Assembly: GCA_904420065.1 (NCBI GenBank)
Contig: CAJFTU010000001.1
Location: forward strand, 1 to 55,608
Direction of reading: 5' to 3'
Length of the DNA: 55,608 nucleotides
Origin: an uncultured Emergencia sp.
Lineage (GTDB): Bacteria; Bacillota; Clostridia; Peptostreptococcales; Anaerovoracaceae
Positions 1 to 55,608 of the stretch are shown one piece after another (position 1 is the first letter of the stretch; each line of letters begins with the position of its first letter). The position numbers were made by a program, and so were the translations under genes. The notes beneath the pieces were generated by a model, which was not told where the DNA came from, searched no databases, and saw only the letters and a list, made by a program, of their open reading frames with translations.

Positions 1-259
1 ATACGTACTGAAGAAGGAAGAAGGCGGAAGACATACGCCGTTCTTCAACGGATACAGACCGCAGTTCTATTTCAGAACCACAGACGTGACAGGCGATCTG
101 AAGCTGCCGGAAGGAACAGAGATGTGCATGCCGGGAGATAACGTAGTAATGGAGATCGAACTGATTACGCCGATCGCAATCGAAGAGGGACTGAGATTCG
201 CGATCAGAGAAGGCGGAAGAACAGTAGGGTCCGGCGTAGTAACGGAGATCATCGAATAA
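1..259 (+). CDS. tuf: Elongation factor Tu, C-terminal end (partial)
   Basis: The reading frame is open from base 2 and ends with TAA at 257-259, giving the last 85 residues of EF-Tu. It contains the typical domain III stretch: [20 protein letters not shown], then a MCMPGDNV block and the end [18 protein letters not shown]-Tu is the GTPase that brings aminoacyl-tRNA to the ribosome. The start and the G domain lie outside the window. A terminator follows at once, so this is the end of a transcription unit, presumably the str operon. Confidence 0.97.
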
Positions 260-290
260 TCGGGAAAGCCGAGAACTGAACGAAAGAATC

Positions 291-324
291 AGAGCCGGCC
301 CGCGGAAGCGGGTCGGCTCTTTTG
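291..324 (+). terminator. Intrinsic terminator of tuf
   Basis: A 13-bp stem (291-303 pairing with 308-320, one G-U pair) with a GGAA loop is followed by TTTT. It lies 31 bases after the tuf stop codon. Confidence 0.9.
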
Positions 325-393
325 ATGTCAAGACGGTTTTATTCCCCGACATTTTGATCCGAAAAATACAACAGAAAAGCATATATTATTTTT

Positions 394-419
394 GCATAGG
401 TTTTGTCCTATGCTTTTTT
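394..419 (+). terminator. Second small hairpin with T-run
   Basis: A perfect 7-bp inverted repeat (GCATAGG at 394-400, CCTATGC at 407-413) is followed by six T residues. It looks like a second intrinsic terminator about 75 bases after the tuf terminator. The unit it would end is unclear; it may back up the tuf terminator. Confidence 0.55.
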
Positions 420-447
420 ATGTGAAAAATCGGAAAGGGGAGATAGT

Positions 448-591
448 GTGGGAATCCGTATTGCTGTGGAGAAATTTTATCTATTGCAGGCTAAGGTACA
501 GGACGGTAAGACTTATTTATTACCGCAAAGGTTGAAAAGTTTAGGAAGAGAAATTCCCCTGCACAGGAACAGGAAAGAATCTGCTTGCTGA
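448..591 (+). CDS. Possible 47-residue protein, unknown
   Basis: A GTG codon at 448 follows a GGGGAG ribosome-site-like stretch (437-442) and opens a 47-codon frame ending at 589-591. The product is basic and resembles nothing I recognise. It has no visible promoter and follows two terminators. It converges on the XRE gene with six bases between them. This could be chance or a gene remnant. Confidence 0.2.
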   Translation: MGIRIAVEKFYLLQAKVQDGKTYLLPQRLKSLGREIPLHRNRKESAC

Positions 592-597
592 TTTCTG

Positions 598-825
598 TTA
601 TTCGTCTTTTACATATACGAGAATATCATTCAGATCGCAATCGAGACAGTAGCATAGGCGTGAAAGTATCGCAAGATCGACTCGTTGGACGTTGTTGTTT
701 ATGTATTTCTTCAGTTGGGTGCGCTGCATTTCTGCCCGGCATGCAAGCTTATTGATACTGATGTCCTGACTTTCCATGATTTCTTTAAGTTTTATCTCTA
801 CATGACCATAATCTATGTCTTTCAT
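598..825 (-). CDS. XRE (Cro/CI-type) HTH regulator beside BREX
   Basis: A 75-residue protein made almost entirely of one Cro/CI-type helix-turn-helix domain. The region around INKLACRAEMQRTQLKKYI has the usual recognition-helix layout. The start is set by AAAGGAGG six to seven bases upstream of the ATG on the minus strand. It is transcribed away from the BREX genes, and the gap between them holds repeated half-sites over the likely BREX promoter (863-911). The simplest reading is that it represses, or switches, the BREX operon and perhaps itself. No ligand or partner domain is present. Family assignment is firm; the target is inferred from position. Confidence 0.85.
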   Translation of the reverse strand: MKDIDYGHVEIKLKEIMESQDISINKLACRAEMQRTQLKKYINNNVQRVDLAILSRLCYCLDCDLNDILVYVKDE

Positions 826-862
826 GGATTGACCTCCTTTACCCTTAATATAATAATTTCTG

Positions 863-911
863 TTGAAAAAATTTCATATGAGTAGTAATATATGAGTATA
901 TATGTACTCAT
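863..911 (+). promoter_or_regulatory. Probable BREX promoter with XRE operator half-sites
   Basis: TTGAAA (863-868), a 17-base spacer and TAATAT (886-891) make a good sigma-A promoter. The heptamer ATGAGTA occurs at 878-884, inside the spacer, and at 892-898, just past the -10. Its reverse complement TACTCAT is at 905-911. The last two form an inverted repeat with a six-base spacer. Such phased half-sites over a promoter next to an XRE gene suggest an operator. This is inference from layout. Confidence 0.6.
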
Positions 912-973
912 GTCGAAAAGCGCATATTCGCAGCAGATTGGGCACAATACAGAACCTGTAAGGAGGCAGGAGC

Positions 974-3748
974 GTGAAAGAAAAGAAGGAAAACAGCGGC
1001 TGTGGCTGTCAATTCGTGGCTCTTTGGGTTATCGCACTTATGGCCGCCTGTTTTGTTTACCTTATGAAATATGCTGAATATTTCGGAGCAGTGGTACTGT
1101 GTATTCTTGTTGTCATTTTTGTCTTCTGTCTGATCATACATAGTCTATCTGACGATGGCAGCTTAAAAGATGATATCACTGAAGAACAGGAGCAACCTGA
1201 ATTTGAAAGTACGAGGCCTTCGGAACAAAGCAAGCAGCAAGATAAACAATCGATCCCGACATATTCTCTTATCGATGTGCCCCATAAAGAGTCGTTTGCT
1301 AACAAAGAAGAAGAGATGGTCAATCGACAATTTCGCGAATACATACAGGCGGTAAACCGGGGCATAAAATTTCAGGCAAAGCTTGAGGGGTTGAAGCAAA
1401 AGAGATCTTTTGTGATCACATCGGCGGAAAAAGCGCAGCTGGATCAGGAAATCGACAGACTCGATAAGGATCTCTGGGGAAATAAGCTGAATTCGATGAA
1501 GAAGACTTATCACTCGGATATGGCCGACGTGTTTTACAACGACGAGAAACTGAAGGCAAAATACCATTCTTTTATCGATATGCTGCCGGATAACGATCAG
1601 GTACCGTCCTGGCTCAGCGATTTTTTTCCTTCAAAGCAGGTAAAAATATGTGACATCGGATTCGTCATCAGCGAATGGGCTATTTTTACTCCGGCCTATG
1701 TAATGCTATGCGACAAACCTGAGCAGGGATTGAAACTTTGCACATATAGTTATGAATTTTCAAGAGCGAAGGTAGAGGAAAATCCCATTGGTTCGGGACA
1801 TCAAATGACTTTTGATATAGCAGGCAGGGCAATAGGCTTTGAAAGCGAAGAAATGGCAAAAACCTTTAAAGAGCGGCTGCGTTCATATGCTGACAGCCTG
1901 GACTGGGAGATTGAAGATCTGGGTTTGAAGCATCAGCACCCATTCCCTGCCTCCATTTCGAGTCTGACGACACCCTCTTCCATAGAGAGAGAGATTACAA
2001 AAGAAAGAAAAGCGGCAGAGCTGGAAGAAGAAAAGCAGAATCTGCGCAGCTATCTTACCGTAGAAGACGGCGTTCTTACAAAATGGAGCGGTTACTTGAA
2101 TGATCTCGAGATTCCACCGGGACTGGCAACCGAAATCGGAAAAGCTTTTCAATGCCGGAGAAGCACGTTAAAGACCATCGTTCTTCCCGAAGGCATTAGG
2201 GAAATACAGGCTGAAGCCTTTTTGGGATGCAGCGTTCTGAAGAGCGTCAGCCTCCCTGCGACGATGAGAAAGATTGGAAAACGTGCATTTAGCGGCTGCA
2301 AATCTTTGCGGGAACTGGTCATACCCGACGGAGTAGTCGAAATTGAAGACGAAGCATTTGCAAACTGCACAAAGCTGAAACGGCTGGTCATACCTGACAC
2401 GGTTGAAAAAATAGGAGAGAAAGTATTGGAAGGATCAACGTCGCTGGAAAGTTTGTACATTGGCACAAGGAAAATTCCGGCGAATCTCTGCGAAAACTTC
2501 CGAAAACTCAGTGAAGTGACAGCCTCTTCTCAAATTACGGAAATCGGCGACAGAGCCTTTGCGCAGTGTACTCACCTGAAAAAACTGGAATCTGCAGGCA
2601 ATAGATCCGGCTTTCCACATTTGGAGAAAATCGGCGATTATGCCTTTTTCCAGTGCAGTGCGTTTGAAGGATTTGATCTTTCCGATCAGGTCAAAGAGGT
2701 GGGCAGTTCGGCCTTTGCGTTCTGCAGTTCTCTGGAGAATATAAACGTAAGCAGCGGCGTCAACTGGTATAGGAGATCCTGCTTTACAGGAACACGGTGG
2801 CTCAGGAATCAGGCGGATCACGGATATATCATCGACGACGATTACCTCGAATACTATGGAGGCAATCAGGAAACAGCAGAGATACCATCCGGCATCAGGA
2901 CCGTCGGGAAGTACGCCTTCTACCAGAATTCCCGGGTAAAGGAGATAAAGGTACCGGATACGGCAGAGGAGATAGAAGACTATGCTTTTGCGGAATGTAA
3001 AAATCTCAGATATGTGGATATTCCCGATTCTGTTGTCAGCATAGCAGATTCGGCGCTGACTGCCGGCAGTGGAGTGACCATAAGATGCACGAGAGGCAGC
3101 GCGGCTTCAAAGTTCCGGATCAGAAACAAATTCTCCTGCGAGTATGCAGCGAAATATAAAGAAGCGCCGCAGAGGAAGACGCCGGTCGTCGCTCCGATTG
3201 TTGCGGAAAGAAAGCCGCCAACAAGAAATAGTGAAATATCCGGCCTTACTGAAGAAGAGTTTTCTCTGATCATGGATATGCGCCGCAAGAAAGTAAAAGA
3301 AAAGGAAGAAGCGAAACGAGCGGAGCAGGAGCGTAAAGAAAGGAAAGCAGTTTCGGCTGCCGCAGAAAAGACCTATACACTGTCTGCCTGGCCGGAAGAC
3401 AAAGTGAAACTGACCGCAGCAGGGAAGAGCAGGCTGATAACCAATAACATTTTCCCCGTGGTCTTTATCCAGACTGAGGCGGTCAGTGACCAATGCAAAG
3501 AAGGTAAATACGAGGTATTCGCCGTCGACAGCAGCGGTCAAATGATCAGCAACATCAGCGAAATCGATGCAGACGGAAGTATCTGCGGTATGGAGCATCG
3601 GGCTACGCTGATCCTTTCCGCTCACGGTGAATTTGACAAATCGGCGGATTACTTCGTGGTAATACGAGAAAAGGGAAAAGACACAGAAATACTGGAAAAG
3701 ATACCGTACAAGATAAATATAGAATTCGCGTCAGAATTTGATTTTTAG
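974..3748 (+). CDS. Membrane-anchored BspA-type LRR protein with a PglZ-like C-terminal domain
   Basis: A 924-residue protein starting at GTG 974, seven bases after AGGAGG (961-966). Domains in order: two membrane helices (about residues 13-31 and 37-56); a charged linker; an unrecognised globular part (about 110-330); BspA-type leucine-rich repeats (LRR_5; about 366-725) with repeated units such as LRELVIPDGVVEIEDEAFAN; a Lys/Glu-rich coiled segment; and a C-terminal domain (about 818-924). That last domain aligns with the end of PglZ in this locus (residues 758-863): SRL..N.IF, KYEV, and IPYKINIEF against IPFKINISF. It is the first gene of the BREX operon, 11 bases before brxL. LRR proteins of this class usually bind other proteins. 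I infer a BREX-specific accessory that tethers, senses or competes through a shared docking domain. It is not one of the six standard type 1 BREX genes. Confidence 0.85.
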   Translation: MKEKKENSGCGCQFVALWVIALMAACFVYLMKYAEYFGAVVLCILVVIFVFCLIIHSLSDDGSLKDDITEEQEQPEFESTRPSEQSKQQDKQSIPTYSLIDVPHKESFANKEEEMVNRQFREYIQAVNRGIKFQAKLEGLKQKRSFVITSAEKAQLDQEIDRLDKDLWGNKLNSMKKTYHSDMADVFYNDEKLKAKYHSFIDMLPDNDQVPSWLSDFFPSKQVKICDIGFVISEWAIFTPAYVMLCDKPEQGLKLCTYSYEFSRAKVEENPIGSGHQMTFDIAGRAIGFESEEMAKTFKERLRSYADSLDWEIEDLGLKHQHPFPASISSLTTPSSIEREITKERKAAELEEEKQNLRSYLTVEDGVLTKWSGYLNDLEIPPGLATEIGKAFQCRRSTLKTIVLPEGIREIQAEAFLGCSVLKSVSLPATMRKIGKRAFSGCKSLRELVIPDGVVEIEDEAFANCTKLKRLVIPDTVEKIGEKVLEGSTSLESLYIGTRKIPANLCENFRKLSEVTASSQITEIGDRAFAQCTHLKKLESAGNRSGFPHLEKIGDYAFFQCSAFEGFDLSDQVKEVGSSAFAFCSSLENINVSSGVNWYRRSCFTGTRWLRNQADHGYIIDDDYLEYYGGNQETAEIPSGIRTVGKYAFYQNSRVKEIKVPDTAEEIEDYAFAECKNLRYVDIPDSVVSIADSALTAGSGVTIRCTRGSAASKFRIRNKFSCEYAAKYKEAPQRKTPVVAPIVAERKPPTRNSEISGLTEEEFSLIMDMRRKKVKEKEEAKRAEQERKERKAVSAAAEKTYTLSAWPEDKVKLTAAGKSRLITNNIFPVVFIQTEAVSDQCKEGKYEVFAVDSSGQMISNISEIDADGSICGMEHRATLILSAHGEFDKSADYFVVIREKGKDTEILEKIPYKINIEFASEFDF

Positions 3749-3759
3749 GAGGAAGCCAT

Positions 3760-5832
3760 ATGGATGCACTGGATGCAAAGATTGTCGACAATTTTCCGGG
3801 AAAGATCGTCCGGAAAGATTTAACCGCATACATGAAAAGAGGGGCCAACGTGCCCACCTTCGTCTTGGAATACCTTCTGGGGATGTATTGTTCCACCGAC
3901 GATGAAGAGGCCATACAGATAGGTCTGGAAAAGATAAGGAACGTTCTCTCCGAAAACTACGTGCGGCCGGACGAGAGCGAAAAGATCAAGTCCAGAATTC
4001 GCGAAAACGGTCAGTATACGGTTATCGACAAGGTTTCTGCCAGGCTGGACGAGTATAAAGATATTTACATCGCTCAGTTCACCAACCTGGAGATCGAGCC
4101 TTTTGTGCTTCCGGCAGAGTACGCAAGAAAATACACCAAGATACTCACGGGAGGAATCTGGTGTCTTACCAAGATTGCATATCAGTACGAAACCGATGAC
4201 TTTGAGATAGATGACAGGAAACCGTCGAGAAAAAAGCGGGGACCTGAAGATTCTCCTTTCCGGATAACGAGCCTCAAACCCATACAGATGCCTAACCTGG
4301 ATCTGGATGAGATCATTAAAAAGCGGGCTGAATTCACCTTTGACGAGTGGCGGGACATGATCCTGCGGTCGGCGGGTTATGAACCCGAAGCTCTTGAAGA
4401 GAAGCAGAAGATGCACTTTATCGAAAGAATGGTGCCGCTTATCGAAAAGAACTACAACTTCTGTGAGCTGGGACCGAGGGGAACAGGAAAATCCCATATC
4501 TATAAAGAGATTTCACCTTACTCCATCCTCATGAGCGGAGGGCAGACATCGACGGCCAATCTGTTCTTCAATCTGAGAACCCGCCACGTAGGACTGGTGG
4601 GGCACTGGGACTGTGTTGCCTTTGACGAAGTAGCCGGTATGCGGTTCAAAGACGTCAACGCCATTCAGATCCTCAAGGACTACATGGCTTCCGGTTCATT
4701 TGCCAGAGGAAAAGATCAGATCAATGCAGACGCTTCTATTGTGTACATTGGAAATATCAATGACAACGTAGAAACTCTGCTTAAAATCACCCATTTATTT
4801 ACGCCTTTTCCGCCTGAATTTAACAACGACAGCGCTTTCTTCGACAGAATGCATTACTATCTTCCCGGCTGGGAGATTCCGAAGATGCGTTCGGAGCTTC
4901 TCACCGGAAAATACGGGCTGATTACGGACTGCCTTTCCGAGTTTTGCAAGGAAATGCGGAAGAAAGATTTTTCTCATACCTTCGACATCTATTTCAAGCT
5001 GAATAAGGATTTCAACAAGCGGGATGAGATTGCGGTGAGGAAGACCTTTTCGGGGCTTGCCAAACTGCTCTTCCCGGATGGAGAAATGAGCAAAGAGGAG
5101 ACAAAGATGCTCCTTGAATACGCCATCGAAGGACGCCGCCGCGTTAAGGAGCAGCTGAAGACCATGGCGGGCGTTGAGTTTATCGACGTCAATCTGGGCA
5201 TTGTGGATAAAGAGGAAAATACAGAAGATATTGTGGGTGTTCCTGAGCAGACGCCGAATACCCTTATTCCTGATGTGAAACTGCCATTTGGCCACGTCTT
5301 TGCCGTAGGTAAGAGCGCATCGGGAGAGATGGCCGTTTACCGTCTTGAAAATAAAGCTGTCAAAGGTTCGGGCAGTCTGGAAACTCAGGGAATAGGAAAC
5401 AACAGACCGGTCCGGGAAGCTGTGACGGCTGCCTTTACCTATTTTGGAACCAATGCGCGGAAGGTGCTGCCGGGGATCAAGGTCTCAGAGAAAGATTACC
5501 TCCTCTACTATGGGGATTCACAGAGAAAAGGACTCAGTACGGAGATCTCTCTGGGAGAATTCATCGGTCTGTGTTCGGCTCTTGCAGAAAGATCGGTGAT
5601 CGAGTCTCTCGCTATTGCCGGTGACATAAAGATATCCGGTACCCTTGCCAAACTGACCAATCTGGAAGAGATCTTCAGAGTATGTAAAAACGCCGGCGCT
5701 AAGCGGGTTCTCATACCGATGGACTGCATTATGGATATGCAAAGCGTGTCGAGAGAACTGCTTAGCGAAATACAGCCGATGCTTTACAATGATCCGTTGG
5801 ATGCGGCTCGAAAAGCATTGGATATATTCTAA
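3760..5832 (+). CDS. brxL: BREX AAA+ / Lon-like protein BrxL
   Basis: A 690-residue protein matching the BrxL family of type 1 BREX. The start follows AGGAGG with normal spacing. The AAA+ core has a Walker A motif GPRGTGKS (residues 238-245) and a Walker B ending in FDE (288-290). The C-terminal part resembles the Lon protease domain. By eye, the Lon catalytic Ser aligns with the Ser of KGLST, but the catalytic Lys position holds Glu in the LTNLEEIF segment, so peptidase activity is doubtful. BrxL is known as the DNA-binding restriction effector, and is dispensable for methylation. Here it is second in the operon, although in canonical type 1 loci it is last. Its pairing with the LRR gene may be functional. 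Confidence 0.93.
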   Translation: MDALDAKIVDNFPGKIVRKDLTAYMKRGANVPTFVLEYLLGMYCSTDDEEAIQIGLEKIRNVLSENYVRPDESEKIKSRIRENGQYTVIDKVSARLDEYKDIYIAQFTNLEIEPFVLPAEYARKYTKILTGGIWCLTKIAYQYETDDFEIDDRKPSRKKRGPEDSPFRITSLKPIQMPNLDLDEIIKKRAEFTFDEWRDMILRSAGYEPEALEEKQKMHFIERMVPLIEKNYNFCELGPRGTGKSHIYKEISPYSILMSGGQTSTANLFFNLRTRHVGLVGHWDCVAFDEVAGMRFKDVNAIQILKDYMASGSFARGKDQINADASIVYIGNINDNVETLLKITHLFTPFPPEFNNDSAFFDRMHYYLPGWEIPKMRSELLTGKYGLITDCLSEFCKEMRKKDFSHTFDIYFKLNKDFNKRDEIAVRKTFSGLAKLLFPDGEMSKEETKMLLEYAIEGRRRVKEQLKTMAGVEFIDVNLGIVDKEENTEDIVGVPEQTPNTLIPDVKLPFGHVFAVGKSASGEMAVYRLENKAVKGSGSLETQGIGNNRPVREAVTAAFTYFGTNARKVLPGIKVSEKDYLLYYGDSQRKGLSTEISLGEFIGLCSALAERSVIESLAIAGDIKISGTLAKLTNLEEIFRVCKNAGAKRVLIPMDCIMDMQSVSRELLSEIQPMLYNDPLDAARKALDIF

Positions 5833-5848
5833 GAAGGAGGCTGCAGCA

Positions 5849-6922
5849 ATGTTTTATCAGTGCCGCCAGTGCCGCAGGACGTTTGCATTCAACGATTCAA
5901 TACGGTTTTGTCCCTATTGCGGCGGAGAACTGACCGAAGCCCGGGAAAACTACAGCAGCGAAGTAAGCGCAGAAGGGGAAGCCAGGCTGAATGAAGTGAT
6001 CGATTCTATCTGGGGAGAAAAGGCTCGCCTGCGCTCTCTCTTTATCAGCGAGGTTAGATCCTGTATCACTGCATTCAACCATTATGCAGAGATTAGAATC
6101 GGAACAGAACTGCCGACGCCGGCGGACACGGAGTTTGCCCGGCAGTATGACCGTTTTAAAGGCAGCGAGAGCTGCGAAGAACTGCTTGGACAAGTCAGAG
6201 AATATGTGTTGGAGCTGGAAAGGGCAATACCTGCTATTCCGGGAGACCTCTATGCAGATGTTCGGGCAAAAGTCGAGATAGCTACAGATGACGTGGAAGA
6301 GACGGCGGCCGACTTATATGCTTTTCTTGAAAGAGAATGTCCGAGACAAAAGAAAGCGTTTTTCCGGGAGCAAAATTTGCGAATTGAACAGATTTTCAGC
6401 AGAGAGCAGCTGAAGGAACTCTACGGGCAGGTGCTTGTCGCCTTTGAAAAATACGAGCGGTGCGTGAAAGAAAATGACTTGTTCGCTGCGTTCCCTGTCA
6501 GCGCCAGCTACGGCAGCCTGAACGATTATCGGAGGAGAAAAGACAGAGAAAGTTTTGCTTTCTGCAATGAGGGCGACGAGACGGATATATTGACTGCAGA
6601 AGAAGCGGCTCAGGAATATGAAGAAATTTCGGCATACATGAAAGAGCAGAACGCCATACCTTATGGCGGCTTTCTCGACGAAGACTGTGATATCCATGTG
6701 GACGCATTCTGGAGAGGTCTTGAGGCCCTGTGCAGATTCATCGATCATTGCATGCTTGTCAAATGTGACACAAAATTCTTCTGCCTTCAGCGGGAGGAGA
6801 TCAGGCAGATAGAAGATGACATCGCTTTCGGACGTTTTGAAATGACCGAAAACGCACTTAGGGGCGCGCGGAAACTGAAAACACGCCTGGATGAGAAAAT
6901 AGGAAGCCTGGCGGACAGGTAA
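5849..6922 (+). CDS. Zinc-ribbon protein of unknown function inside BREX
   Basis: A 357-residue protein. ATG 5849 is chosen because AGAAGGAGG lies eight bases before it; an upstream in-frame ATG at 5789 would overlap brxL and has no ribosome site. The N-terminus is a compact zinc ribbon with CRQC and CPYC knuckles about 15 residues apart. The rest is acidic and mostly helical, with no motif I know. It lies 16 bases after brxL and 21 before brxA, so it is co-transcribed with the BREX core. A zinc ribbon points to nucleic-acid or protein binding. No enzymatic role can be read from it. Confidence 0.75.
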   Translation: MFYQCRQCRRTFAFNDSIRFCPYCGGELTEARENYSSEVSAEGEARLNEVIDSIWGEKARLRSLFISEVRSCITAFNHYAEIRIGTELPTPADTEFARQYDRFKGSESCEELLGQVREYVLELERAIPAIPGDLYADVRAKVEIATDDVEETAADLYAFLERECPRQKKAFFREQNLRIEQIFSREQLKELYGQVLVAFEKYERCVKENDLFAAFPVSASYGSLNDYRRRKDRESFAFCNEGDETDILTAEEAAQEYEEISAYMKEQNAIPYGGFLDEDCDIHVDAFWRGLEALCRFIDHCMLVKCDTKFFCLQREEIRQIEDDIAFGRFEMTENALRGARKLKTRLDEKIGSLADR

Positions 6923-6943
6923 AGAGGATATGGAGGAATAACG

Positions 6944-7546
6944 GTGCGAAACAGAGTCTACAGCGGCGCCCTGACGGCAGAACAATTCCTGTTTTACGAG
7001 ATCAGGATCGCCGTGGGATACTATATGAACGGCGACAGCCTGCAGCAGGCGGCGGAGCAGATCGCAGAGGGGAATCTCTTTCAGTATCCAACTTTGCGGG
7101 AAGTGAAACGGATGACAAAGGCCTGCTACAGAAGGCTGGATGCTTTGGAAGATCAGGAACTGGTCAGTGAGCTCCGAAGTGCACCTGCAGATATAGCCAG
7201 ACAGATCAATCTATATGCAATGATGAGGGATAACCTGCTGGTATGGGAATTTATGGTTCAGTTGATCGGGGAAAAGTACCGCATGCAGGATTTTCATTTG
7301 GACCGAAAGGATATCAACGGATTTTTTTCCCGGCTCCAGGCGCAGAGCGACCAGATCGCCGGATGGAGCGACAGCACGATAGACAAGATAAGAGGTGTTT
7401 TGCTCCGAAGCCTGGTTGAGACAGAGCAGCTTGACAGCACCAGGTCGACTTCGCTGCATCCCATACTGATCAGCGAAGAATTAAAAACAGGCATGATGAG
7501 AAACGGAGACAGAGAAGCGCTTGTAGCTTTTAACTGTTTCGGATAA
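6944..7546 (+). CDS. brxA: BREX protein BrxA (DUF1819)
   Basis: A 200-residue protein of the BrxA/DUF1819 family, which is small, helical and DNA-binding in characterised type 1 BREX systems. It starts at GTG 6944 after GGAGGA (6932-6937). Recognisable stretches are the N-terminal YSGALTAEQFLFYEIRIA and the central PTLREVKRMTKACYRRL. It directly precedes brxB in the standard brxA-brxB-brxC order. It lacks catalytic motifs. Confidence 0.9.
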   Translation: MRNRVYSGALTAEQFLFYEIRIAVGYYMNGDSLQQAAEQIAEGNLFQYPTLREVKRMTKACYRRLDALEDQELVSELRSAPADIARQINLYAMMRDNLLVWEFMVQLIGEKYRMQDFHLDRKDINGFFSRLQAQSDQIAGWSDSTIDKIRGVLLRSLVETEQLDSTRSTSLHPILISEELKTGMMRNGDREALVAFNCFG

Positions 7547-7556
7547 GGAGATAGCG

Positions 7557-8111
7557 ATGATACAAGAAGAACTGGATCGCATCAAATACAGGTTATCTGA
7601 GAGAGATTTTCTGGAAAATAAGGGACTCAGCAACGAAGTAGGGATACATATTTTCTGCTATCGACCCCAGGAGGAGATGATTGTCCAAAACTACGTCAGA
7701 ATGCTGAAGGACCAGCCCAATACCCCTTATCGCATCATAGAAAGAGACCTCTACGAGATATTTCTCTCTCTTCTGTCAGATAAGCGGATATTGGATAAGA
7801 TTCCGGATATGGAAAATAAGAAGGGCAGGGACTTTCTCCTGAAACAGCTGCAAAATATTGCGCAGCCGAAGAATCTCATCGAAAGGATGGACTACCAGCC
7901 CCATGAACCGGGACGGGACGTGTTATTCATGACGGGTATAGGCAAGATCAACCCGTTTATGCGGTCTCACAAGATATTGGACAGCATGCAGTCAGTCTTC
8001 GAAGACATACCGGTGGTCATGTTTTATCCCGGAAAGTTTAACGGAGACAAGCTGGAGCTCTTTGACCGCTTTCTGGACGGCCACTATTACAGAGCGTTCA
8101 ATCTGATCTGA
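7557..8111 (+). CDS. brxB: BREX protein BrxB (DUF1788)
   Basis: A 184-residue protein of the BrxB/DUF1788 family, an essential BREX component of uncertain biochemical role. The family signature RPQEEMIVQNYVRMLK and the closing VVMFYPGKFNGDKLELFDRF are visible. It starts ten bases after brxA with ATAAGGAG upstream. Its stop codon TGA (8109-8111) overlaps the first possible ATG of brxC, as expected for translational coupling. Confidence 0.92.
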   Translation: MIQEELDRIKYRLSERDFLENKGLSNEVGIHIFCYRPQEEMIVQNYVRMLKDQPNTPYRIIERDLYEIFLSLLSDKRILDKIPDMENKKGRDFLLKQLQNIAQPKNLIERMDYQPHEPGRDVLFMTGIGKINPFMRSHKILDSMQSVFEDIPVVMFYPGKFNGDKLELFDRFLDGHYYRAFNLI

Positions 8112-8122
8112 TGGAGGAAATG

Positions 8123-11100
8123 ATGAAGATAGGTACGATGTTCGCAAGGAACATAAACAGAAATATAAACGGAGTAATCAAAGTCGGCCAGGACGACGAA
8201 AAAAGCCTTGAACAGGAACTGAGCGAATATGTGATTACGAGAGAACTCAGGGGGCATTTTCAGAAGTTCATCGATCATTACACGGAATCGCTGGACGAGC
8301 CTACCGACAGAATCGGCGTCTGGATTTCCGGTTTCTTCGGAAGTGGTAAATCTCACTTTCTCAAGATGCTCTCCTATATACTCAGCGGGAGGCAGGTAGG
8401 CGAAAAAAAGGCAGTGGAGTACTTTAAGGATAAGCTGGACGATCCGATGATGTACGCCCAGATGGAACGCTGCGCTTCGGTACCTACAGAGTCGATCCTG
8501 TTCAACATAGATATCGAAGGGCCGATGAAAAAGGACAGGACCGCTGTTCTCTGGACCTTTGCCAAGGTGTTTTACAATCACTGCGGGTTTTACGGAGATG
8601 ACAGCAAGATTGTCCGCCTGGAAAAATTCGTGGAAGAACAGGGGAAGACGTCCCAATTCAGAGAGACCTTTGAGCAGATTAACGGGGCAGCCTGGACAGA
8701 AGTGAGGGATTCTGCGGCCTTTTTTGAAGACGATGTAGCGGAAACCATGGAAAAGGTTCTCGGCATGAGCCAGCAGGCGGCTCGCAACTGGTTCAACAGT
8801 GAAGAGACCAACGAGATGACCATAAAAAGTCTGGTAGCGGATATCAAAAAATATGTGGACAGAAAAGGAAAAGACTTCAGGCTGCTGTTCATGGTCGATG
8901 AGATTGGACAATATATCGGTGACGACGGAGATCTGATGATCAATCTGCAGTCCATTGTGGAGGAGATCGGCACTCGCTGCGGCGGACGGGTCTGGGTCAT
9001 GGTGACCAGTCAGGAAGCTATCGATTCTATTGTGAAGATAACCGGAGACGACTTTTCCAAAATACAGGGCAGATTCAATACCCGCCTCAGTCTGTCGTCC
9101 TCTTCCGTGGCGGAGGTAATCCAGAAGAGGGTGCTGGCAAAGACCGAAGAAGCGGATCAGCTTTTGCGCCTGGTCTATGCTGATGAGCACGCCGTGCTGA
9201 AAAACCTGTTTACCTTCAACGATGCGGTCATGGATATAAAGGGGTTTACCAATGAAGAGGAATACTCGGCGTCTTATCCGTTCATACCTTATCAGTTTAC
9301 GCTGATTCAGAAGGTGATAGCGGAAGTCAGAAGACACGGTGTCAGCGGCAAATCGGTATCCGGCGGGGAACGATCCATGCTTTCCGGGTTTCAGGAGGCT
9401 GCGCAGAAAGTGCAGGAGAGCGGGGAAGAGGCTCTGGTGCCCTTTTATCTCTTTTACGACACCATATCGACCTTCCTTGACAGCAGTATCCGCCGCGTAA
9501 TTGAACGATGTCTGCGCGCAGCGGAGAATCACGACGGTATCGAAGCGCAGGACGTAAATGTGCTGAAGCTTCTGTACCTCCTCCGATATATAGATGATAT
9601 CAAGGCGAATACGGATAACCTTGCCGTATTGATGATAGACGACGTCAATGTGGATAAGATCGCGCTCAGAGGGGACATCAACGGCTCGCTGGACCGGCTT
9701 ATCTCTCAGAACTATGTCGCGCGCAGCGGAGATACATACAGCTTTCTTACTGATGAGGAACAGGAGATTTCCAGGGACATCAAGAATACCGTTCTCGATA
9801 TGGCGCAGATAACCCAGAGCATAGCGCAGACGGTATACGGAGAAATCTATCCGGCGAAAAAATTCAAATACGGAAAATACGATATTCCTTACGATCAGTA
9901 TGTAGACGAGACGCTCTACGGTTCCGCTTCCGGCGGGATGAGGCTGAAGCTGCTCACGGTCGCGGGAAATAGCGGAGAGATCGACGAACCAAGCCTGATC
10001 ATGGAGTCGCAGGCAAACAGCGAGGCGATAGTCATTTTAACGGACGACGCCCCTTATTTTGACGAGCTTGAGCAGTCGATGAAAATCAGAAGATATATCA
10101 AGCAGCGCAACACGGCTCATCTTGCCGAAAGCGTGCAGAACATCATAAGGCAGAGACAGCAGCAAGCGAGAGCGCAGGAAGAGCGGGCGAGGGACTACCT
10201 GGAGGAGGCGATCGTAAACGCAAAAGTAATCATCTGCGGTGAAACCATGCAGATCAGAGCCGGCAGCGCAAAGGAAAAGATAGATGAGATTCTGAGAAAT
10301 CTGACGGAAAGTGTCTATACAAAACTGTACATGATAAACACCTTTGCTGACGGCGACGGAGATATCCTGAAGATCCTGAACGGTTCCGAGGAGGAGAACC
10401 TGACTATCGCAGGCTCCGGCGCCAACAATGAAGAGGCCCTTGCCGACCTGAGCCAGTGGATTGAGCTGAGGGGACTCAGTACGGTAACCGTAAGTGACAT
10501 ACAGCAGAGATATCAGGCAATTCCTTACGGCTTTAGAGAAATCGATATTGCCGCACTGATCGCAAGACTGGCCGCGCAGAAGAAGATTTCCGTTAAATAC
10601 GGCGGCGTGGAGATAAGAACCGACGATCCCCATATGCCGGAATATCTGAGGAGAAAAGGAAATAAGAAAGATGCGGTAGTGACGAAAAAGGAGGCGGTCT
10701 CTGACGTTCTGCTGCAAAGAAGCGCAGAATTTCTCCGCGAATACACGGGTGAGATGAACATCCCCCGGGAGGAAGACGGCATGACGGCTTATGTGACGGA
10801 GAAGCTGCAGGAGAAGAGAGAGCATTGCCTCCGGCTTCAAAATGAATACTACGCGAAGGGGAAGTATCCCGGTGCGGATATCGTCGGCAAAACGGCGGAG
10901 CTTACCGGAGATATTCTCGAGAGACGGAGAGATAACACCGCTCTTCTGGAATATATGCTCAGCAGACAGGACGATCTGCTGGATGCAGAGGAAGACATGG
11001 AAGAGGTAAACGGCTTTTTCGCAACGCAGGCCGATATCTACGAAAACGCTTTTTTGAGAACGGAACAGCTGCGGAATGAGCGGGAATACCTGTCTTCTAA

Positions 11101-11620
11101 CCAGGAGGCGGACGAGGCGTTTAAAGCGATATTATCGATTCTGGCCATGGAAAGGCCGTACAGCAGAATAAAGGAACTTCCGCAGCTTTTAACTGACGTC
11201 AACAGGACCTATCAGGAAATCCTGGATCGACGGAAACAGGACGTGCTGGAGGTAAACCGGCAGTGCATGGCGGATATCCATCAGACGGCCGAGATTACGC
11301 GGGGAGCCGGTCAGGCCGCAGAGCAGGCGGACGCGTATTTTGTCAGAAAGAGAGATGAGATCGGAGAGTCCGGCTCCATCATTGAAATTGATGCCAAGAA
11401 AGCTCAGATGATGGAATATCGGGACAGAGTTTTGCGAGACATGGAGAATCTCTCCGAAGTTTCGATCGGTGTTCAGGAGAAGATTAGCAGGGTGAGCCGG
11501 GGAGAGCTGTGCCCGCTCAGGAAACTGCAAAGCGCAGAGGATATCGACGCTTATGTGGAAGCTATCCGACAGAAACTCTATGCAGCCATAGAGGAAAACG
11601 ACGCCGTGCAGATAGGCTGA
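8123..11620 (+). CDS. brxC: BREX P-loop ATPase BrxC
   Basis: A large ATPase of 1165 residues. ATG codons occur at 8111, 8120 and 8123. I take 8123 because GGAGGA at 8113-8118 is well spaced only for it, and because BrxC proteins begin MKIG-MFA-(N)INRNINGVIKV, as here. The Walker A motif is GFFGSGKS (residues 70-77) and the Walker B is LLFMVDE (254-260). A long helical C-terminal half follows. BrxC is required for both methylation and exclusion in type 1 BREX. There is a 62-base gap before pglX, with no terminator. Confidence 0.93.
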   Translation: MKIGTMFARNINRNINGVIKVGQDDEKSLEQELSEYVITRELRGHFQKFIDHYTESLDEPTDRIGVWISGFFGSGKSHFLKMLSYILSGRQVGEKKAVEYFKDKLDDPMMYAQMERCASVPTESILFNIDIEGPMKKDRTAVLWTFAKVFYNHCGFYGDDSKIVRLEKFVEEQGKTSQFRETFEQINGAAWTEVRDSAAFFEDDVAETMEKVLGMSQQAARNWFNSEETNEMTIKSLVADIKKYVDRKGKDFRLLFMVDEIGQYIGDDGDLMINLQSIVEEIGTRCGGRVWVMVTSQEAIDSIVKITGDDFSKIQGRFNTRLSLSSSSVAEVIQKRVLAKTEEADQLLRLVYADEHAVLKNLFTFNDAVMDIKGFTNEEEYSASYPFIPYQFTLIQKVIAEVRRHGVSGKSVSGGERSMLSGFQEAAQKVQESGEEALVPFYLFYDTISTFLDSSIRRVIERCLRAAENHDGIEAQDVNVLKLLYLLRYIDDIKANTDNLAVLMIDDVNVDKIALRGDINGSLDRLISQNYVARSGDTYSFLTDEEQEISRDIKNTVLDMAQITQSIAQTVYGEIYPAKKFKYGKYDIPYDQYVDETLYGSASGGMRLKLLTVAGNSGEIDEPSLIMESQANSEAIVILTDDAPYFDELEQSMKIRRYIKQRNTAHLAESVQNIIRQRQQQARAQEERARDYLEEAIVNAKVIICGETMQIRAGSAKEKIDEILRNLTESVYTKLYMINTFADGDGDILKILNGSEEENLTIAGSGANNEEALADLSQWIELRGLSTVTVSDIQQRYQAIPYGFREIDIAALIARLAAQKKISVKYGGVEIRTDDPHMPEYLRRKGNKKDAVVTKKEAVSDVLLQRSAEFLREYTGEMNIPREEDGMTAYVTEKLQEKREHCLRLQNEYYAKGKYPGADIVGKTAELTGDILERRRDNTALLEYMLSRQDDLLDAEEDMEEVNGFFATQADIYENAFLRTEQLRNEREYLSSNQEADEAFKAILSILAMERPYSRIKELPQLLTDVNRTYQEILDRRKQDVLEVNRQCMADIHQTAEITRGAGQAAEQADAYFVRKRDEIGESGSIIEIDAKKAQMMEYRDRVLRDMENLSEVSIGVQEKISRVSRGELCPLRKLQSAEDIDAYVEAIRQKLYAAIEENDAVQIG

Positions 11621-11682
11621 CGGAATTGGTGCAGCGTACGGAGAACAAATAAGGGAAAACACATGGAAAAGGAGTCAGGAGT

Positions 11683-14250
11683 ATGAACAAAAATGCCATA
11701 GAGAAATTTGCCGTATGGGCAAGGACAGAGCTGATCAGGCAGGTATCCCAGCGTGCTTATCAGTACGGCGTAACCGCTGAGGACTTCGGGGATCCGCAGG
11801 CCTCGGCAGTCAACGGCAGAGTACTGTCAAACGGGGAAAAGGAGCAGAGAGCAGAGCTGATCAAACACGTGCAGCAGAAAGGCTATGATCAGACCATGGA
11901 AGAAATGGCATACACCTGGTTCAACCGGTTTACCGCTCTCCGGTTCATGGAAGTGAACAACTATCTGCCGACTCACATCCGCGTGTTTACCAATATGGAA
12001 GGAGAGTTTAAGCCGGATATACTCTCCATGGCGCTAACGATCGATTTGCCGGGGATTGACCGGGAAAAGGCGGCAAGGTACATAGACGAAAGCCGCGATG
12101 AAGATCTGTATCGGTATTTGCTTCTGACCCAGTGCAATGCTCTCAGCGAACCGCTGCCGGGCATGTTTGAAAAACTGGGAAGCTACACTGAGCTTCTGCT
12201 GCCGAATAACATCCTCAGGCAGGACAGCGTCATCGGGAGGCTGATATCCGATATATCGGAGGAAGACTGGAAGGAGCAGGTGGAGATTATCGGCTGGCTG
12301 TATCAGTATTACATTTCGGAAAGACATGAAGAAGTGGTAAATGTGATCAAAAGCAAAGCGGTAAAGAAAGAAGATATCCCAGCCGCTACACAGCTCTTTA
12401 CTACGGATTGGGTCGTAAGATATATTGTGGATAATTCTCTCGGCCGTTACTGGATAGAAAGACATCCGGAAAGTACTCTCGCGGATAAGCTCGAATTTCT
12501 TGTGATGCCCAAATCGGGAAAGTTCGACCCTGTTGAGGAAACGGTGCGACCGGAGGATATGACGTTCTTTGATCCTTGCATGGGCAGCGGTCATATTCTG
12601 GTCTATGCCTTTGATGTGCTGATGGAGATATATAAAGAGAGTGGATTCAGCGAAAGAGATGCAGCTGCGGAAATCGTAAAGAATAACCTGTTTGGACTTG
12701 ATATTGACGATCGCTGCTCCCAGCTTGCTTATTTTGCAGTGATGATGAAAGGCAGGAGCTATGACAGGAGATTTTTTACGAGAGGAATTACTCCGCATGT
12801 CATGGCAATACAGGAAAGCGATGCGCTGCAGCATTCTTCAGCTTACAGTTTCATGACTGATGCAGAGCAGAACGACGTATGGGATTACTTGTTGGAAACC
12901 TTTGCTGATGCAAAGGAAATAGGAACTCTCCAAACCGTGAAGAAAAGAGATTATGAAGTCTTTCTGGATTATCTTGAAAAATGCGAGAAAAGTGCAAGCA
13001 TAGATCTTGATTTTACCGAATGGGCGCGGTCGGGGAAACCGGTGATGGAATGTCTCGCCAAACAGGCTGAAATAATGTGTGAAGAATATACGGTGGTCTG
13101 CACCAATCCGCCGTATTTGAACAAATTGGATGACAAGCTCAAATCCTTTGCGACATCAAATTACAAGGAATACTCCGGAGATCTGTTTAGCGTGTTCATG
13201 TATAGGAATTTCGGATACAGCAAGGCTGATGGATACGTTGGATTCATGACACCAAATGTCTGGATGTTTATAAAAACATATGAAAAGCTCAGGGAATTTA
13301 TATACAAATCCAAGAACATAGTAACACTTGTACAGATGGCAAAGGGTGCCTTTTTTAAGGAAGCAACTGTGGATATTTGTGGGTTTGTTCTAAGTAATAA
13401 TAAAAAAGAAAGAATAGGTCTTTATATTCGGTTAGAAAATTTCAAAGGCGGTATGGAAGTTCAGCGAGAGAAGGTCTTAGAAGCTATTGCAAATCCTGAC
13501 TGCGGTTATTTCTACGAGAGTGATCAGTTCAACTTTTCCAAGATACCGGGTTCACCGGTGGCGTATTGGGTGAGTGACGAATTTATCGCTGCGTTTACGG
13601 AGGGGGAAAAACTCGGCGATATAGCTGAGCCGCGACAAGGACTTGCAACAGCAGACAATAATCGTTTTCTAAGACTATGGTATGAATTAGCAGCAAAAAA
13701 AATATGTATAAATGCACATGACCGAAACGATGCCTTAAGATCTGAAAAGAAATGGTTTCCTTATAATAAAGGTGGAGAATTTAGAAAATGGTATGGAAAC
13801 AATGATTTTGTCGTGAATTGGGAAGATGATGGGTTTGAAATTCGTAATTTCAAAGATGAGAACGGGAAATTAAGATCCGTAATACGAAATCCTAATACGT
13901 ATTTTCAAGAAAGTATTACATGGTCTAAGATTTCAAGTGGGACAATAGCATTTCGCTACAAACCCTTTGGGCATATTTATGATGTAGCAGGCACAAGTAT
14001 TTTTGCAAAACATGATTTACTACTTCAATTGATTGCGTTTTGCAATTCGAATGTTGCAATGGCTGTTGCAAAACTATTATCGCCTACGATCAATTATGAA
14101 GTTGGGCACATTGCAAACTTCCCAGTTTTTGCCCCTGGTGGATATTGTGATACTATTGTTTCATTGAGTGAGCAGCAGATTGAATGCTCCAAATCCGACT
14201 GGGACTCTTATGAAACCTCTTGGGACTTCAAGAGACATCCGATGGTGTGA
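11683..14250 (+). CDS. pglX: BREX adenine methyltransferase PglX, N-terminal part (split gene)
   Basis: An 855-residue N6-adenine methyltransferase. Motif I is DPCMGSG (residues 297-303) and motif IV is NPPY (475-478). The PglX N-terminal helical domain precedes them, and a target-recognition region follows. Single-chain type 1 PglX proteins are about 1200 residues. This one stops right after DSYETSWDFKRHPM, a segment that in intact proteins continues into a conserved C-terminal domain. That missing domain is encoded 871 bases downstream (15121-16062). From about 13320 the gene becomes clearly AT-richer than its 5' part, which fits a swapped target-recognition segment. PglX methylates the BREX site on host DNA. 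It may still work if the two parts assemble. Confidence 0.93.
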   Translation: MNKNAIEKFAVWARTELIRQVSQRAYQYGVTAEDFGDPQASAVNGRVLSNGEKEQRAELIKHVQQKGYDQTMEEMAYTWFNRFTALRFMEVNNYLPTHIRVFTNMEGEFKPDILSMALTIDLPGIDREKAARYIDESRDEDLYRYLLLTQCNALSEPLPGMFEKLGSYTELLLPNNILRQDSVIGRLISDISEEDWKEQVEIIGWLYQYYISERHEEVVNVIKSKAVKKEDIPAATQLFTTDWVVRYIVDNSLGRYWIERHPESTLADKLEFLVMPKSGKFDPVEETVRPEDMTFFDPCMGSGHILVYAFDVLMEIYKESGFSERDAAAEIVKNNLFGLDIDDRCSQLAYFAVMMKGRSYDRRFFTRGITPHVMAIQESDALQHSSAYSFMTDAEQNDVWDYLLETFADAKEIGTLQTVKKRDYEVFLDYLEKCEKSASIDLDFTEWARSGKPVMECLAKQAEIMCEEYTVVCTNPPYLNKLDDKLKSFATSNYKEYSGDLFSVFMYRNFGYSKADGYVGFMTPNVWMFIKTYEKLREFIYKSKNIVTLVQMAKGAFFKEATVDICGFVLSNNKKERIGLYIRLENFKGGMEVQREKVLEAIANPDCGYFYESDQFNFSKIPGSPVAYWVSDEFIAAFTEGEKLGDIAEPRQGLATADNNRFLRLWYELAAKKICINAHDRNDALRSEKKWFPYNKGGEFRKWYGNNDFVVNWEDDGFEIRNFKDENGKLRSVIRNPNTYFQESITWSKISSGTIAFRYKPFGHIYDVAGTSIFAKHDLLLQLIAFCNSNVAMAVAKLLSPTINYEVGHIANFPVFAPGGYCDTIVSLSEQQIECSKSDWDSYETSWDFKRHPMV

Positions 14251-14260
14251 GGTAAAGAAT

Positions 14261-14581
14261 ATGGGCATTTTTGAAAATATTGAAGCAATTTCTAAGTATA
14301 GGCAACTTAAAAATATTCTTGGTAAAAACGGGCAAATTTTCAGTACTAAAGCGCAAGCTTTCAAGAGGGATATACTCATATATGATGGGAAAGTGCAATA
14401 CAGCATATCGTACAATGCTGGATACGAACAATATCAAGTTCCCATTATATGGGATATACCGCAAATATCTGCAAACGCAATGGAATTGCATGGGGGATAC
14501 AATACGAATTTCCAGTCATTTAGATTTGAGAATAGTTCACTATTAATAGAAGATAAGGATATTAAAATCATTTTATATTAA
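14261..14581 (+). CDS. Unknown 106-residue protein in the cassette splitting pglX
   Basis: The ATG at 14261 lies eight bases after a GAGG ribosome site that overlaps the end of pglX-N. The product has 106 residues, mixed alpha/beta character and no motif I recognise. Codon use and base composition are much AT-richer than the flanking BREX genes. Its stop codon overlaps the start of the next gene (TAATG), so the two form a unit. The position inside pglX suggests a modulator of the methyltransferase or a small toxin/antitoxin-like pair, but this is speculation from context. Confidence 0.6.
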   Translation: MGIFENIEAISKYRQLKNILGKNGQIFSTKAQAFKRDILIYDGKVQYSISYNAGYEQYQVPIIWDIPQISANAMELHGGYNTNFQSFRFENSSLLIEDKDIKIILY

Positions 14582-15105
14582 TGGAGCATCAAATAATGAT
14601 AGAGCGGTTAAGAGAGCATGTGAGTGATGGTCAGATGAGAGAAATCGTTGACATGATCGTCAAACAGTATAGAAATTATCTTGGTAATATGTACAACCTA
14701 AATGCAGCAAATCTGTTTCGTGAAGAATATGCGTCTCACTATAGACAATATTGTATTTCATGGGCCATTATAAGTGCTTTCGAAAGTGGGAGTATTGTAG
14801 CCGGTGATCTGCAAGTCAAAAAAATAGAATATGGTCGTGGACATAATAGACCTGAGCTAAGCAATAATAAAATAAAAATTCATATTTTGAGTTCGGAAAT
14901 AAATCTCAATGCAAATTACTTACAAAAGGACTATGAATGCAACAAAAATAATTTTTCCAATGAACAGTTATGTTGCATTATAAGATATAACACGAAAAGA
15001 GGCAGGTTGAATTCTATAACACTGTGCTTGCCTGACGAAACCGGTCAAATCATAGAAACAGAGAAGTTGCTTGATAGAAATAAAATTCTAAAATATGTAG
15101 CATAA
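14581..15105 (+). CDS. Unknown 174-residue protein in the cassette splitting pglX
   Basis: The frame opens at ATG 14581, overlapping the previous stop; a second ATG at 14596 is also possible. The 174-residue product begins with a helical region (IERLREHVSDGQMREIVDMI) and an aromatic segment (YASHYRQYCISWAIISAF), then a beta-rich half ending near LLDRNKILKYVA. I do not recognise the family. It is AT-rich like its partner. Fifteen bases after its stop the composition returns to that of the BREX core, where the PglX C-part begins. Confidence 0.6.
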   Translation: MEHQIMIERLREHVSDGQMREIVDMIVKQYRNYLGNMYNLNAANLFREEYASHYRQYCISWAIISAFESGSIVAGDLQVKKIEYGRGHNRPELSNNKIKIHILSSEINLNANYLQKDYECNKNNFSNEQLCCIIRYNTKRGRLNSITLCLPDETGQIIETEKLLDRNKILKYVA

Positions 15106-15120
15106 TCCGGAGGACTAACC

Positions 15121-16062
15121 ATGCCAAAATACATATCCGACAAATACGAAGCCTACAAGGCTGAGTGCAATCAGCGCTTTGACCAGCTCAAGGCCAACGA
15201 AGAAGAACTGAACCGCATTTTCATCGACATTTACGGCTTGCAGGACGAGCTTACCCCTGATGTGGCCGACAGAGATGTGACCGTTCATCGCGTCTACGAC
15301 ACCAAGGACGATGTGCCCGAATCCATGAAGGGCAGCAATTATGTTCGCACCAAGAGGGACGAGATCGTTTCTCTCATTTCCTATGCCGTAGGCTGCATGT
15401 TCGGCAGGTACTCCCTCGATGCAGAGGGTCTTGCCTATGCGGGCGGCGATTGGGACGACAGCCGGTACAGCACCTTTATCCCGGTCGGAGACAACATCAT
15501 ACCCATATGCGACGACGACTACTTCCAAAACGAGGCCACAGCCCTCTTCATCAGATGGGTGCAGGCGGCGTATGGCAGCGATACTCTCGAGGAGAATCTC
15601 CGCTTCGTTGCCGATGCCCTTGAAGGAAAAGGCGCCCCGAGAGACGTCATCAGGAGCTACTTCCTCAACGACTTTTACAAAGATCACTGCAAAACGTATC
15701 AGAAAAGGCCCATATACTGGCTTTTCGACAGTGGTAAAAAAGACGGCTTTAAAGCGCTTATCTACATGCACCGCTATCAGAGCGACCTGCTTGCCCGCAT
15801 GAGGACGGACTATGTTCACGAGCTCCAAGAGCGGTACCGCAGTCAGCTTGCTGCTGTTGCCGAGGCCCTGGAGCACCGGTCTGCCGGGGAAAAAGCGCGG
15901 CTGGTAAAGCGGCAGAAGAAGCTGCAGGATCAGTCCCTTGAAATACAGAAATTCGAAGAGAAAATCCATCATCTTGCCGATATGAACATTTCTATCGACC
16001 TGGACGACGGAGTCAAGCACAATTACGCCCTTTTCAGCGACGTGCTGGCAAAGATTAAGTAA
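15121..16062 (+). CDS. pglX: PglX C-terminal part as a separate gene
   Basis: A 313-residue protein with its own GGAGGA ribosome site (15108-15113) and ATG. It matches the C-terminal domain of single-chain PglX: the conserved block RFDQLKANEEELNRIFIDIY, then QDELTP, SYAVGCMFGRYSLD, YQKRPIYWLFDSGK, a coiled-coil and the closing DLDDGVK. In whole PglX this follows the SWDFKRHP segment that ends 11683-14250. Base composition matches brxC and the 5' part of pglX. The 12-base gap to pglZ keeps it in the operon. It contains no methyltransferase motif and could act only as a subunit. A genome annotation might call it a pglX fragment. Confidence 0.88.
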   Translation: MPKYISDKYEAYKAECNQRFDQLKANEEELNRIFIDIYGLQDELTPDVADRDVTVHRVYDTKDDVPESMKGSNYVRTKRDEIVSLISYAVGCMFGRYSLDAEGLAYAGGDWDDSRYSTFIPVGDNIIPICDDDYFQNEATALFIRWVQAAYGSDTLEENLRFVADALEGKGAPRDVIRSYFLNDFYKDHCKTYQKRPIYWLFDSGKKDGFKALIYMHRYQSDLLARMRTDYVHELQERYRSQLAAVAEALEHRSAGEKARLVKRQKKLQDQSLEIQKFEEKIHHLADMNISIDLDDGVKHNYALFSDVLAKIK

Positions 16063-16074
16063 AGGAGAACAGCT

Positions 16075-18666
16075 ATGTCCACAGAATCCATAACATCTTC
16101 CCTCTGCCAGCGCTTTGCCGCTCCCCTGCCGGAATTTTACGACCGCAGGATTATCTTCTGGAGCGATAAGGCAGGGGAATTTGAAGAATTGTTCGATGAA
16201 CTTGAAATTCCGGAAGTGAGAAAAATACGCCTGACGGGGAACAATAATTTCGAGGTGAAAAAACTGCTCCTCCACGACGATCTTCAGAACGATTATCTCA
16301 TATACGATCCCTTTTATTACGCCAGGCCCCAGGACGACTGGCTTCTCGATATACGGCTTTTCAGTGAAGAATACAGCGCCGATTACGTTTCCATGACTCT
16401 TGAAGAGATAAACGGACAGCAGACTGCGCCTATGCGGGAAACCGTCAGGGAGTACAAAAAGTTTTTTGAAAATAAGGAGCGGAAGGCGCGCTTGCAGAAA
16501 ATTGGCCGCCGCTACGATACGCCGATGCAGCTCAGCAGCGACATTCTTTCCGTACTGGCCGGGGTGTCCGGAGGCGATGATGCGGATATTCTGAGAGCGG
16601 TATTATCTGATGATCTGGAAAGTGAGAGCAACGTTCCGCTGAACAATATCACCAAGTTCGGGAGCATAGAAGGATTCTGGAAAATGGCGCAGCGCTTCAC
16701 CGGATATGAGCATAGCGATGAAGAGGGAGAGAAACCCCTGGGCTTTTTTGCTGCCCATGTTTTGATAACCGCTCTCTCGCATACCGTCAGCGAAAGCGTT
16801 TTGCGAAACCTTGAACACTTTGTATCGCCTCATTGCGCGCCGTACTGCTATAATCTTATCCATGAGTGGCAGCGGTGTGACGACGGGGAGATCCTGTACA
16901 ATATTTGCCGTACCGTGGAAGAGGAACTGGGCCTGGCAGAAAGGTTCAACAAAACGGATATAGAACTGCTCATTGCCAGCGATATTTTCCCTGTCATTGA
17001 TGAGAGCATCCTTTTGCGGTTTTTCGATGAAGCGGAACATCAGGTAATAAGGACGGGCGCTGTGTTTTCAGCGGTAGAAGCGCGCCGCACCTCGGGCTGG
17101 TATGAAAAGTTTGCCTGTTATTACAGCTGCCTGTATCACGCGGCACAGATACAGGAGTTCCTCGAAAAAAACGCAGGTGGCTTCCGCATGGCAAGGCCGC
17201 AGGATGTGTGGAAGTTTTACGCGGAAACGGCCTATACGGCAGATACCGCTTACCGCAGATTGTTTTGCAGCTTCGAGAAGGCCCTCGAAGCTTCCGATTC
17301 CGTATTAGATGACAAGCTGAAATCGTTGGCTTCCTATATAGATTTGCTGTATAAGCGGAATTTCCTCGATCGCCTTAACGAGTGCTGGATCAGAACTGCA
17401 GCAGATGATTTGCGCGAGAGCGGTGAAATCAGAGGAATAGAACGGCAGCGGGATTTTTACCGAAGATACGTCAGACCGATAAGCGAAAAGTCTTCCCGCG
17501 TCTTTGTGATCATTTCGGATGGTTTACGGTATGAAACGGCAGCACAGCTCAGAGAGGAGATTGCCAGAGCGACAAAGGGCAATGCCCGACTTTACGCCGT
17601 GCAGTCCATATTTCCGTCCATAACCAGCTTTGGAATGGCCGCCTTGCTGCCCGGCTCAGCTATGGCGATGGATCGAGAAGGACGAGTCCTCGTAGATGGC
17701 ATGAGTACGGTTGGCACCGGCGATCGCCAGAAAATTTTACAAAAAACAGAGCCAAATTCAGTTGCCGCAAGATATGACGACGTGCTGCGGATGACAAGGC
17801 AGCAGAGGCGCGAGCTGGTAAACGGAATGAAAGTCGTGTACATTTACCACAACACGATCGATGCCGTGGGCGATGAAAGCAAGACGGAAAAAGGAGTATT
17901 CAAGGCCTGCGAGGATGCGGTGAGACAGCTGACCAGTCTTCTTAAGCTGATCGTAAACGATATGCAGGGCACAGAGGTATACATAACAGCGGATCACGGC
18001 TTTCTGTACACGTACAGCCCGCTTGACGAAAATGAGAAAATCGGAAGAGAGGTATTCGACGGAGAAGTCCGCGCCATTGGACGCCGGTATGCGCTGACGG
18101 CGCCGGAAACGACAGCTCAGTATCTGCTTCCGGTCAACCTGACCGGACAGCTGCAGGACAGCCGGGTAATGGGTTACGCTCCCGGGCAGACTATCCGCAT
18201 TACAACAGGCGGAGCAGGTCAGAATTATGTCCACGGCGGGATAAGCCTTCAGGAGATGGCTGTACCGGTGATTCACTTTAAAAATCACAAGGCCGGCAGC
18301 AAGCACTGCGTTCAGGCAGCAAAAGCAGGCATTGTTCTGATAAACGAAAGCAGGCTTGTATCGAACAGCATTTTCTCATTGGATTTTCTGCAGAAGGAGC
18401 CGGTAGGAGATAAAGTCCTGCCGTGCAAATACGAGGTTTATATGGCAGACAGCGCCGGAAAGGCGGTAAGCGATAAGAAGACCGTAATTGCAGACAAATC
18501 TGACCCTGATGAAAACAGCCGTCTGACTCGGCTCACCTTTACCATGAGGCCGGAAACGTACCGAAGCGAGGAAGAGTATCGGCTTGTGATCAGAAACGAT
18601 ACGGATATTCCTCAGGAGATTCCGTTCAAAATCAACATCAGTTTTTCCGACGATTTCGGTTTCTGA
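16075..18666 (+). CDS. pglZ: BREX alkaline-phosphatase-fold protein PglZ
   Basis: An 863-residue PglZ of the BREX-1 type. Alkaline phosphatase superfamily motifs are visible: the metal Asp in ISDGLRYE (D482), a Ser/Thr patch PSITSFGMA (514-522) likely holding the nucleophile, and TADHGFLY with D640 and H641. The C-terminal ~106 residues (758-863) form a beta-rich domain ending in DDFGF that is also present at the end of the LRR protein at 974-3748. PglZ is part of the BREX core with BrxB, BrxC and PglX. It is the last gene of the operon. No terminator is evident before the next promoter at 18696. Confidence 0.94.
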   Translation: MSTESITSSLCQRFAAPLPEFYDRRIIFWSDKAGEFEELFDELEIPEVRKIRLTGNNNFEVKKLLLHDDLQNDYLIYDPFYYARPQDDWLLDIRLFSEEYSADYVSMTLEEINGQQTAPMRETVREYKKFFENKERKARLQKIGRRYDTPMQLSSDILSVLAGVSGGDDADILRAVLSDDLESESNVPLNNITKFGSIEGFWKMAQRFTGYEHSDEEGEKPLGFFAAHVLITALSHTVSESVLRNLEHFVSPHCAPYCYNLIHEWQRCDDGEILYNICRTVEEELGLAERFNKTDIELLIASDIFPVIDESILLRFFDEAEHQVIRTGAVFSAVEARRTSGWYEKFACYYSCLYHAAQIQEFLEKNAGGFRMARPQDVWKFYAETAYTADTAYRRLFCSFEKALEASDSVLDDKLKSLASYIDLLYKRNFLDRLNECWIRTAADDLRESGEIRGIERQRDFYRRYVRPISEKSSRVFVIISDGLRYETAAQLREEIARATKGNARLYAVQSIFPSITSFGMAALLPGSAMAMDREGRVLVDGMSTVGTGDRQKILQKTEPNSVAARYDDVLRMTRQQRRELVNGMKVVYIYHNTIDAVGDESKTEKGVFKACEDAVRQLTSLLKLIVNDMQGTEVYITADHGFLYTYSPLDENEKIGREVFDGEVRAIGRRYALTAPETTAQYLLPVNLTGQLQDSRVMGYAPGQTIRITTGGAGQNYVHGGISLQEMAVPVIHFKNHKAGSKHCVQAAKAGIVLINESRLVSNSIFSLDFLQKEPVGDKVLPCKYEVYMADSAGKAVSDKKTVIADKSDPDENSRLTRLTFTMRPETYRSEEEYRLVIRNDTDIPQEIPFKINISFSDDFGF

Positions 18667-18695
18667 TCCGGATCAAACGAGGAAAATCTGCGGTC

Positions 18696-18725
18696 TTGAC
18701 GAGAAGCTCGTCCGGATAGTATAAT
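18696..18725 (+). promoter_or_regulatory. Sigma-A promoter for yitT-type gene
   Basis: TTGACG (18696-18701) and a perfect TATAAT (18720-18725) are separated by 18 bases. They lie 92 bases before the start of the YitT-family gene, giving it its own promoter after BREX. Confidence 0.75.
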
Positions 18726-18817
18726 AGCCTTGTAAGCAAAAGCATTTGTACCGCGCCGCAACGGCGGGTGTGCAGATGTTTTTTTTCGGGTAATTTTGTG
18801 TAAAAAGGAGGTAACCG

Positions 18818-19675
18818 ATGAAGAATTTGCAAGTGGGTAAATTGGCTGTCGACATCCTGGTCGATATTGCAGGCGGCATACTCATCGCCGTAGGAACGTA
18901 TAATTTTGCTGCGACGGCAGAGTTCCCCATGGTTGGATTTAACGGTATCGGATTGATCCTTTACCATCTTTTCGGCCTGCCTATAGGTACAGTCGCTTTT
19001 GTGCTGAACATTCCTGTAGCGATTTGCTGTTTCAAGATACTGGGGAAAGATTTTTTCATTCGTTCCATCCGCACGATTATCATTACATCTCTGATCATGG
19101 ACTTCGTGGCGCCTTTGTTTCCGGTATACGAAGGAGACATGATGCTGGCGGCGATCTGTACCGGCGTTCTTTCCGGACTGGGCTATGCGCTGATCTTTAT
19201 GAGAGGCTCTTCGACGGGCGGTTCGGATTTCATCATGCTGTCCATTAAAGAGCTCCATCCGCATCTGTCCCTGGGAAACATTTCCTTCGCCATGGAGGCG
19301 GTGGTCATCCTGGCCGGTACCATTCTGGTGTCGAAAAATATCGACGGACTGATCTACGGAATGCTCATCAGTTTTATCCTCTCCGTCATGGTGGATAAGG
19401 TGATGTACGGTATATCCGCAGGAAAGATGGCTCTTATCGTTACGGATCACGCCCGTGAAGTGGCTGAACGGATCGATCAGACCGTGGGAAGAGGTTCCAC
19501 CTTCCTCAAGGCCAGAGGAAGCTTTTCTGAAGCAGATAAAGACGTGGTTATGTGCGCCTGCAGCACAAAACAGATGTACGGAATACGGACCCTGGTGAAA
19601 GAAATCGATCCAAACGCTTTTCTGATCATCATGGAGTCCAACGAAGTCGTGGGATACGGCTTCAAGGAGAAATAA
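18818..19675 (+). CDS. YitT family membrane protein (DUF161/DUF2179)
   Basis: A 285-residue integral membrane protein. ATG 18818 follows AAGGAGGT. About five to six hydrophobic segments occupy residues 10-200, with the family block MRGSSTGGSDFIMLSIKEL in the middle. A soluble C-terminal DUF2179 domain of about 80 residues follows (GRGSTFLKARGSFSEADKD). The cellular role of YitT proteins is not established; transport or sensing has been suggested. It is monocistronic, with its own promoter and terminator. Confidence 0.9.
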   Translation: MKNLQVGKLAVDILVDIAGGILIAVGTYNFAATAEFPMVGFNGIGLILYHLFGLPIGTVAFVLNIPVAICCFKILGKDFFIRSIRTIIITSLIMDFVAPLFPVYEGDMMLAAICTGVLSGLGYALIFMRGSSTGGSDFIMLSIKELHPHLSLGNISFAMEAVVILAGTILVSKNIDGLIYGMLISFILSVMVDKVMYGISAGKMALIVTDHAREVAERIDQTVGRGSTFLKARGSFSEADKDVVMCACSTKQMYGIRTLVKEIDPNAFLIIMESNEVVGYGFKEK

Positions 19676-19698
19676 AGAGCGTTTTTTGCAGACAAAGA

Positions 19699-19733
19699 AA
19701 AAGAGCCGCATACCCTGGGCAGGCGGCTCTTTT
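19699..19733. terminator. Bidirectional terminator between yitT-type gene and small gene
   Basis: AAAAGAGCCGC (19699-19709) pairs with GCGGCTCTTTT (19723-19733). The T-run at one end and A-run at the other let it stop transcripts from both convergent genes. Confidence 0.85.
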
Positions 19734-19752
19734 CCGGTTTTGCGCAGCTGAC

Positions 19753-19875
19753 TCAGTCAGCGCTGTAAGCTACCAGCGCGACGTTCTGTCCGCATTTGGC
19801 CGACAGTTTGCTCTCCGCTTCGCTGATCATTTTTACTTCTTCAGGAGAAAGAGCACATAGCTTGTTTTTTTCCAT
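19753..19875 (-). CDS. Unknown 40-residue protein
   Basis: A small gene starting at 19875 on the minus strand after an ideal ACGGAGGTGATT ribosome site. The 40-residue product begins MEKNKLCALSPEEVKMISEA and ends near NVALVAYSAD. It is soluble, partly helical and has two cysteines. I know no family for it. It faces the YitT gene across a shared terminator, and a long hairpin lies upstream in its leader. The ribosome site and isolated position argue that it is real. Confidence 0.65.
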   Translation of the reverse strand: MEKNKLCALSPEEVKMISEAESKLSAKCGQNVALVAYSAD

Positions 19876-19901
19876 CGCAATCACCTCCGTTTTAGTATCC
19901 G

Positions 19902-19942
19902 CAGAGCAGAAGAAAATATGCGGGAGATTTTCTCCTGCTCTG
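19902..19942 (-). other. Long hairpin in the leader of the 40-residue gene
   Basis: A 16-bp inverted repeat (19902-19917 with 19927-19942, one A-C mismatch, nine-base loop) lies 27 bases upstream of the small gene on the minus strand. No T-run follows it in either direction, so it is not an ordinary terminator. It may control translation or stability of the small mRNA. Confidence 0.5.
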
Positions 19943-19962
19943 GGGGCACGTCGCTGCAGGAT

Positions 19963-19991
19963 TTGCACCAGAGCTGCCGATGTAGTATAAT
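19963..19991 (+). promoter_or_regulatory. Promoter of the ecf operon
   Basis: TTGCAC (19963-19968), 17 bases, TATAAT (19986-19991). It lies 40 bases before the ecfA1 start. Confidence 0.8.
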
Positions 19992-20030
19992 TAACTTTTA
20001 AGGGAATTTTTTCAAGAGAGGATCTTGGAC

Positions 20031-20864
20031 ATGGAGAACATAATAAGAATCGAAAATCTGATCTTTGAATACGCAAGAGACGAGGGAGAAGAGCCGGTCA
20101 GAGCGGTGAACGGCGTATCGATGGAAATAGAGCGGGGCAGTTTTACCGCTGTTATAGGCAGAAACGGATCGGGGAAGTCCACATTGGCGAAGAACCTGAA
20201 CGGTCTTTTCCTGCCCACCGGCGGAAAAGTATACGTGAAAAACTGGGATACCAGCGACGACGCTCACGTCTGGGACGTTCGGCAGACTGCGGGCATGGTG
20301 TTTCAGAACCCGGATAATCAGATCGTCTCGTCCATCGTGGAAGACGACGTGGCTTTCGGCCCGGAGAATCTGGGCGTGGATCCGGCGGAGATCCGCAGGC
20401 GGGTGGATAACGCCCTCGATTCGGTAAAGATGGGTCCCTACAGGAAAAAGGCTCCCCATCAGCTTTCGGGAGGACAGAAGCAGCGGATCGCCATCGCCGG
20501 CGTCGTAGCCATGCGGCCGGAGTGCATTATTTTTGACGAGCCGACGGCAATGCTGGACCCTCGCGGCCGCCAGGATATCATGAATATCATAGAAGAACTG
20601 CACCGGGACGGGATTACGGTGGTTTTGATCACCCACTTTATGGATGAGGCGGTCAAAGCGGATCGAATCGTGATCATGAACGAGGGGCAGGTCCTGCTCG
20701 ACGGAACGCCTGCTCAGGTGTTTTCAAAGGAACAGACCCTGAGAGAGATCGGACTGGACGTCCCTCTGCCTGTGGAGATGGCCCGCCGTCTCAGGAAGAG
20801 AGGTATCGACGTACCCGAGGATATCATTACAGAAGAAAGACTGGTAGAATTTATATGTCAATAG
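20031..20864 (+). CDS. ecfA1: ECF transporter ATPase EcfA1
   Basis: A 277-residue ABC ATPase of the energy-coupling factor module. ATG 20031 is preferred over TTG 20025 because AGAGAGG (20015-20021) is properly spaced for it. Walker A GRNGSGKST is at residues 43-51, the signature LSGGQKQR at 145-152 and the Walker B DE at 169-170. It is followed by ecfA2 and ecfT with overlapping ends. With EcfA2 it hydrolyses ATP to drive vitamin uptake by exchangeable S-components such as BioY. Confidence 0.94.
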   Translation: MENIIRIENLIFEYARDEGEEPVRAVNGVSMEIERGSFTAVIGRNGSGKSTLAKNLNGLFLPTGGKVYVKNWDTSDDAHVWDVRQTAGMVFQNPDNQIVSSIVEDDVAFGPENLGVDPAEIRRRVDNALDSVKMGPYRKKAPHQLSGGQKQRIAIAGVVAMRPECIIFDEPTAMLDPRGRQDIMNIIEELHRDGITVVLITHFMDEAVKADRIVIMNEGQVLLDGTPAQVFSKEQTLREIGLDVPLPVEMARRLRKRGIDVPEDIITEERLVEFICQ

Positions 20865-21718
20865 AAGTCAGAAACCTATCGCACATCTATTCGGCCGGCA
20901 TGCCGGATCAGCAGACGGCCCTGGAGAATGTGAATTTCGACATTTACGACGGAGAGATCGTCGGTATTATCGGCCATACCGGATCGGGAAAGTCCACCCT
21001 CCTTCAGCACCTGAACGGCCTGCTGAAGCCCAGCTCGGGTACGATCAGGATCGGAAAAGTACAGATCACCGATCCCGGCGTTTCCATGAAGGAAATCCGC
21101 AGGAGAGTAGGGCTGGTTTTCCAGTATCCGGAATATCAGCTCTTTGAGGAAACCGTAGCCCTTGACGTGGCGTTCGGTCCCAAGAATCTGGGATTGTCCG
21201 AGGAAGAAACGGAGAGCAGGGTCAGAGAGGCTCTGGAACTGGTCGGCTTGGACTGGGAAGCGGTTAAAGACAGATCTCCTTTCGAGCTTTCGGGCGGACA
21301 GAAGCGGAGAGTGGCCATCGCGGGCGTGCTGGCGATGAAGCCGCAGGTACTGGTTTTGGACGAGCCTACCGCCGGCCTCGATCCGGGAGCGCACAGGGAG
21401 ATCCTTCACATGATTGAGCAGGTGCACCGGATTCAGAACAACATCATCATCTTCGTGTCCCACAATATGGCCGACGTAGCCTCCCTTTCGGACAAAGTCA
21501 TGGTCATGGACAGCGGAAGGCTCATCCTCAGCGGAACTCCTGAGGAAGTCTTCGCGCAGAAAGACCGGCTGGAGTCCGTGGGCCTCGACGTGCCGCCGGT
21601 GACGGGATTGATGCACAAGCTGAGAAAAGGCGGCGCCGATGTAGATACCGGCATTTTGACCGTAAAAGAAGCGGAAGAAGAGATCTTTAACTATTTGCTG
21701 AGGAAGAAAAAACCATGA
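20855..21718 (+). CDS. ecfA2: ECF transporter ATPase EcfA2
   Basis: A 287-residue second ATPase of the ECF module, overlapping the end of ecfA1 by ten bases. It carries Walker A GHTGSGKST, the Q-loop FQYPEYQLFE typical of EcfA2, the signature LSGGQKRR and Walker B VLDEPTAGLD. It forms the heterodimer with EcfA1 on the cytoplasmic face. Translational coupling through the overlap suggests equal production. Confidence 0.94.
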   Translation: MSIEVRNLSHIYSAGMPDQQTALENVNFDIYDGEIVGIIGHTGSGKSTLLQHLNGLLKPSSGTIRIGKVQITDPGVSMKEIRRRVGLVFQYPEYQLFEETVALDVAFGPKNLGLSEEETESRVREALELVGLDWEAVKDRSPFELSGGQKRRVAIAGVLAMKPQVLVLDEPTAGLDPGAHREILHMIEQVHRIQNNIIIFVSHNMADVASLSDKVMVMDSGRLILSGTPEEVFAQKDRLESVGLDVPPVTGLMHKLRKGGADVDTGILTVKEAEEEIFNYLLRKKKP

Positions 21719-22515
21719 TAAGAGATATTACACTTGGGCAGTATTACGGGAGCGAATCGCCCATTCATCGGCTGGACTCCCGGCTGAAGATCATCTGCAC
21801 GATTTTATTTATCGCGGAGCTGTTCATTGCGGATAATTTTATCGGATTTGCCCTCTGCGGAGCGGCGCTGGCGGCTGTCGTGGCTCTTTCGAAAGTGCCG
21901 CTGTCTTTTATTCTCCGCGGGCTTAAGCCGATTTTGCTGATCATCATTTTTACCTTTTGCCTGAATATTTTCATGGTATCCGGCAGAGTGCTTTGGCAGT
22001 GGGGATTTCTGAAGATTACAGCTGAAGGGTTGTACACTGCGGTCTTCATGGCCGTGCGGCTGATCCTGCTGATCATCGGCTCTTCTCTGCTGACCTTTAC
22101 CACGAAACCGATCGCGCTGACCGATGGAATTGAGCGGCTTATTGGACCCCTGTCCCGCGTGGGCGTGCCGACCCATGAGATTGCGATGACCATGTCCATA
22201 GCCCTTCGCTTTATTCCGACCCTCCTTGAAGAGACGGACAAGATCATCAAGGCACAGCAGGCCAGAGGCGCGGACTTTGAAAGCGGTAATATATTGCGGA
22301 GGGCAAAGGCTCTCATTCCTATTCTAGTCCCCCTGTTTATCAGCGCTTTTCGCATTGCGCAGGATCTGGCCATGGCCATGGAGGCGCGGTGCTACAGAGG
22401 CGGAAAGGGAAGGACGCGGATGCATCAGATGAAGTTCAGGAAAGCCGATGCGGCCGCGGCGGTCCTGTCGGCGGCCTTTCTTGCGGCGGTGATTCTGACG
22501 AGAATATATTTTTAG
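21715..22515 (+). CDS. ecfT: ECF transporter transmembrane protein EcfT
   Basis: A 266-residue membrane protein overlapping ecfA2 by four bases (ATGA). It has about five to six membrane helices. The two coupling-helix motifs of EcfT are visible: AQQARGADF, and EARCYRGGKGRTRM near the end. It joins the EcfA dimer to an S-component. No S gene is in this operon, which is the group II (shared-module) arrangement. BioY at 26084 is a likely client. Confidence 0.93.
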   Translation: MIRDITLGQYYGSESPIHRLDSRLKIICTILFIAELFIADNFIGFALCGAALAAVVALSKVPLSFILRGLKPILLIIIFTFCLNIFMVSGRVLWQWGFLKITAEGLYTAVFMAVRLILLIIGSSLLTFTTKPIALTDGIERLIGPLSRVGVPTHEIAMTMSIALRFIPTLLEETDKIIKAQQARGADFESGNILRRAKALIPILVPLFISAFRIAQDLAMAMEARCYRGGKGRTRMHQMKFRKADAAAAVLSAAFLAAVILTRIYF

Positions 22516-22528
22516 GAGTAGAACAAGG

Positions 22529-23167
22529 ATGCGACAGAGAAAGATAAAAAATCTGCAGGAGAAAATCGATGTTTTTTCGGATTATATCATCTGCGAGCCG
22601 AAGGAGCACAGAGGAGAACTGAACCGCTTTTTCCCGGCAGACCAGCCCCTGTATCTGGAAATCGGGTGCGGAAAAGGGCAGTTCATAACCCGCTGCGCGC
22701 GGCGTTATCCGGAATCCAACTTCATCGCTGTGGAAGGACACCAGAGCGTGGCTCTGCGGGCGCTGGAAAAGGCGGCGGAAGACGAGGCGGAGAATATTCG
22801 CTTTATCCTGAATTATATAGACGATCTGGGAGATTATTTTGAACCGGGGGAGCTTTCCGGAATTTTTCTCAACTTCAGCGATCCCTGGCCCAAGGACAGG
22901 CACGCCAAGAGAAGGCTGACCTGCCGTCAGAAGCTGCGGGGATACTGCAGGGCGCTGAAAGAAGGCGGATTCATTCAGTTCAAAACCGATAACGAGGATC
23001 TTTTTTCCTTTACTCTGGAGCAGATTGAAGAAGAAGGGCTTACGATCGCAGAGATGAGCCGGGACCTTCACCGTTCGGAGCTGGCGGTGGAAAATATTAC
23101 CACGGAATACGAAGATAAATTTGCCGGAGCGGGGAAAAATATAAACTATGTAAAGATAAGAGCCTGA
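22529..23167 (+). CDS. trmB: tRNA (guanine-N7)-methyltransferase TrmB
   Basis: A 212-residue class I SAM methyltransferase making m7G46 in tRNA. The SAM site is LEIGCGKGQF, and the TrmB signature is LNFSDPWPKDRHAKRRL. It begins 13 bases after ecfT with AGGAG at 22514-22518, so it is probably the last gene of the ecf operon. A strong terminator overlaps its stop codon. Confidence 0.95.
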   Translation: MRQRKIKNLQEKIDVFSDYIICEPKEHRGELNRFFPADQPLYLEIGCGKGQFITRCARRYPESNFIAVEGHQSVALRALEKAAEDEAENIRFILNYIDDLGDYFEPGELSGIFLNFSDPWPKDRHAKRRLTCRQKLRGYCRALKEGGFIQFKTDNEDLFSFTLEQIEEEGLTIAEMSRDLHRSELAVENITTEYEDKFAGAGKNINYVKIRA

Positions 23168-23182
23168 TACAGGCTCTTTTTT
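23159..23182 (+). terminator. Terminator of ecf-trmB operon
   Basis: An 8-bp perfect stem AGAGCCTG / CAGGCTCT with a three-base loop and a T6 run. The stem includes the trmB stop codon. Confidence 0.9.
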
Positions 23183-23196
23183 AGAGGAGAGCGGCT

Positions 23197-23895
23197 TTAA
23201 AAGTCGATAAATTCGGTGGGATCGCAGTTCTTTCCGTCCTTCAGGATCTCAAAGTGAAGATGATCCTTCTCCATGGATTCGTACAGCGCGGACCGGCCGA
23301 TATTGCTGATCAGCTGTCCCTTTTTAACGGTATCCCCTTTTTCGGCCAGTTTTTTTGTGGACAGATTGCAGTACCTTGTGATATACCCGTCGCTGTGAGT
23401 GATCTCGATGGTGATTCCGTAACAGTCGTCAGTATAGATATCCGTGATGGTACCGTCCGCGGCGGCTAACACACCGGAACCCTCGGGCGCCTCAATATCT
23501 ATGCCGGGATGGGTCATGTACTGATCGAGAGTCGTGTTGTAGATTACCATGTCCATGGAGTACTTCTTTGAAACCTGGGCCGTATTCATATCCATCGGGC
23601 ATGCAAAGACGTTTTGCTCAGCTTTCCTCCCGTTTCTGCTGTCGACGGTGGGAATCTCCGTCGATGCTGCCGCGGAATTCTCTTCTGTCTTCTGCGCTTC
23701 CTGCCGGGCGGCCTGTTCGTCTTCCTTCTGCTGCGTAGTGGTCTTTTTCGTTACCGGCACGTCTTCCGTGCTTTCGGAAATCTTGTTGATGCTGGCCTTT
23801 ATCGTGAAAATAGACGTCAGGGCAATGAGACAGAAGCAAAGCATTAAAACAGCGGCAACCTTATCCTTCTTTTTCTTCTTGTCGATTTGTCGCAT
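23197..23895 (-). CDS. M23 family peptidase with N-terminal membrane anchor (SpoIIQ-like)
   Basis: A 232-residue protein. The start at 23895 is chosen because AGGAGGTGA lies six to seven bases upstream; a further in-frame ATG at 23943 lacks a ribosome site. It has a Lys-rich N-terminus, one membrane helix (about residues 13-33), a low-complexity linker and a C-terminal LytM/M23 domain with HPGIDI and HLHFE, which hold the zinc ligands. It should cut or bind peptidoglycan outside the membrane. The layout resembles SpoIIQ of spore formers, but no partner gene is nearby to prove this. It converges on trmB. Confidence 0.85.
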   Translation of the reverse strand: MRQIDKKKKKDKVAAVLMLCFCLIALTSIFTIKASINKISESTEDVPVTKKTTTQQKEDEQAARQEAQKTEENSAAASTEIPTVDSRNGRKAEQNVFACPMDMNTAQVSKKYSMDMVIYNTTLDQYMTHPGIDIEAPEGSGVLAAADGTITDIYTDDCYGITIEITHSDGYITRYCNLSTKKLAEKGDTVKKGQLISNIGRSALYESMEKDHLHFEILKDGKNCDPTEFIDF

Positions 23896-23955
23896 TTCCT
23901 TCACCTCCTGAACACTATTATCACCAGACCTGCTCCGGTTCATACGAAGATAAAC

Positions 23956-23984
23956 TTGTAAAAATCAGGAGTTCATAGTAGAAT
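23956..23984 (+). promoter_or_regulatory. Promoter of the aminotransferase gene
   Basis: TTGTAA (23956-23961), 17 bases, TAGAAT (23979-23984), 44 bases before the aminotransferase start codon. Confidence 0.55.
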
Positions 23985-24027
23985 GAATGCATGAGCAAAA
24001 CTGCTTTGGATTTTTGGAGGTGACAAA

Positions 24028-25260
24028 ATGGCTGATTTTATCATGGCGGCGCAGAACGGGAGAACTATTCCCAAAGAAGATAAGATTTTCGGTATAAGCC
24101 GCAGAGCCAATGAAATGATAGAAGAGAGGGGCGCAGATGCAGTGGTTAACGCCACCATAGGCACCCTTCTTGACGACGACGGGGACCTGATGGTACTTTC
24201 GTCTGTAGACGATACGTTTATGGGACTGGAGCCGGAGGAGTACGCCGGATATGCGCCGATCGGAGGAATTCCAGCCTTCAGAAAGGCGGCAGTCAAAGCG
24301 GCTTTTGGGAAATACGAACCGAAAGGCTATGTGGAGGCTGTGGCATCGCCGGGCGGCACAGGCGCGATCCGCAATATTATCTCCAACTATTCATGTCCCG
24401 GAGATAAGATTTTGACCAGCGATTGGCACTGGTCGCCGTACGGAACGATCGCTTCTGAGATCGGCAGAAGCGTGGACACCTATCAGATGTTTACGGAGGA
24501 TAGAAGATACAATGCGGAAGGCCTCTGTGACAAGGCAAAACAGCTGCTCGAATCGCAGGATCGCCTCGTTATCATCATCAATACGCCGGCGCACAATCCT
24601 ACAGGATACGCCCTGACTAATGAGGATTGGGAACGGGTTGTGAAACTTTTGAGCTACATACCTCCGGAAAAGCGGATAGCGCTGCTGATCGATACGGCTT
24701 ATATCGATTTTGCCGGTGACGAGGACAAGTACAGAGAGTTTTTTCCGATTCTGGAGACTTTGCCGGCCAACATTCTGCCGGTCATGGCTTACAGTATGTC
24801 CAAGACATTTACGATCTACGGTATGCGCTGCGGAGCGGCGATCTGCCTGGCGCCGACGAAGGAAATTGCCGACGAGTTCAGAAGGGTGTGCGAGTTTTCC
24901 TCAAGAGGCAGTTGGTCTAACTGTGCTAAAGCCGGACAGAGCATCATCGCCAATATCTATGAAAACGAAGATCTTCTGAAAAAAGTCACAGAGGAGCGAA
25001 AAGAGATTCGGGAGATGCTCCTGAAGAGGGGCAAAGCGTTTGAGGAAGAGGCTAACCGCGTAGGTCTTGAGATCGTGCCTTTCGATGCGGGCTTCTTCGT
25101 CTCCATTCCTTGTGACAATCCTGACGAAGTGAGCGCTAAACTGGAGAAAGAGGGAATTTTCCTCGTTCCTCTGGCCAAGGGGCTGAGGGTATCGGTGGCA
25201 TCTATTCCGGTAGAGAAGTGCCGCCGGATACCGGTTAAGATCCTGGAAGCAATGAAATAA
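24028..25260 (+). CDS. PLP-dependent class I/II aminotransferase
   Basis: A 410-residue fold-type I aminotransferase related to aromatic/aspartate aminotransferases. The start follows TGGAGGTGA. The PLP-binding lysine is K259 in YSMSKTFTIYGMR. Other landmarks are NTPAHNPTGYAL, with the ring-stacking Asn-Pro segment, and the C-terminal KGLRVSVASIP, with the substrate-carboxylate Arg. The exact amino acid substrate cannot be read. It is monocistronic, with its own promoter and terminator. Confidence 0.88.
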   Translation: MADFIMAAQNGRTIPKEDKIFGISRRANEMIEERGADAVVNATIGTLLDDDGDLMVLSSVDDTFMGLEPEEYAGYAPIGGIPAFRKAAVKAAFGKYEPKGYVEAVASPGGTGAIRNIISNYSCPGDKILTSDWHWSPYGTIASEIGRSVDTYQMFTEDRRYNAEGLCDKAKQLLESQDRLVIIINTPAHNPTGYALTNEDWERVVKLLSYIPPEKRIALLIDTAYIDFAGDEDKYREFFPILETLPANILPVMAYSMSKTFTIYGMRCGAAICLAPTKEIADEFRRVCEFSSRGSWSNCAKAGQSIIANIYENEDLLKKVTEERKEIREMLLKRGKAFEEEANRVGLEIVPFDAGFFVSIPCDNPDEVSAKLEKEGIFLVPLAKGLRVSVASIPVEKCRRIPVKILEAMK

Positions 25261-25275
25261 TGAAATAATGAAATA
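25252..25275 (+). repeat. Triple 8-bp tandem repeat at the aminotransferase stop
   Basis: The unit ATGAAATA occurs three times head to tail across the final Met-Lys-stop codons. It adds two extra in-frame ATG-AAA-TAA copies after the gene end. This looks like replication slippage and is probably neutral. Confidence 0.7.
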
Positions 25276-25286
25276 AAGGGTAAAAA

Positions 25287-25336
25287 GAGCCGATGCCAAA
25301 TAGATGAATCGTCATCTGTGGGGCAGCGGCTTTTTT
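25287..25336 (+). terminator. Terminator of the aminotransferase gene
   Basis: GAGCCGATGCC near 25287 pairs with GGCAGCGGC at 25322-25330 (one mismatch). An inner stem AGATGA/TCATCT completes the hairpin, which is followed by a T6 run. Confidence 0.8.
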
Positions 25337-25397
25337 GTTGCTTTTTGGAGGTTTTCTAAATACGTTATTTTTGCTTACGGACGAAACAAAACAAAAC

Positions 25398-25850
25398 AAA
25401 ATCCCGGTCCGGACAGTGGGAATTTTTTCCGAGGAGCAGATTCTGTTTCAGATAGAAACGCAATTTTGATTTTTGAAACGAAATCGATCAAAATCATGGT
25501 CCAGGCGGTGAGAATTTTTCTGAGGAGCGGATTCTGTTTCAGATAGAAACGCAATTTTGATTTTTGAAACAAAATCGATCAAAATCATGGCTCAGGCGGT
25601 GAGAATTTTTCTGAGGAGCGGATTCTGTTTCAGATAGAAACACATCTCCGATTTTTGAAACAAAATCGATCAAAATCACAGCTCAGACAGGGAGATTTTT
25701 TCTGAGGTGTAGATTCTGTTTCAAATAGAAACATATTCCTGAGTTTTGAAAACAACCCGACCAAAATCCCCGCTCAGACAACGTATTTTTTTCAAAAGAA
25801 CCGATTCTGTTTCTATTCGAAACAGTTTTGCCGGTTTAGAAACTTTCCCC
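25398..25850 (+). repeat. Five-copy 91-bp tandem repeat array, non-coding
   Basis: The stretch between the aminotransferase terminator and the bioY promoter contains five diverged copies of one unit. The core GATTCTGTTTC begins at 25439, 25530, 25621, 25712 and 25803, exactly 91 bases apart each time. Each core continues as a small inverted repeat GTTTC-N5-GAAAC. The N5 differs in the last copy while the arms stay intact. In the first three copies a second inverted element, based on TTTTGAT and ATCAAAA arms, follows. The inner copies are nearly identical and the outer ones more decayed. No protein frame runs through it. The function is unknown. Confidence 0.9.
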
Positions 25851-25963
25851 TACTTTGGATATCCTCCCTTTACTTTCCGGAACTTCTTCGCTTTTTTTGG
25901 TGGAGACAAAACGGCCGCAGAAAACATAACGCCGATCAGGTGACTATAAGGCGCAGCAGCATA

Positions 25964-25998
25964 ATTGTCACCTATTAATAAAACTTTTAGTTGACAAT
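25964..25998 (+). promoter_or_regulatory. BirA-type biotin operator
   Basis: ATTGTCACCT (25964-25973) and AGTTGACAAT (25989-25998) form an inverted repeat with nine of ten bases matching and a 15-base spacer. This is the arrangement of BirA operators (TTGT-AACC, N14-16, GGTT-ACAA). The right half overlaps the -35 of the bioY promoter, so biotin-loaded BirA would block transcription. Confidence 0.8.
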
Positions 25999-26019
25999 AA
26001 TGCCGCACTCTGCTATGCT
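25991..26019 (+). promoter_or_regulatory. Promoter of bioY
   Basis: TTGACA (25991-25996), 17 bases, TATGCT (26014-26019). The -35 hexamer lies within the right half of the BirA-type operator. Confidence 0.85.
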
Positions 26020-26026
26020 TTAAATA

Positions 26027-26055
26027 TCGCCGCGCGGCTGTTGTACGCGCGGCGA
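26027..26055 (+). other. GC-rich hairpin in the bioY leader
   Basis: TCGCCGCGCG (26027-26036) pairs perfectly with CGCGCGGCGA (26046-26055) across a nine-base loop. It sits at the expected 5' end of the bioY mRNA. With no T-run it is more likely an mRNA-stabilising 5' structure than a terminator. Confidence 0.6.
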
Positions 26056-26083
26056 AAGGCTTGACCGAAAGGGGAACTTTTTG

Positions 26084-26668
26084 ATGAATCGAAAAAAATA
26101 CAGTACAAGAGATCTGATTTTGTGTGGAATCTTTGCCGCTTTGATTTGCATTGGAGCGTTTATTCGTATACCCATTCCCGTTGTGCCGGCTACGCTGCAG
26201 GTGCAGTTTGTGATTTTAGCCGGACTGCTGCTTGGCGGACCTCTCGGAGGCGCCAGCGCGTTTGTCTATCTGGCGCTGGGCCTGATCGGGCTGCCCGTAT
26301 TCACTCAGGGCGGAGGACTGAGTTATCTCCTGAAACCGACATTCGGTTATATCATCGGCTTTGTGGGCGGCGCCTATGTGACCGGAAAGATTGCGGGAAA
26401 ATCGAAAGCGCCGTCTTATAAGCGGCTGTTTGCAGCCACCGGAGCGGGACTTGCGGTGATCTACATAACCGGCATCCTCTACTTCTATGTATGCAATAAT
26501 TATGTGCTCAACATACCTTTTGGCATGGGAACCACCCTGCTTTACTGTTTTGTCATGGTTATTCCGGGAGATTTGATTTTCTGCACGCTGGTAACGGTGC
26601 TTTCCAAGAGACTGATTCCCGTTTTGAACAGGGAACGGATTGCAGCCGTTTCCTCAGAAAGAAGATAG
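26084..26668 (+). CDS. bioY: Biotin ECF S-component BioY
   Basis: A 194-residue membrane protein. ATG 26084 is eight bases after GAAAGGGGA; the preceding TTG at 26081 is less likely. It has about six membrane helices. The BioY signature is visible: VVPATLQVQFVILAGLLLGG, GLIGLPVFTQGGGLSYL, and PTFGYIIGF. It binds biotin and docks on the EcfA1A2T module encoded at 20031-22515. The BirA-type operator upstream gives biotin control. Confidence 0.94.
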   Translation: MNRKKYSTRDLILCGIFAALICIGAFIRIPIPVVPATLQVQFVILAGLLLGGPLGGASAFVYLALGLIGLPVFTQGGGLSYLLKPTFGYIIGFVGGAYVTGKIAGKSKAPSYKRLFAATGAGLAVIYITGILYFYVCNNYVLNIPFGMGTTLLYCFVMVIPGDLIFCTLVTVLSKRLIPVLNRERIAAVSSERR

Positions 26669-26834
26669 CTGACGTCCCGAAGTCTCAGCAGAAAAAGGCG
26701 ATCACAGACCGGGAACTTTTCCGTCGTCGAAAGTAAAGGAATAGAAAAGAACAGAAGGGATAAACTCTGTACGCAAGGAACATTTTGTGTTAAAATTTCT
26801 TCTGAAACAGAGACGGAAAATCGGGGTGATCAAG

Positions 26835-27749
26835 ATGAACAAGTATTTGGATATCGCGCCTGAGGTCGGCGAGGCGCTGGAGAACAGGCGGCCTGTTGTG
26901 GCTTTGGAAACAACGGTGCTTTCCCACGGTCTGCCGTACCCGGACAACGTGGAGATTCTGAAGAACATAGAAAATACAGTCAGAGAAAACGGTGCTGTTC
27001 CGGCGGCCATGGCGGTCATCGGTGGACGGCTGAAGTGCGGTTTGACTGAAGAAGAGATTGAGTATTTGGGGAGGAAGAAAGACGAGCTGATCAAGTGCTC
27101 CAGGCGGGATATCCCCGCCGTGATTTCCCGGAAGTTGGATGGCGTAACCACGGCTGCGGCCACCATGATTATCGCCAATCTGGCGGGGGTCAGGATCTTT
27201 GCTACCAGCGGAATTGGCGGCGTTCACCGGGGCGCGGAGATAACCATGGATATATCGGCGGATCTGGAGGAACTGGCTCGCACACCGATCCTGGTGGTCT
27301 GCACAGGAGTAAAGGCCATTCTCGATCCGGGAATGACGCTGGAGTATCTGGAGACGAAAGGCGTTCCGGTAATCGGTTACGGCACAGATGAATTCCCCGC
27401 CTTTTTCACCAAACAGCGCGGATTTCGCGTCGATTATCGGATGGACACGCTGAAAGAGTTGGCCGAAACCTTCGATGCGCAGAGAAAATGCGGGCTGTAC
27501 AACGGAATGCTGGTCACCAATCCGATTCCGGAGGAAATTTCCCTGGATCACGCCGCGGTGGATCAGGCCGTGGATCGGGCCGTGGAAGAGGCGAGACAGG
27601 CAGGGATACACGGCAAAGAGATTACGCCGTTTCTGCTGGAGCGAATCAACCGGTTTACCGGCGGAAAGAGTCTGGACATCAGCGTAAAACTGATATACAA
27701 CAATGGGAAAGTTGCTGCGCAGATTGCTTCGCAGCTGTGCAAACTGTAA
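26835..27749 (+). CDS. psuG: Pseudouridine-5'-phosphate glycosidase PsuG
   Basis: A 304-residue enzyme that splits pseudouridine 5'-phosphate into uracil and ribose 5-phosphate. The start is ATG 26835 after GGGGTGAT. The frame extends further upstream, but without a ribosome site. Family blocks seen are VVALETTVLSHGLPYPDN, GVTTAAATMIIANLAG, TSGIGGVHRGAE and NPIPEE. The usual partner kinase psuK is not adjacent; the next gene is xth, 15 bases on. Length is normal for the family. Confidence 0.94.
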   Translation: MNKYLDIAPEVGEALENRRPVVALETTVLSHGLPYPDNVEILKNIENTVRENGAVPAAMAVIGGRLKCGLTEEEIEYLGRKKDELIKCSRRDIPAVISRKLDGVTTAAATMIIANLAGVRIFATSGIGGVHRGAEITMDISADLEELARTPILVVCTGVKAILDPGMTLEYLETKGVPVIGYGTDEFPAFFTKQRGFRVDYRMDTLKELAETFDAQRKCGLYNGMLVTNPIPEEISLDHAAVDQAVDRAVEEARQAGIHGKEITPFLLERINRFTGGKSLDISVKLIYNNGKVAAQIASQLCKL

Positions 27750-27764
27750 GAGCGGGAGACAAAG

Positions 27765-28514
27765 ATGAGATTCATATCGTGGAATGTAAACGGGCTCAGA
27801 GCGGCTCTGGGCAAGGGATTCGTCGAATCCGTAAGAAAACTCGATCCTGATTTTATCTGTATTCAGGAGACGAAAATGCAGGAAGGACAAGCAGAAGTGG
27901 ATCTTCCGGAATACGAAAAGTTTTTCTGCAGCGCAGAGAAGAAAGGATATTCCGGTACGGCGGTTTTTACCCGGAAAAAGCCGATTTCCGTACAGAAGAA
28001 CTTCGGTGATCATACCGACGAGGGAAGAGCGATTATTTTGGAGTACGAGGAATTTTTCCTGATCAACGTGTACGTGCCCAACGCGCAGGATAAACTCAAG
28101 CGGATAGACTACCGCATGAAATGGGAAGACGACTTTTTGGCCTTTGTGAAAGAATTAGACGAAAAGAAACCGGTGATCATCTGCGGCGACATGAACGTAG
28201 CGAAAGAGGAGATCGATCTGAAAAACCCGAAGACCAACAGAGGGAACGCCGGATTCTCCGATCAGGAACGGGAAAAGATGCGCCGGCTTCAGGCGTCGGG
28301 ATTCGTGGACACCTTCCGCTATCTCTATCCCGATGCAGAAGGCGTCTACAGTTGGTGGTCCTATCGCTTCAACGCGCGCAAAAATAATGCCGGTTGGCGG
28401 ATCGATTACTTTCTCGTCAGCGACAGGATGAAAGACAGAATCGTCGACGCGAAGATTCACACCGATATATTCGGCAGCGATCATTGTCCTGTAGAACTGG
28501 AAATACGGCTTTGA
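27765..28514 (+). CDS. xth: Exodeoxyribonuclease III / AP endonuclease
   Basis: A 249-residue EEP-fold nuclease that cuts at abasic sites and trims 3' ends. The metal Glu is in CIQETKMQ (E35). Further motifs are CGDMNVAKEEIDL (catalytic Asp/Asn), WRIDYFLVS and GSDHCPVEL (catalytic His). It begins 15 bases after psuG and is likely co-transcribed with it. Full length. Confidence 0.95.
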   Translation: MRFISWNVNGLRAALGKGFVESVRKLDPDFICIQETKMQEGQAEVDLPEYEKFFCSAEKKGYSGTAVFTRKKPISVQKNFGDHTDEGRAIILEYEEFFLINVYVPNAQDKLKRIDYRMKWEDDFLAFVKELDEKKPVIICGDMNVAKEEIDLKNPKTNRGNAGFSDQEREKMRRLQASGFVDTFRYLYPDAEGVYSWWSYRFNARKNNAGWRIDYFLVSDRMKDRIVDAKIHTDIFGSDHCPVELEIRL

Positions 28515-28591
28515 TGAAAATCTGATTTCAAGCGGTTTGAGAGCGGGTTTGCGGAGCCGGGTCCGGCTGCGACAAGTGAAATATGTACAAA

Positions 28592-28616
28592 AAAAACGGC
28601 GGTTTCCGCCGTTTTT
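28592..28616. terminator. Bidirectional terminator after xth
   Basis: AAAAACGGCGG (28592-28602) pairs perfectly with CCGCCGTTTTT (28606-28616). It serves both xth and the convergent small exported protein. Confidence 0.9.
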
Positions 28617-28625
28617 AAATTGAGA

Positions 28626-29030
28626 TTACTTGATATAAAGGCCGCCGATTTTCATCTCCTTGTCCAGGAAGAGTGTAAAAGTTGCGTCCTCTTTTTCGTA
28701 TTGACATTTAACGATACATACTGCGTACTGGGCGCCGGAAGATTTTTTTACTGAGATTGATATCCCTTTGAACCGGACGAAAGATCCGAGAATTTCGGTG
28801 ATGGGCCGGAATTTGTTTTCCAGCTTTTCTTTGTCCATCGATGCCGCCATGGCTTCATTGAAGCGCTGACAGCAGGCTTCAAAATCTCCTTCGTTCAGCT
28901 TGTTGATAAAGTCCTTCGCCGAGCGAAAGACGTGATTTTTTTCAAATCCCCCGGGCAGTTCGCCGCTGCCGGCGCAGATCGCATAGAGTAGAGCCAGCGC
29001 CGCAGGAACCACGATATACCTCTTTTTCAT
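28626..29030 (-). CDS. Exported DUF3887-like small protein
   Basis: A 134-residue protein starting at 29030 on the minus strand after CGGAGGTG. It has an N-terminal signal or anchor segment (MKKRYIVVPAALALLYAICA), then a domain resembling DUF3887: a helical FINKLNEGDFEACCQRFNEA segment followed by beta strands. This fold binds small ligands in other proteins, but its role here is unknown. The Cys in the signal region does not form a convincing lipobox. Confidence 0.6.
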   Translation of the reverse strand: MKKRYIVVPAALALLYAICAGSGELPGGFEKNHVFRSAKDFINKLNEGDFEACCQRFNEAMAASMDKEKLENKFRPITEILGSFVRFKGISISVKKSSGAQYAVCIVKCQYEKEDATFTLFLDKEMKIGGLYIK

Positions 29031-29082
29031 TTTACACCTCCGTTACAATCCCCTCGTTCTCCGTCAGGGCCTTTCGTGTGCC

Positions 29083-29119
29083 TTGCATTCATTATACCTT
29101 TAAACTATAATGTTAGCAA
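29083..29119. promoter_or_regulatory. Overlapping divergent promoters
   Basis: On the plus strand TTGCAT (29083-29088), 17 bases, TATAAT (29106-29111). On the minus strand TTGCTA (29119-29114), 17 bases, TATAAT (29096-29091). Both are near-consensus and occupy the same 37 bp, so RNA polymerase can use only one at a time. They serve the metallophosphatase side and the DUF3887-like side. Confidence 0.75.
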
Positions 29120-29138
29120 GACAAGAAGGAGAAAGATA

Positions 29139-29183
29139 ATGATCTGCCGCTAAAGGAGCGCAGCTTTTTTTGCTGTGAGCGGC
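29139..29183 (+). promoter_or_regulatory. Leader with four-codon mini-ORF and hairpin
   Basis: About 20 bases after the expected start of transcription there is AAGGAG (29126-29131) and, seven bases on, ATG-ATC-TGC-CGC-TAA (29139-29153). A hairpin overlaps it: GCCGCT (29146-29151) with AGCGGC (29178-29183), and an inner CAGC/GCTG stem around a T7 loop. This could be a translated leader that affects the downstream metallophosphatase gene. It could equally be chance. Confidence 0.35.
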
Positions 29184-29226
29184 GATATCTGCTGTCTGTA
29201 TATACAAAATGAAAAGAAGAGGAAGT

Positions 29227-30093
29227 ATGCTGAAGATAATAATCGTATTTTTTGTGCTGCTGTTGCTGGCTCTTTTTCTGAACTGGAGCAACAAGTCTCT
29301 GACCGTTACGAAGTATGTTTTTCAGAGTCCGCAGGTTCACGACAGCTTTGACGGATTTCGAATCGTGCAGGTTTCCGATCTGCAGAGCGAGTACTTCGGT
29401 TCGGATCAGGAAGAACTGATCGATGCAGTCAGACAAAGCGAGCCGGATATCATCGTCTTTACCGGTGATCTGGTGGACAGAACCCATACTGATTACGAAG
29501 CCAGTCTGAAAGCGATGGAAGGCCTCGCCAAGATCGCTCCGGTTTACTATGTCAACGGGAATCACGAGTTAGCCCTGCCGGAAGAGAAGATCGCGCAGAT
29601 GTACAGCGCCATGGGAGAGATGGGGATAAAACTGCTGGTGGGATGCCGTTCTTCTGTTGAAAGGAACGGCGAAAAGATCTATATCGCCGGTCTTGCCGAG
29701 GAGGCTGTTTTGCAGAGCAAGGAGAGCGGTCAGGCGGAAGGACAGGAATTCGAAAAAGCCGTAATCGATGAGGAAATTGAAAAGCTGACTGGAGCCGTTG
29801 ACGAAGAGGATCTGGTGATTCTGCTGGTTCACGAACCGCAGCTCATTGAAGCCTACGCAGGGGAGAAGATCGATCTCGTCTTTGCCGGTCATGCCCACGG
29901 CGGCCAGATTCGCCTGCCGTTTACCGAAGGGTTGTTCGCACCGGGACAGGGGGTTCTGCCCAAACTGACCAGCGGCCTTCATTACTGCGGGCAGACCGGG
30001 ATGATCATCAGCCGGGGATTGGGCAACAGCGTGTTCCCGTTCCGGGTTTTCAACCGTCCGGAGATCGTCGTTACCCAATTGAAAAAAGCATAG
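29227..30093 (+). CDS. Membrane-anchored metallophosphoesterase (YkuE-like)
   Basis: A 288-residue protein. ATG 29227 is chosen because AGAGGA lies five bases before it; ATG 29209 has no ribosome site. One N-terminal membrane helix is followed by a calcineurin-like phosphoesterase domain with FTGDLVDR, VNGNHE, LLVHEP and FAGHAHGG. The first motif is SDLQS (D51, Q53), whereas the family standard is D-x-H, so one metal ligand is changed. The substrate is unknown; relatives act on lipid or nucleotide phosphoesters at the membrane. Confidence 0.85.
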   Translation: MLKIIIVFFVLLLLALFLNWSNKSLTVTKYVFQSPQVHDSFDGFRIVQVSDLQSEYFGSDQEELIDAVRQSEPDIIVFTGDLVDRTHTDYEASLKAMEGLAKIAPVYYVNGNHELALPEEKIAQMYSAMGEMGIKLLVGCRSSVERNGEKIYIAGLAEEAVLQSKESGQAEGQEFEKAVIDEEIEKLTGAVDEEDLVILLVHEPQLIEAYAGEKIDLVFAGHAHGGQIRLPFTEGLFAPGQGVLPKLTSGLHYCGQTGMIISRGLGNSVFPFRVFNRPEIVVTQLKKA

Positions 30094-30128
30094 ATCGAAA
30101 AGTAGGCGGACAAGGTGAATGTAAAATA

Positions 30129-30157
30129 TTGACATAAATACAAAAATATAGTAATAT
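30129..30157 (+). promoter_or_regulatory. Promoter of the PC4/YdbC gene
   Basis: Consensus TTGACA (30129-30134), 17 bases, TAATAT (30152-30157), 42 bases before the start codon. Confidence 0.8.
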
Positions 30158-30198
30158 GATGTTGAGGGCTGACTGGCGGAGAAAGGAGAACTTTATCC

Positions 30199-30705
30199 AT
30201 GCCAGATAATACGTTTACGTTTGAAATCAGGGAGCACCTTGGTGTGATCGCCCGTTATGAATCCGGCTGGCGCAAAGAGCTGAACCTGGTCAGCTGGAAC
30301 GGCGGCGCGCCGAAGTACGACGTAAGAGACTGGGATCCGCACCACGAGAGGATGAGCCGGGGACTGACTTTGCACGCCGGAGAGATGAGAAAACTGGTCG
30401 ATCTGTATATCAGCAGCAACAATCGAAAAGCCGTGAGGGAGGGCGAGCAGATAGAGGCGGAGCGTAAGGAACGGCGCGAGAGCTATCGCAGGAGCCGCTC
30501 CGGAGAAAAGCGTGATCCGGCCTTAGAAGCCGTCGAAAGAGACGTTTATGAAGGCGCCGAACCGCCTTCTGACAATCGCCCCGAGGGCAGCGATTTGCCG
30601 GAAGCAGGAGAAGCGGGTGACAACCTTGACCGGGGCGGTGAAGCAGCGCCGTCCGCAGATGAGAGGGCCGGCGAAGAAAAGCCCGGAGACGGCGAACCAA
30701 AATAA
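30199..30705 (+). CDS. PC4/YdbC-type single-stranded DNA-binding protein with long acidic tail
   Basis: A 168-residue protein. Residues 1 to about 75 match the bacterial YdbC branch of the PC4 coactivator fold: FEIREHLGVIARYESGW, ELNLVSWNGG, PKYDVRDWDPHHERM, and RGLTLHAGEM. YdbC proteins bind single-stranded DNA or RNA. The remaining ~90 residues are low-complexity, first basic (RKERRESYRRSRSGEKR) and then Glu/Gly/Pro-rich, and look disordered. YdbC proteins are usually only about 75 residues, so the tail is unusual. Confidence 0.8.
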   Translation: MPDNTFTFEIREHLGVIARYESGWRKELNLVSWNGGAPKYDVRDWDPHHERMSRGLTLHAGEMRKLVDLYISSNNRKAVREGEQIEAERKERRESYRRSRSGEKRDPALEAVERDVYEGAEPPSDNRPEGSDLPEAGEAGDNLDRGGEAAPSADERAGEEKPGDGEPK

Positions 30706-30754
30706 AGGAGCAGTCATATTATATACCAAACCATTGAAATAGGAGGTATGTACA

Positions 30755-30886
30755 ATGTCATGCTATGACAGAGGAGGCATAGACGAAAGTCTGTTATTCT
30801 TCTTTTTGCTGCTCGTTCTGCTGTTCTGCAAACCGGGTTCCTTCGGCTGTGGATGCGAGGATTCGTGCGAACCTACATGCTGTTAA
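30755..30886 (+). CDS. 43-residue membrane protein with Cys-rich tail
   Basis: A short gene with an ideal AGGAGGT ribosome site (30741-30747) before ATG 30755. The product has a polar start, one hydrophobic stretch (LLFFFLLLVLLF, about residues 13-24) and a tail with six cysteines in the motifs CGC, C and CC. Small hydrophobic Cys-rich proteins of this kind are often made during sporulation, but I cannot assign a family. It follows the PC4 gene by 49 bases and may share its transcript. Confidence 0.65.
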   Translation: MSCYDRGGIDESLLFFFLLLVLLFCKPGSFGCGCEDSCEPTCC

Positions 30887-30961
30887 CCGCGCCGGCAAGC
30901 GGTCATGGCCGAGTGGGCCGGACCGCAGCTTCGGACATTTCCGGCATAAGCTTCCGGTGAT

Positions 30962-30988
30962 AACCTCGGGCTTTTTGGAGCCCGGGTT
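30962..30988 (+). terminator. GC-rich hairpin after the Cys-rich small gene
   Basis: AACC-CGGGCT pairs with AGCCCG-GGTT across a six-base loop (one bulged T). It lies 75 bases after the small gene. There is no T-run behind it, so its action as a terminator is uncertain. Confidence 0.4.
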
Positions 30989-31016
30989 CCCTGAGAAGAG
31001 ATTTGCTTTAAAAGAC

Positions 31017-31041
31017 AAGAGAGGGAGCTTATCCCTCTCTT
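31017..31041 (-). terminator. Hairpin at the end of the DUF378 gene
   Basis: AAGAGAGGGA (31017-31026) pairs perfectly with TCCCTCTCTT (31032-31041). It overlaps the last codons of the minus-strand DUF378 gene. A short T-rich stretch follows on the minus strand. Confidence 0.55.
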
Positions 31042-31226
31042 GTGTTGCTGGTGAACAGAAATGAAATTCCCCAGATCGCGGCCAGGCCTACTAACGCATA
31101 GATGATTCTTGAAACGATAAAGAGATCCGGACCAAATATGCTGTCGACCAGATTGTATTTAAAAAATCCGATAAGTCCCCAGTTCAGACCGCCGATGATC
31201 ATCAGTACTAAAGCTAATTTTCTCAT
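31029..31226 (-). CDS. DUF378 family membrane protein
   Basis: A 65-residue protein. The start at 31226 follows GAAAGGAGTGAG on the minus strand; an in-frame ATG at 31259 has no ribosome site. The DUF378 pattern is plain: MRKLALVLMIIGGLNWGLIG, then FFKYNLVDSIFG, then a second membrane helix IIYALVGLAAIWGI. Function is unknown. It is transcribed away from the nucleoside kinase gene. Confidence 0.9.
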   Translation of the reverse strand: MRKLALVLMIIGGLNWGLIGFFKYNLVDSIFGPDLFIVSRIIYALVGLAAIWGISFLFTSNTREG

Positions 31227-31284
31227 TCTACTCACTCCTTTCATCTGTATTTTAACCAATGTTGTTTATAATATCCTGTAAATA

Positions 31285-31293
31285 TGCTATAAT
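31285..31293 (+). promoter_or_regulatory. Extended -10 promoter of the nucleoside kinase
   Basis: TGCTATAAT contains a perfect TATAAT with the TGN extension, 63 bases before the start codon. The -35 candidate TTGTTT (31262-31267) has an over-long spacer, so the extended -10 probably does the work. Confidence 0.55.
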
Positions 31294-31355
31294 GAACGGA
31301 CATTCGTTTGATTCATGATAAAACCGCGGTGAATGTTGAAGGGGGAATGTTTTTC

Positions 31356-33020
31356 ATGAAAATCGATTTGCGCGTCACTTTGCGGGGAGAATGGGAAGAA
31401 GTTGAAATCGCGACAGGAACCACGATCGAAGAGCTCTGCAAGAAATATGGGGAAAGAGCGCCTTATACCGTTTTAGCGGCAAAAGTCGACAACAAATATG
31501 AGGATCTGACTTACCGCCTGCACCGCCGATGCCGGGTAGAATTTCTGGATATCCGTACCCAGGCGGTGAACCTGATTTACCAGCACAGTCTGTCGCTGAT
31601 CTATCTGAAAGCGGTATACGACTGTCTGGGCGATGTGCGGGTGGAGATTCAAAACTCTCTGAACAAAGGGCTCTACACGGAGATCAAGACAGCGCAGCCG
31701 GTGACGGCAAAGCAGATTCGGGATGTGGAAAAACGGATGAGAGAAATCGTTCGGGACGATATTCCTTTCAAGAAAGAAATCGTTTCGCGAGAAGAGGCTA
31801 TGGAAATTCTGGAGCGGGACGGCAGAAAGGAAAAACAGAGGATCTTAAACGAGTCACTCCACCTGCAGAAGGTGAAGTTCTACTCTCTCGATGGTTTTCG
31901 GGATTTCTTTTACGGGCTCATGGCTCCGTCTTCGGGCTATATCCAATATTTTCAGCTGATGAAGTACCGCAGAGGCGTGCTTCTGCGCTTTCCTCACCCG
32001 TCCGATCCCAACGTCATTCCGCCGTATCGGGACGAGAAGAAGCTGTATCAGGCTTTTGGGGAGCAGACCAGATGGGATCAGCTGCTGGACGTCAGCTATG
32101 TGGCCGATCTCAACGAAAAGATCGATAACGGTCAGTACAGGGAGCTGATTCAGATTTCCGAAGCGCTTCACGAGAAAAAGATCGCGGAGATCGCGGATAA
32201 AATCAAACGGCAGCATAAGCGGATCGTGCTGATTGCCGGACCGTCCTCTTCGGGAAAGACTACTTTTGCCAGAAGGCTGTGCATACAGCTGAAGGTAAAC
32301 GGTCTGAATCCGCTGTACATGGGAACCGACGACTATTTCCTTGAAAGAGAGGATACGCCTCTCGATGAACACGGCGAGAAGGATTACGAGAATTTGGGGG
32401 CTCTCGATATCCGACTGTTCAACGACAATATGAACGATCTGCTCCAGGGAAAAGAGGTGGATCTGCCCACATTCGACTTCATGACCGGGCACAAACAGTA
32501 TGGCAAGCGAATTACGGCGGTGAAGCCGGGACAGCCCATCGTGATCGAGGGAATTCACGCCCTCAACGAGAAGCTGACTGAATACATTCCGAAAGAGGAA
32601 AAATTTAAAATTTACATCAGTCCGCTGACCCAGCTGAATATCGACGCGCATAACCGCATTCCGACCACCGACGAGAGGATGTTGAGGCGAATGGTGCGGG
32701 ATAATCTCTACAGAGGGCATAATGCACAGAGCACCATCAGCAGCTGGCCTAAGGTCAGAGAAGGAGAGGACCGAAACATCTTCCCTTACAGCGGCGAAGC
32801 CGACGTTTTATTCAACTCTTACCACGTCTATGAAATCGCTGTGCTGAAAAAGTATGCGGAACCTCTTTTGCGGAAGATTGCGCCGCAGGAACCCGAATAC
32901 GCGGAAGCGGTCAGAATGCTGAAGTTCCTCCGTTTTTTCCGGACTATAGAGGACGACAGCATCATTGTCAACAACTCGATCATCCGCGAATTCATCGGCG
33001 GAAGTATCTTTGTGGAATAG
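31356..33020 (+). CDS. Nucleoside kinase with TGS and tRNA-synthetase-like domains (uridine kinase family)
   Basis: A 554-residue protein. ATG 31356 is about ten bases after GAAGGGGG; ATG 31347 is too close to it. An N-terminal ubiquitin-like TGS domain (about 1-65) and a ThrRS-like editing-type domain (about 66-250, with VEKRMREIVRDDIPFKK) precede a P-loop kinase domain with GPSSSGKTTFARRL and the uridine-kinase TDDYF motif. This domain fusion is a known bacterial nucleoside kinase family, probably phosphorylating uridine or cytidine. It is monocistronic. Confidence 0.88.
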   Translation: MKIDLRVTLRGEWEEVEIATGTTIEELCKKYGERAPYTVLAAKVDNKYEDLTYRLHRRCRVEFLDIRTQAVNLIYQHSLSLIYLKAVYDCLGDVRVEIQNSLNKGLYTEIKTAQPVTAKQIRDVEKRMREIVRDDIPFKKEIVSREEAMEILERDGRKEKQRILNESLHLQKVKFYSLDGFRDFFYGLMAPSSGYIQYFQLMKYRRGVLLRFPHPSDPNVIPPYRDEKKLYQAFGEQTRWDQLLDVSYVADLNEKIDNGQYRELIQISEALHEKKIAEIADKIKRQHKRIVLIAGPSSSGKTTFARRLCIQLKVNGLNPLYMGTDDYFLEREDTPLDEHGEKDYENLGALDIRLFNDNMNDLLQGKEVDLPTFDFMTGHKQYGKRITAVKPGQPIVIEGIHALNEKLTEYIPKEEKFKIYISPLTQLNIDAHNRIPTTDERMLRRMVRDNLYRGHNAQSTISSWPKVREGEDRNIFPYSGEADVLFNSYHVYEIAVLKKYAEPLLRKIAPQEPEYAEAVRMLKFLRFFRTIEDDSIIVNNSIIREFIGGSIFVE

Positions 33021-33060
33021 AAAAAGGACAGCAGCTGCAAGACAGCTGTTGTCCTTTTTG
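33021..33060 (+). terminator. Terminator of the nucleoside kinase gene
   Basis: A 17-bp imperfect stem (33021-33037 with 33043-33059) closed by a five-base loop. The A-run and T-run at its ends make it work in both directions, including for the convergent superoxide reductase gene. Confidence 0.85.
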
Positions 33061-33075
33061 GTTTCGGATTTATGA

Positions 33076-33456
33076 CTAATTGATAGCGGCTTTCCAGAAT
33101 CCGTGGAGATTGCAGTATTCATATGCGGCGATTGCAGTTTCTCCTTCTGACAGTACGAACTCGGCTTCCGGTTTTCCTGCAGGGTCCAGATATTTTTTCT
33201 GAACACCTTTGTTTGTCTCCAGAATGATGAAGGAAATGTGATGCTCGTCGGTCATCGGATGTTCCACACTTCCCACTTTTACCGTTATTTTGCTTCCGTC
33301 TTTTTCTACGACAGGAACGTGCTTTTCTGTAGCTGCGTCTGTGGTGTTAGGATCCAGCAGAGTCATCGCTTCTCCGCAGCATACAGGCGTTACCCCCTTG
33401 TCTTCAACCATTTCTACAATATTTCCGCAGTGGGCGCATTTATAAAGTTTCAGCAT
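33076..33456 (-). CDS. Desulfoferrodoxin / superoxide reductase (two-iron, class 2)
   Basis: A 126-residue protein starting at 33456 after CGGAGGTAG. The N-terminal desulforedoxin centre has C7, C10, C26 and C27. The C-terminal superoxide reductase centre shows EKHVP, the HPM and HH histidines, and CNLHG with the Fe-binding Cys and His. It reduces superoxide to hydrogen peroxide without releasing oxygen, as in strict anaerobes. It is divergent from perR and rubrerythrin, which handle the peroxide. Confidence 0.95.
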   Translation of the reverse strand: MLKLYKCAHCGNIVEMVEDKGVTPVCCGEAMTLLDPNTTDAATEKHVPVVEKDGSKITVKVGSVEHPMTDEHHISFIILETNKGVQKKYLDPAGKPEAEFVLSEGETAIAAYEYCNLHGFWKAAIN

Positions 33457-33501
33457 TTTGTCTACCTCCGTTTACTCTGAAAGTGTTTTGATTATGATAA
33501 T

Positions 33502-33530
33502 ATTATACCATCTTTTATATAAAGTAAACA
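33502..33530 (-). promoter_or_regulatory. Probable promoter of the superoxide reductase gene
   Basis: On the minus strand a perfect TATAAT (33507-33502) with a weak -35 (33530-33525) 17 bases away. The palindrome ATAATATTAT (33497-33506) covers the -10. Confidence 0.45.
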
Positions 33531-33552
33531 CATAAAAAAGATAAAATTCGGC

Positions 33553-33603
33553 TTGACATCTTTAAAAACAGAGATTATAATAATGATAATCGATATCATT
33601 ATT
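33553..33603 (+). promoter_or_regulatory. perR promoter with PerR/Fur-type box
   Basis: A perfect promoter TTGACA (33553-33558), 17 bases, TATAAT (33576-33581). AATAATGATA (33579-33588) and TATCATTATT (33594-33603) form a perfect inverted repeat with a five-base spacer at the start site. The sequence starting at the -10, TTATAATAATGATAA, also matches the PerR box TTATAATNATTATAA with one mismatch. Autoregulation by the PerR product is likely. Confidence 0.8.
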
Positions 33604-33621
33604 GCGAGAAAGGGGACTGAA

Positions 33622-34035
33622 GTGAGATACTCTAAGCAGCGCAGCCTGATTTTGGATATCGTCAGATCAAATCCTGTTCATCCTACCGCTGAGTGGGTAT
33701 ACGAACAGGCTCGCAAAGAAATGCCTTCTATTGGTATCGCAACGGTTTATCGTAATCTCAATGCCCTGACGGAAATGGGAGCAATCGGAAAGATCACGGG
33801 CGTTGGCGGGATAGACCGATTTGACGGCAATATTTCACCGCATTTTCACCTGCAGTGTACGGAGTGCGGCAGACTGATCGACCTTCCGGCAAAGGATCCG
33901 CAGGCCGCCTTTTGGCTGAAACAGATGATCAGAGATCTTTTTTCTGTGGAAGACGAGAACGTGACAGTGACGACAACCCTGCTGCAGGGAGTATGCAACG
34001 ATTGTATGGCCGCAGAAGAAGTCGATGCAAATTAA
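33622..34035 (+). CDS. perR: Fur-family peroxide regulator PerR
   Basis: A 137-residue Fur-family repressor. GTG 33622 follows AAAGGGG by seven bases and lies beyond the operator; earlier ATG codons fall inside it. The winged helix includes PSIGIATVYRNLNALTEMG. The regulatory metal site region is DRFDGNISPHFHLQC. Two CxxC pairs (CTEC, CNDC) form the structural zinc site. The gene neighbours (superoxide reductase, rubrerythrin) and the box upstream support PerR over iron-sensing Fur. Confidence 0.88.
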   Translation: MRYSKQRSLILDIVRSNPVHPTAEWVYEQARKEMPSIGIATVYRNLNALTEMGAIGKITGVGGIDRFDGNISPHFHLQCTECGRLIDLPAKDPQAAFWLKQMIRDLFSVEDENVTVTTTLLQGVCNDCMAAEEVDAN

Positions 34036-34067
34036 AGTGAACATAAACAAAACAAGGAGGAGAAATC

Positions 34068-34604
34068 ATGAAAGACTTAAAAGGAACGAAAACACTGGAA
34101 AATCTGATGATCGCTTTTGCAGGCGAGTCCCAGGCCAGAAACAAGTATACCTTCTACGCATCCAAGGCAAAGAAGGAAGGATATGTACAGATTCAGAAGA
34201 TCTTTGAAGAAACTGCCGCCAATGAGAAAGAGCACGCAGAGCTCTGGTTCAAGCTGGCTGTAGGTATCGGCACCACAGAAGAGAATCTGTTGGCCGCTGC
34301 AGAGGGCGAGAACTACGAGTGGACAGAAATGTATGCGGAAATGGCTAAAACTGCCAGAGAAGAAGGATTCCCGGAAATTGCCGCTCAGATGGAGGGCGTA
34401 GCCGCAATAGAAAAAGAGCATGAAGAGAGATACAAGAAGCTGGCTCAGAATGTAAAAGAAGGCAAAGTATTTGAGAAGGACGAAGAAGTGCTGTGGCAGT
34501 GCAGCAACTGTGGACATCAGGTGGTCGGAAAAGAAGCTCCGGCAATCTGCCCGGTATGCAAGCATCCTCAGGCTTACTTCCAGATCAAGGCGGAAAACTA
34601 TTAA
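34068..34604 (+). CDS. rbr: Rubrerythrin
   Basis: A 178-residue peroxidase of anaerobes, starting after AAGGAGGAG. The N-terminal ferritin-like diiron domain carries [13 protein letters not shown] and [14 protein letters not shown]. The C-terminal rubredoxin domain carries CSNCG and CPVCKHP. It reduces hydrogen peroxide, the product of superoxide reductase. It lies 32 bases after perR, probably in one operon under PerR control. Confidence 0.95.
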
Positions 34605-34651
34605 TGGTCAGCGGTATCAGGCCGCGATAAACAGGAATTGCATTTGTGTGA

Positions 34652-34687
34652 AGCTCCGAAAGTCTGTCAGGCTTTCGGAGCTTTTTC
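34652..34687 (+). terminator. Terminator after rubrerythrin
   Basis: AGCTCCGAAAG (34652-34662) pairs with CTTTCGGAGCT (34672-34682), followed by TTTT. Confidence 0.9.
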
Positions 34688-34804
34688 GTCTGTATGCATA
34701 GCTTGAATCTGCCTTCGTGAGAATCCGCTGGTCTTTTTTTCGGTTCTTGTGTTATAATTCGATTAGAACAGACGAGATAGAAGAGCTGAAAGTGGAGTGG
34801 AAGA

Positions 34805-35428
34805 GTGAAGACGCGTAACGATAAGCAATATCAGATGAAAAAAAGGGAAATTCTCAAAGGATTTAGCGAAATGATTGCGGAATTCGGGCTTGAAAATATT
34901 TCCATTGCAAAGCTCGCTAAACATTTGGAAATTCCGCCCAGTTTGATCATCTATTATTTCAAGAATCGGGATATATTGATAGACGAGATGGTTAGCTACG
35001 TTCTGGAGCGCTGTCTTGAGATGTCTTATCCGGGAATCGATAAAGAAATCAACGATCCGTCCAGACAGCTTGAGGCGTACCTCGATACGCTGTTTGATCC
35101 TTCGCAGTCGCCGGAGGAAGCAAAGTCGGAGTCGAAAGTTTTCTTTACCTGCAGGAATCTGGCGCTGCGGGATGAAATGACAAAGCTGAAATTTCAAAGC
35201 TATCAGAAGAAAATTCTTTCTCTGATGGAGGAAGATTTGAACTATTTTTTGCAGCTGGGGATCATTTCCGCGACAGATGTTGGAGAAGCGGCGATTCTCC
35301 TCTACAGTTTGCTGAACGGTTTAGACGATTTCAGTGACTTTATAACAGAGAAAGAGACGTCCCAGATCGCGGCAGAAAGCAGCAAAAGACTGTATAAATC
35401 TTATTTGGGAATAAAGGAGCAGAAGTAA
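34805..35428 (+). CDS. TetR family repressor
   Basis: A 207-residue TetR-family protein starting at GTG 34805. The N-terminal helix-turn-helix is ISIAKLAKHLEIPPSLIIYY, followed by the usual FKNRDILIDEMV. The C-terminal ligand-binding half is helical. It lies upstream of, and in the same direction as, an operon whose promoter is covered by a 34-bp palindrome, its likely operator. A terminator separates it from that operon. A TATAAT at 34753-34758 may be its own -10. The ligand is unknown; substrates of the operon are candidates. Confidence 0.9.
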   Translation: MKTRNDKQYQMKKREILKGFSEMIAEFGLENISIAKLAKHLEIPPSLIIYYFKNRDILIDEMVSYVLERCLEMSYPGIDKEINDPSRQLEAYLDTLFDPSQSPEEAKSESKVFFTCRNLALRDEMTKLKFQSYQKKILSLMEEDLNYFLQLGIISATDVGEAAILLYSLLNGLDDFSDFITEKETSQIAAESSKRLYKSYLGIKEQK

Positions 35429-35457
35429 CAGAGATATTTTTATCTTTCAGGCAGAAT

Positions 35458-35489
35458 ATACCGGCTTAAATGGCCGGTATTATTTTTTT
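35458..35489 (+). terminator. Terminator of the tetR-type gene
   Basis: ATACCGGC (35458-35465) pairs perfectly with GCCGGTAT (35473-35480) and is followed by TATTTTTTT. Confidence 0.88.
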
Positions 35490-35501
35490 ACAGTAAATTG
35501 C

Positions 35502-35557
35502 TTGACAGAAAATTTTAAATTTGTTATTATTTGAATGAACGTTCATTCAAATAATAA
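35502..35557 (+). promoter_or_regulatory. Promoter with perfect 34-bp palindromic operator
   Basis: TTGACA (35502-35507), 17 bases, TATTAT (35525-35530). A perfect 34-bp palindrome runs from 35524 to 35557, centred on TGAACGTTCA. It covers the -10 and the transcription start. The layout is that of a TetR-type operator controlling the operon at 35584-40723. Confidence 0.9.
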
Positions 35558-35583
35558 AGCGCTTTGAAAGAGAGGACGGAGGT

Positions 35584-36705
35584 ATGGATAGCAGAATTGA
35601 AAGATTATCGTCTGTTTTGACTCAGTACTCCTGCCGCCTGCAAGAGGGCGAAAACCTCCTCATTCAATATGAGGGGAATGCGGCTGTTCCGCTGGTGCGT
35701 CAGTTGATCCGAGAAACCTACAAACTCGGCGCCAGGCCTTTTGTACAGCATCGGGACAGTACTGTTCTGAGAGAGCTTTTACTGGGTGCTGACGAGGAGC
35801 AGTTAAAGTTGTACAGCGCTTTGCAGCTGCAGCAAATGGAAGCCATGGATGCTTTCATCGATATCCGCGGCGGAGAGAACAGTGCGGAATTGTCAGATGT
35901 TCCCCTGGACAGACAGCTCTTGTATGATTCTATGATGAACCCGGTTGAAACCTGCCGTATTAATCACACCAAATGGGTTGTTCTGTGCTACCCCAGCGCT
36001 TCCATGGCTCAAATGCTGGGAACAAGTTTGGAAGGACTTGAGGATTTTTATTTTCGTGTCTGCAATATGGATTACGGAAAAATGAGCCGGGCAATGGATT
36101 CGCTCGCAGCGTTGATGGAAAGTACCGACCGGGTGAGAATTACCGGACCGGGTACGGATTTGACTTTTTCCATCAAAGGTATTCCCGCAGTGAAATGCGA
36201 CGGCGATATGAATATTCCCGATGGCGAGGTGTTTACTGCGCCGGTACGTGACTCGGTCAATGGAGTTATCTGCTATAATGTGCCCAGCAGAATAAAAGGA
36301 TTTACTTTTGAAAAGATAAGGTTTGAAGTTAAAGACGGTCGAATCGTAAAGGCCGAGGCTAACGATTGCGAAAGGCTCAACACATTGCTCGATACGGATT
36401 GGGGCGCCCGCTGCTTCGGAGAGTTTGCTATCGGTGTAAATCCGTATATTCTCGAACCAATGCAGGATATTTTGTTTGATGAGAAAATTTGTGGAAGTTT
36501 TCATCTGACACCGGGAGACGCCTATGCAGATGCAGATAACGGCAACCGTTCGGAGCTTCACTGGGACTTGATTCAGATTCAGCGGCCTGAATACGGCGGC
36601 GGTGAGATCTGGTTTGATGACACATTGATTCGAAAAGACGGCAGGTTCGTTTTAGACGAATTGGGTGCGCTCAATCCCGAGCGTTTAAGAGGAGAGAATG
36701 GCTGA
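35584..36705 (+). CDS. M29-family (thermophilic-type) metallo-aminopeptidase
   Basis: A 373-residue protein of peptidase family M29. Metal-binding landmarks in the C-terminal half include MNIPDGEVFTAP (Glu), GEFAIGVNP (Glu), GSFHLTPGDAY (His) and SELHWDLI (His), with a final Asp in EIWFDDTLI. It removes N-terminal amino acids from peptides or acyl-amino compounds. It is first in the TetR-controlled operon, with GGACGGAGGT just before the start. It may release an amine or amino acid that the aldehyde dehydrogenase pathway then handles; that link is inference. Confidence 0.9.
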   Translation: MDSRIERLSSVLTQYSCRLQEGENLLIQYEGNAAVPLVRQLIRETYKLGARPFVQHRDSTVLRELLLGADEEQLKLYSALQLQQMEAMDAFIDIRGGENSAELSDVPLDRQLLYDSMMNPVETCRINHTKWVVLCYPSASMAQMLGTSLEGLEDFYFRVCNMDYGKMSRAMDSLAALMESTDRVRITGPGTDLTFSIKGIPAVKCDGDMNIPDGEVFTAPVRDSVNGVICYNVPSRIKGFTFEKIRFEVKDGRIVKAEANDCERLNTLLDTDWGARCFGEFAIGVNPYILEPMQDILFDEKICGSFHLTPGDAYADADNGNRSELHWDLIQIQRPEYGGGEIWFDDTLIRKDGRFVLDELGALNPERLRGENG

Positions 36706-36720
36706 CGAGAGGAGCTTCAC

Positions 36721-37779
36721 ATGGGAGAAAAGAATACGTTAATTTTGTATGATGATGCCGGTGAAGGCAGCGTAATGGTAAAAATCCCGAAATTCAAAAT
36801 TTCAGATGTCATTGAAGGAGGGATTGAAGTGGTACATCCTGCCTTTGTGGTCAACGGCGAGGAAAAGGATTTTATCTACATCAGTAAGTATCAAAATGTG
36901 GTGAAGAATGAAAGAGCCTATAGCCTTAAGGGAGAAGATCCCGCGGTTTTGTACAGCCCGTGCCAGATGGAACAATTTTGTCGGAATAAAGGGAAGAACT
37001 GGCACTTGATGACAAATGCAGAATGGGCTGCCGCGGCTCTTTACAGTCTGAAAAACGGTACGCTTCCCAGAGGAAATAATGACAATGGAAGAGACTGGAG
37101 TCATCCGGAGGAAAGCGGTATTCTGTCTTCGTTGAAAGCCGTTGTTCCGGCGGGTGAAGAGGGACCGCCGATGAGAACCGCAACCGGTTCGGGACCGGAA
37201 ACCTGGTCTCATGACGGCACTGCGGACGGCATCTTCGATATGAACGGCAATGTCTTTGAATTGGTCAGCGGAATTCGCCTGTATGACGGTTTCTTTGAAG
37301 TCATAGAAAATAATGATGCAGCTGCAGCCGGTCTCTGTTTGGAGAGTGAGAGATGGAGCCGTATCGGTGAAAATGGAAACCTCGTAAATCCGCGATCAGA
37401 GAGCCCGGCGCTCCGAATGAGGCACAACGGGCTGTACGCAGAAGATCTGCCGCAGATGCAGCTTGACTTTGGGACGACGAAGAAGCAAAATTTGGAAAAA
37501 AACATTGAAGATGTGTATCTTCCTTTCCGGGAGGTGGCTGCTCCGCGTAACTGGGAAAAGGGAAACATAGCAGAACAGCTGGCTATCCTTCCTTCGGCGA
37601 ATTCTGCAGTACCGATTGGCTGTGAACTGGCATGGGGAATGCTGCAGGGTGTTCGATATCCGATTCGGGGAGGATATTGGGTCAACGGGAAACATGCCGG
37701 CATATTCATGTATGGCTTTTACATGCAGGAGGAAGACCGTTATTTCGATGTGGGTTTTCGAAGCTGCTATTTTGATTGA
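36721..37779 (+). CDS. Formylglycine-generating-enzyme-like (SUMF1/C-type-lectin fold) protein
   Basis: A 352-residue protein. Recognisable fold landmarks are WHLMTNAEWAAAALYSLKNG, GIFDMNGNVFELVSG, IRGGYWVNGKHAGIFMYGF and the end VGFRSCYFD, as in SUMF1/FGE-sulfatase-type domains. The catalytic Cys pair of true formylglycine-generating enzymes is not evident, and no sulfatase is nearby. A ligand-binding or other oxidase role is possible. It lies 15 bases after the aminopeptidase and overlaps the leader of the aldehyde dehydrogenase gene. Function unknown. Confidence 0.65.
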   Translation: MGEKNTLILYDDAGEGSVMVKIPKFKISDVIEGGIEVVHPAFVVNGEEKDFIYISKYQNVVKNERAYSLKGEDPAVLYSPCQMEQFCRNKGKNWHLMTNAEWAAAALYSLKNGTLPRGNNDNGRDWSHPEESGILSSLKAVVPAGEEGPPMRTATGSGPETWSHDGTADGIFDMNGNVFELVSGIRLYDGFFEVIENNDAAAAGLCLESERWSRIGENGNLVNPRSESPALRMRHNGLYAEDLPQMQLDFGTTKKQNLEKNIEDVYLPFREVAAPRNWEKGNIAEQLAILPSANSAVPIGCELAWGMLQGVRYPIRGGYWVNGKHAGIFMYGFYMQEEDRYFDVGFRSCYFD

Positions 37780-37799
37780 TTGCGAAAGGAGAGCGGAGA

Positions 37800-39281
37800 A
37801 TGCAGGAATTACATATGTTTATTGACGGAAGATGGGGAGGTTCGGCCTCGTCGGAAAAACAGAAGCGCTCTATTGTGGATCCCGCTACAGGTATGGTGAT
37901 TGCTGAGGCCGAAGAAGCGGAACAACAAGATGTGGAGGCTGCGGTAAATGCGGCGTATTCGGCCTTTCAGCCGGGTTCCCTGTGGCGGAATCTTTCGGTA
38001 AGCGAGAGAGCCGAACTTCTAAATCGAACGGCAGATCTGATCGAAGAGCGGGCGGATGAGCTGGCACGCCTGGAAACGCTAAATACGGGAAAACTATACA
38101 GAGAAACCCGGTATGATGATATCTGTGCAGCTGCTCAGGAATTTCGCTGCTGCGCTAACCTCGCAGGTGAGTGCCGTGGAAATACTGCTGACAGCGGCGA
38201 CGGGTTACTTTCAATGACCGTCAGAGAGCCTCTCGGCGTTTGCGCGATTATTGTCCCTTGGAATTATCCCCTCGGCACTGCCGCGGGCGGGATCGCTCCG
38301 GCCCTTGCGGCGGGAAATACCGTAGTGGTGAAGCCCTCTTCTCTGACGCCGCTTTCTGCTGTGGCTCTTTTTCAGATCTTTGAGGAGGCAGGGTTTCCGC
38401 GGGGAAGCGTGAATCTGCTCTTGGGCTCAGGGAAAAAAGCCGGAAAACTGCTGGCAGAAAGTCAGAAAGTGAGTAAAATTGTTTTTACCGGAGGTACACA
38501 GACCGGGAGAGAGCTGATTCGTAATTCTGCTTCCAGCGTAAAGAAACTTGCGTTGGAATTAGGCGGAAAATCGGCGTTTATTGTCTTTGACGACGCAGAT
38601 ATTGAAGCTGCCGTTGACAATGCGATGTTTGCCTCCTTTCTCAGTCAGGGACAGTTATGCGTGGCCGGATCCCGATTGTTGGTGCAGGAAGGAATTTACG
38701 ATCAGGTGACGAAGAGACTGAAAGAAAGGGTCGGTAAAATACGGGTCGGAATGCCTATGGATGAAGACGCCGAATTCGGACCGTTGATCAGTCAACAGCA
38801 CATGCAGTCGGTTTTGCATTACATCCGATTAGGTCAGGAGGAGGGCGCAAAACTGCTTGTAGGCGGAAAAAGGCTGGAAGAAGGCTTATTTGCAGACGGA
38901 TATTTTATCGAGCCGACAGTTTTTTGCGACTGCAGTCAGTCAATGCGTATCGTACAGGAGGAAATCTTTGGACCGGTCTTGACTGTACAGAAATTCTCCG
39001 ATGAAGAAAGTGCTATAGAGCTGGCAAACGACGTGCAATACGGTCTTGCAGGCGCTGTGTTTACAAAGGATCTGGAAAGAGCTGTGCGCGTATGCAGAAA
39101 TGTCAATACCGGCATTATGTGGGTGAATACTTATTTAGAAGACAGCGGCGTTTTGGCTTCGAGTCCGCATAAGCAAAGCGGAATCGGCATTGCGGGCGGT
39201 ATTGAAGGGATTAAGGAATTTACGGTTTTGAAGCAAATCAATGTCAGAGCGGTTCAGGAAAAAGTAAACTGGTTTCAATAA
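37800..39281 (+). CDS. NAD(P)-dependent aldehyde dehydrogenase
   Basis: A 493-residue aldehyde dehydrogenase. ATG 37800 follows AAAGGAGA and GCGGAG; an earlier in-frame ATG at 37776 overlaps the previous gene. Landmarks are VPWNYPLGTAAGGIAPALAA, VVKPSSLTPLSA, the general base in LELGGKSAF, and the catalytic Cys in SQGQLCVAGSR. It is closest in style to betaine/aminobutyraldehyde dehydrogenases, which fits an amine-derived substrate, but specificity cannot be fixed by reading. Confidence 0.92.
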   Translation: MQELHMFIDGRWGGSASSEKQKRSIVDPATGMVIAEAEEAEQQDVEAAVNAAYSAFQPGSLWRNLSVSERAELLNRTADLIEERADELARLETLNTGKLYRETRYDDICAAAQEFRCCANLAGECRGNTADSGDGLLSMTVREPLGVCAIIVPWNYPLGTAAGGIAPALAAGNTVVVKPSSLTPLSAVALFQIFEEAGFPRGSVNLLLGSGKKAGKLLAESQKVSKIVFTGGTQTGRELIRNSASSVKKLALELGGKSAFIVFDDADIEAAVDNAMFASFLSQGQLCVAGSRLLVQEGIYDQVTKRLKERVGKIRVGMPMDEDAEFGPLISQQHMQSVLHYIRLGQEEGAKLLVGGKRLEEGLFADGYFIEPTVFCDCSQSMRIVQEEIFGPVLTVQKFSDEESAIELANDVQYGLAGAVFTKDLERAVRVCRNVNTGIMWVNTYLEDSGVLASSPHKQSGIGIAGGIEGIKEFTVLKQINVRAVQEKVNWFQ

Positions 39282-39298
39282 AGAATGGAGAGACTACG

Positions 39299-40723
39299 AT
39301 GAAAAATAATCAGATAAGGCTCAAGGACATCATAGGGTACGGCACAGGCGGTGTAGGTGAAAACATCGCAGGAAATCTTTTCTATACATATTTTATATTT
39401 TTCCTTACCAGTGTAGCCGGAATTAATCCGGCTGTGGCGGGGACTATTTCTCTCTTTGCTGTGGCCTGGGATGCCATTTCGGACCCGATTATCGGTTATC
39501 TCAACGACCGATATAAGGGCCATTTGTTGGGAGGGAATTTTGGGAAACGGTCTACCTTTATGGTAGGAGGAGCGATTCCCCTCGGCATCTCGGTGTTTCT
39601 TCTCTTCTGTAATGTAGAGATGGGCGAGACCATGAAAATTATATATTTCGTGGTGATCAACATTGTTTTCTGGCTGTTTTACACCGTTGTGGATATTCCT
39701 TACGTAGCGGTGGCCAGTGAAATTACAGATGATTACGATGTGAAAGCCAAGATGAGGACTTCGGTAATGGTGTTTTCTATCTTCGCGCAGATGCTTCTCT
39801 CTTATGGCGTAATGGAGTTTTTGGATCGTATGCAGGAGATGGGCAAATCCGACACTTTGACTTTCCGAATTGTGGGTGCTGTTTTCGGTGTAATTACAGC
39901 TGTCTCATTCATTGCCGCGGGCTGTTCGCTTAAGGGAAAAGAGAAAGACAACTCGATTTCGGCTGATAGCGCGGAGAGGGCGTCTGTCGGAGTATTTCGG
40001 GATATATTTGATCTCTTCCGTCTGAAACAGTTTGTCATAGTTGTATTGATGGCATTTGCTTTCAATTTATGGCTGGGGATTTTCAACAGTTCTCTGATCT
40101 ACTTCTTGTCCTTTACTTTCGGTTTTGATAATGGGGAAATCGCCCTGCTGAATCTGTGGCCGACGCTGATTTCCATTATTTTCATTGTGCCTATGGGCAA
40201 TTTCGTCGTGAAATTTGGCAGAAAAGCGGGGCTTATGACAGCATTTCTGTATATGGTCTTTTTTGCGATAGTAATGACCCTGTTCAGACCTCCGGCTGTT
40301 GTCGTCGTGCTGTTGATCGCCGGAATTGATTTAGCCACGTCAGTATATTGGATCACCATATTCACGATGAACTTTGATGTCTCTGAGATCTATTTGTTTA
40401 AGTACGAGAAGAACAGAGAGGGACTGATGGTTTCTATTACCTCTTTCTCGGGAAAGATGGGTGTCGCTGTAGGTATGTGGCTCTGCGGCGTTCTGATGCA
40501 GCTTTTGCATGTAGATCCGTCTGCAGCCGTGGTAAGCGATGCCATGTCAGACGGAATGAGGATAATCTTCGCCGTTATTCCGGGTATTGTGGCTTTGGCT
40601 GCAGCTGTGCTTTGTGCGTTTTATAAAGTAAGCAAGAAGAATATCGCAGCCGTAGAAGAGGCGCAGCGTTTGAAAGATGAGGGCAAAGCGTATTCGACCC
40701 AAGGCTTTGAACGGATCTTGTAA
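39299..40723 (+). CDS. GPH-type MFS symporter (MelB-like)
   Basis: A 474-residue transporter with about 12 membrane helices. The glycoside-pentoside-hexuronide:cation symporter signature DAISDPIIGYLNDRYKG lies near residue 60. The family moves sugars, glucuronides and related solutes with Na+ or H+. It is the last gene of the TetR-controlled operon and presumably imports its substrate. The start follows TGGAGAG. Confidence 0.88.
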   Translation: MKNNQIRLKDIIGYGTGGVGENIAGNLFYTYFIFFLTSVAGINPAVAGTISLFAVAWDAISDPIIGYLNDRYKGHLLGGNFGKRSTFMVGGAIPLGISVFLLFCNVEMGETMKIIYFVVINIVFWLFYTVVDIPYVAVASEITDDYDVKAKMRTSVMVFSIFAQMLLSYGVMEFLDRMQEMGKSDTLTFRIVGAVFGVITAVSFIAAGCSLKGKEKDNSISADSAERASVGVFRDIFDLFRLKQFVIVVLMAFAFNLWLGIFNSSLIYFLSFTFGFDNGEIALLNLWPTLISIIFIVPMGNFVVKFGRKAGLMTAFLYMVFFAIVMTLFRPPAVVVVLLIAGIDLATSVYWITIFTMNFDVSEIYLFKYEKNREGLMVSITSFSGKMGVAVGMWLCGVLMQLLHVDPSAAVVSDAMSDGMRIIFAVIPGIVALAAAVLCAFYKVSKKNIAAVEEAQRLKDEGKAYSTQGFERIL

Positions 40724-40732
40724 AACGCTCTT

Positions 40733-41074
40733 TTATTGGACAGTTTGATTTTGCGGTATGCAGGGAGGATGTTCCTTATTTTCGTGCGACACCGGCACGC
40801 TGATTCGGATGATTTGGTTTTCTCCTTCGAGGGAACCGATTTCATCGATCAGCCGCTCTTCATACGCGTCTCCCGAAACGGAGAGGTTGCTGTTCCGGAT
40901 AAAGGCGAGCAGTTTGCGGTAGAGCGGCTCTGTATCGGTAAGCCCGCCTTGCCCGCTTACGGTTAGATAAGTTCCTGCAGGCATGCAGCTGTTGGCCCGG
41001 GCGCTGCTGCCGGTATGACAGATGATGCGGCTGGCCACGGAAGTTTTTCCCGTGGCCAGCTTGCTCTTTTCCAC
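40733..41074 (-). pseudogene. Remnant of a MerR-family regulator (C-terminal effector domain only)
   Basis: A 113-codon minus-strand frame whose sequence (KTSVASRIIC, MPAGTYLTVSGQGG, TEPLYRKLLAFI, GDAYEERLIDEIGS, IIRISVPV) matches the C-terminal part of the effector-binding domain of MerR-family regulators. The N-terminal DNA-binding domain and coiled coil are missing. The DUF2284 promoter starts 57 bases beyond its first ATG, and no good ribosome site precedes that codon. It is most likely a 5'-truncated gene. Confidence 0.7.
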
Positions 41075-41130
41075 TGCTTTGTGTGCCTGCGGATTCCCGG
41101 TGACGATTCCGAATTTTCACAGACCGGACA

Positions 41131-41159
41131 TTGACAGCTTCGGGAGGAAAAGTTATGAT
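41131..41159 (+). promoter_or_regulatory. Promoter of the DUF2284 gene
   Basis: TTGACA (41131-41136), 17 bases, TATGAT (41154-41159). Confidence 0.8.
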
Positions 41160-41161
41160 AA

Positions 41162-41185
41162 TTACAACACTTAAAGGAGTTGTAA
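41162..41185 (+). promoter_or_regulatory. Hairpin carrying the DUF2284 ribosome site in its loop
   Basis: TTACAAC (41162-41168) pairs with GTTGTAA (41179-41185). AAAGGAG (41173-41179) lies in the loop and the first stem base. The structure sits at the very 5' end of the mRNA and could tune translation. Confidence 0.45.
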
Positions 41186-41189
41186 GGAT

Positions 41190-41735
41190 ATGGATGAACA
41201 AAAGATCTTGAAAGAGGCAGAAGCGGCAGGGATAGATCGGGCGGCTTTTGTCAGCGCGGATGATCTGGTTTTCGTGCATGACTTCAGAAAATATTGCGAG
41301 ATGAACAGCTGTGGCAATTACGGGCGAAATTACGGCTGTCCTCCGGATTGCGGGACGCCGCAGCAGATGGAACAGAAGGCTTTGCGGTACAGCAGGGCCC
41401 TGGTCCTTCAGACCATTCAGCCGGTTGAAGATATCACCGACGGGGCGGAGACCGGACAGCTGAAGAAGAAACACAACGCCAGAGTCAGAGCGTTCATGGA
41501 TAGACTGGCGCAAGAAGGAATCGGCGGTCTTCCGATCATGGCGGGGCCGTGCAGTCAATGCAGTCAGTGCGCCAAGATATCGGGTGAACCCTGCCGTTTT
41601 CCGGACAGGGTGGCCTCCTGCCTGTCTGCATACGGAATCGACGTGGCAAAACTGTGCGAGACCTGCGGAATTCCGTGGGACTATGGAAAACATAAAGTGG
41701 GGTTCTTTGCGCTGTATATGATAGGGGAAAGATAA
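41190..41735 (+). CDS. DUF2284 putative metal-binding protein
   Basis: A 181-residue Cys-rich protein of the DUF2284 family. Cys clusters are CGNYGRNYGCPPDCG near residue 40 and PCSQCSQCAKISGEPC near residue 120, with CETCGIPW at the end. These probably bind an iron-sulfur cluster or zinc. The role is unknown, although members often occur in anaerobes and methanogens. It ends eight bases before the flippase gene, suggesting one transcript. Confidence 0.85.
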   Translation: MDEQKILKEAEAAGIDRAAFVSADDLVFVHDFRKYCEMNSCGNYGRNYGCPPDCGTPQQMEQKALRYSRALVLQTIQPVEDITDGAETGQLKKKHNARVRAFMDRLAQEGIGGLPIMAGPCSQCSQCAKISGEPCRFPDRVASCLSAYGIDVAKLCETCGIPWDYGKHKVGFFALYMIGER

Positions 41736-41743
41736 ACGGGATA

Positions 41744-43324
41744 ATGACAGGGAAAAGAGATTTTGTCAGAGGGGCCGCGATTTTGAGCATATCCGGATTG
41801 CTTGTCAAACTGTTGGGCGCGGCGCTGCGCATTCCGCTGACCAATAAGCTGGGCGACGGAATGGCGTATTACAATGTAGCATACAGCATATATTCCATAT
41901 TTCTGGTGCTGTCGACAGCTGGAACGCCGGTGGCGATCTCCAGGCTGGTTTCCGAGCGGATGGCTGTGGGAAATCTTCACAGCGCTCACAGGGTTTTCTC
42001 TACGGCGGTAAAACTGATGTGGGCCATAGGGATTGCCTCTTTCTCCATCTGTTTTTTTGGAGCGGAGTTCATCGCCGAAATCATAGAGATACCGGAGGCA
42101 GCCCTTTCGCTGAGGGCTATTGCTCCTGCGCTGTGTATCGTCCCGCTGCTGTCGGCTTTTCGCGGATATTTTCAGGGACAGCAGAATATGCTGCCGACGG
42201 CGGCTTCTGAGATTTCCGAACAGGTAGTCCGCGTTGCCGTCGGACTGACGCTGTCGTTCATGCTTTTCGACCAGGGTCTGCCAATGGCTGCGGCGGGAGC
42301 CACTTTCGGCGCGGCAGCCGGCGCGGCGGCCGGAATTGTGGTCATGCTGGCGATCTATTGGTTTCACCGAAAGAAGAACCGGCCTCGGGAGAAAAAAGAC
42401 GACAGAGAGCCTACGGGCTTTATACTGAAGAAAATCGTCTGGATTGCCGTACCGATTATCATCGGAGCAGAGATTATGCCGATCATGTCGACGATCGATA
42501 CGTCGCTTATCGTGTCCCGCCTGCAGGCCACCGGCTGGGAATATGCGGACGCGCTGAACCTGTACAGTCAGTACGGCTCTTACTGTGATACGCTGATTTC
42601 CCTTCCACAGACCTTTACTCAGGCTATCGGCGTAAGCCTCGTGCCGTCGATAGCGGCTTTTTTCTGGCAGAAGAAAATGGATAAGGTCAGAGAGAATATG
42701 CGGATCAGTATGAGGCTGACCATGATCATGGCCTGTCCCTGCGCCGTAGGCCTCTTTGCCCTGGCGGAACCTATTCTGCTCTTGCTCTATCCGCAGCAGG
42801 CGGAAAGCGCTTTGGCCGCGGCGTCCATTCTGCGGATTATGACGGCAGGCATTGTGCTGCTGGCTATTTCTCAGACTCTGACGGGAGCGCTGCAGTCGAT
42901 TGACCGGCAGCTGACGCCGGTAAAAAATCTGGCCGCTGGAGCCTGTGTAAAAGCGGTGCTCACCTATATACTGGTAGGTATTCCGGCGGTTAACGTTAAG
43001 GGTGCGGCGCTGGGAACCAATGCCGCCTATCTGACGGCGCTGCTGCTCGACCTGTTTGCGTTGAAACGGCATACGGGTATCCGTTTCCCTCTGCTGCAGA
43101 TTTTTGTAAAACCTGCAGCGGCAGCGCTGCTTATGGGGATCTGGGTGCGGGCAGTCTGCACGATCGCTGCCGGGAGCGTAGGCATCCGTATGGCTGCGGT
43201 AATCTCTATTTTTGCCGGGATTCTGATGTATGTCGTGCTGATCGTCCGGTTAAAGGTGATTTCGGGAGCGGAGCTGCGCAGCCTGCCCTGCGGGGCGTTT
43301 CTGGCGAAGGTGTTTCGCGTTTAG
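41744..43324 (+). CDS. SpoVB/MurJ-like polysaccharide flippase (MOP superfamily)
   Basis: A 526-residue membrane protein with about 14 helices. It opens RDFVRGAAILSISGLLVKLL, the typical start of SpoVB-type flippases, and contains RLVSERMAVGN and ALRGYFQG-like FRGYFQGQQNMLPTAASEI. Such proteins move lipid-linked sugars across the membrane for cell wall, spore cortex or capsule. The ribosome site is weak (CGGGAT), suggesting coupling to the gene before it. Confidence 0.88.
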   Translation: MTGKRDFVRGAAILSISGLLVKLLGAALRIPLTNKLGDGMAYYNVAYSIYSIFLVLSTAGTPVAISRLVSERMAVGNLHSAHRVFSTAVKLMWAIGIASFSICFFGAEFIAEIIEIPEAALSLRAIAPALCIVPLLSAFRGYFQGQQNMLPTAASEISEQVVRVAVGLTLSFMLFDQGLPMAAAGATFGAAAGAAAGIVVMLAIYWFHRKKNRPREKKDDREPTGFILKKIVWIAVPIIIGAEIMPIMSTIDTSLIVSRLQATGWEYADALNLYSQYGSYCDTLISLPQTFTQAIGVSLVPSIAAFFWQKKMDKVRENMRISMRLTMIMACPCAVGLFALAEPILLLLYPQQAESALAAASILRIMTAGIVLLAISQTLTGALQSIDRQLTPVKNLAAGACVKAVLTYILVGIPAVNVKGAALGTNAAYLTALLLDLFALKRHTGIRFPLLQIFVKPAAAALLMGIWVRAVCTIAAGSVGIRMAAVISIFAGILMYVVLIVRLKVISGAELRSLPCGAFLAKVFRV

Positions 43325-43365
43325 GGACTGCCGAAACATGCTTGTTTGTTTTGTATGGGAAAACC

Positions 43366-43393
43366 TTGATAAATGATGGGAATATGCTATGAT
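43366..43393 (+). promoter_or_regulatory. Promoter of the lysR-type gene
   Basis: TTGATA (43366-43371), 16 bases, TATGAT (43388-43393). Confidence 0.55.
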
Positions 43394-43502
43394 TATGATA
43401 ATCTTTATTTGAAATTTCTGTGGTCTGTCGAAATTTGGATGCACGGGCTGCCACGAAAGCCGATTTAAAAAAACAGGAGCAGTATGTACATGGAGGTGGA
43501 TC

Positions 43503-44432
43503 ATGACCATAGAGCAGCTTAATTATGTGATCGAAATCGTTAAAGCCGGTTCCATCAGTGCAGCGGCAAATCAGCTGTTTATTTCCAGAACGGTTTTGTC
43601 TTCGGCAGTTAGTCGTCTTGAAGAAGAACTGGGTCAAAAACTGTTTATACGTACATCAAAGGGAATTCACCTTACCCCTTTCGGTAAATTGTTTCTTGAC
43701 CATATTCGTCCTCTCCATCTTCAGCTTTCTCAGCTTCAGGCATTTTCCGGAGACAGGGGAGAAAAAAAGTCTGATGTATATACTGTGGTAAGCAATGGAT
43801 TTCCTCTGGTCACTGCTGTGCTCAGCCGGATGTCTGAGCATTTTGCGGAGAAGGATCTGACGGTTAATCATTATGAGACTTATGAAGTGGAAGTACCGGT
43901 GTATGTTGCGGACAATCTCGCTTCAGTCGGGGTCATCCGGGTATGGGATTGTTATCTGCACCCGCTTGAACGTCAATTTGAAACACAGGGACTGGACTTT
44001 TTTCCATTGGCGGAGCTCAATATCGGTATTACCGTAGGGAAAAACCATCCTTTTTTTTCTCGAAAAGGCGATACGATTCTCAGAGAAGAGCTTTCCGCGT
44101 TTCCCTTTGCAGGTTATCTAAGCCAGGATAAGGGGCCTTATGCGGATATATTTCATCGGATCGCTGTCGTACCGCCGGTAAGAAAAATGATTACGACTTC
44201 GCGGGCGGCTCTTTACGAGATACTAATGCAGACGGACGCGTATACCCTTGATTCTGTTTATCCAGAAGATATTATTCATACGCAGCCTGGTGGGATAAGG
44301 GATAACCTTAGAACCTTCCGCCTGGAAAACTGCGATGTCCATTCTGTTGTCGGCTGGTTGATGAAGCAGACCCATATTATGAATAAACTGGATCATTATT
44401 TCTTAGAAGAACTTCAGCGCTATTTCCGCTGA
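43503..44432 (+). CDS. LysR family transcriptional regulator
   Basis: A 309-residue LysR-type protein starting after GGAGGT (43492-43497). The helix-turn-helix is GSISAAANQLFISRTVLSSA (about residues 17-36), followed by the linker LEEELGQKLFIRTSKGIHLT and an effector-binding domain. It stands directly upstream of, and in the same direction as, the symporter/hydrolase operon, which it probably controls. Its own terminator separates the two. Confidence 0.9.
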   Translation: MTIEQLNYVIEIVKAGSISAAANQLFISRTVLSSAVSRLEEELGQKLFIRTSKGIHLTPFGKLFLDHIRPLHLQLSQLQAFSGDRGEKKSDVYTVVSNGFPLVTAVLSRMSEHFAEKDLTVNHYETYEVEVPVYVADNLASVGVIRVWDCYLHPLERQFETQGLDFFPLAELNIGITVGKNHPFFSRKGDTILREELSAFPFAGYLSQDKGPYADIFHRIAVVPPVRKMITTSRAALYEILMQTDAYTLDSVYPEDIIHTQPGGIRDNLRTFRLENCDVHSVVGWLMKQTHIMNKLDHYFLEELQRYFR

Positions 44433-44476
44433 CCGGATATCGAGATTTCACCTTTTACGGCTGAAGATCCCGATTC

Positions 44477-44513
44477 CTGCTCCTGCTGTACAAACGGCAG
44501 GAGCAGTTTTTAT
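44477..44513 (+). terminator. Terminator of the lysR-type gene
   Basis: CTGCTCCTGC (44477-44486) pairs perfectly with GCAGGAGCAG (44497-44506), followed by TTTTTATT. Confidence 0.9.
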
Positions 44514-44626
44514 TGTGTAGAAAAAGCTGACAGCAGATGACCGCTTTTACGACTACCTGTGAAGTCGGAGGCGGTGATATAATTCAAGAAAATTCAGTAA
44601 TAAAGTGATAAGGAGTGATGCGGAAA

Positions 44627-46021
44627 ATGAACATTCTGGACTATCTCATCATTGTGGTGTATCTGGTCGGCGTAGTTATTGTCGGCCTGCGCTGCAAGTC
44701 AAAGACGCAGACAACAGAGGAATATGTTGTTGCGGGAAGAAAAATGGGATTATCGATTTTTATCGGCACATATATGGCTACGGCTATTGGCGGCGGTGTG
44801 CTTAACGGCTGGGTGGGCACGGTGTATGACAGCGGACTTACGCTTTTACCGTCCATCTTTGCCATTTATATTGCTACTGCGATTATCGGTCTTTTTCTGG
44901 CAGAAAGAGTAAATCGATTTCCTGGATTGACTGCACCTGAAGTTTTGGGAGAAGCCTATGGAAAACCGTCGCAGGTGTATGGCGGAATATGCAGTTTCCT
45001 CTATCTGATGGGAACCGGACCTGCGTTACAGACGGTGACGTTTGCTACCGTGCTCAATGTGGTTGCCGGGATACCTTATATTTATGGTGCGGTAATCAGT
45101 ACGGTAGTGATCCTGCTTTTTACCTACTTCAGCGGTTTCTGGGGTGTAGCCGTTACGGATTACGTACAGTTCATTATTATGGGAGTAGGTGTAGCTGCTG
45201 CGGCCTTTTATGTTTTCCATCATGTGGGAGGATGGGATGGCATTGTTTCCACAGTCCCGCAGGATCATCTGCGTGTTCCGAATGATATGACCAATATTAT
45301 CCGGCTGATTTTCACAACCAGTTTATCTGCTTTCATTGATGGAAACCGGTATCAGCGCTTCTACGCATGTAAAGATGCGAAAACAGCGAAGAAAGGAACG
45401 CTGCTGAGCCTCATTCCGGCGCATACCTTTTTTATGATGATTTTACTTATGGGTACCTGCGCTTATGTGCTGCTGCCTGATATTAAACCGGATTCTGTAT
45501 TTTCAAGTCTGCTGCTGACATATCTTCCTACTGGATTGCGGGGGATCGTATTTGCGGCGCTGCTGGCGGCGATCCTTTCTACATCGGATTCTTATCTTCT
45601 GGTAGCAGCGACAAACTTTTCTAATGATATTTACAAAACGGTTATCAATCCTTCCGCAGATGATCAGACCATGCTGAAGGTTACGCGGGGATCGATCCTT
45701 GTACTTAGTGCAGGAGGACTGATCATGGCCATATGGATGCAGAATATCATGGATATCTGGAGCCTTGCAGCTGCGGCGTATATCGGAGGATGTTTTATTC
45801 CGATGCTCTATGCGTTTTTCAGTAAAAGGGAGAAAAAGTCTGCACTTGCAGCCAATGTTGCGATGATTGCCGGCTCGGTGATCGCTGTGTTTATGGAGAT
45901 ACAGGGAATGTCTGTTCTGGGTCTGCCGGGAGCAGCTGTGGGAACGTTAGTGAATCTGATTCTGTTCTTTTTCATTACCGCAGTTGATCCGAAGGCTAAA
46001 CGAAAAGCCCTGAGTGAATAA
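44627..46021 (+). CDS. Sodium:solute symporter family transporter
   Basis: A 464-residue transporter of the SSS (LeuT-fold) family with about 13 helices. ATG 44627 is preferred: AAGGAG (44610-44615) is too close to ATG 44618 and to GTG 44615. Landmarks are EEYVVAGRKMGLSIFIGTYM near the start, the GLTAPEVLGEAYG segment, and ILSTSDSYLLVAATNFSNDI in the core. It takes up an organic solute with sodium. Downstream genes suggest an amide- or thiazoline-type substrate. Confidence 0.9.
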   Translation: MNILDYLIIVVYLVGVVIVGLRCKSKTQTTEEYVVAGRKMGLSIFIGTYMATAIGGGVLNGWVGTVYDSGLTLLPSIFAIYIATAIIGLFLAERVNRFPGLTAPEVLGEAYGKPSQVYGGICSFLYLMGTGPALQTVTFATVLNVVAGIPYIYGAVISTVVILLFTYFSGFWGVAVTDYVQFIIMGVGVAAAAFYVFHHVGGWDGIVSTVPQDHLRVPNDMTNIIRLIFTTSLSAFIDGNRYQRFYACKDAKTAKKGTLLSLIPAHTFFMMILLMGTCAYVLLPDIKPDSVFSSLLLTYLPTGLRGIVFAALLAAILSTSDSYLLVAATNFSNDIYKTVINPSADDQTMLKVTRGSILVLSAGGLIMAIWMQNIMDIWSLAAAAYIGGCFIPMLYAFFSKREKKSALAANVAMIAGSVIAVFMEIQGMSVLGLPGAAVGTLVNLILFFFITAVDPKAKRKALSE

Positions 46022-46033
46022 AGGAGGGAAATG

Positions 46034-46123
46034 ATGAACCTTATAATTTATCTGCATATGGGGGTACTGGTCGCCTTCCTGGTCTGGATGGTCTGGACTT
46101 TTGCCAACGAGAAAAGAAAATAA
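46034..46123 (+). CDS. 29-residue single-helix membrane protein beside the symporter
   Basis: AAGGAGGG (46021-46028) overlaps the symporter stop, and ATG 46034 is five bases after it; ATG 46031 is too close. The product is one membrane helix (LIIYLHMGVLVAFLVWMVWT) with a positive tail NEKRK, so the C-terminus is probably cytoplasmic. It lies 12 bases after the symporter and 18 before the hydrolase. Tiny helper subunits are known for some sodium symporters (MetS with MetP, YhdT with PanF), and this may be similar. Confidence 0.65.
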   Translation: MNLIIYLHMGVLVAFLVWMVWTFANEKRK

Positions 46124-46141
46124 AGAAGGAGAGGAAAAAAG

Positions 46142-47038
46142 ATGAGTGAAATGACAAAGATAGAAGAAATTATTATTGGAAATCTCCAGGACTGCTGGTC
46201 CATTCTTTATGAAGAATTAGCAGATGGGATTGTTCGTACTGCCGGAATCGAGGGCGAACAGGCGTTGCGGGAAGGAATACGAAAATATGGCATAGAAAGA
46301 GGAACGAAGATGCGCCGGCGTCATCAGGAATTGGGGATGAAGCTGAATTTGGAAAACCTGTTTACTTATTTCGATCTGCCGAGCGATCCCAGATTCAAGC
46401 GGGAAAAGATCAGTCTGAATCCGCAGCAGAGACTTTCCTATACGCTGACCTGTCCTATCGCAGATCAGTGGATCCGTGACGGAAAGAAAGCTTTAGGACG
46501 AATTTACTGTGAAGAATTCCATCATGCCTGTTTTGGAGCTTATGCGCCGAAATCGCAGACCAATCTGGCTAAGACGCTGACAGAAGACGGTGATAACTAT
46601 TGCTGTTTCTCGGTATATCTGCGGCCTGGAAACATGAACGAAGTAGAGCGCGGAGAAGCCTTTGCCGAATATGATCCGCAGTACAGTCAGCCAGAAAACA
46701 TGTCCTACGATCTGGGAACACACAAGGAAGGATATAACCGGCTTTCTGTATTGATTATCCGGTTTATCGCCGATCAGGCGCTGAAATCTCTGGGAGATAT
46801 CGGGGAAGAGTCCGTTATCTGTGCTCTTCGAGGTGCAGCGGATCATATCAGCAGTTTCCTGAAGGGAAGAGCTGATGCGTTGGATTGCGCCTGCGATCAG
46901 GAATTTTTAGAGAAAAATATGCCTCTCAGTCTGGATTTTGAGAGAGATCTGCTCTGGCAGGAATGTGAAAACGAAAAACTTCGCGATCTGGTGAAGAAAT
47001 ACTACTATGAATATCTGAAGCAAAAGGTGGGTCTGTGA
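46142..47038 (+). CDS. L-2-amino-thiazoline-4-carboxylic acid hydrolase family protein
   Basis: A 298-residue protein of the ATC hydrolase family, whose founding member opens the thiazoline ring on the way to cysteine. The core spans about residues 15-170: LREGIRKYGIERGTKMRRRH, then GRIYCEEFHHACFGAY with conserved Glu/His, then DGDNYCCFSVYLRP. The C-terminal third is helical. The start follows AAGGAGAGG. True substrate uncertain. Confidence 0.8.
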   Translation: MSEMTKIEEIIIGNLQDCWSILYEELADGIVRTAGIEGEQALREGIRKYGIERGTKMRRRHQELGMKLNLENLFTYFDLPSDPRFKREKISLNPQQRLSYTLTCPIADQWIRDGKKALGRIYCEEFHHACFGAYAPKSQTNLAKTLTEDGDNYCCFSVYLRPGNMNEVERGEAFAEYDPQYSQPENMSYDLGTHKEGYNRLSVLIIRFIADQALKSLGDIGEESVICALRGAADHISSFLKGRADALDCACDQEFLEKNMPLSLDFERDLLWQECENEKLRDLVKKYYYEYLKQKVGL

Positions 47039-47778
47039 TGGCAGATCGGCAAGAAAAGAAACCGCGGATAGGCATTGTTACCGCATTAGGGAAAACTAAA
47101 CTTCCATGGGTGGATATCCCAACCGTTTGCGTCCACCGCAAATATATTGAAGCGGTTGAAAAAAACGGAGGAATACCGTTGCTTCTTTCGGTGACAGAAA
47201 ATCCGGATGTATTGGCATCTCAGTGTGAATTATGCGATGGATTTCTTTTTCCCGGCGGAGAAGATGTAGATCCTCGGATGTACAATCAGGAACCGGACCC
47301 TCTGCTCGGCTCAGTAAATCTGCATATCGACCGGTTCTGGGCAGAGATCTTTGCCTTCGCATCTTTGCGGAATCTTCCGGTACTGGGAATCTGTCGCGGA
47401 ATGCAGCTGATCAACGCAATTCTCGGAGGAACCTTATGCCAGGATATTTCTTATTTATCCGGCCGTCATCTCCTTCATGTGCAGAAACAGGAACGAGATT
47501 ATCTGATGCATCAGGTAAAGCTGACTGAGGGAAGTCTTTTGCAAGAAATTCTGGGCGAAGCGGAAATACGAACCAATACGATGCACCATCAGTGTGTGCT
47601 TAAAGAAGGAAAAGATATGTATGTATCCGCAAGATCAAAGGATCAGATCATTGAAGCATTGGAAAATCGAGACAAGCATATCCTTCTGGTGCAGTGGCAT
47701 CCAGAGGAACTGCTGGACAGCGAGCCGAAGATGAATCAGCTGTTTTGCTGGCTGATTACTGTGGCAGCGAAAAAATAG
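47038..47778 (+). CDS. Class C26 gamma-glutamyl amide hydrolase (PuuD-like)
   Basis: A 246-residue class I glutamine amidotransferase-like hydrolase. ATG 47038 overlaps the previous stop (TGATG) and follows AAGGTGGG by seven bases. The nucleophile is C119 in GICRGMQLIN, and the His/Glu pair is H221 and E223 in WHPEE. FPGGEDVDP is also typical. It cuts gamma-glutamyl bonds, as in gamma-glutamyl-GABA. With the ring-opening hydrolase and the symporter it makes a small uptake-and-degradation operon. Confidence 0.92.
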   Translation: MADRQEKKPRIGIVTALGKTKLPWVDIPTVCVHRKYIEAVEKNGGIPLLLSVTENPDVLASQCELCDGFLFPGGEDVDPRMYNQEPDPLLGSVNLHIDRFWAEIFAFASLRNLPVLGICRGMQLINAILGGTLCQDISYLSGRHLLHVQKQERDYLMHQVKLTEGSLLQEILGEAEIRTNTMHHQCVLKEGKDMYVSARSKDQIIEALENRDKHILLVQWHPEELLDSEPKMNQLFCWLITVAAKK

Positions 47779-47796
47779 CAGTAAATCAAATGACGG

Positions 47797-47849
47797 AGAA
47801 GGCCGTCCGATAAAGAAAGCGTTTCTTTATCGGACGGCCTTCTCTGTTC
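47797..47849 (+). terminator. Very strong terminator after the symporter operon
   Basis: A perfect 22-bp stem (47797-47818 with 47822-47843) with a three-base GCG loop. It is T-rich after the stem and A/G-rich before it. It separates the accessory genes from the S10 operon. Confidence 0.9.
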
Positions 47850-48080
47850 ATCAGCGATTAAACAGATGCAACTGATCAGACTGACTCTTGTTTGCAGCAA
47901 TAAAATAATAGAGATAGAAAGCGGTCATAATGGCTATTTGGAATCAAGGGGATCGATTTGCAGATCGTTAAAAGAAACGCCTGGAAACGTGTACAATGAA
48001 AGGGCATCTGAAGGATTGAAAACACTATATTATTTTCTGAAAAAAACGTGAAATTCTTCGCGATAATTTTCAAAAAAAGC

Positions 48081-48109
48081 TTGCAATATTTGACGGTATC
48101 ATTTATACT
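48081..48109 (+). promoter_or_regulatory. Promoter of the S10 ribosomal operon
   Basis: TTGCAA (48081-48086), 17 bases, TATACT (48104-48109). No gene is seen between the terminator at 47849 and rpsJ; the 230 bases before this promoter hold nothing I can identify. Confidence 0.8.
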
Positions 48110-48115
48110 TAAAAG

Positions 48116-48386
48116 GCTTGCTTAAGGCGATGAAGTAGGAAGTTGCTGAGCTATCAGGTAATTTCTACGGAGAATTGTCCCCACCAGATGGGGGCGAAGG
48201 TGTTCGCCGGCTTTTGCTTTGTGTAAAAAATAAAGAAACGCACGGAGCCGTGTGCAAAGTAAGCGATTCCACCGCACGCGGGATAAAAGCGGGCATTTAA
48301 CCGGGAAGCGGAGAATTTTCGCCGAAGGAAAAAGAACCCCTTGTACAAGCATAGCGAAAACAGTACAAAAAAATCAGGAGGAAAAA
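48116..48386 (+). promoter_or_regulatory. Long structured leader of the S10 operon
   Basis: About 270 untranslated bases precede rpsJ. Several GC-rich hairpins are visible: CCCC/GGGG around 48179-48193, GGCGAA/TTCGCC (48193-48208) with a T-rich stretch behind it, and a GCACGG-based stem near 48240-48255. Ribosomal operons are often autoregulated through such leaders. I do not recognise this as a known leader class. Confidence 0.5.
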
Positions 48387-48698
48387 ATGAGCGAATTACA
48401 GAAAATCAGAATCAAGCTTAAGGCTTATGACCACGCACTGCTGGATCAGTCAGCTGCAAAGATCGTAGAGACTGCAAAGAAGACCGGCGCCGATGTTTCC
48501 GGACCGATTCCTCTTCCGACAGAAAAGGAAGTTATCACGATCCTTCGTGCCGTACACAAGTACAAAGACAGCAGAGAGCAGTTCGAACAGAGAACGCACA
48601 AGAGACTGATTGACATCACCAACGCGACGCTGCAGACTACCGATGCGCTGACTAAGTTAGATCTGCCTGCCGGCGTGGACATCGAAATCAAACTGTAA
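48387..48698 (+). CDS. rpsJ: Ribosomal protein uS10
   Basis: A 103-residue protein, also the transcription factor NusE. The start follows AGGAGGAAAAA. The signature [20 protein letters not shown] opens it, and [18 protein letters not shown] is central. It is the first gene of the S10 operon. It is followed by an unusually long 295-base gap holding a repeat array. Confidence 0.98.
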
Positions 48699-48747
48699 AA
48701 AGACAGACAAGCGAGGGTACTCCCCTTAGTATGATTGGAGTCAAGGG

Positions 48748-48966
48748 CGATTTGCCCACTGCAAATCGGGTTAGGGCTTCCGCAGTAGGATTCAGCCAAA
48801 AGCAAGTTTTGGGAATCCCTTGCATGAGACCTACCAGCGATTTGCTTAGCGCAAATCGGGTTAGGGCTTCCGCAGTAGGATTCAGCCAAAAGCAAGTTTT
48901 GGGAATCCCTTGCATGAGACCTACCAGCGATTTGCTCACCGCAAATCGGGTTAGGGCTTCAATCCG
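48748..48966 (+). repeat. 90-bp hairpin repeat array between rpsJ and rplC
   Basis: Two full units of exactly 90 bases begin at 48748 and 48838, with a partial third at 48928. Each starts with an 8-bp hairpin CGATTTGC / GCAAATCG whose five-base loop differs in every copy (CCACT, TTAGC, TCACC). It continues with GGGTTAGGGCTTC, a CCAAAA/TTTTGG stem and the end GAGACCTACCAG. The spacer regions of copies one and two are identical. The same element reappears at 55572. Because 90 is a multiple of three, an 87-codon frame runs through it, but that is a by-product. Confidence 0.92.
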
Positions 48967-48993
48967 CTGTAAGTATCAAGGAGGAATGAAATA

Positions 48994-49632
48994 ATGAAGA
49001 TGATATTAGGAAAGAAAATCGGAATGACGCAGATTTTCGCAGAATCAGGCGAAGTCATTCCTGTAACGGTTATCGAAGCCGGTCCTGAAGTAGTAACACA
49101 GGTTAAGACTGTAGAGACTGACGGATACAACGCTGTACAGGTTGGCTACGAAGACCAGAAAGCGCACAGAGTTAACAAGCCGATGACCGGACACTTCGCC
49201 AAGAGCGGAGCGCCTTTGAAAAAATATCTGGCCGAGTTCAGAGTAGAAGAAGGCGAAACCTACGAAGTAGGCCAGGTAATCACCGTAGCAGACTTTGAAC
49301 CGGGAAAGAAACTGGACATCACCGGAACTTCCAAAGGTAAAGGAACTCAGGGTAACATCAAGAGACACGGACATCACAGAGGTCCGATGACTCACGGTTC
49401 CAAGCACAAGAGACTTGCCGGCGCTCTGGCCGCAGGTACCTATCCTTCCAGAGTATTCAAGGGCAACAAGGCTCCGGGAAGAATGGGACGCGAAACCGTT
49501 ACCGTCCAGAACGTAGTTTTAGTAAAGATCGACACTGACAGAAACCTGATGCTGGTCAAAGGCGCTGTTCCTGGAGGAAAAGGCAGCCTGGTAAAGATCC
49601 GTTACGCTGTCAAGGGTCAGGACGATAAATAA
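48994..49632 (+). CDS. rplC: Ribosomal protein uL3
   Basis: A 212-residue protein of the large subunit. AAGGAGG (48979-48985) is eight bases before ATG 48994. It opens [20 protein letters not shown] and contains [19 protein letters not shown], the conserved loop near the peptidyl-transferase centre. Confidence 0.98.
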
Positions 49633-49661
49633 GACAGACTTCAGAAAGGAGGAAGCAGATC

Positions 49662-50285
49662 ATGGCAAAAGTAACTATGCTTAACATGGCCGGAGACGAA
49701 GCCGGCACTATTGAGCTTAAAGATGAAATATTCGGTATTGAACCAAACGCTAATGCTGTTCACGCAGTAGTCGTAAACTATCTGGCAAACCAGAGACAGG
49801 GCACTCAGTCCGCAAAGACCAGAGGCGACGTCAGAGGTGGCGGAAGAAAGCCGTTCAGACAGAAGGGAACCGGCCGCCACAGACAGGGAAGCACCACGGA
49901 TCCTTCACAGGTAGGAGGCGGTGTGGCATTCGCTCCAAAACCAAGAAGCTATAGATATTCCGTACCAAAGAAGGTAAAGAGACTGGCAATGAAGTCCGCC
50001 CTCTCTTCCAAAGTAGCGGAGAAAGAAATCATCGTATTAGACGAGCTGAAGTTCGAAGAACCTAAGACAAAAGAAATGATCAAGGTTCTGAACAATATCA
50101 AAGCAGATAAGAAGGCGTTGATCATCACCGCGTCCAAAGACGAAAACGTGGTAAAATCAGCGGCAAACATTCCGGGAGTAAAGACTGCTCTCGTGGGAAC
50201 AATGAACGTTTACGAGATCGTAAACCACAACAGCTTCATCGTAACAAAAGAGGCTGTCGAAAAAATTGAGGAGGTGTACTTATAA
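49662..50285 (+). CDS. rplD: Ribosomal protein uL4
   Basis: A 207-residue large-subunit protein. The exit-tunnel loop is [20 protein letters not shown]. In some bacteria L4 represses the S10 operon through its leader. Its stop overlaps the start of rplW (TAATG). Confidence 0.98.
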
Positions 50286-50575
50286 TGAGATCTGCATATG
50301 ACGTAATCATCAAACCGGTCATCTCTGAGCAGAGCATGGATATGGCTCAGGAAAAGAAGTACACATTCAGAGTGGCAACAGACGCCAATAAGACACAGGT
50401 TAAATTGGCTGTCGAAGAAATTTTCGGTGTTGAAGTGAAAAAAGTAAACATCATGAACTACGACGGTAAAGTAAAGAGAATGGGAAGAACGATGGGAAAG
50501 ACTTCCGCCTACAAGAAGGCGATCGTAACGCTGACAGAGGACAGCAAAGAGATCGAGTTCTTCCAGAGTCTGTAA
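50285..50575 (+). CDS. rplW: Ribosomal protein uL23
   Basis: A 96-residue protein at the tunnel exit, a docking site for trigger factor and SRP. It opens [20 protein letters not shown]. Its ATG overlaps the rplD stop, so translation is coupled. Confidence 0.98.
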
Positions 50576-50592
50576 TATAGGAGGTAGACAGA

Positions 50593-51426
50593 ATGGGAAT
50601 TAAAAAATATAAACCAACCACTCCTGGACAGCGCGGCATGACTGTTTCTACTTTCGAAGAGATTACCACCAACAAGCCGGAAAAATCTCTTACCGCAACG
50701 TTGAAGAAGCATTCAGGAAGAAACGCAAGAGGAAAGATCACCGTAAGACACAGAGGCGGCGGAGTAAGACGCAAGTACAGAATCATCGACTTCAAGAGAA
50801 ACAAGGACGGTATTCCGGGTACGGTAAAGACTATCGAATACGATCCGAACAGAAGCGCCAACATCGCCCTGATCGTATACGCAGACGGCGAAAAGAGATA
50901 TATCATCGCACCGGATAAGCTGAACGTAGGAGACGTAATCTACTCGGGCGCCGACGCAGATATCAAAGTCGGCAACGCACTTCCGATCGCCAACATTCCG
51001 GTAGGTACGATGATCCACAACATCGAGCTGAAGCCGGGCAAAGGCGGACAGATGGCAAGATCGGCCGGAAACGCCGCTCAGCTGATGGCGAAAGAAGACA
51101 GATACGCGCAGGTAAGACTGCCGTCCGGAGAAGTGAGAAAAGTCCTCATCTCCTGCAGAGCAACCATCGGTGAAGTCGGCAACGTGGATCACGCAAACAT
51201 TCAGATCGGTAAAGCCGGTAGAAAAAGACACATGGGTATCAGACCTACCGTAAGAGGTTCCGTAATGAACCCGAACGACCATCCACACGGTGGTGGTGAA
51301 GGCAGAGCGCCGATCGGACGTAAGAGTCCGGTTACGCCATGGGGTAAGCCGGCACTGGGTTACAAGACCAGAAAGAAGAACAAGGCTTCGAACCAGTATA
51401 TCGTTAAGAGAAGAAATGAGAAGTAA
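50593..51426 (+). CDS. rplB: Ribosomal protein uL2
   Basis: A 277-residue protein with the conserved end [18 protein letters not shown], which holds the key His near the peptidyl-transferase centre. AGGAGG lies nine bases before the start. Full length. Confidence 0.98.
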
Positions 51427-51442
51427 GGAAGGAGCATAGATA

Positions 51443-51721
51443 ATGGGTAGATCACTGAAAAAAGGCCCTTTCGTAGATAAGAAGCTGCTCAAGGCCATCG
51501 ATGCGATGAACGCGGCTAACGAAAAGAAGGTTATCAAGACTTGGTCCAGACCGTCCACCATCTTCCCTCAGATGGTAGGTCACACAATTGCAGTTCATGA
51601 CGGCAGAAAACATGTTCCAGTGTACATCACAGAGGACATGGTAGGCCACAGACTCGGAGAATTCGCTCCGACGAGAACGTACAGAGGTCATGCTGCAGAT
51701 AAGTCATCGAAGGTTAGATAG
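51443..51721 (+). CDS. rpsS: Ribosomal protein uS19
   Basis: A 92-residue small-subunit head protein. It opens [18 protein letters not shown] and contains [18 protein letters not shown]. It follows rplB by 16 bases. Confidence 0.98.
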
Positions 51722-51736
51722 TAAAGGAGATAAAAA

Positions 51737-52072
51737 ATGGAAGCAAAAGCAATTGCAAAATATGTCAGAATGTCTCCTATCAAGCTGAAGCCGGTAGCAG
51801 ACCTGGTTAGAGGCAAGGACTTAAACGAGGCATTGACGATTCTGAAATTCACACCGGGTAAAGGATCAGAGATCATCGAAAAGGTTGTGAAATCAGCAGC
51901 GGCGAACGCCGAAAACAATTTCGACATGAATCCGGACAATTTATACGTTGCAGAAGTATATGCTCACCAGGGCCCTACAATGAAGAGATGGAGAGCCGGT
52001 TCACAGGGCAGAGCATCAATCATCCTGAAGAGATCCAGCCACGTCGGCGTGACTCTGAAGGAAAGAGACTAA
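51737..52072 (+). CDS. rplV: Ribosomal protein uL22
   Basis: A 111-residue protein lining the exit tunnel. It opens AKAIAKYVRMSPIKLKPVAD; the tunnel hairpin GPTMKRWRAGSQGRA is near the end. Confidence 0.98.
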   Translation: MEAKAIAKYVRMSPIKLKPVADLVRGKDLNEALTILKFTPGKGSEIIEKVVKSAAANAENNFDMNPDNLYVAEVYAHQGPTMKRWRAGSQGRASIILKRSSHVGVTLKERD

Positions 52073-52090
52073 GATAGGAGGTTCACCAGT

Positions 52091-52966
52091 ATGGGTCAGA
52101 AAGTGAGTCCGCATGGATTGAGAGTGGGCGTAATCAAAGACTGGAATGCAAAATGGTACGCAGACAAAAAGAACTTTGCGGATCTGCTTGTTGAAGATAA
52201 CAAGGTCAGAGAATATGTAAAGAAAAAGCTGTACGCTGCCGGCGTTTCAAAAGTTTTGATCGAAAGAGCTGCAGAAAACAAGATCAGAGTCATCGTTTTG
52301 ACTGCGAGACCGGGAATGGTCATCGGAAGATCCGGAAACGGCATCGATGAGCTGAAAGCGGCGTTGGTCAAGCTGACAGGAAAAGAAATAGAGATTTCCA
52401 TCGAGGAAGTCAGAAGATCAGAGCTGGACGCGCAGTTGACAGCTGAGTCCATCGCGCAGGCTCTGGAGAGACGTATCTCTTTCAGAAGAGCCATGAAACA
52501 GGCTATCGGCAGAACCATGAAAGCCGGCGCGAAGGGAATAAAAGTTCTCTGCTCCGGAAGACTGGGCGGAGCGGAAATTGCCAGAAGTGAAAAGTACAGT
52601 GAAGGAAACGTTCCTCTTCACACACTGCGCGCAGATATCGACTACGGATTTGCGGAAGCGGACACCACCTACGGCAAGATCGGCGTAAAAGTATGGATCA
52701 ACCACGGCGAAATTCTCGACAAGGGACTGCAGAGCCCGATCAGAGAAGAGAGACGTGAGAAGAGAGACAGAAGAGGCAGAAAAGACGGAGACAGAAGAAG
52801 AAACGACCGCAGAAACAACGATCGCAGAAGAAACGGACGCGACGACAGACGCGACGCGGTTAAAGCTGTAAATCCGAGAGTCAGAAAGACGCCGAAGGCC
52901 GAACCAAAGGCAGAAGAACCACAGACTCAGGCACCAGCGGTTGAAAACACTGAGACTGAAGAATAA
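52091..52966 (+). CDS. rpsC: Ribosomal protein uS3 with extended charged tail
   Basis: The first ~220 residues are a normal S3 with the KH domain ([18 protein letters not shown]) and the C-domain ending in WINHGEI. The protein is 291 residues, about 70 longer than usual. The extra tail begins after [20 protein letters not shown]. It is first rich in Arg, Asp and Asn repeats and then in Glu, Ala and Pro, and is surely disordered. S3 lies at the mRNA entry tunnel, so the tail could touch mRNA. Confidence 0.97.
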
Positions 52967-52993
52967 GCACTGCAAGAAAGGAGGAACTAAGCC

Positions 52994-53425
52994 ATGTTAA
53001 TGCCAAAGCGCGTTAAACACAGAAGAGTTCACAGAGGTAGAATGAAAGGCGTAGCCACCAAGGGAAACACGATTACCTACGGTGCATACGGCCTTGTAGC
53101 AACAGAATGCGGATGGATCACCTCCAACCAGATCGAGGCTGCGCGTATTGCGATGACCAGATCGATCAAGAGAGGTGGTAAAGTATATATCAAGATTTTC
53201 CCACACAAATCGGTAACAAAGAAACCGGCCGAAGTACGTATGGGTTCCGGTAAAGGTGCGCCTGAATACTGGGTAGCCGTAGTAAAACCGGGCAGAGTTA
53301 TGTTCGAGATCGACGGCGTAACCGAAGAGCAGGCAAGAGAGGCGATGAGACTTGCCAGCCACAAGCTGCCGGTTAAATCAAAGTTTGCCATCAAGGAAGA
53401 AGAAGCAAAGGGTGGTGAAGCATAA
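52994..53425 (+). CDS. rplP: Ribosomal protein uL16
   Basis: A 143-residue protein at the A-site tRNA region. It opens [26 protein letters not shown] precedes it. Its stop overlaps the rpmC start. Confidence 0.98.
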
Positions 53426-53628
53426 TGGAATTGAAGAAAATGAGAGAAATGACAGATGTTGAGCTCAACGCTGAACTGGAAAAGATGAAAAAAGAACTGT
53501 TCAATCTCAGATTCCAGCATGTTACAGGACAGCTTGAGAACCCTGTAAAGATGAGAGAAGTGAAGAGAAACATCGCGAGAGTTAAAACGATTATCAGAGA
53601 AAAAGAACTGGAAAAGGTTCGCGCTTAG
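53425..53628 (+). CDS. rpmC: Ribosomal protein uL29
   Basis: A 67-residue, all-helical protein at the tunnel exit. It contains [20 protein letters not shown]. Its ATG overlaps the rplP stop (TAATG). Confidence 0.98.
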
Positions 53629-53646
53629 TGAAAGGAGGATGTAATT

Positions 53647-53907
53647 ATGGCAGAGAGCAGAAACAGAAGAAAGACTAAAGTCGGCATCGTCGTCAGCGAT
53701 AAGATGGATAAGACTGTAGTTGTTGCAATCGAAGACTTCGTAAGACATTCTCTTTACGGCAAAGCGGTAAAAAGAACCAAGAAGGTTAAGGCTCACGATG
53801 AGAACAACGAGTGCAATATCGGCGATAAAGTAAGAATTATGGAAACCAGACCGCTGTCCAAGGACAAGAGATGGAGACTGGTCAACATTATCGAGAAAGT
53901 TAAATAA
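53647..53907 (+). CDS. rpsQ: Ribosomal protein uS17
   Basis: An 86-residue OB-fold protein of the small subunit. It contains [20 protein letters not shown] and the [20 protein letters not shown] block. AAAGGAGGAT lies before the start. Confidence 0.98.
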
Positions 53908-53921
53908 GGAGGCACCAGATC

Positions 53922-54296
53922 ATGATTCAAACAGAAACAAGATTGAGAGTTGCTGACAATTCAGGTGCAAAAGAACTTTTATGTATCCGTATCCTGGGCG
54001 GAACCAGCCGCCAGTACGCGAACATTGGCGATGTTATCGTTTGCGCTGTAAAAGAAGCAACACCGGGCGGCGTCGTAAAGAAGGGCGATGTTGTCAAGGC
54101 TGTAGTGGTTAGAACGAAAAAAGGTGCCAGAAGAGCTGACGGCAGCTATGTAAAGTTTGACCAGAACGCAGCGGTAATCATAAAAGATAAAGAAGATAAG
54201 ACCCCAGTGGGAACCCGTATCTTCGGACCGGTTGCAAGGGAGCTCAGAGACAAGGGCTTCATGAAGATTGTGTCATTGGCACCGGAAGTACTGTAA
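53922..54296 (+). CDS. rplN: Ribosomal protein uL14
   Basis: A 124-residue protein. It opens [20 protein letters not shown] and ends [20 protein letters not shown]. It forms part of the intersubunit bridge. Confidence 0.98.
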
Positions 54297-54310
54297 GGAG
54301 GTGGCACAGG

Positions 54311-54616
54311 ATGCGTATTAAGAAGGATGATACAGTAATTGTAATTACTGGTAAAGATAAAGGCAAGACCGGAAAGGTACTGCGCGCGATGCCGAAGGAA
54401 AACAGAGTTGTCGTTGAAGGCGTAAACATGCAGACCAAGCATCAGAAGCAGACCAGAACGGAAAAGGCTGAGATCAAGCACTTGGAAGGACCGATCGATG
54501 CGTCCAACGTAATGTATTACGATACGAAGGCGAAAGCGCCGGTTAAAATCGGATACAAGATCGACGGCGACAAGAAAGTAAGAATCAACCGGAAGACCGG
54601 AAATGTAATCGACTAG
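54311..54616 (+). CDS. rplX: Ribosomal protein uL24
   Basis: A 101-residue assembly-initiator protein with the KOW motif [19 protein letters not shown] at the N-terminus. Confidence 0.98.
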
Positions 54617-54633
54617 GAAAGGAGGAGAGGATT

Positions 54634-55176
54634 TTGACAGCAAGATTAAGAGAAACTTACAAAAACGAAGTTTTCCCTGCTTTAAAGGAAAAGTTCCAGT
54701 ATGAAAACGTAATGGAAGTACCTAAGCTTGTAAAGGTTACCATCAATATGGGTCTTGGCGAAGCGAAGGAAAATGCGAAAGTTCTGGAGACTGCAGTAAA
54801 GGAACTGGGTCTGATCAGCGGTCAGAGACCGGTAACGACGAAAGCGAAAAAGTCTATTGCCAACTTCAAGGTAAGACAGGGCATGCCTGTAGGCGCGAAA
54901 GTCACCCTGAGAGGAGACAATATGTACGTGTTCGTAGACAAGTTCTTCAATATCTCTCTTCCGAGAGTAAGAGACTTCAAGGGCGTGAGCAGAAACTCCT
55001 TTGACGGAAGGGGTAACTACTCCATGGGTATCAAGGAGCAGCTCATCTTCCCTGAAATCAACTACGACGATGTAGATATGATCAAGGGCATGAACATCGT
55101 ATTTACCACAACGGCCAAAACGGACGAAGAAGCGGCAGCGCTGCTTGAACTTCTCGGTATGCCGTTTGAGAAATAA
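54634..55176 (+). CDS. rplE: Ribosomal protein uL5
   Basis: A 180-residue 5S rRNA-binding protein. The start is TTG 54634, eight bases after AAAGGAGG (54618-54625). It contains [20 protein letters not shown] and the end [18 protein letters not shown] rare start codon in a ribosomal gene is notable but is supported by the alignment of the N-terminus. Confidence 0.97.
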
Positions 55177-55263
55177 GAAAACGGATTGTATGACGGCGTT
55201 GCCGCGGAGGGGATTTTGTTTTTTTCCCCGGTAATGCCCGGAAATGATAATAGGAGGGAAAGC

Positions 55264-55449
55264 ATGGCAAAGACATCTCTCAAAGTAAAGCAGCAGAGAA
55301 AACCGAAGTATTCCACAAGAGCTTACACCAGATGCAGAATCTGCGGAAGACCTCACTCTGTACTGAAGAAATACGGAATCTGCCGTATCTGCTTCAGAGA
55401 GCTTGCTTATAAAGGAGAAATTCCTGGCGTAAGAAAAGCCAGCTGGTAA
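55264..55449 (+). CDS. rpsN: Ribosomal protein uS14, zinc-binding type
   Basis: A 61-residue S14 with CRICG and CRICF zinc pairs, and the end [17 protein letters not shown] precedes ATG 55264. The 87 bases between rplE and this gene are longer than most gaps in the operon and show no repeat copy. Confidence 0.98.
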
Positions 55450-55571
55450 GAATTAGTTTATAATCAGTGCAAAGGCGAAGTCACAACCTGTCGGACTTTC
55501 AAGAGACTGCGAAAACCATGTGGTTTCGGCGGTAAACTCCAAGGCCAGCTAAAGCCGGGGAGTTCTCGCAC

Positions 55572-55608
55572 GAGACCTACCAGCGATTTCTTTCAGAAAT
55601 CGGGTTAG
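55572..55608 (+). repeat. Further copy of the 90-bp hairpin repeat, cut by the window end
   Basis: GAGACCTACCAG (55572-55583) is followed by an 8-bp hairpin CGATTTCT / AGAAATCG and GGGTTAG, as in the array at 48748-48966. The stem differs at two positions from that array, and both changes keep pairing. The 122 bases between rpsN and this copy hold no gene; a GC-rich AAGCCGGGG segment lies near 55552. Confidence 0.85.

Follow-up and report, generated by a model that had tools for sequence, protein, structure and literature searches.

A leucine-rich repeat (LRR) protein encoded at the head of a BREX operon ends in a copy of the C-terminal domain of PglZ, the last ~115 residues being homologous to that domain of the PglZ encoded in the same operon. 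The operon lies in the window, by which we mean the whole stretch of 55,608 nucleotides that was analysed, and its features are collected in Table 1. BLASTP aligned residues 810–924 of the LRR protein with residues 750–863 of PglZ (44 of 117 columns identical, 38%, E = 3e-16), and a codon alignment of the two tails gave 43 identical residues out of 112 aligned. The Smith-Waterman score of the LRR protein against PglZ was 171, compared with a mean of 27.5 (sd 4.9) and a maximum of 51 in 2000 shuffles. In the PADLOC model of PglZ (PDLC02564), residues 807–924 correspond to positions 735–855 of 855 (E = 2e-18), and the NCBIfam family TIGR02687 also matched the LRR protein (E = 8.2e-7). Lastly, a profile of PglZ tails only (A4; 14 tails, of which hhalign used 13, with the LRR protein left out) matched the LRR C-terminus in hhalign at 99.2% (E = 8.6e-20, 114 columns), while the same profile scored 0.1% against the protein's own N-terminal domain as a control. 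An earlier note on this DNA had recognised the copy from an alignment by eye and had named a profile-profile comparison of the two tails as the check, and the methods used here agree with it. Its hand counts of 19 identities in 43 positions and 16 in about 30 proved exact when the alignment was recounted by eye, and the region stands as it was placed, except that the start given at residue 818 has to be moved about 8 residues upstream, to residue 810, where the alignment begins.

Table 1. Features of the BREX operon and its surroundings in the window, with the domains of the LRR protein and of PglZ.
Feature	Coordinates	Strand	Basis or remark
Gene end, presumably of elongation factor Tu	2..259		
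75-aa ORF, resembling a small helix-turn-helix regulator in its sequence	598..825	-	divergent from the operon
LRR protein, 924 aa	974..3748	+	first gene of the BREX operon; intact ORF, GTG start
Predicted two-helix membrane hairpin, aa 8–64	995..1165	+	Kyte-Doolittle hydropathy
Orphan N-terminal domain, aa 101–341	1274..1996	+	search of 393 order-level genomes; Pfam
BspA-type LRR_5 solenoid, about aa 370–722	2081..3139	+	Pfam PF13306, 3 stretches
Charged linker, about aa 723–808	3140..3397	+	20 K+R, 16 D+E in 86 residues
Copy of the PglZ C-terminal domain, aa 810–924	3401..3745	+	BLASTP, PADLOC, NCBIfam, hhalign
brxL	3760..5832	+	PF13337, PF20442; TIGR02653
377-aa ORF between brxL and brxA, possible zinc ribbon	5789..6922	+	no family above cut-off
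brxA	6944..7546	+	PF08849
brxB	7557..8111	+	PF08747
brxC	8111..11620	+	PADLOC PDLC02471
pglX, N-terminal piece	11683..14250	+	NF033452 positions 1–898 of 1210
ORF in the pglX gap, longest frame 137 aa	14168..14581	+	overlaps the pglX end; no family
174-aa ORF in the pglX gap	14581..15105	+	no family; homolog in the pglX gap of L069
pglX, C-terminal piece	15121..16062	+	NF033452 positions 907–1209 of 1210
pglZ, 863 aa	16075..18666	+	PF08665; PDLC02564 E = 2e-265
PglZ C-terminal domain (family of the LRR tail)	18322..18663	+	BLASTP, profile comparison

The tail and the rest of the LRR protein

The profile match covers the whole domain, and the LRR tail has the full domain length and the terminal aromatic pair in common with PglZ tails. 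Only the last ~105–120 positions of PglZ profiles are matched by the LRR protein, so that it is not a member of the PglZ enzyme family; no match to the PglZ catalytic domain (PF08665; residues 474–649 of PglZ) was found in it by family and profile scans.

The tail is not a recent copy, because the third codon positions of the LRR and PglZ tails agree in just 36% of 112 aligned codons. Recent duplication or gene conversion could be ruled out on the same grounds, and also because the PglZ tail of the same operon is no closer to the LRR tail (35% identity) than are other PglZ tails (29–39%); judged by this divergence, the copy is an old one. In a tree of 66 tails, for which the program warned about few columns and long rows, the LRR tail groups with its own operon's PglZ tail in a group of 27 rows (support 98/95). 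Its end branch of 2.07 is the longest in the tree (next 1.48, median 0.13), and forcing it to be the sister of its own PglZ tail gave a p-AU of 0.072, which does not settle a sister placement. Sixteen columns show a conservation of 90% or more among PglZ tails; the LRR tail keeps 10 of them, whereas the PglZ tails themselves keep 95% on average and never less than 81%. Four of the six changes in the LRR tail are conservative in our judgement (two L to V, one Y to F and one F to L). By these measures the LRR tail retains the length and pattern of the domain, yet has diverged beyond the PglZ tails of the set.

Ahead of the tail, the protein carries the two predicted membrane helices and the BspA-type repeats that had been noticed before. 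Windows of 19 residues with a Kyte-Doolittle value above 1.6 start at residues 8–16 and 28–46, giving two hydrophobic segments, and the Pfam family LRR_5 (PF13306) matched at E = 1e-62 with 210.1 bits, far above its curated cut-off of 27.7, which places the repeats in the BspA type; the solenoid region also matches solved LRR chains. The charged linker connects these repeats with the PglZ-type tail. We consider the LRR protein to be probably membrane-held. The net charge around the hairpin is +1 before it and −7 after it, a bias weakly compatible with both hairpin ends, and with them the LRR, being cytoplasmic. The module had also been called receptor-like; this should not be taken to mean that the protein faces outward, because its tail comes from an intracellular enzyme and its hairpin weakly fits a cytoplasmic LRR. 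The N-terminal domain matched no Pfam family above cut-off and, apart from itself, gave one weak match in 393 order-level genomes (G283), in a protein that we take to be RNase R. No NTPase family of the NACHT, NB-ARC or STAND kind was matched in the LRR protein by family and profile scans, in which parts of it were searched at E up to 10, and it is thus not an NLR-like immune receptor.

The operon, its split pglX and the occurrence of the fusion

With brxA, brxB, brxC, pglX, pglZ and brxL together, the operon is of BREX type 1, its pglX being in two pieces. The LRR gene indeed stands at its head, as had been claimed, followed by brxL and the others down to pglZ. The distance from the LRR stop to brxL is 11 bp, and AGGAGG lies upstream of the GTG start of the LRR gene as well as ahead of the start of brxL. 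Between the divergent regulator-like ORF and the LRR gene we counted five consensus promoter matches compared with 2.4 (sd 1.6) in shuffles, an excess that is just somewhat above chance. No homolog of the 377-aa ORF behind brxL was reported in scans of BREX loci, and the five scanned genes after pglZ (YitT family, ABC and cobalt transport, methyltransferase, then aminotransferase) are not BREX genes. We compared 87 loci, including the window; three of them were fetched twice (L053 = L071, L054 = L080, L056 = L085) and many are cut by contig ends. Among the 67 loci having both genes, brxL lies downstream of pglZ in 66 and upstream of it in the window alone, so that the LRR gene and brxL together occupy an unusual site at the operon head.

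The split of pglX may matter more than the LRR fusion. In the 87 loci, pglX is in one frame in 62, split in seven, represented by a C-terminal piece only in three and not seen in 15. Six of the seven split genes, those of the window, L066, L067, L069, L114 and L129, are broken at one fixed junction (in the seventh, L195, the break is elsewhere and has no insert). At this junction the first piece ends in ...ETSWDFK[R/S/K][H/N]P[L/M][V/L], the second opens with M-x-x-[L/Y]-I-S-[D/N]-K in five of the six loci and with a variant in L066, and the gap of 834–3807 bases contains other genes. Two loci with the second piece alone, L057 and L128, show the same opening. The gaps hold a HEPN domain in L069 (and one below cut-off in L066), TIR and DUF4062 in L114, Schlafen/AlbA_2 with a HATPase domain in L129, and a 270-aa ORF in L067 that, like several others, belongs to no family; just ahead of the lone second pieces lie ORFs with DUF559 (L057) and a HATPase-like domain (L128). 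The fixed junction is a slot for other genes and, unlike the LRR fusion, it is recurrent. Effectors like those in the gaps are catalogued beside BREX genes in the parts of a recent BREX survey that treat them (PMC12839542); the words "split" and "interrupt" do not occur in the main text of that survey, and we do not claim novelty for the split.

We searched for the tail in whole genomes of the same genus (13), family (247), order (393), class (391) and phylum (398), in sets that overlap, and tallied the places matched at E ≤ 0.001 outside the window's genome, counting two broken genes once each. Of 92 distinct places, 87 lie in frames that also hold the PglZ core. The remaining five are one weak match in an unrelated-looking protein and four short fragments, located in G196, G1145, G1052 and, going by its match alone, at one of the three G1127 places. 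A search for further proteins ending in this tail beside BREX genes, suggested in the earlier note, thus came back empty: among the 92 places in these genus to phylum samples there was no second LRR-tail protein and no other intact tail fusion, and the LRR-tail protein, which does not recur in the BREX loci of the other genomes sampled, is not a conserved BREX component. Three matches at E 0.001–0.01 (G049, G385, G387), outside the tally, are in frames with neither a PglZ core nor an LRR match. The fragment in G196 (L107; L112, 9666–9941) was considered as a possible second fusion and rejected, being a short tail frame of 91 aa with no BREX-gene matches in the surrounding 18 kb; its neighbours are presumably HIRAN-like, membrane and DUF262-like genes. 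A weak tail match in L108 (G267) was likewise set aside, since the protein is unrelated-looking and of a secreted type.

Other collections gave the same picture. A scan of genome contigs, made with short peptide patterns that would miss distant cases, found 11 loci with the tail, all having BREX genes and none a second fusion; the PglZ core is in the tail's own frame in nine, L061 is cut by a contig end, and in L062 the core and tail frames overlap. Of two scans of viral contigs, the one with the whole protein gave one unrelated LRR match and the other gave no tail. Four records of a phage collection matched the tail, two of which are short contigs; the other two, L128 (MT837207.1) and L129 (MT835838.1), were examined. 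Both are filed as bacteriophage from human faecal samples; with their pglX pieces and complete pglZ frame they resemble host BREX DNA. Among the plasmid matches listed (2 of 2, 60 of 237 and 40 of 73 records), the tail falls in pglZ, in no feature or in a "hypothetical protein". There are two of the last kind: H74 is flanked by an annotated pglZ piece and by brxL, and in H62 the annotated gene has 177 bases and the match 48 residues. Within the window's own genome, tail matches were limited to the LRR protein and PglZ, from which it follows that the other LRR proteins of this genome do not carry the tail. A general association of LRR proteins with BREX gained no support either: LRR_5-like ORFs were seen in two of the 86 loci other than the window, and one of the two is apparently secreted.

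The fusion therefore looks like a singleton so far, in one genome, and a single example offers no evolutionary evidence for a maintained association of the LRR-tail protein with BREX. We found no BREX gene of this kind in the open-licence papers that we searched, in agreement with the earlier remark that no described one was known, and the 2026 BREX survey (PMC12839542) nowhere uses "LRR", "leucine-rich" or "transmembrane" in its main text. The new element is an accessory LRR-tail protein in an otherwise known kind of BREX-1 operon, found nowhere else in our searches and a singleton so far.

Possible roles of the LRR tail

Published ideas on the role of the PglZ tail range, in the passages concerned with it, from a dimer contact to the recognition of invaders. 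The sections of the BREX survey on this domain describe it as an Ig-like beta-sandwich that is fast-evolving and consistently kept, and propose a recognition role (PMC12839542). A second paper ascribes the dimerisation of PglZ partly to its Ig-like C-terminal domains touching each other, in a ~7 Å map with a docked AlphaFold3 model (PMC13326643), and it is because the domains touch in this map-docked model that the idea of docking through the tail has a concrete basis. BrxB has been modelled on residues 1–96 of PglZ, which in that model puts its contact away from the tail (PMC12205998); PDB entry 9nv3 holds both PglZ and BrxB chains.

Our tentative preference is for the LRR protein as an accessory BREX component, the tail of which may pair with that of PglZ and dock BrxB:PglZ at the membrane under LRR control. 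The N-terminal hairpin would hold the protein on the cytoplasmic face of the inner membrane, and the tail would pair with the PglZ C-terminal domain or replace one partner in a PglZ pair, since, if PglZ tails pair, a second tail-bearing protein can pair with PglZ or displace its partner. By such pairing the BrxB:PglZ(:BrxC) module would be recruited to the membrane, and the solenoid might sense something and control the docked module. We count in favour of docking the homology by four comparisons, the full tail length with 10 of 16 conserved columns and no catalytic domain, the position of the gene at the operon head 11 bp before brxL, and, in the parts of the two papers that concern them, the published tail-tail contact (PMC13326643) with the BrxB contact lying elsewhere (PMC12205998). 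Against docking we count the single example, hence no sign of selection across lineages, and the divergence of the LRR tail, the greatest in the tree, since a pairing surface need not persist; furthermore, the tail is not resolved as the sister of its own PglZ tail (p-AU 0.072), the published contact is low-resolution and model-docked, and the topology is read from hydropathy and from a charge bias that is weak. If the LRR protein does dock BREX at the membrane, this would give BREX a cellular location and possibly a trigger.

An accident is somewhat unlikely and owes the weight that it has to there being only one example: this would be a one-off, tolerated fusion that is inert for BREX, in a rearranged operon. 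The occurrence in a single genome, the displaced brxL, the split pglX and the orphan N-terminal domain would all suit it, but the reading frame is unbroken over its 924 codons, and the tail has kept its length and 10 of 16 conserved columns in spite of third positions being only 36% identical. An unused tail would probably not keep its length and conserved columns.

More doubtful is an inhibitor or checkpoint, in which the LRR tail would fill the site of the PglZ tail's partner and keep the nuclease complex inactive, or in its methylation state, for as long as the repeats have no phage or stress signal bound. The effect on BREX activity is hypothetical, and we know of no binding partner of the LRR tail, which counts against such an inhibitor. 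The same anatomy speaks for it as for docking, and the next gene after the LRR gene is brxL, whose place is different in the 66 other loci with both genes; it has been described as not needed for methylation and as contributing to restriction to a varying degree (PMC13326643). We would also regard as improbable a membrane LRR immune receptor that carries a copy of a domain of its own defence machine as bait or docking plug, and that would recruit or release BREX at the membrane once its tail or its repeats are engaged by a phage protein or a signal.

Plant LRR immune receptors carry copies of guarded host domains, and by analogy the tail might be an integrated decoy, a bait for phage proteins attacking the PglZ C-terminal domain, with the LRR and membrane parts reporting or acting; we consider this the least probable of the readings, as we know of no phage protein that binds a PglZ tail, the LRR protein gave no match to an NTPase or toxic effector domain, and the longest branch of 66 tails, which together with the retention of most of the strongly conserved columns would fit a decoy, is also compatible with relaxed constraint. 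A bait function would make the tail a bacterial counterpart of the decoy domains in plant immune receptors. Also in line with a decoy, the survey describes the PglZ domain as fast-evolving and, in its sections on BREX-related helicases, proposes that inactive domains there are decoys (PMC12839542).

Comparison with known systems

Two other LRR proteins near BREX genes differ from the one described here. The LRR_5-like protein of L057 lacks the PglZ tail and looks secreted, while the LRR_5 protein of L076 (G190, 16603–19521), encoded 15 bp after brxL, lacks the tail and has an unrelated N-terminus. In L076 the LRR_5 gene is followed by a 172-aa ORF and then by a protein kinase gene (PF00069). 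The repeat type itself is common to BspA-type (LRR_5) proteins, and other LRR proteins are present in the same genome; unlike the LRR-tail protein, they have no PglZ tail, and the LRR-tail protein also has the hydrophobic hairpin and the orphan N-terminal domain. The auxiliary or backup effectors of BREX operons are likewise non-core genes inside the operon, although those catalogued in the relevant parts of the survey are nucleases (PMC12839542). The closest likeness of the tail is to the C-terminal domain of BREX-1 PglZ (PglZ type A), with which it shares its sequence family, its full length and the terminal aromatic pair, whereas here the domain ends an LRR protein without a phosphatase or nuclease domain. 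In this natural protein, which bears a PglZ tail but not the enzyme, tail and catalytic domain are separated, and the role of the tail becomes directly testable.
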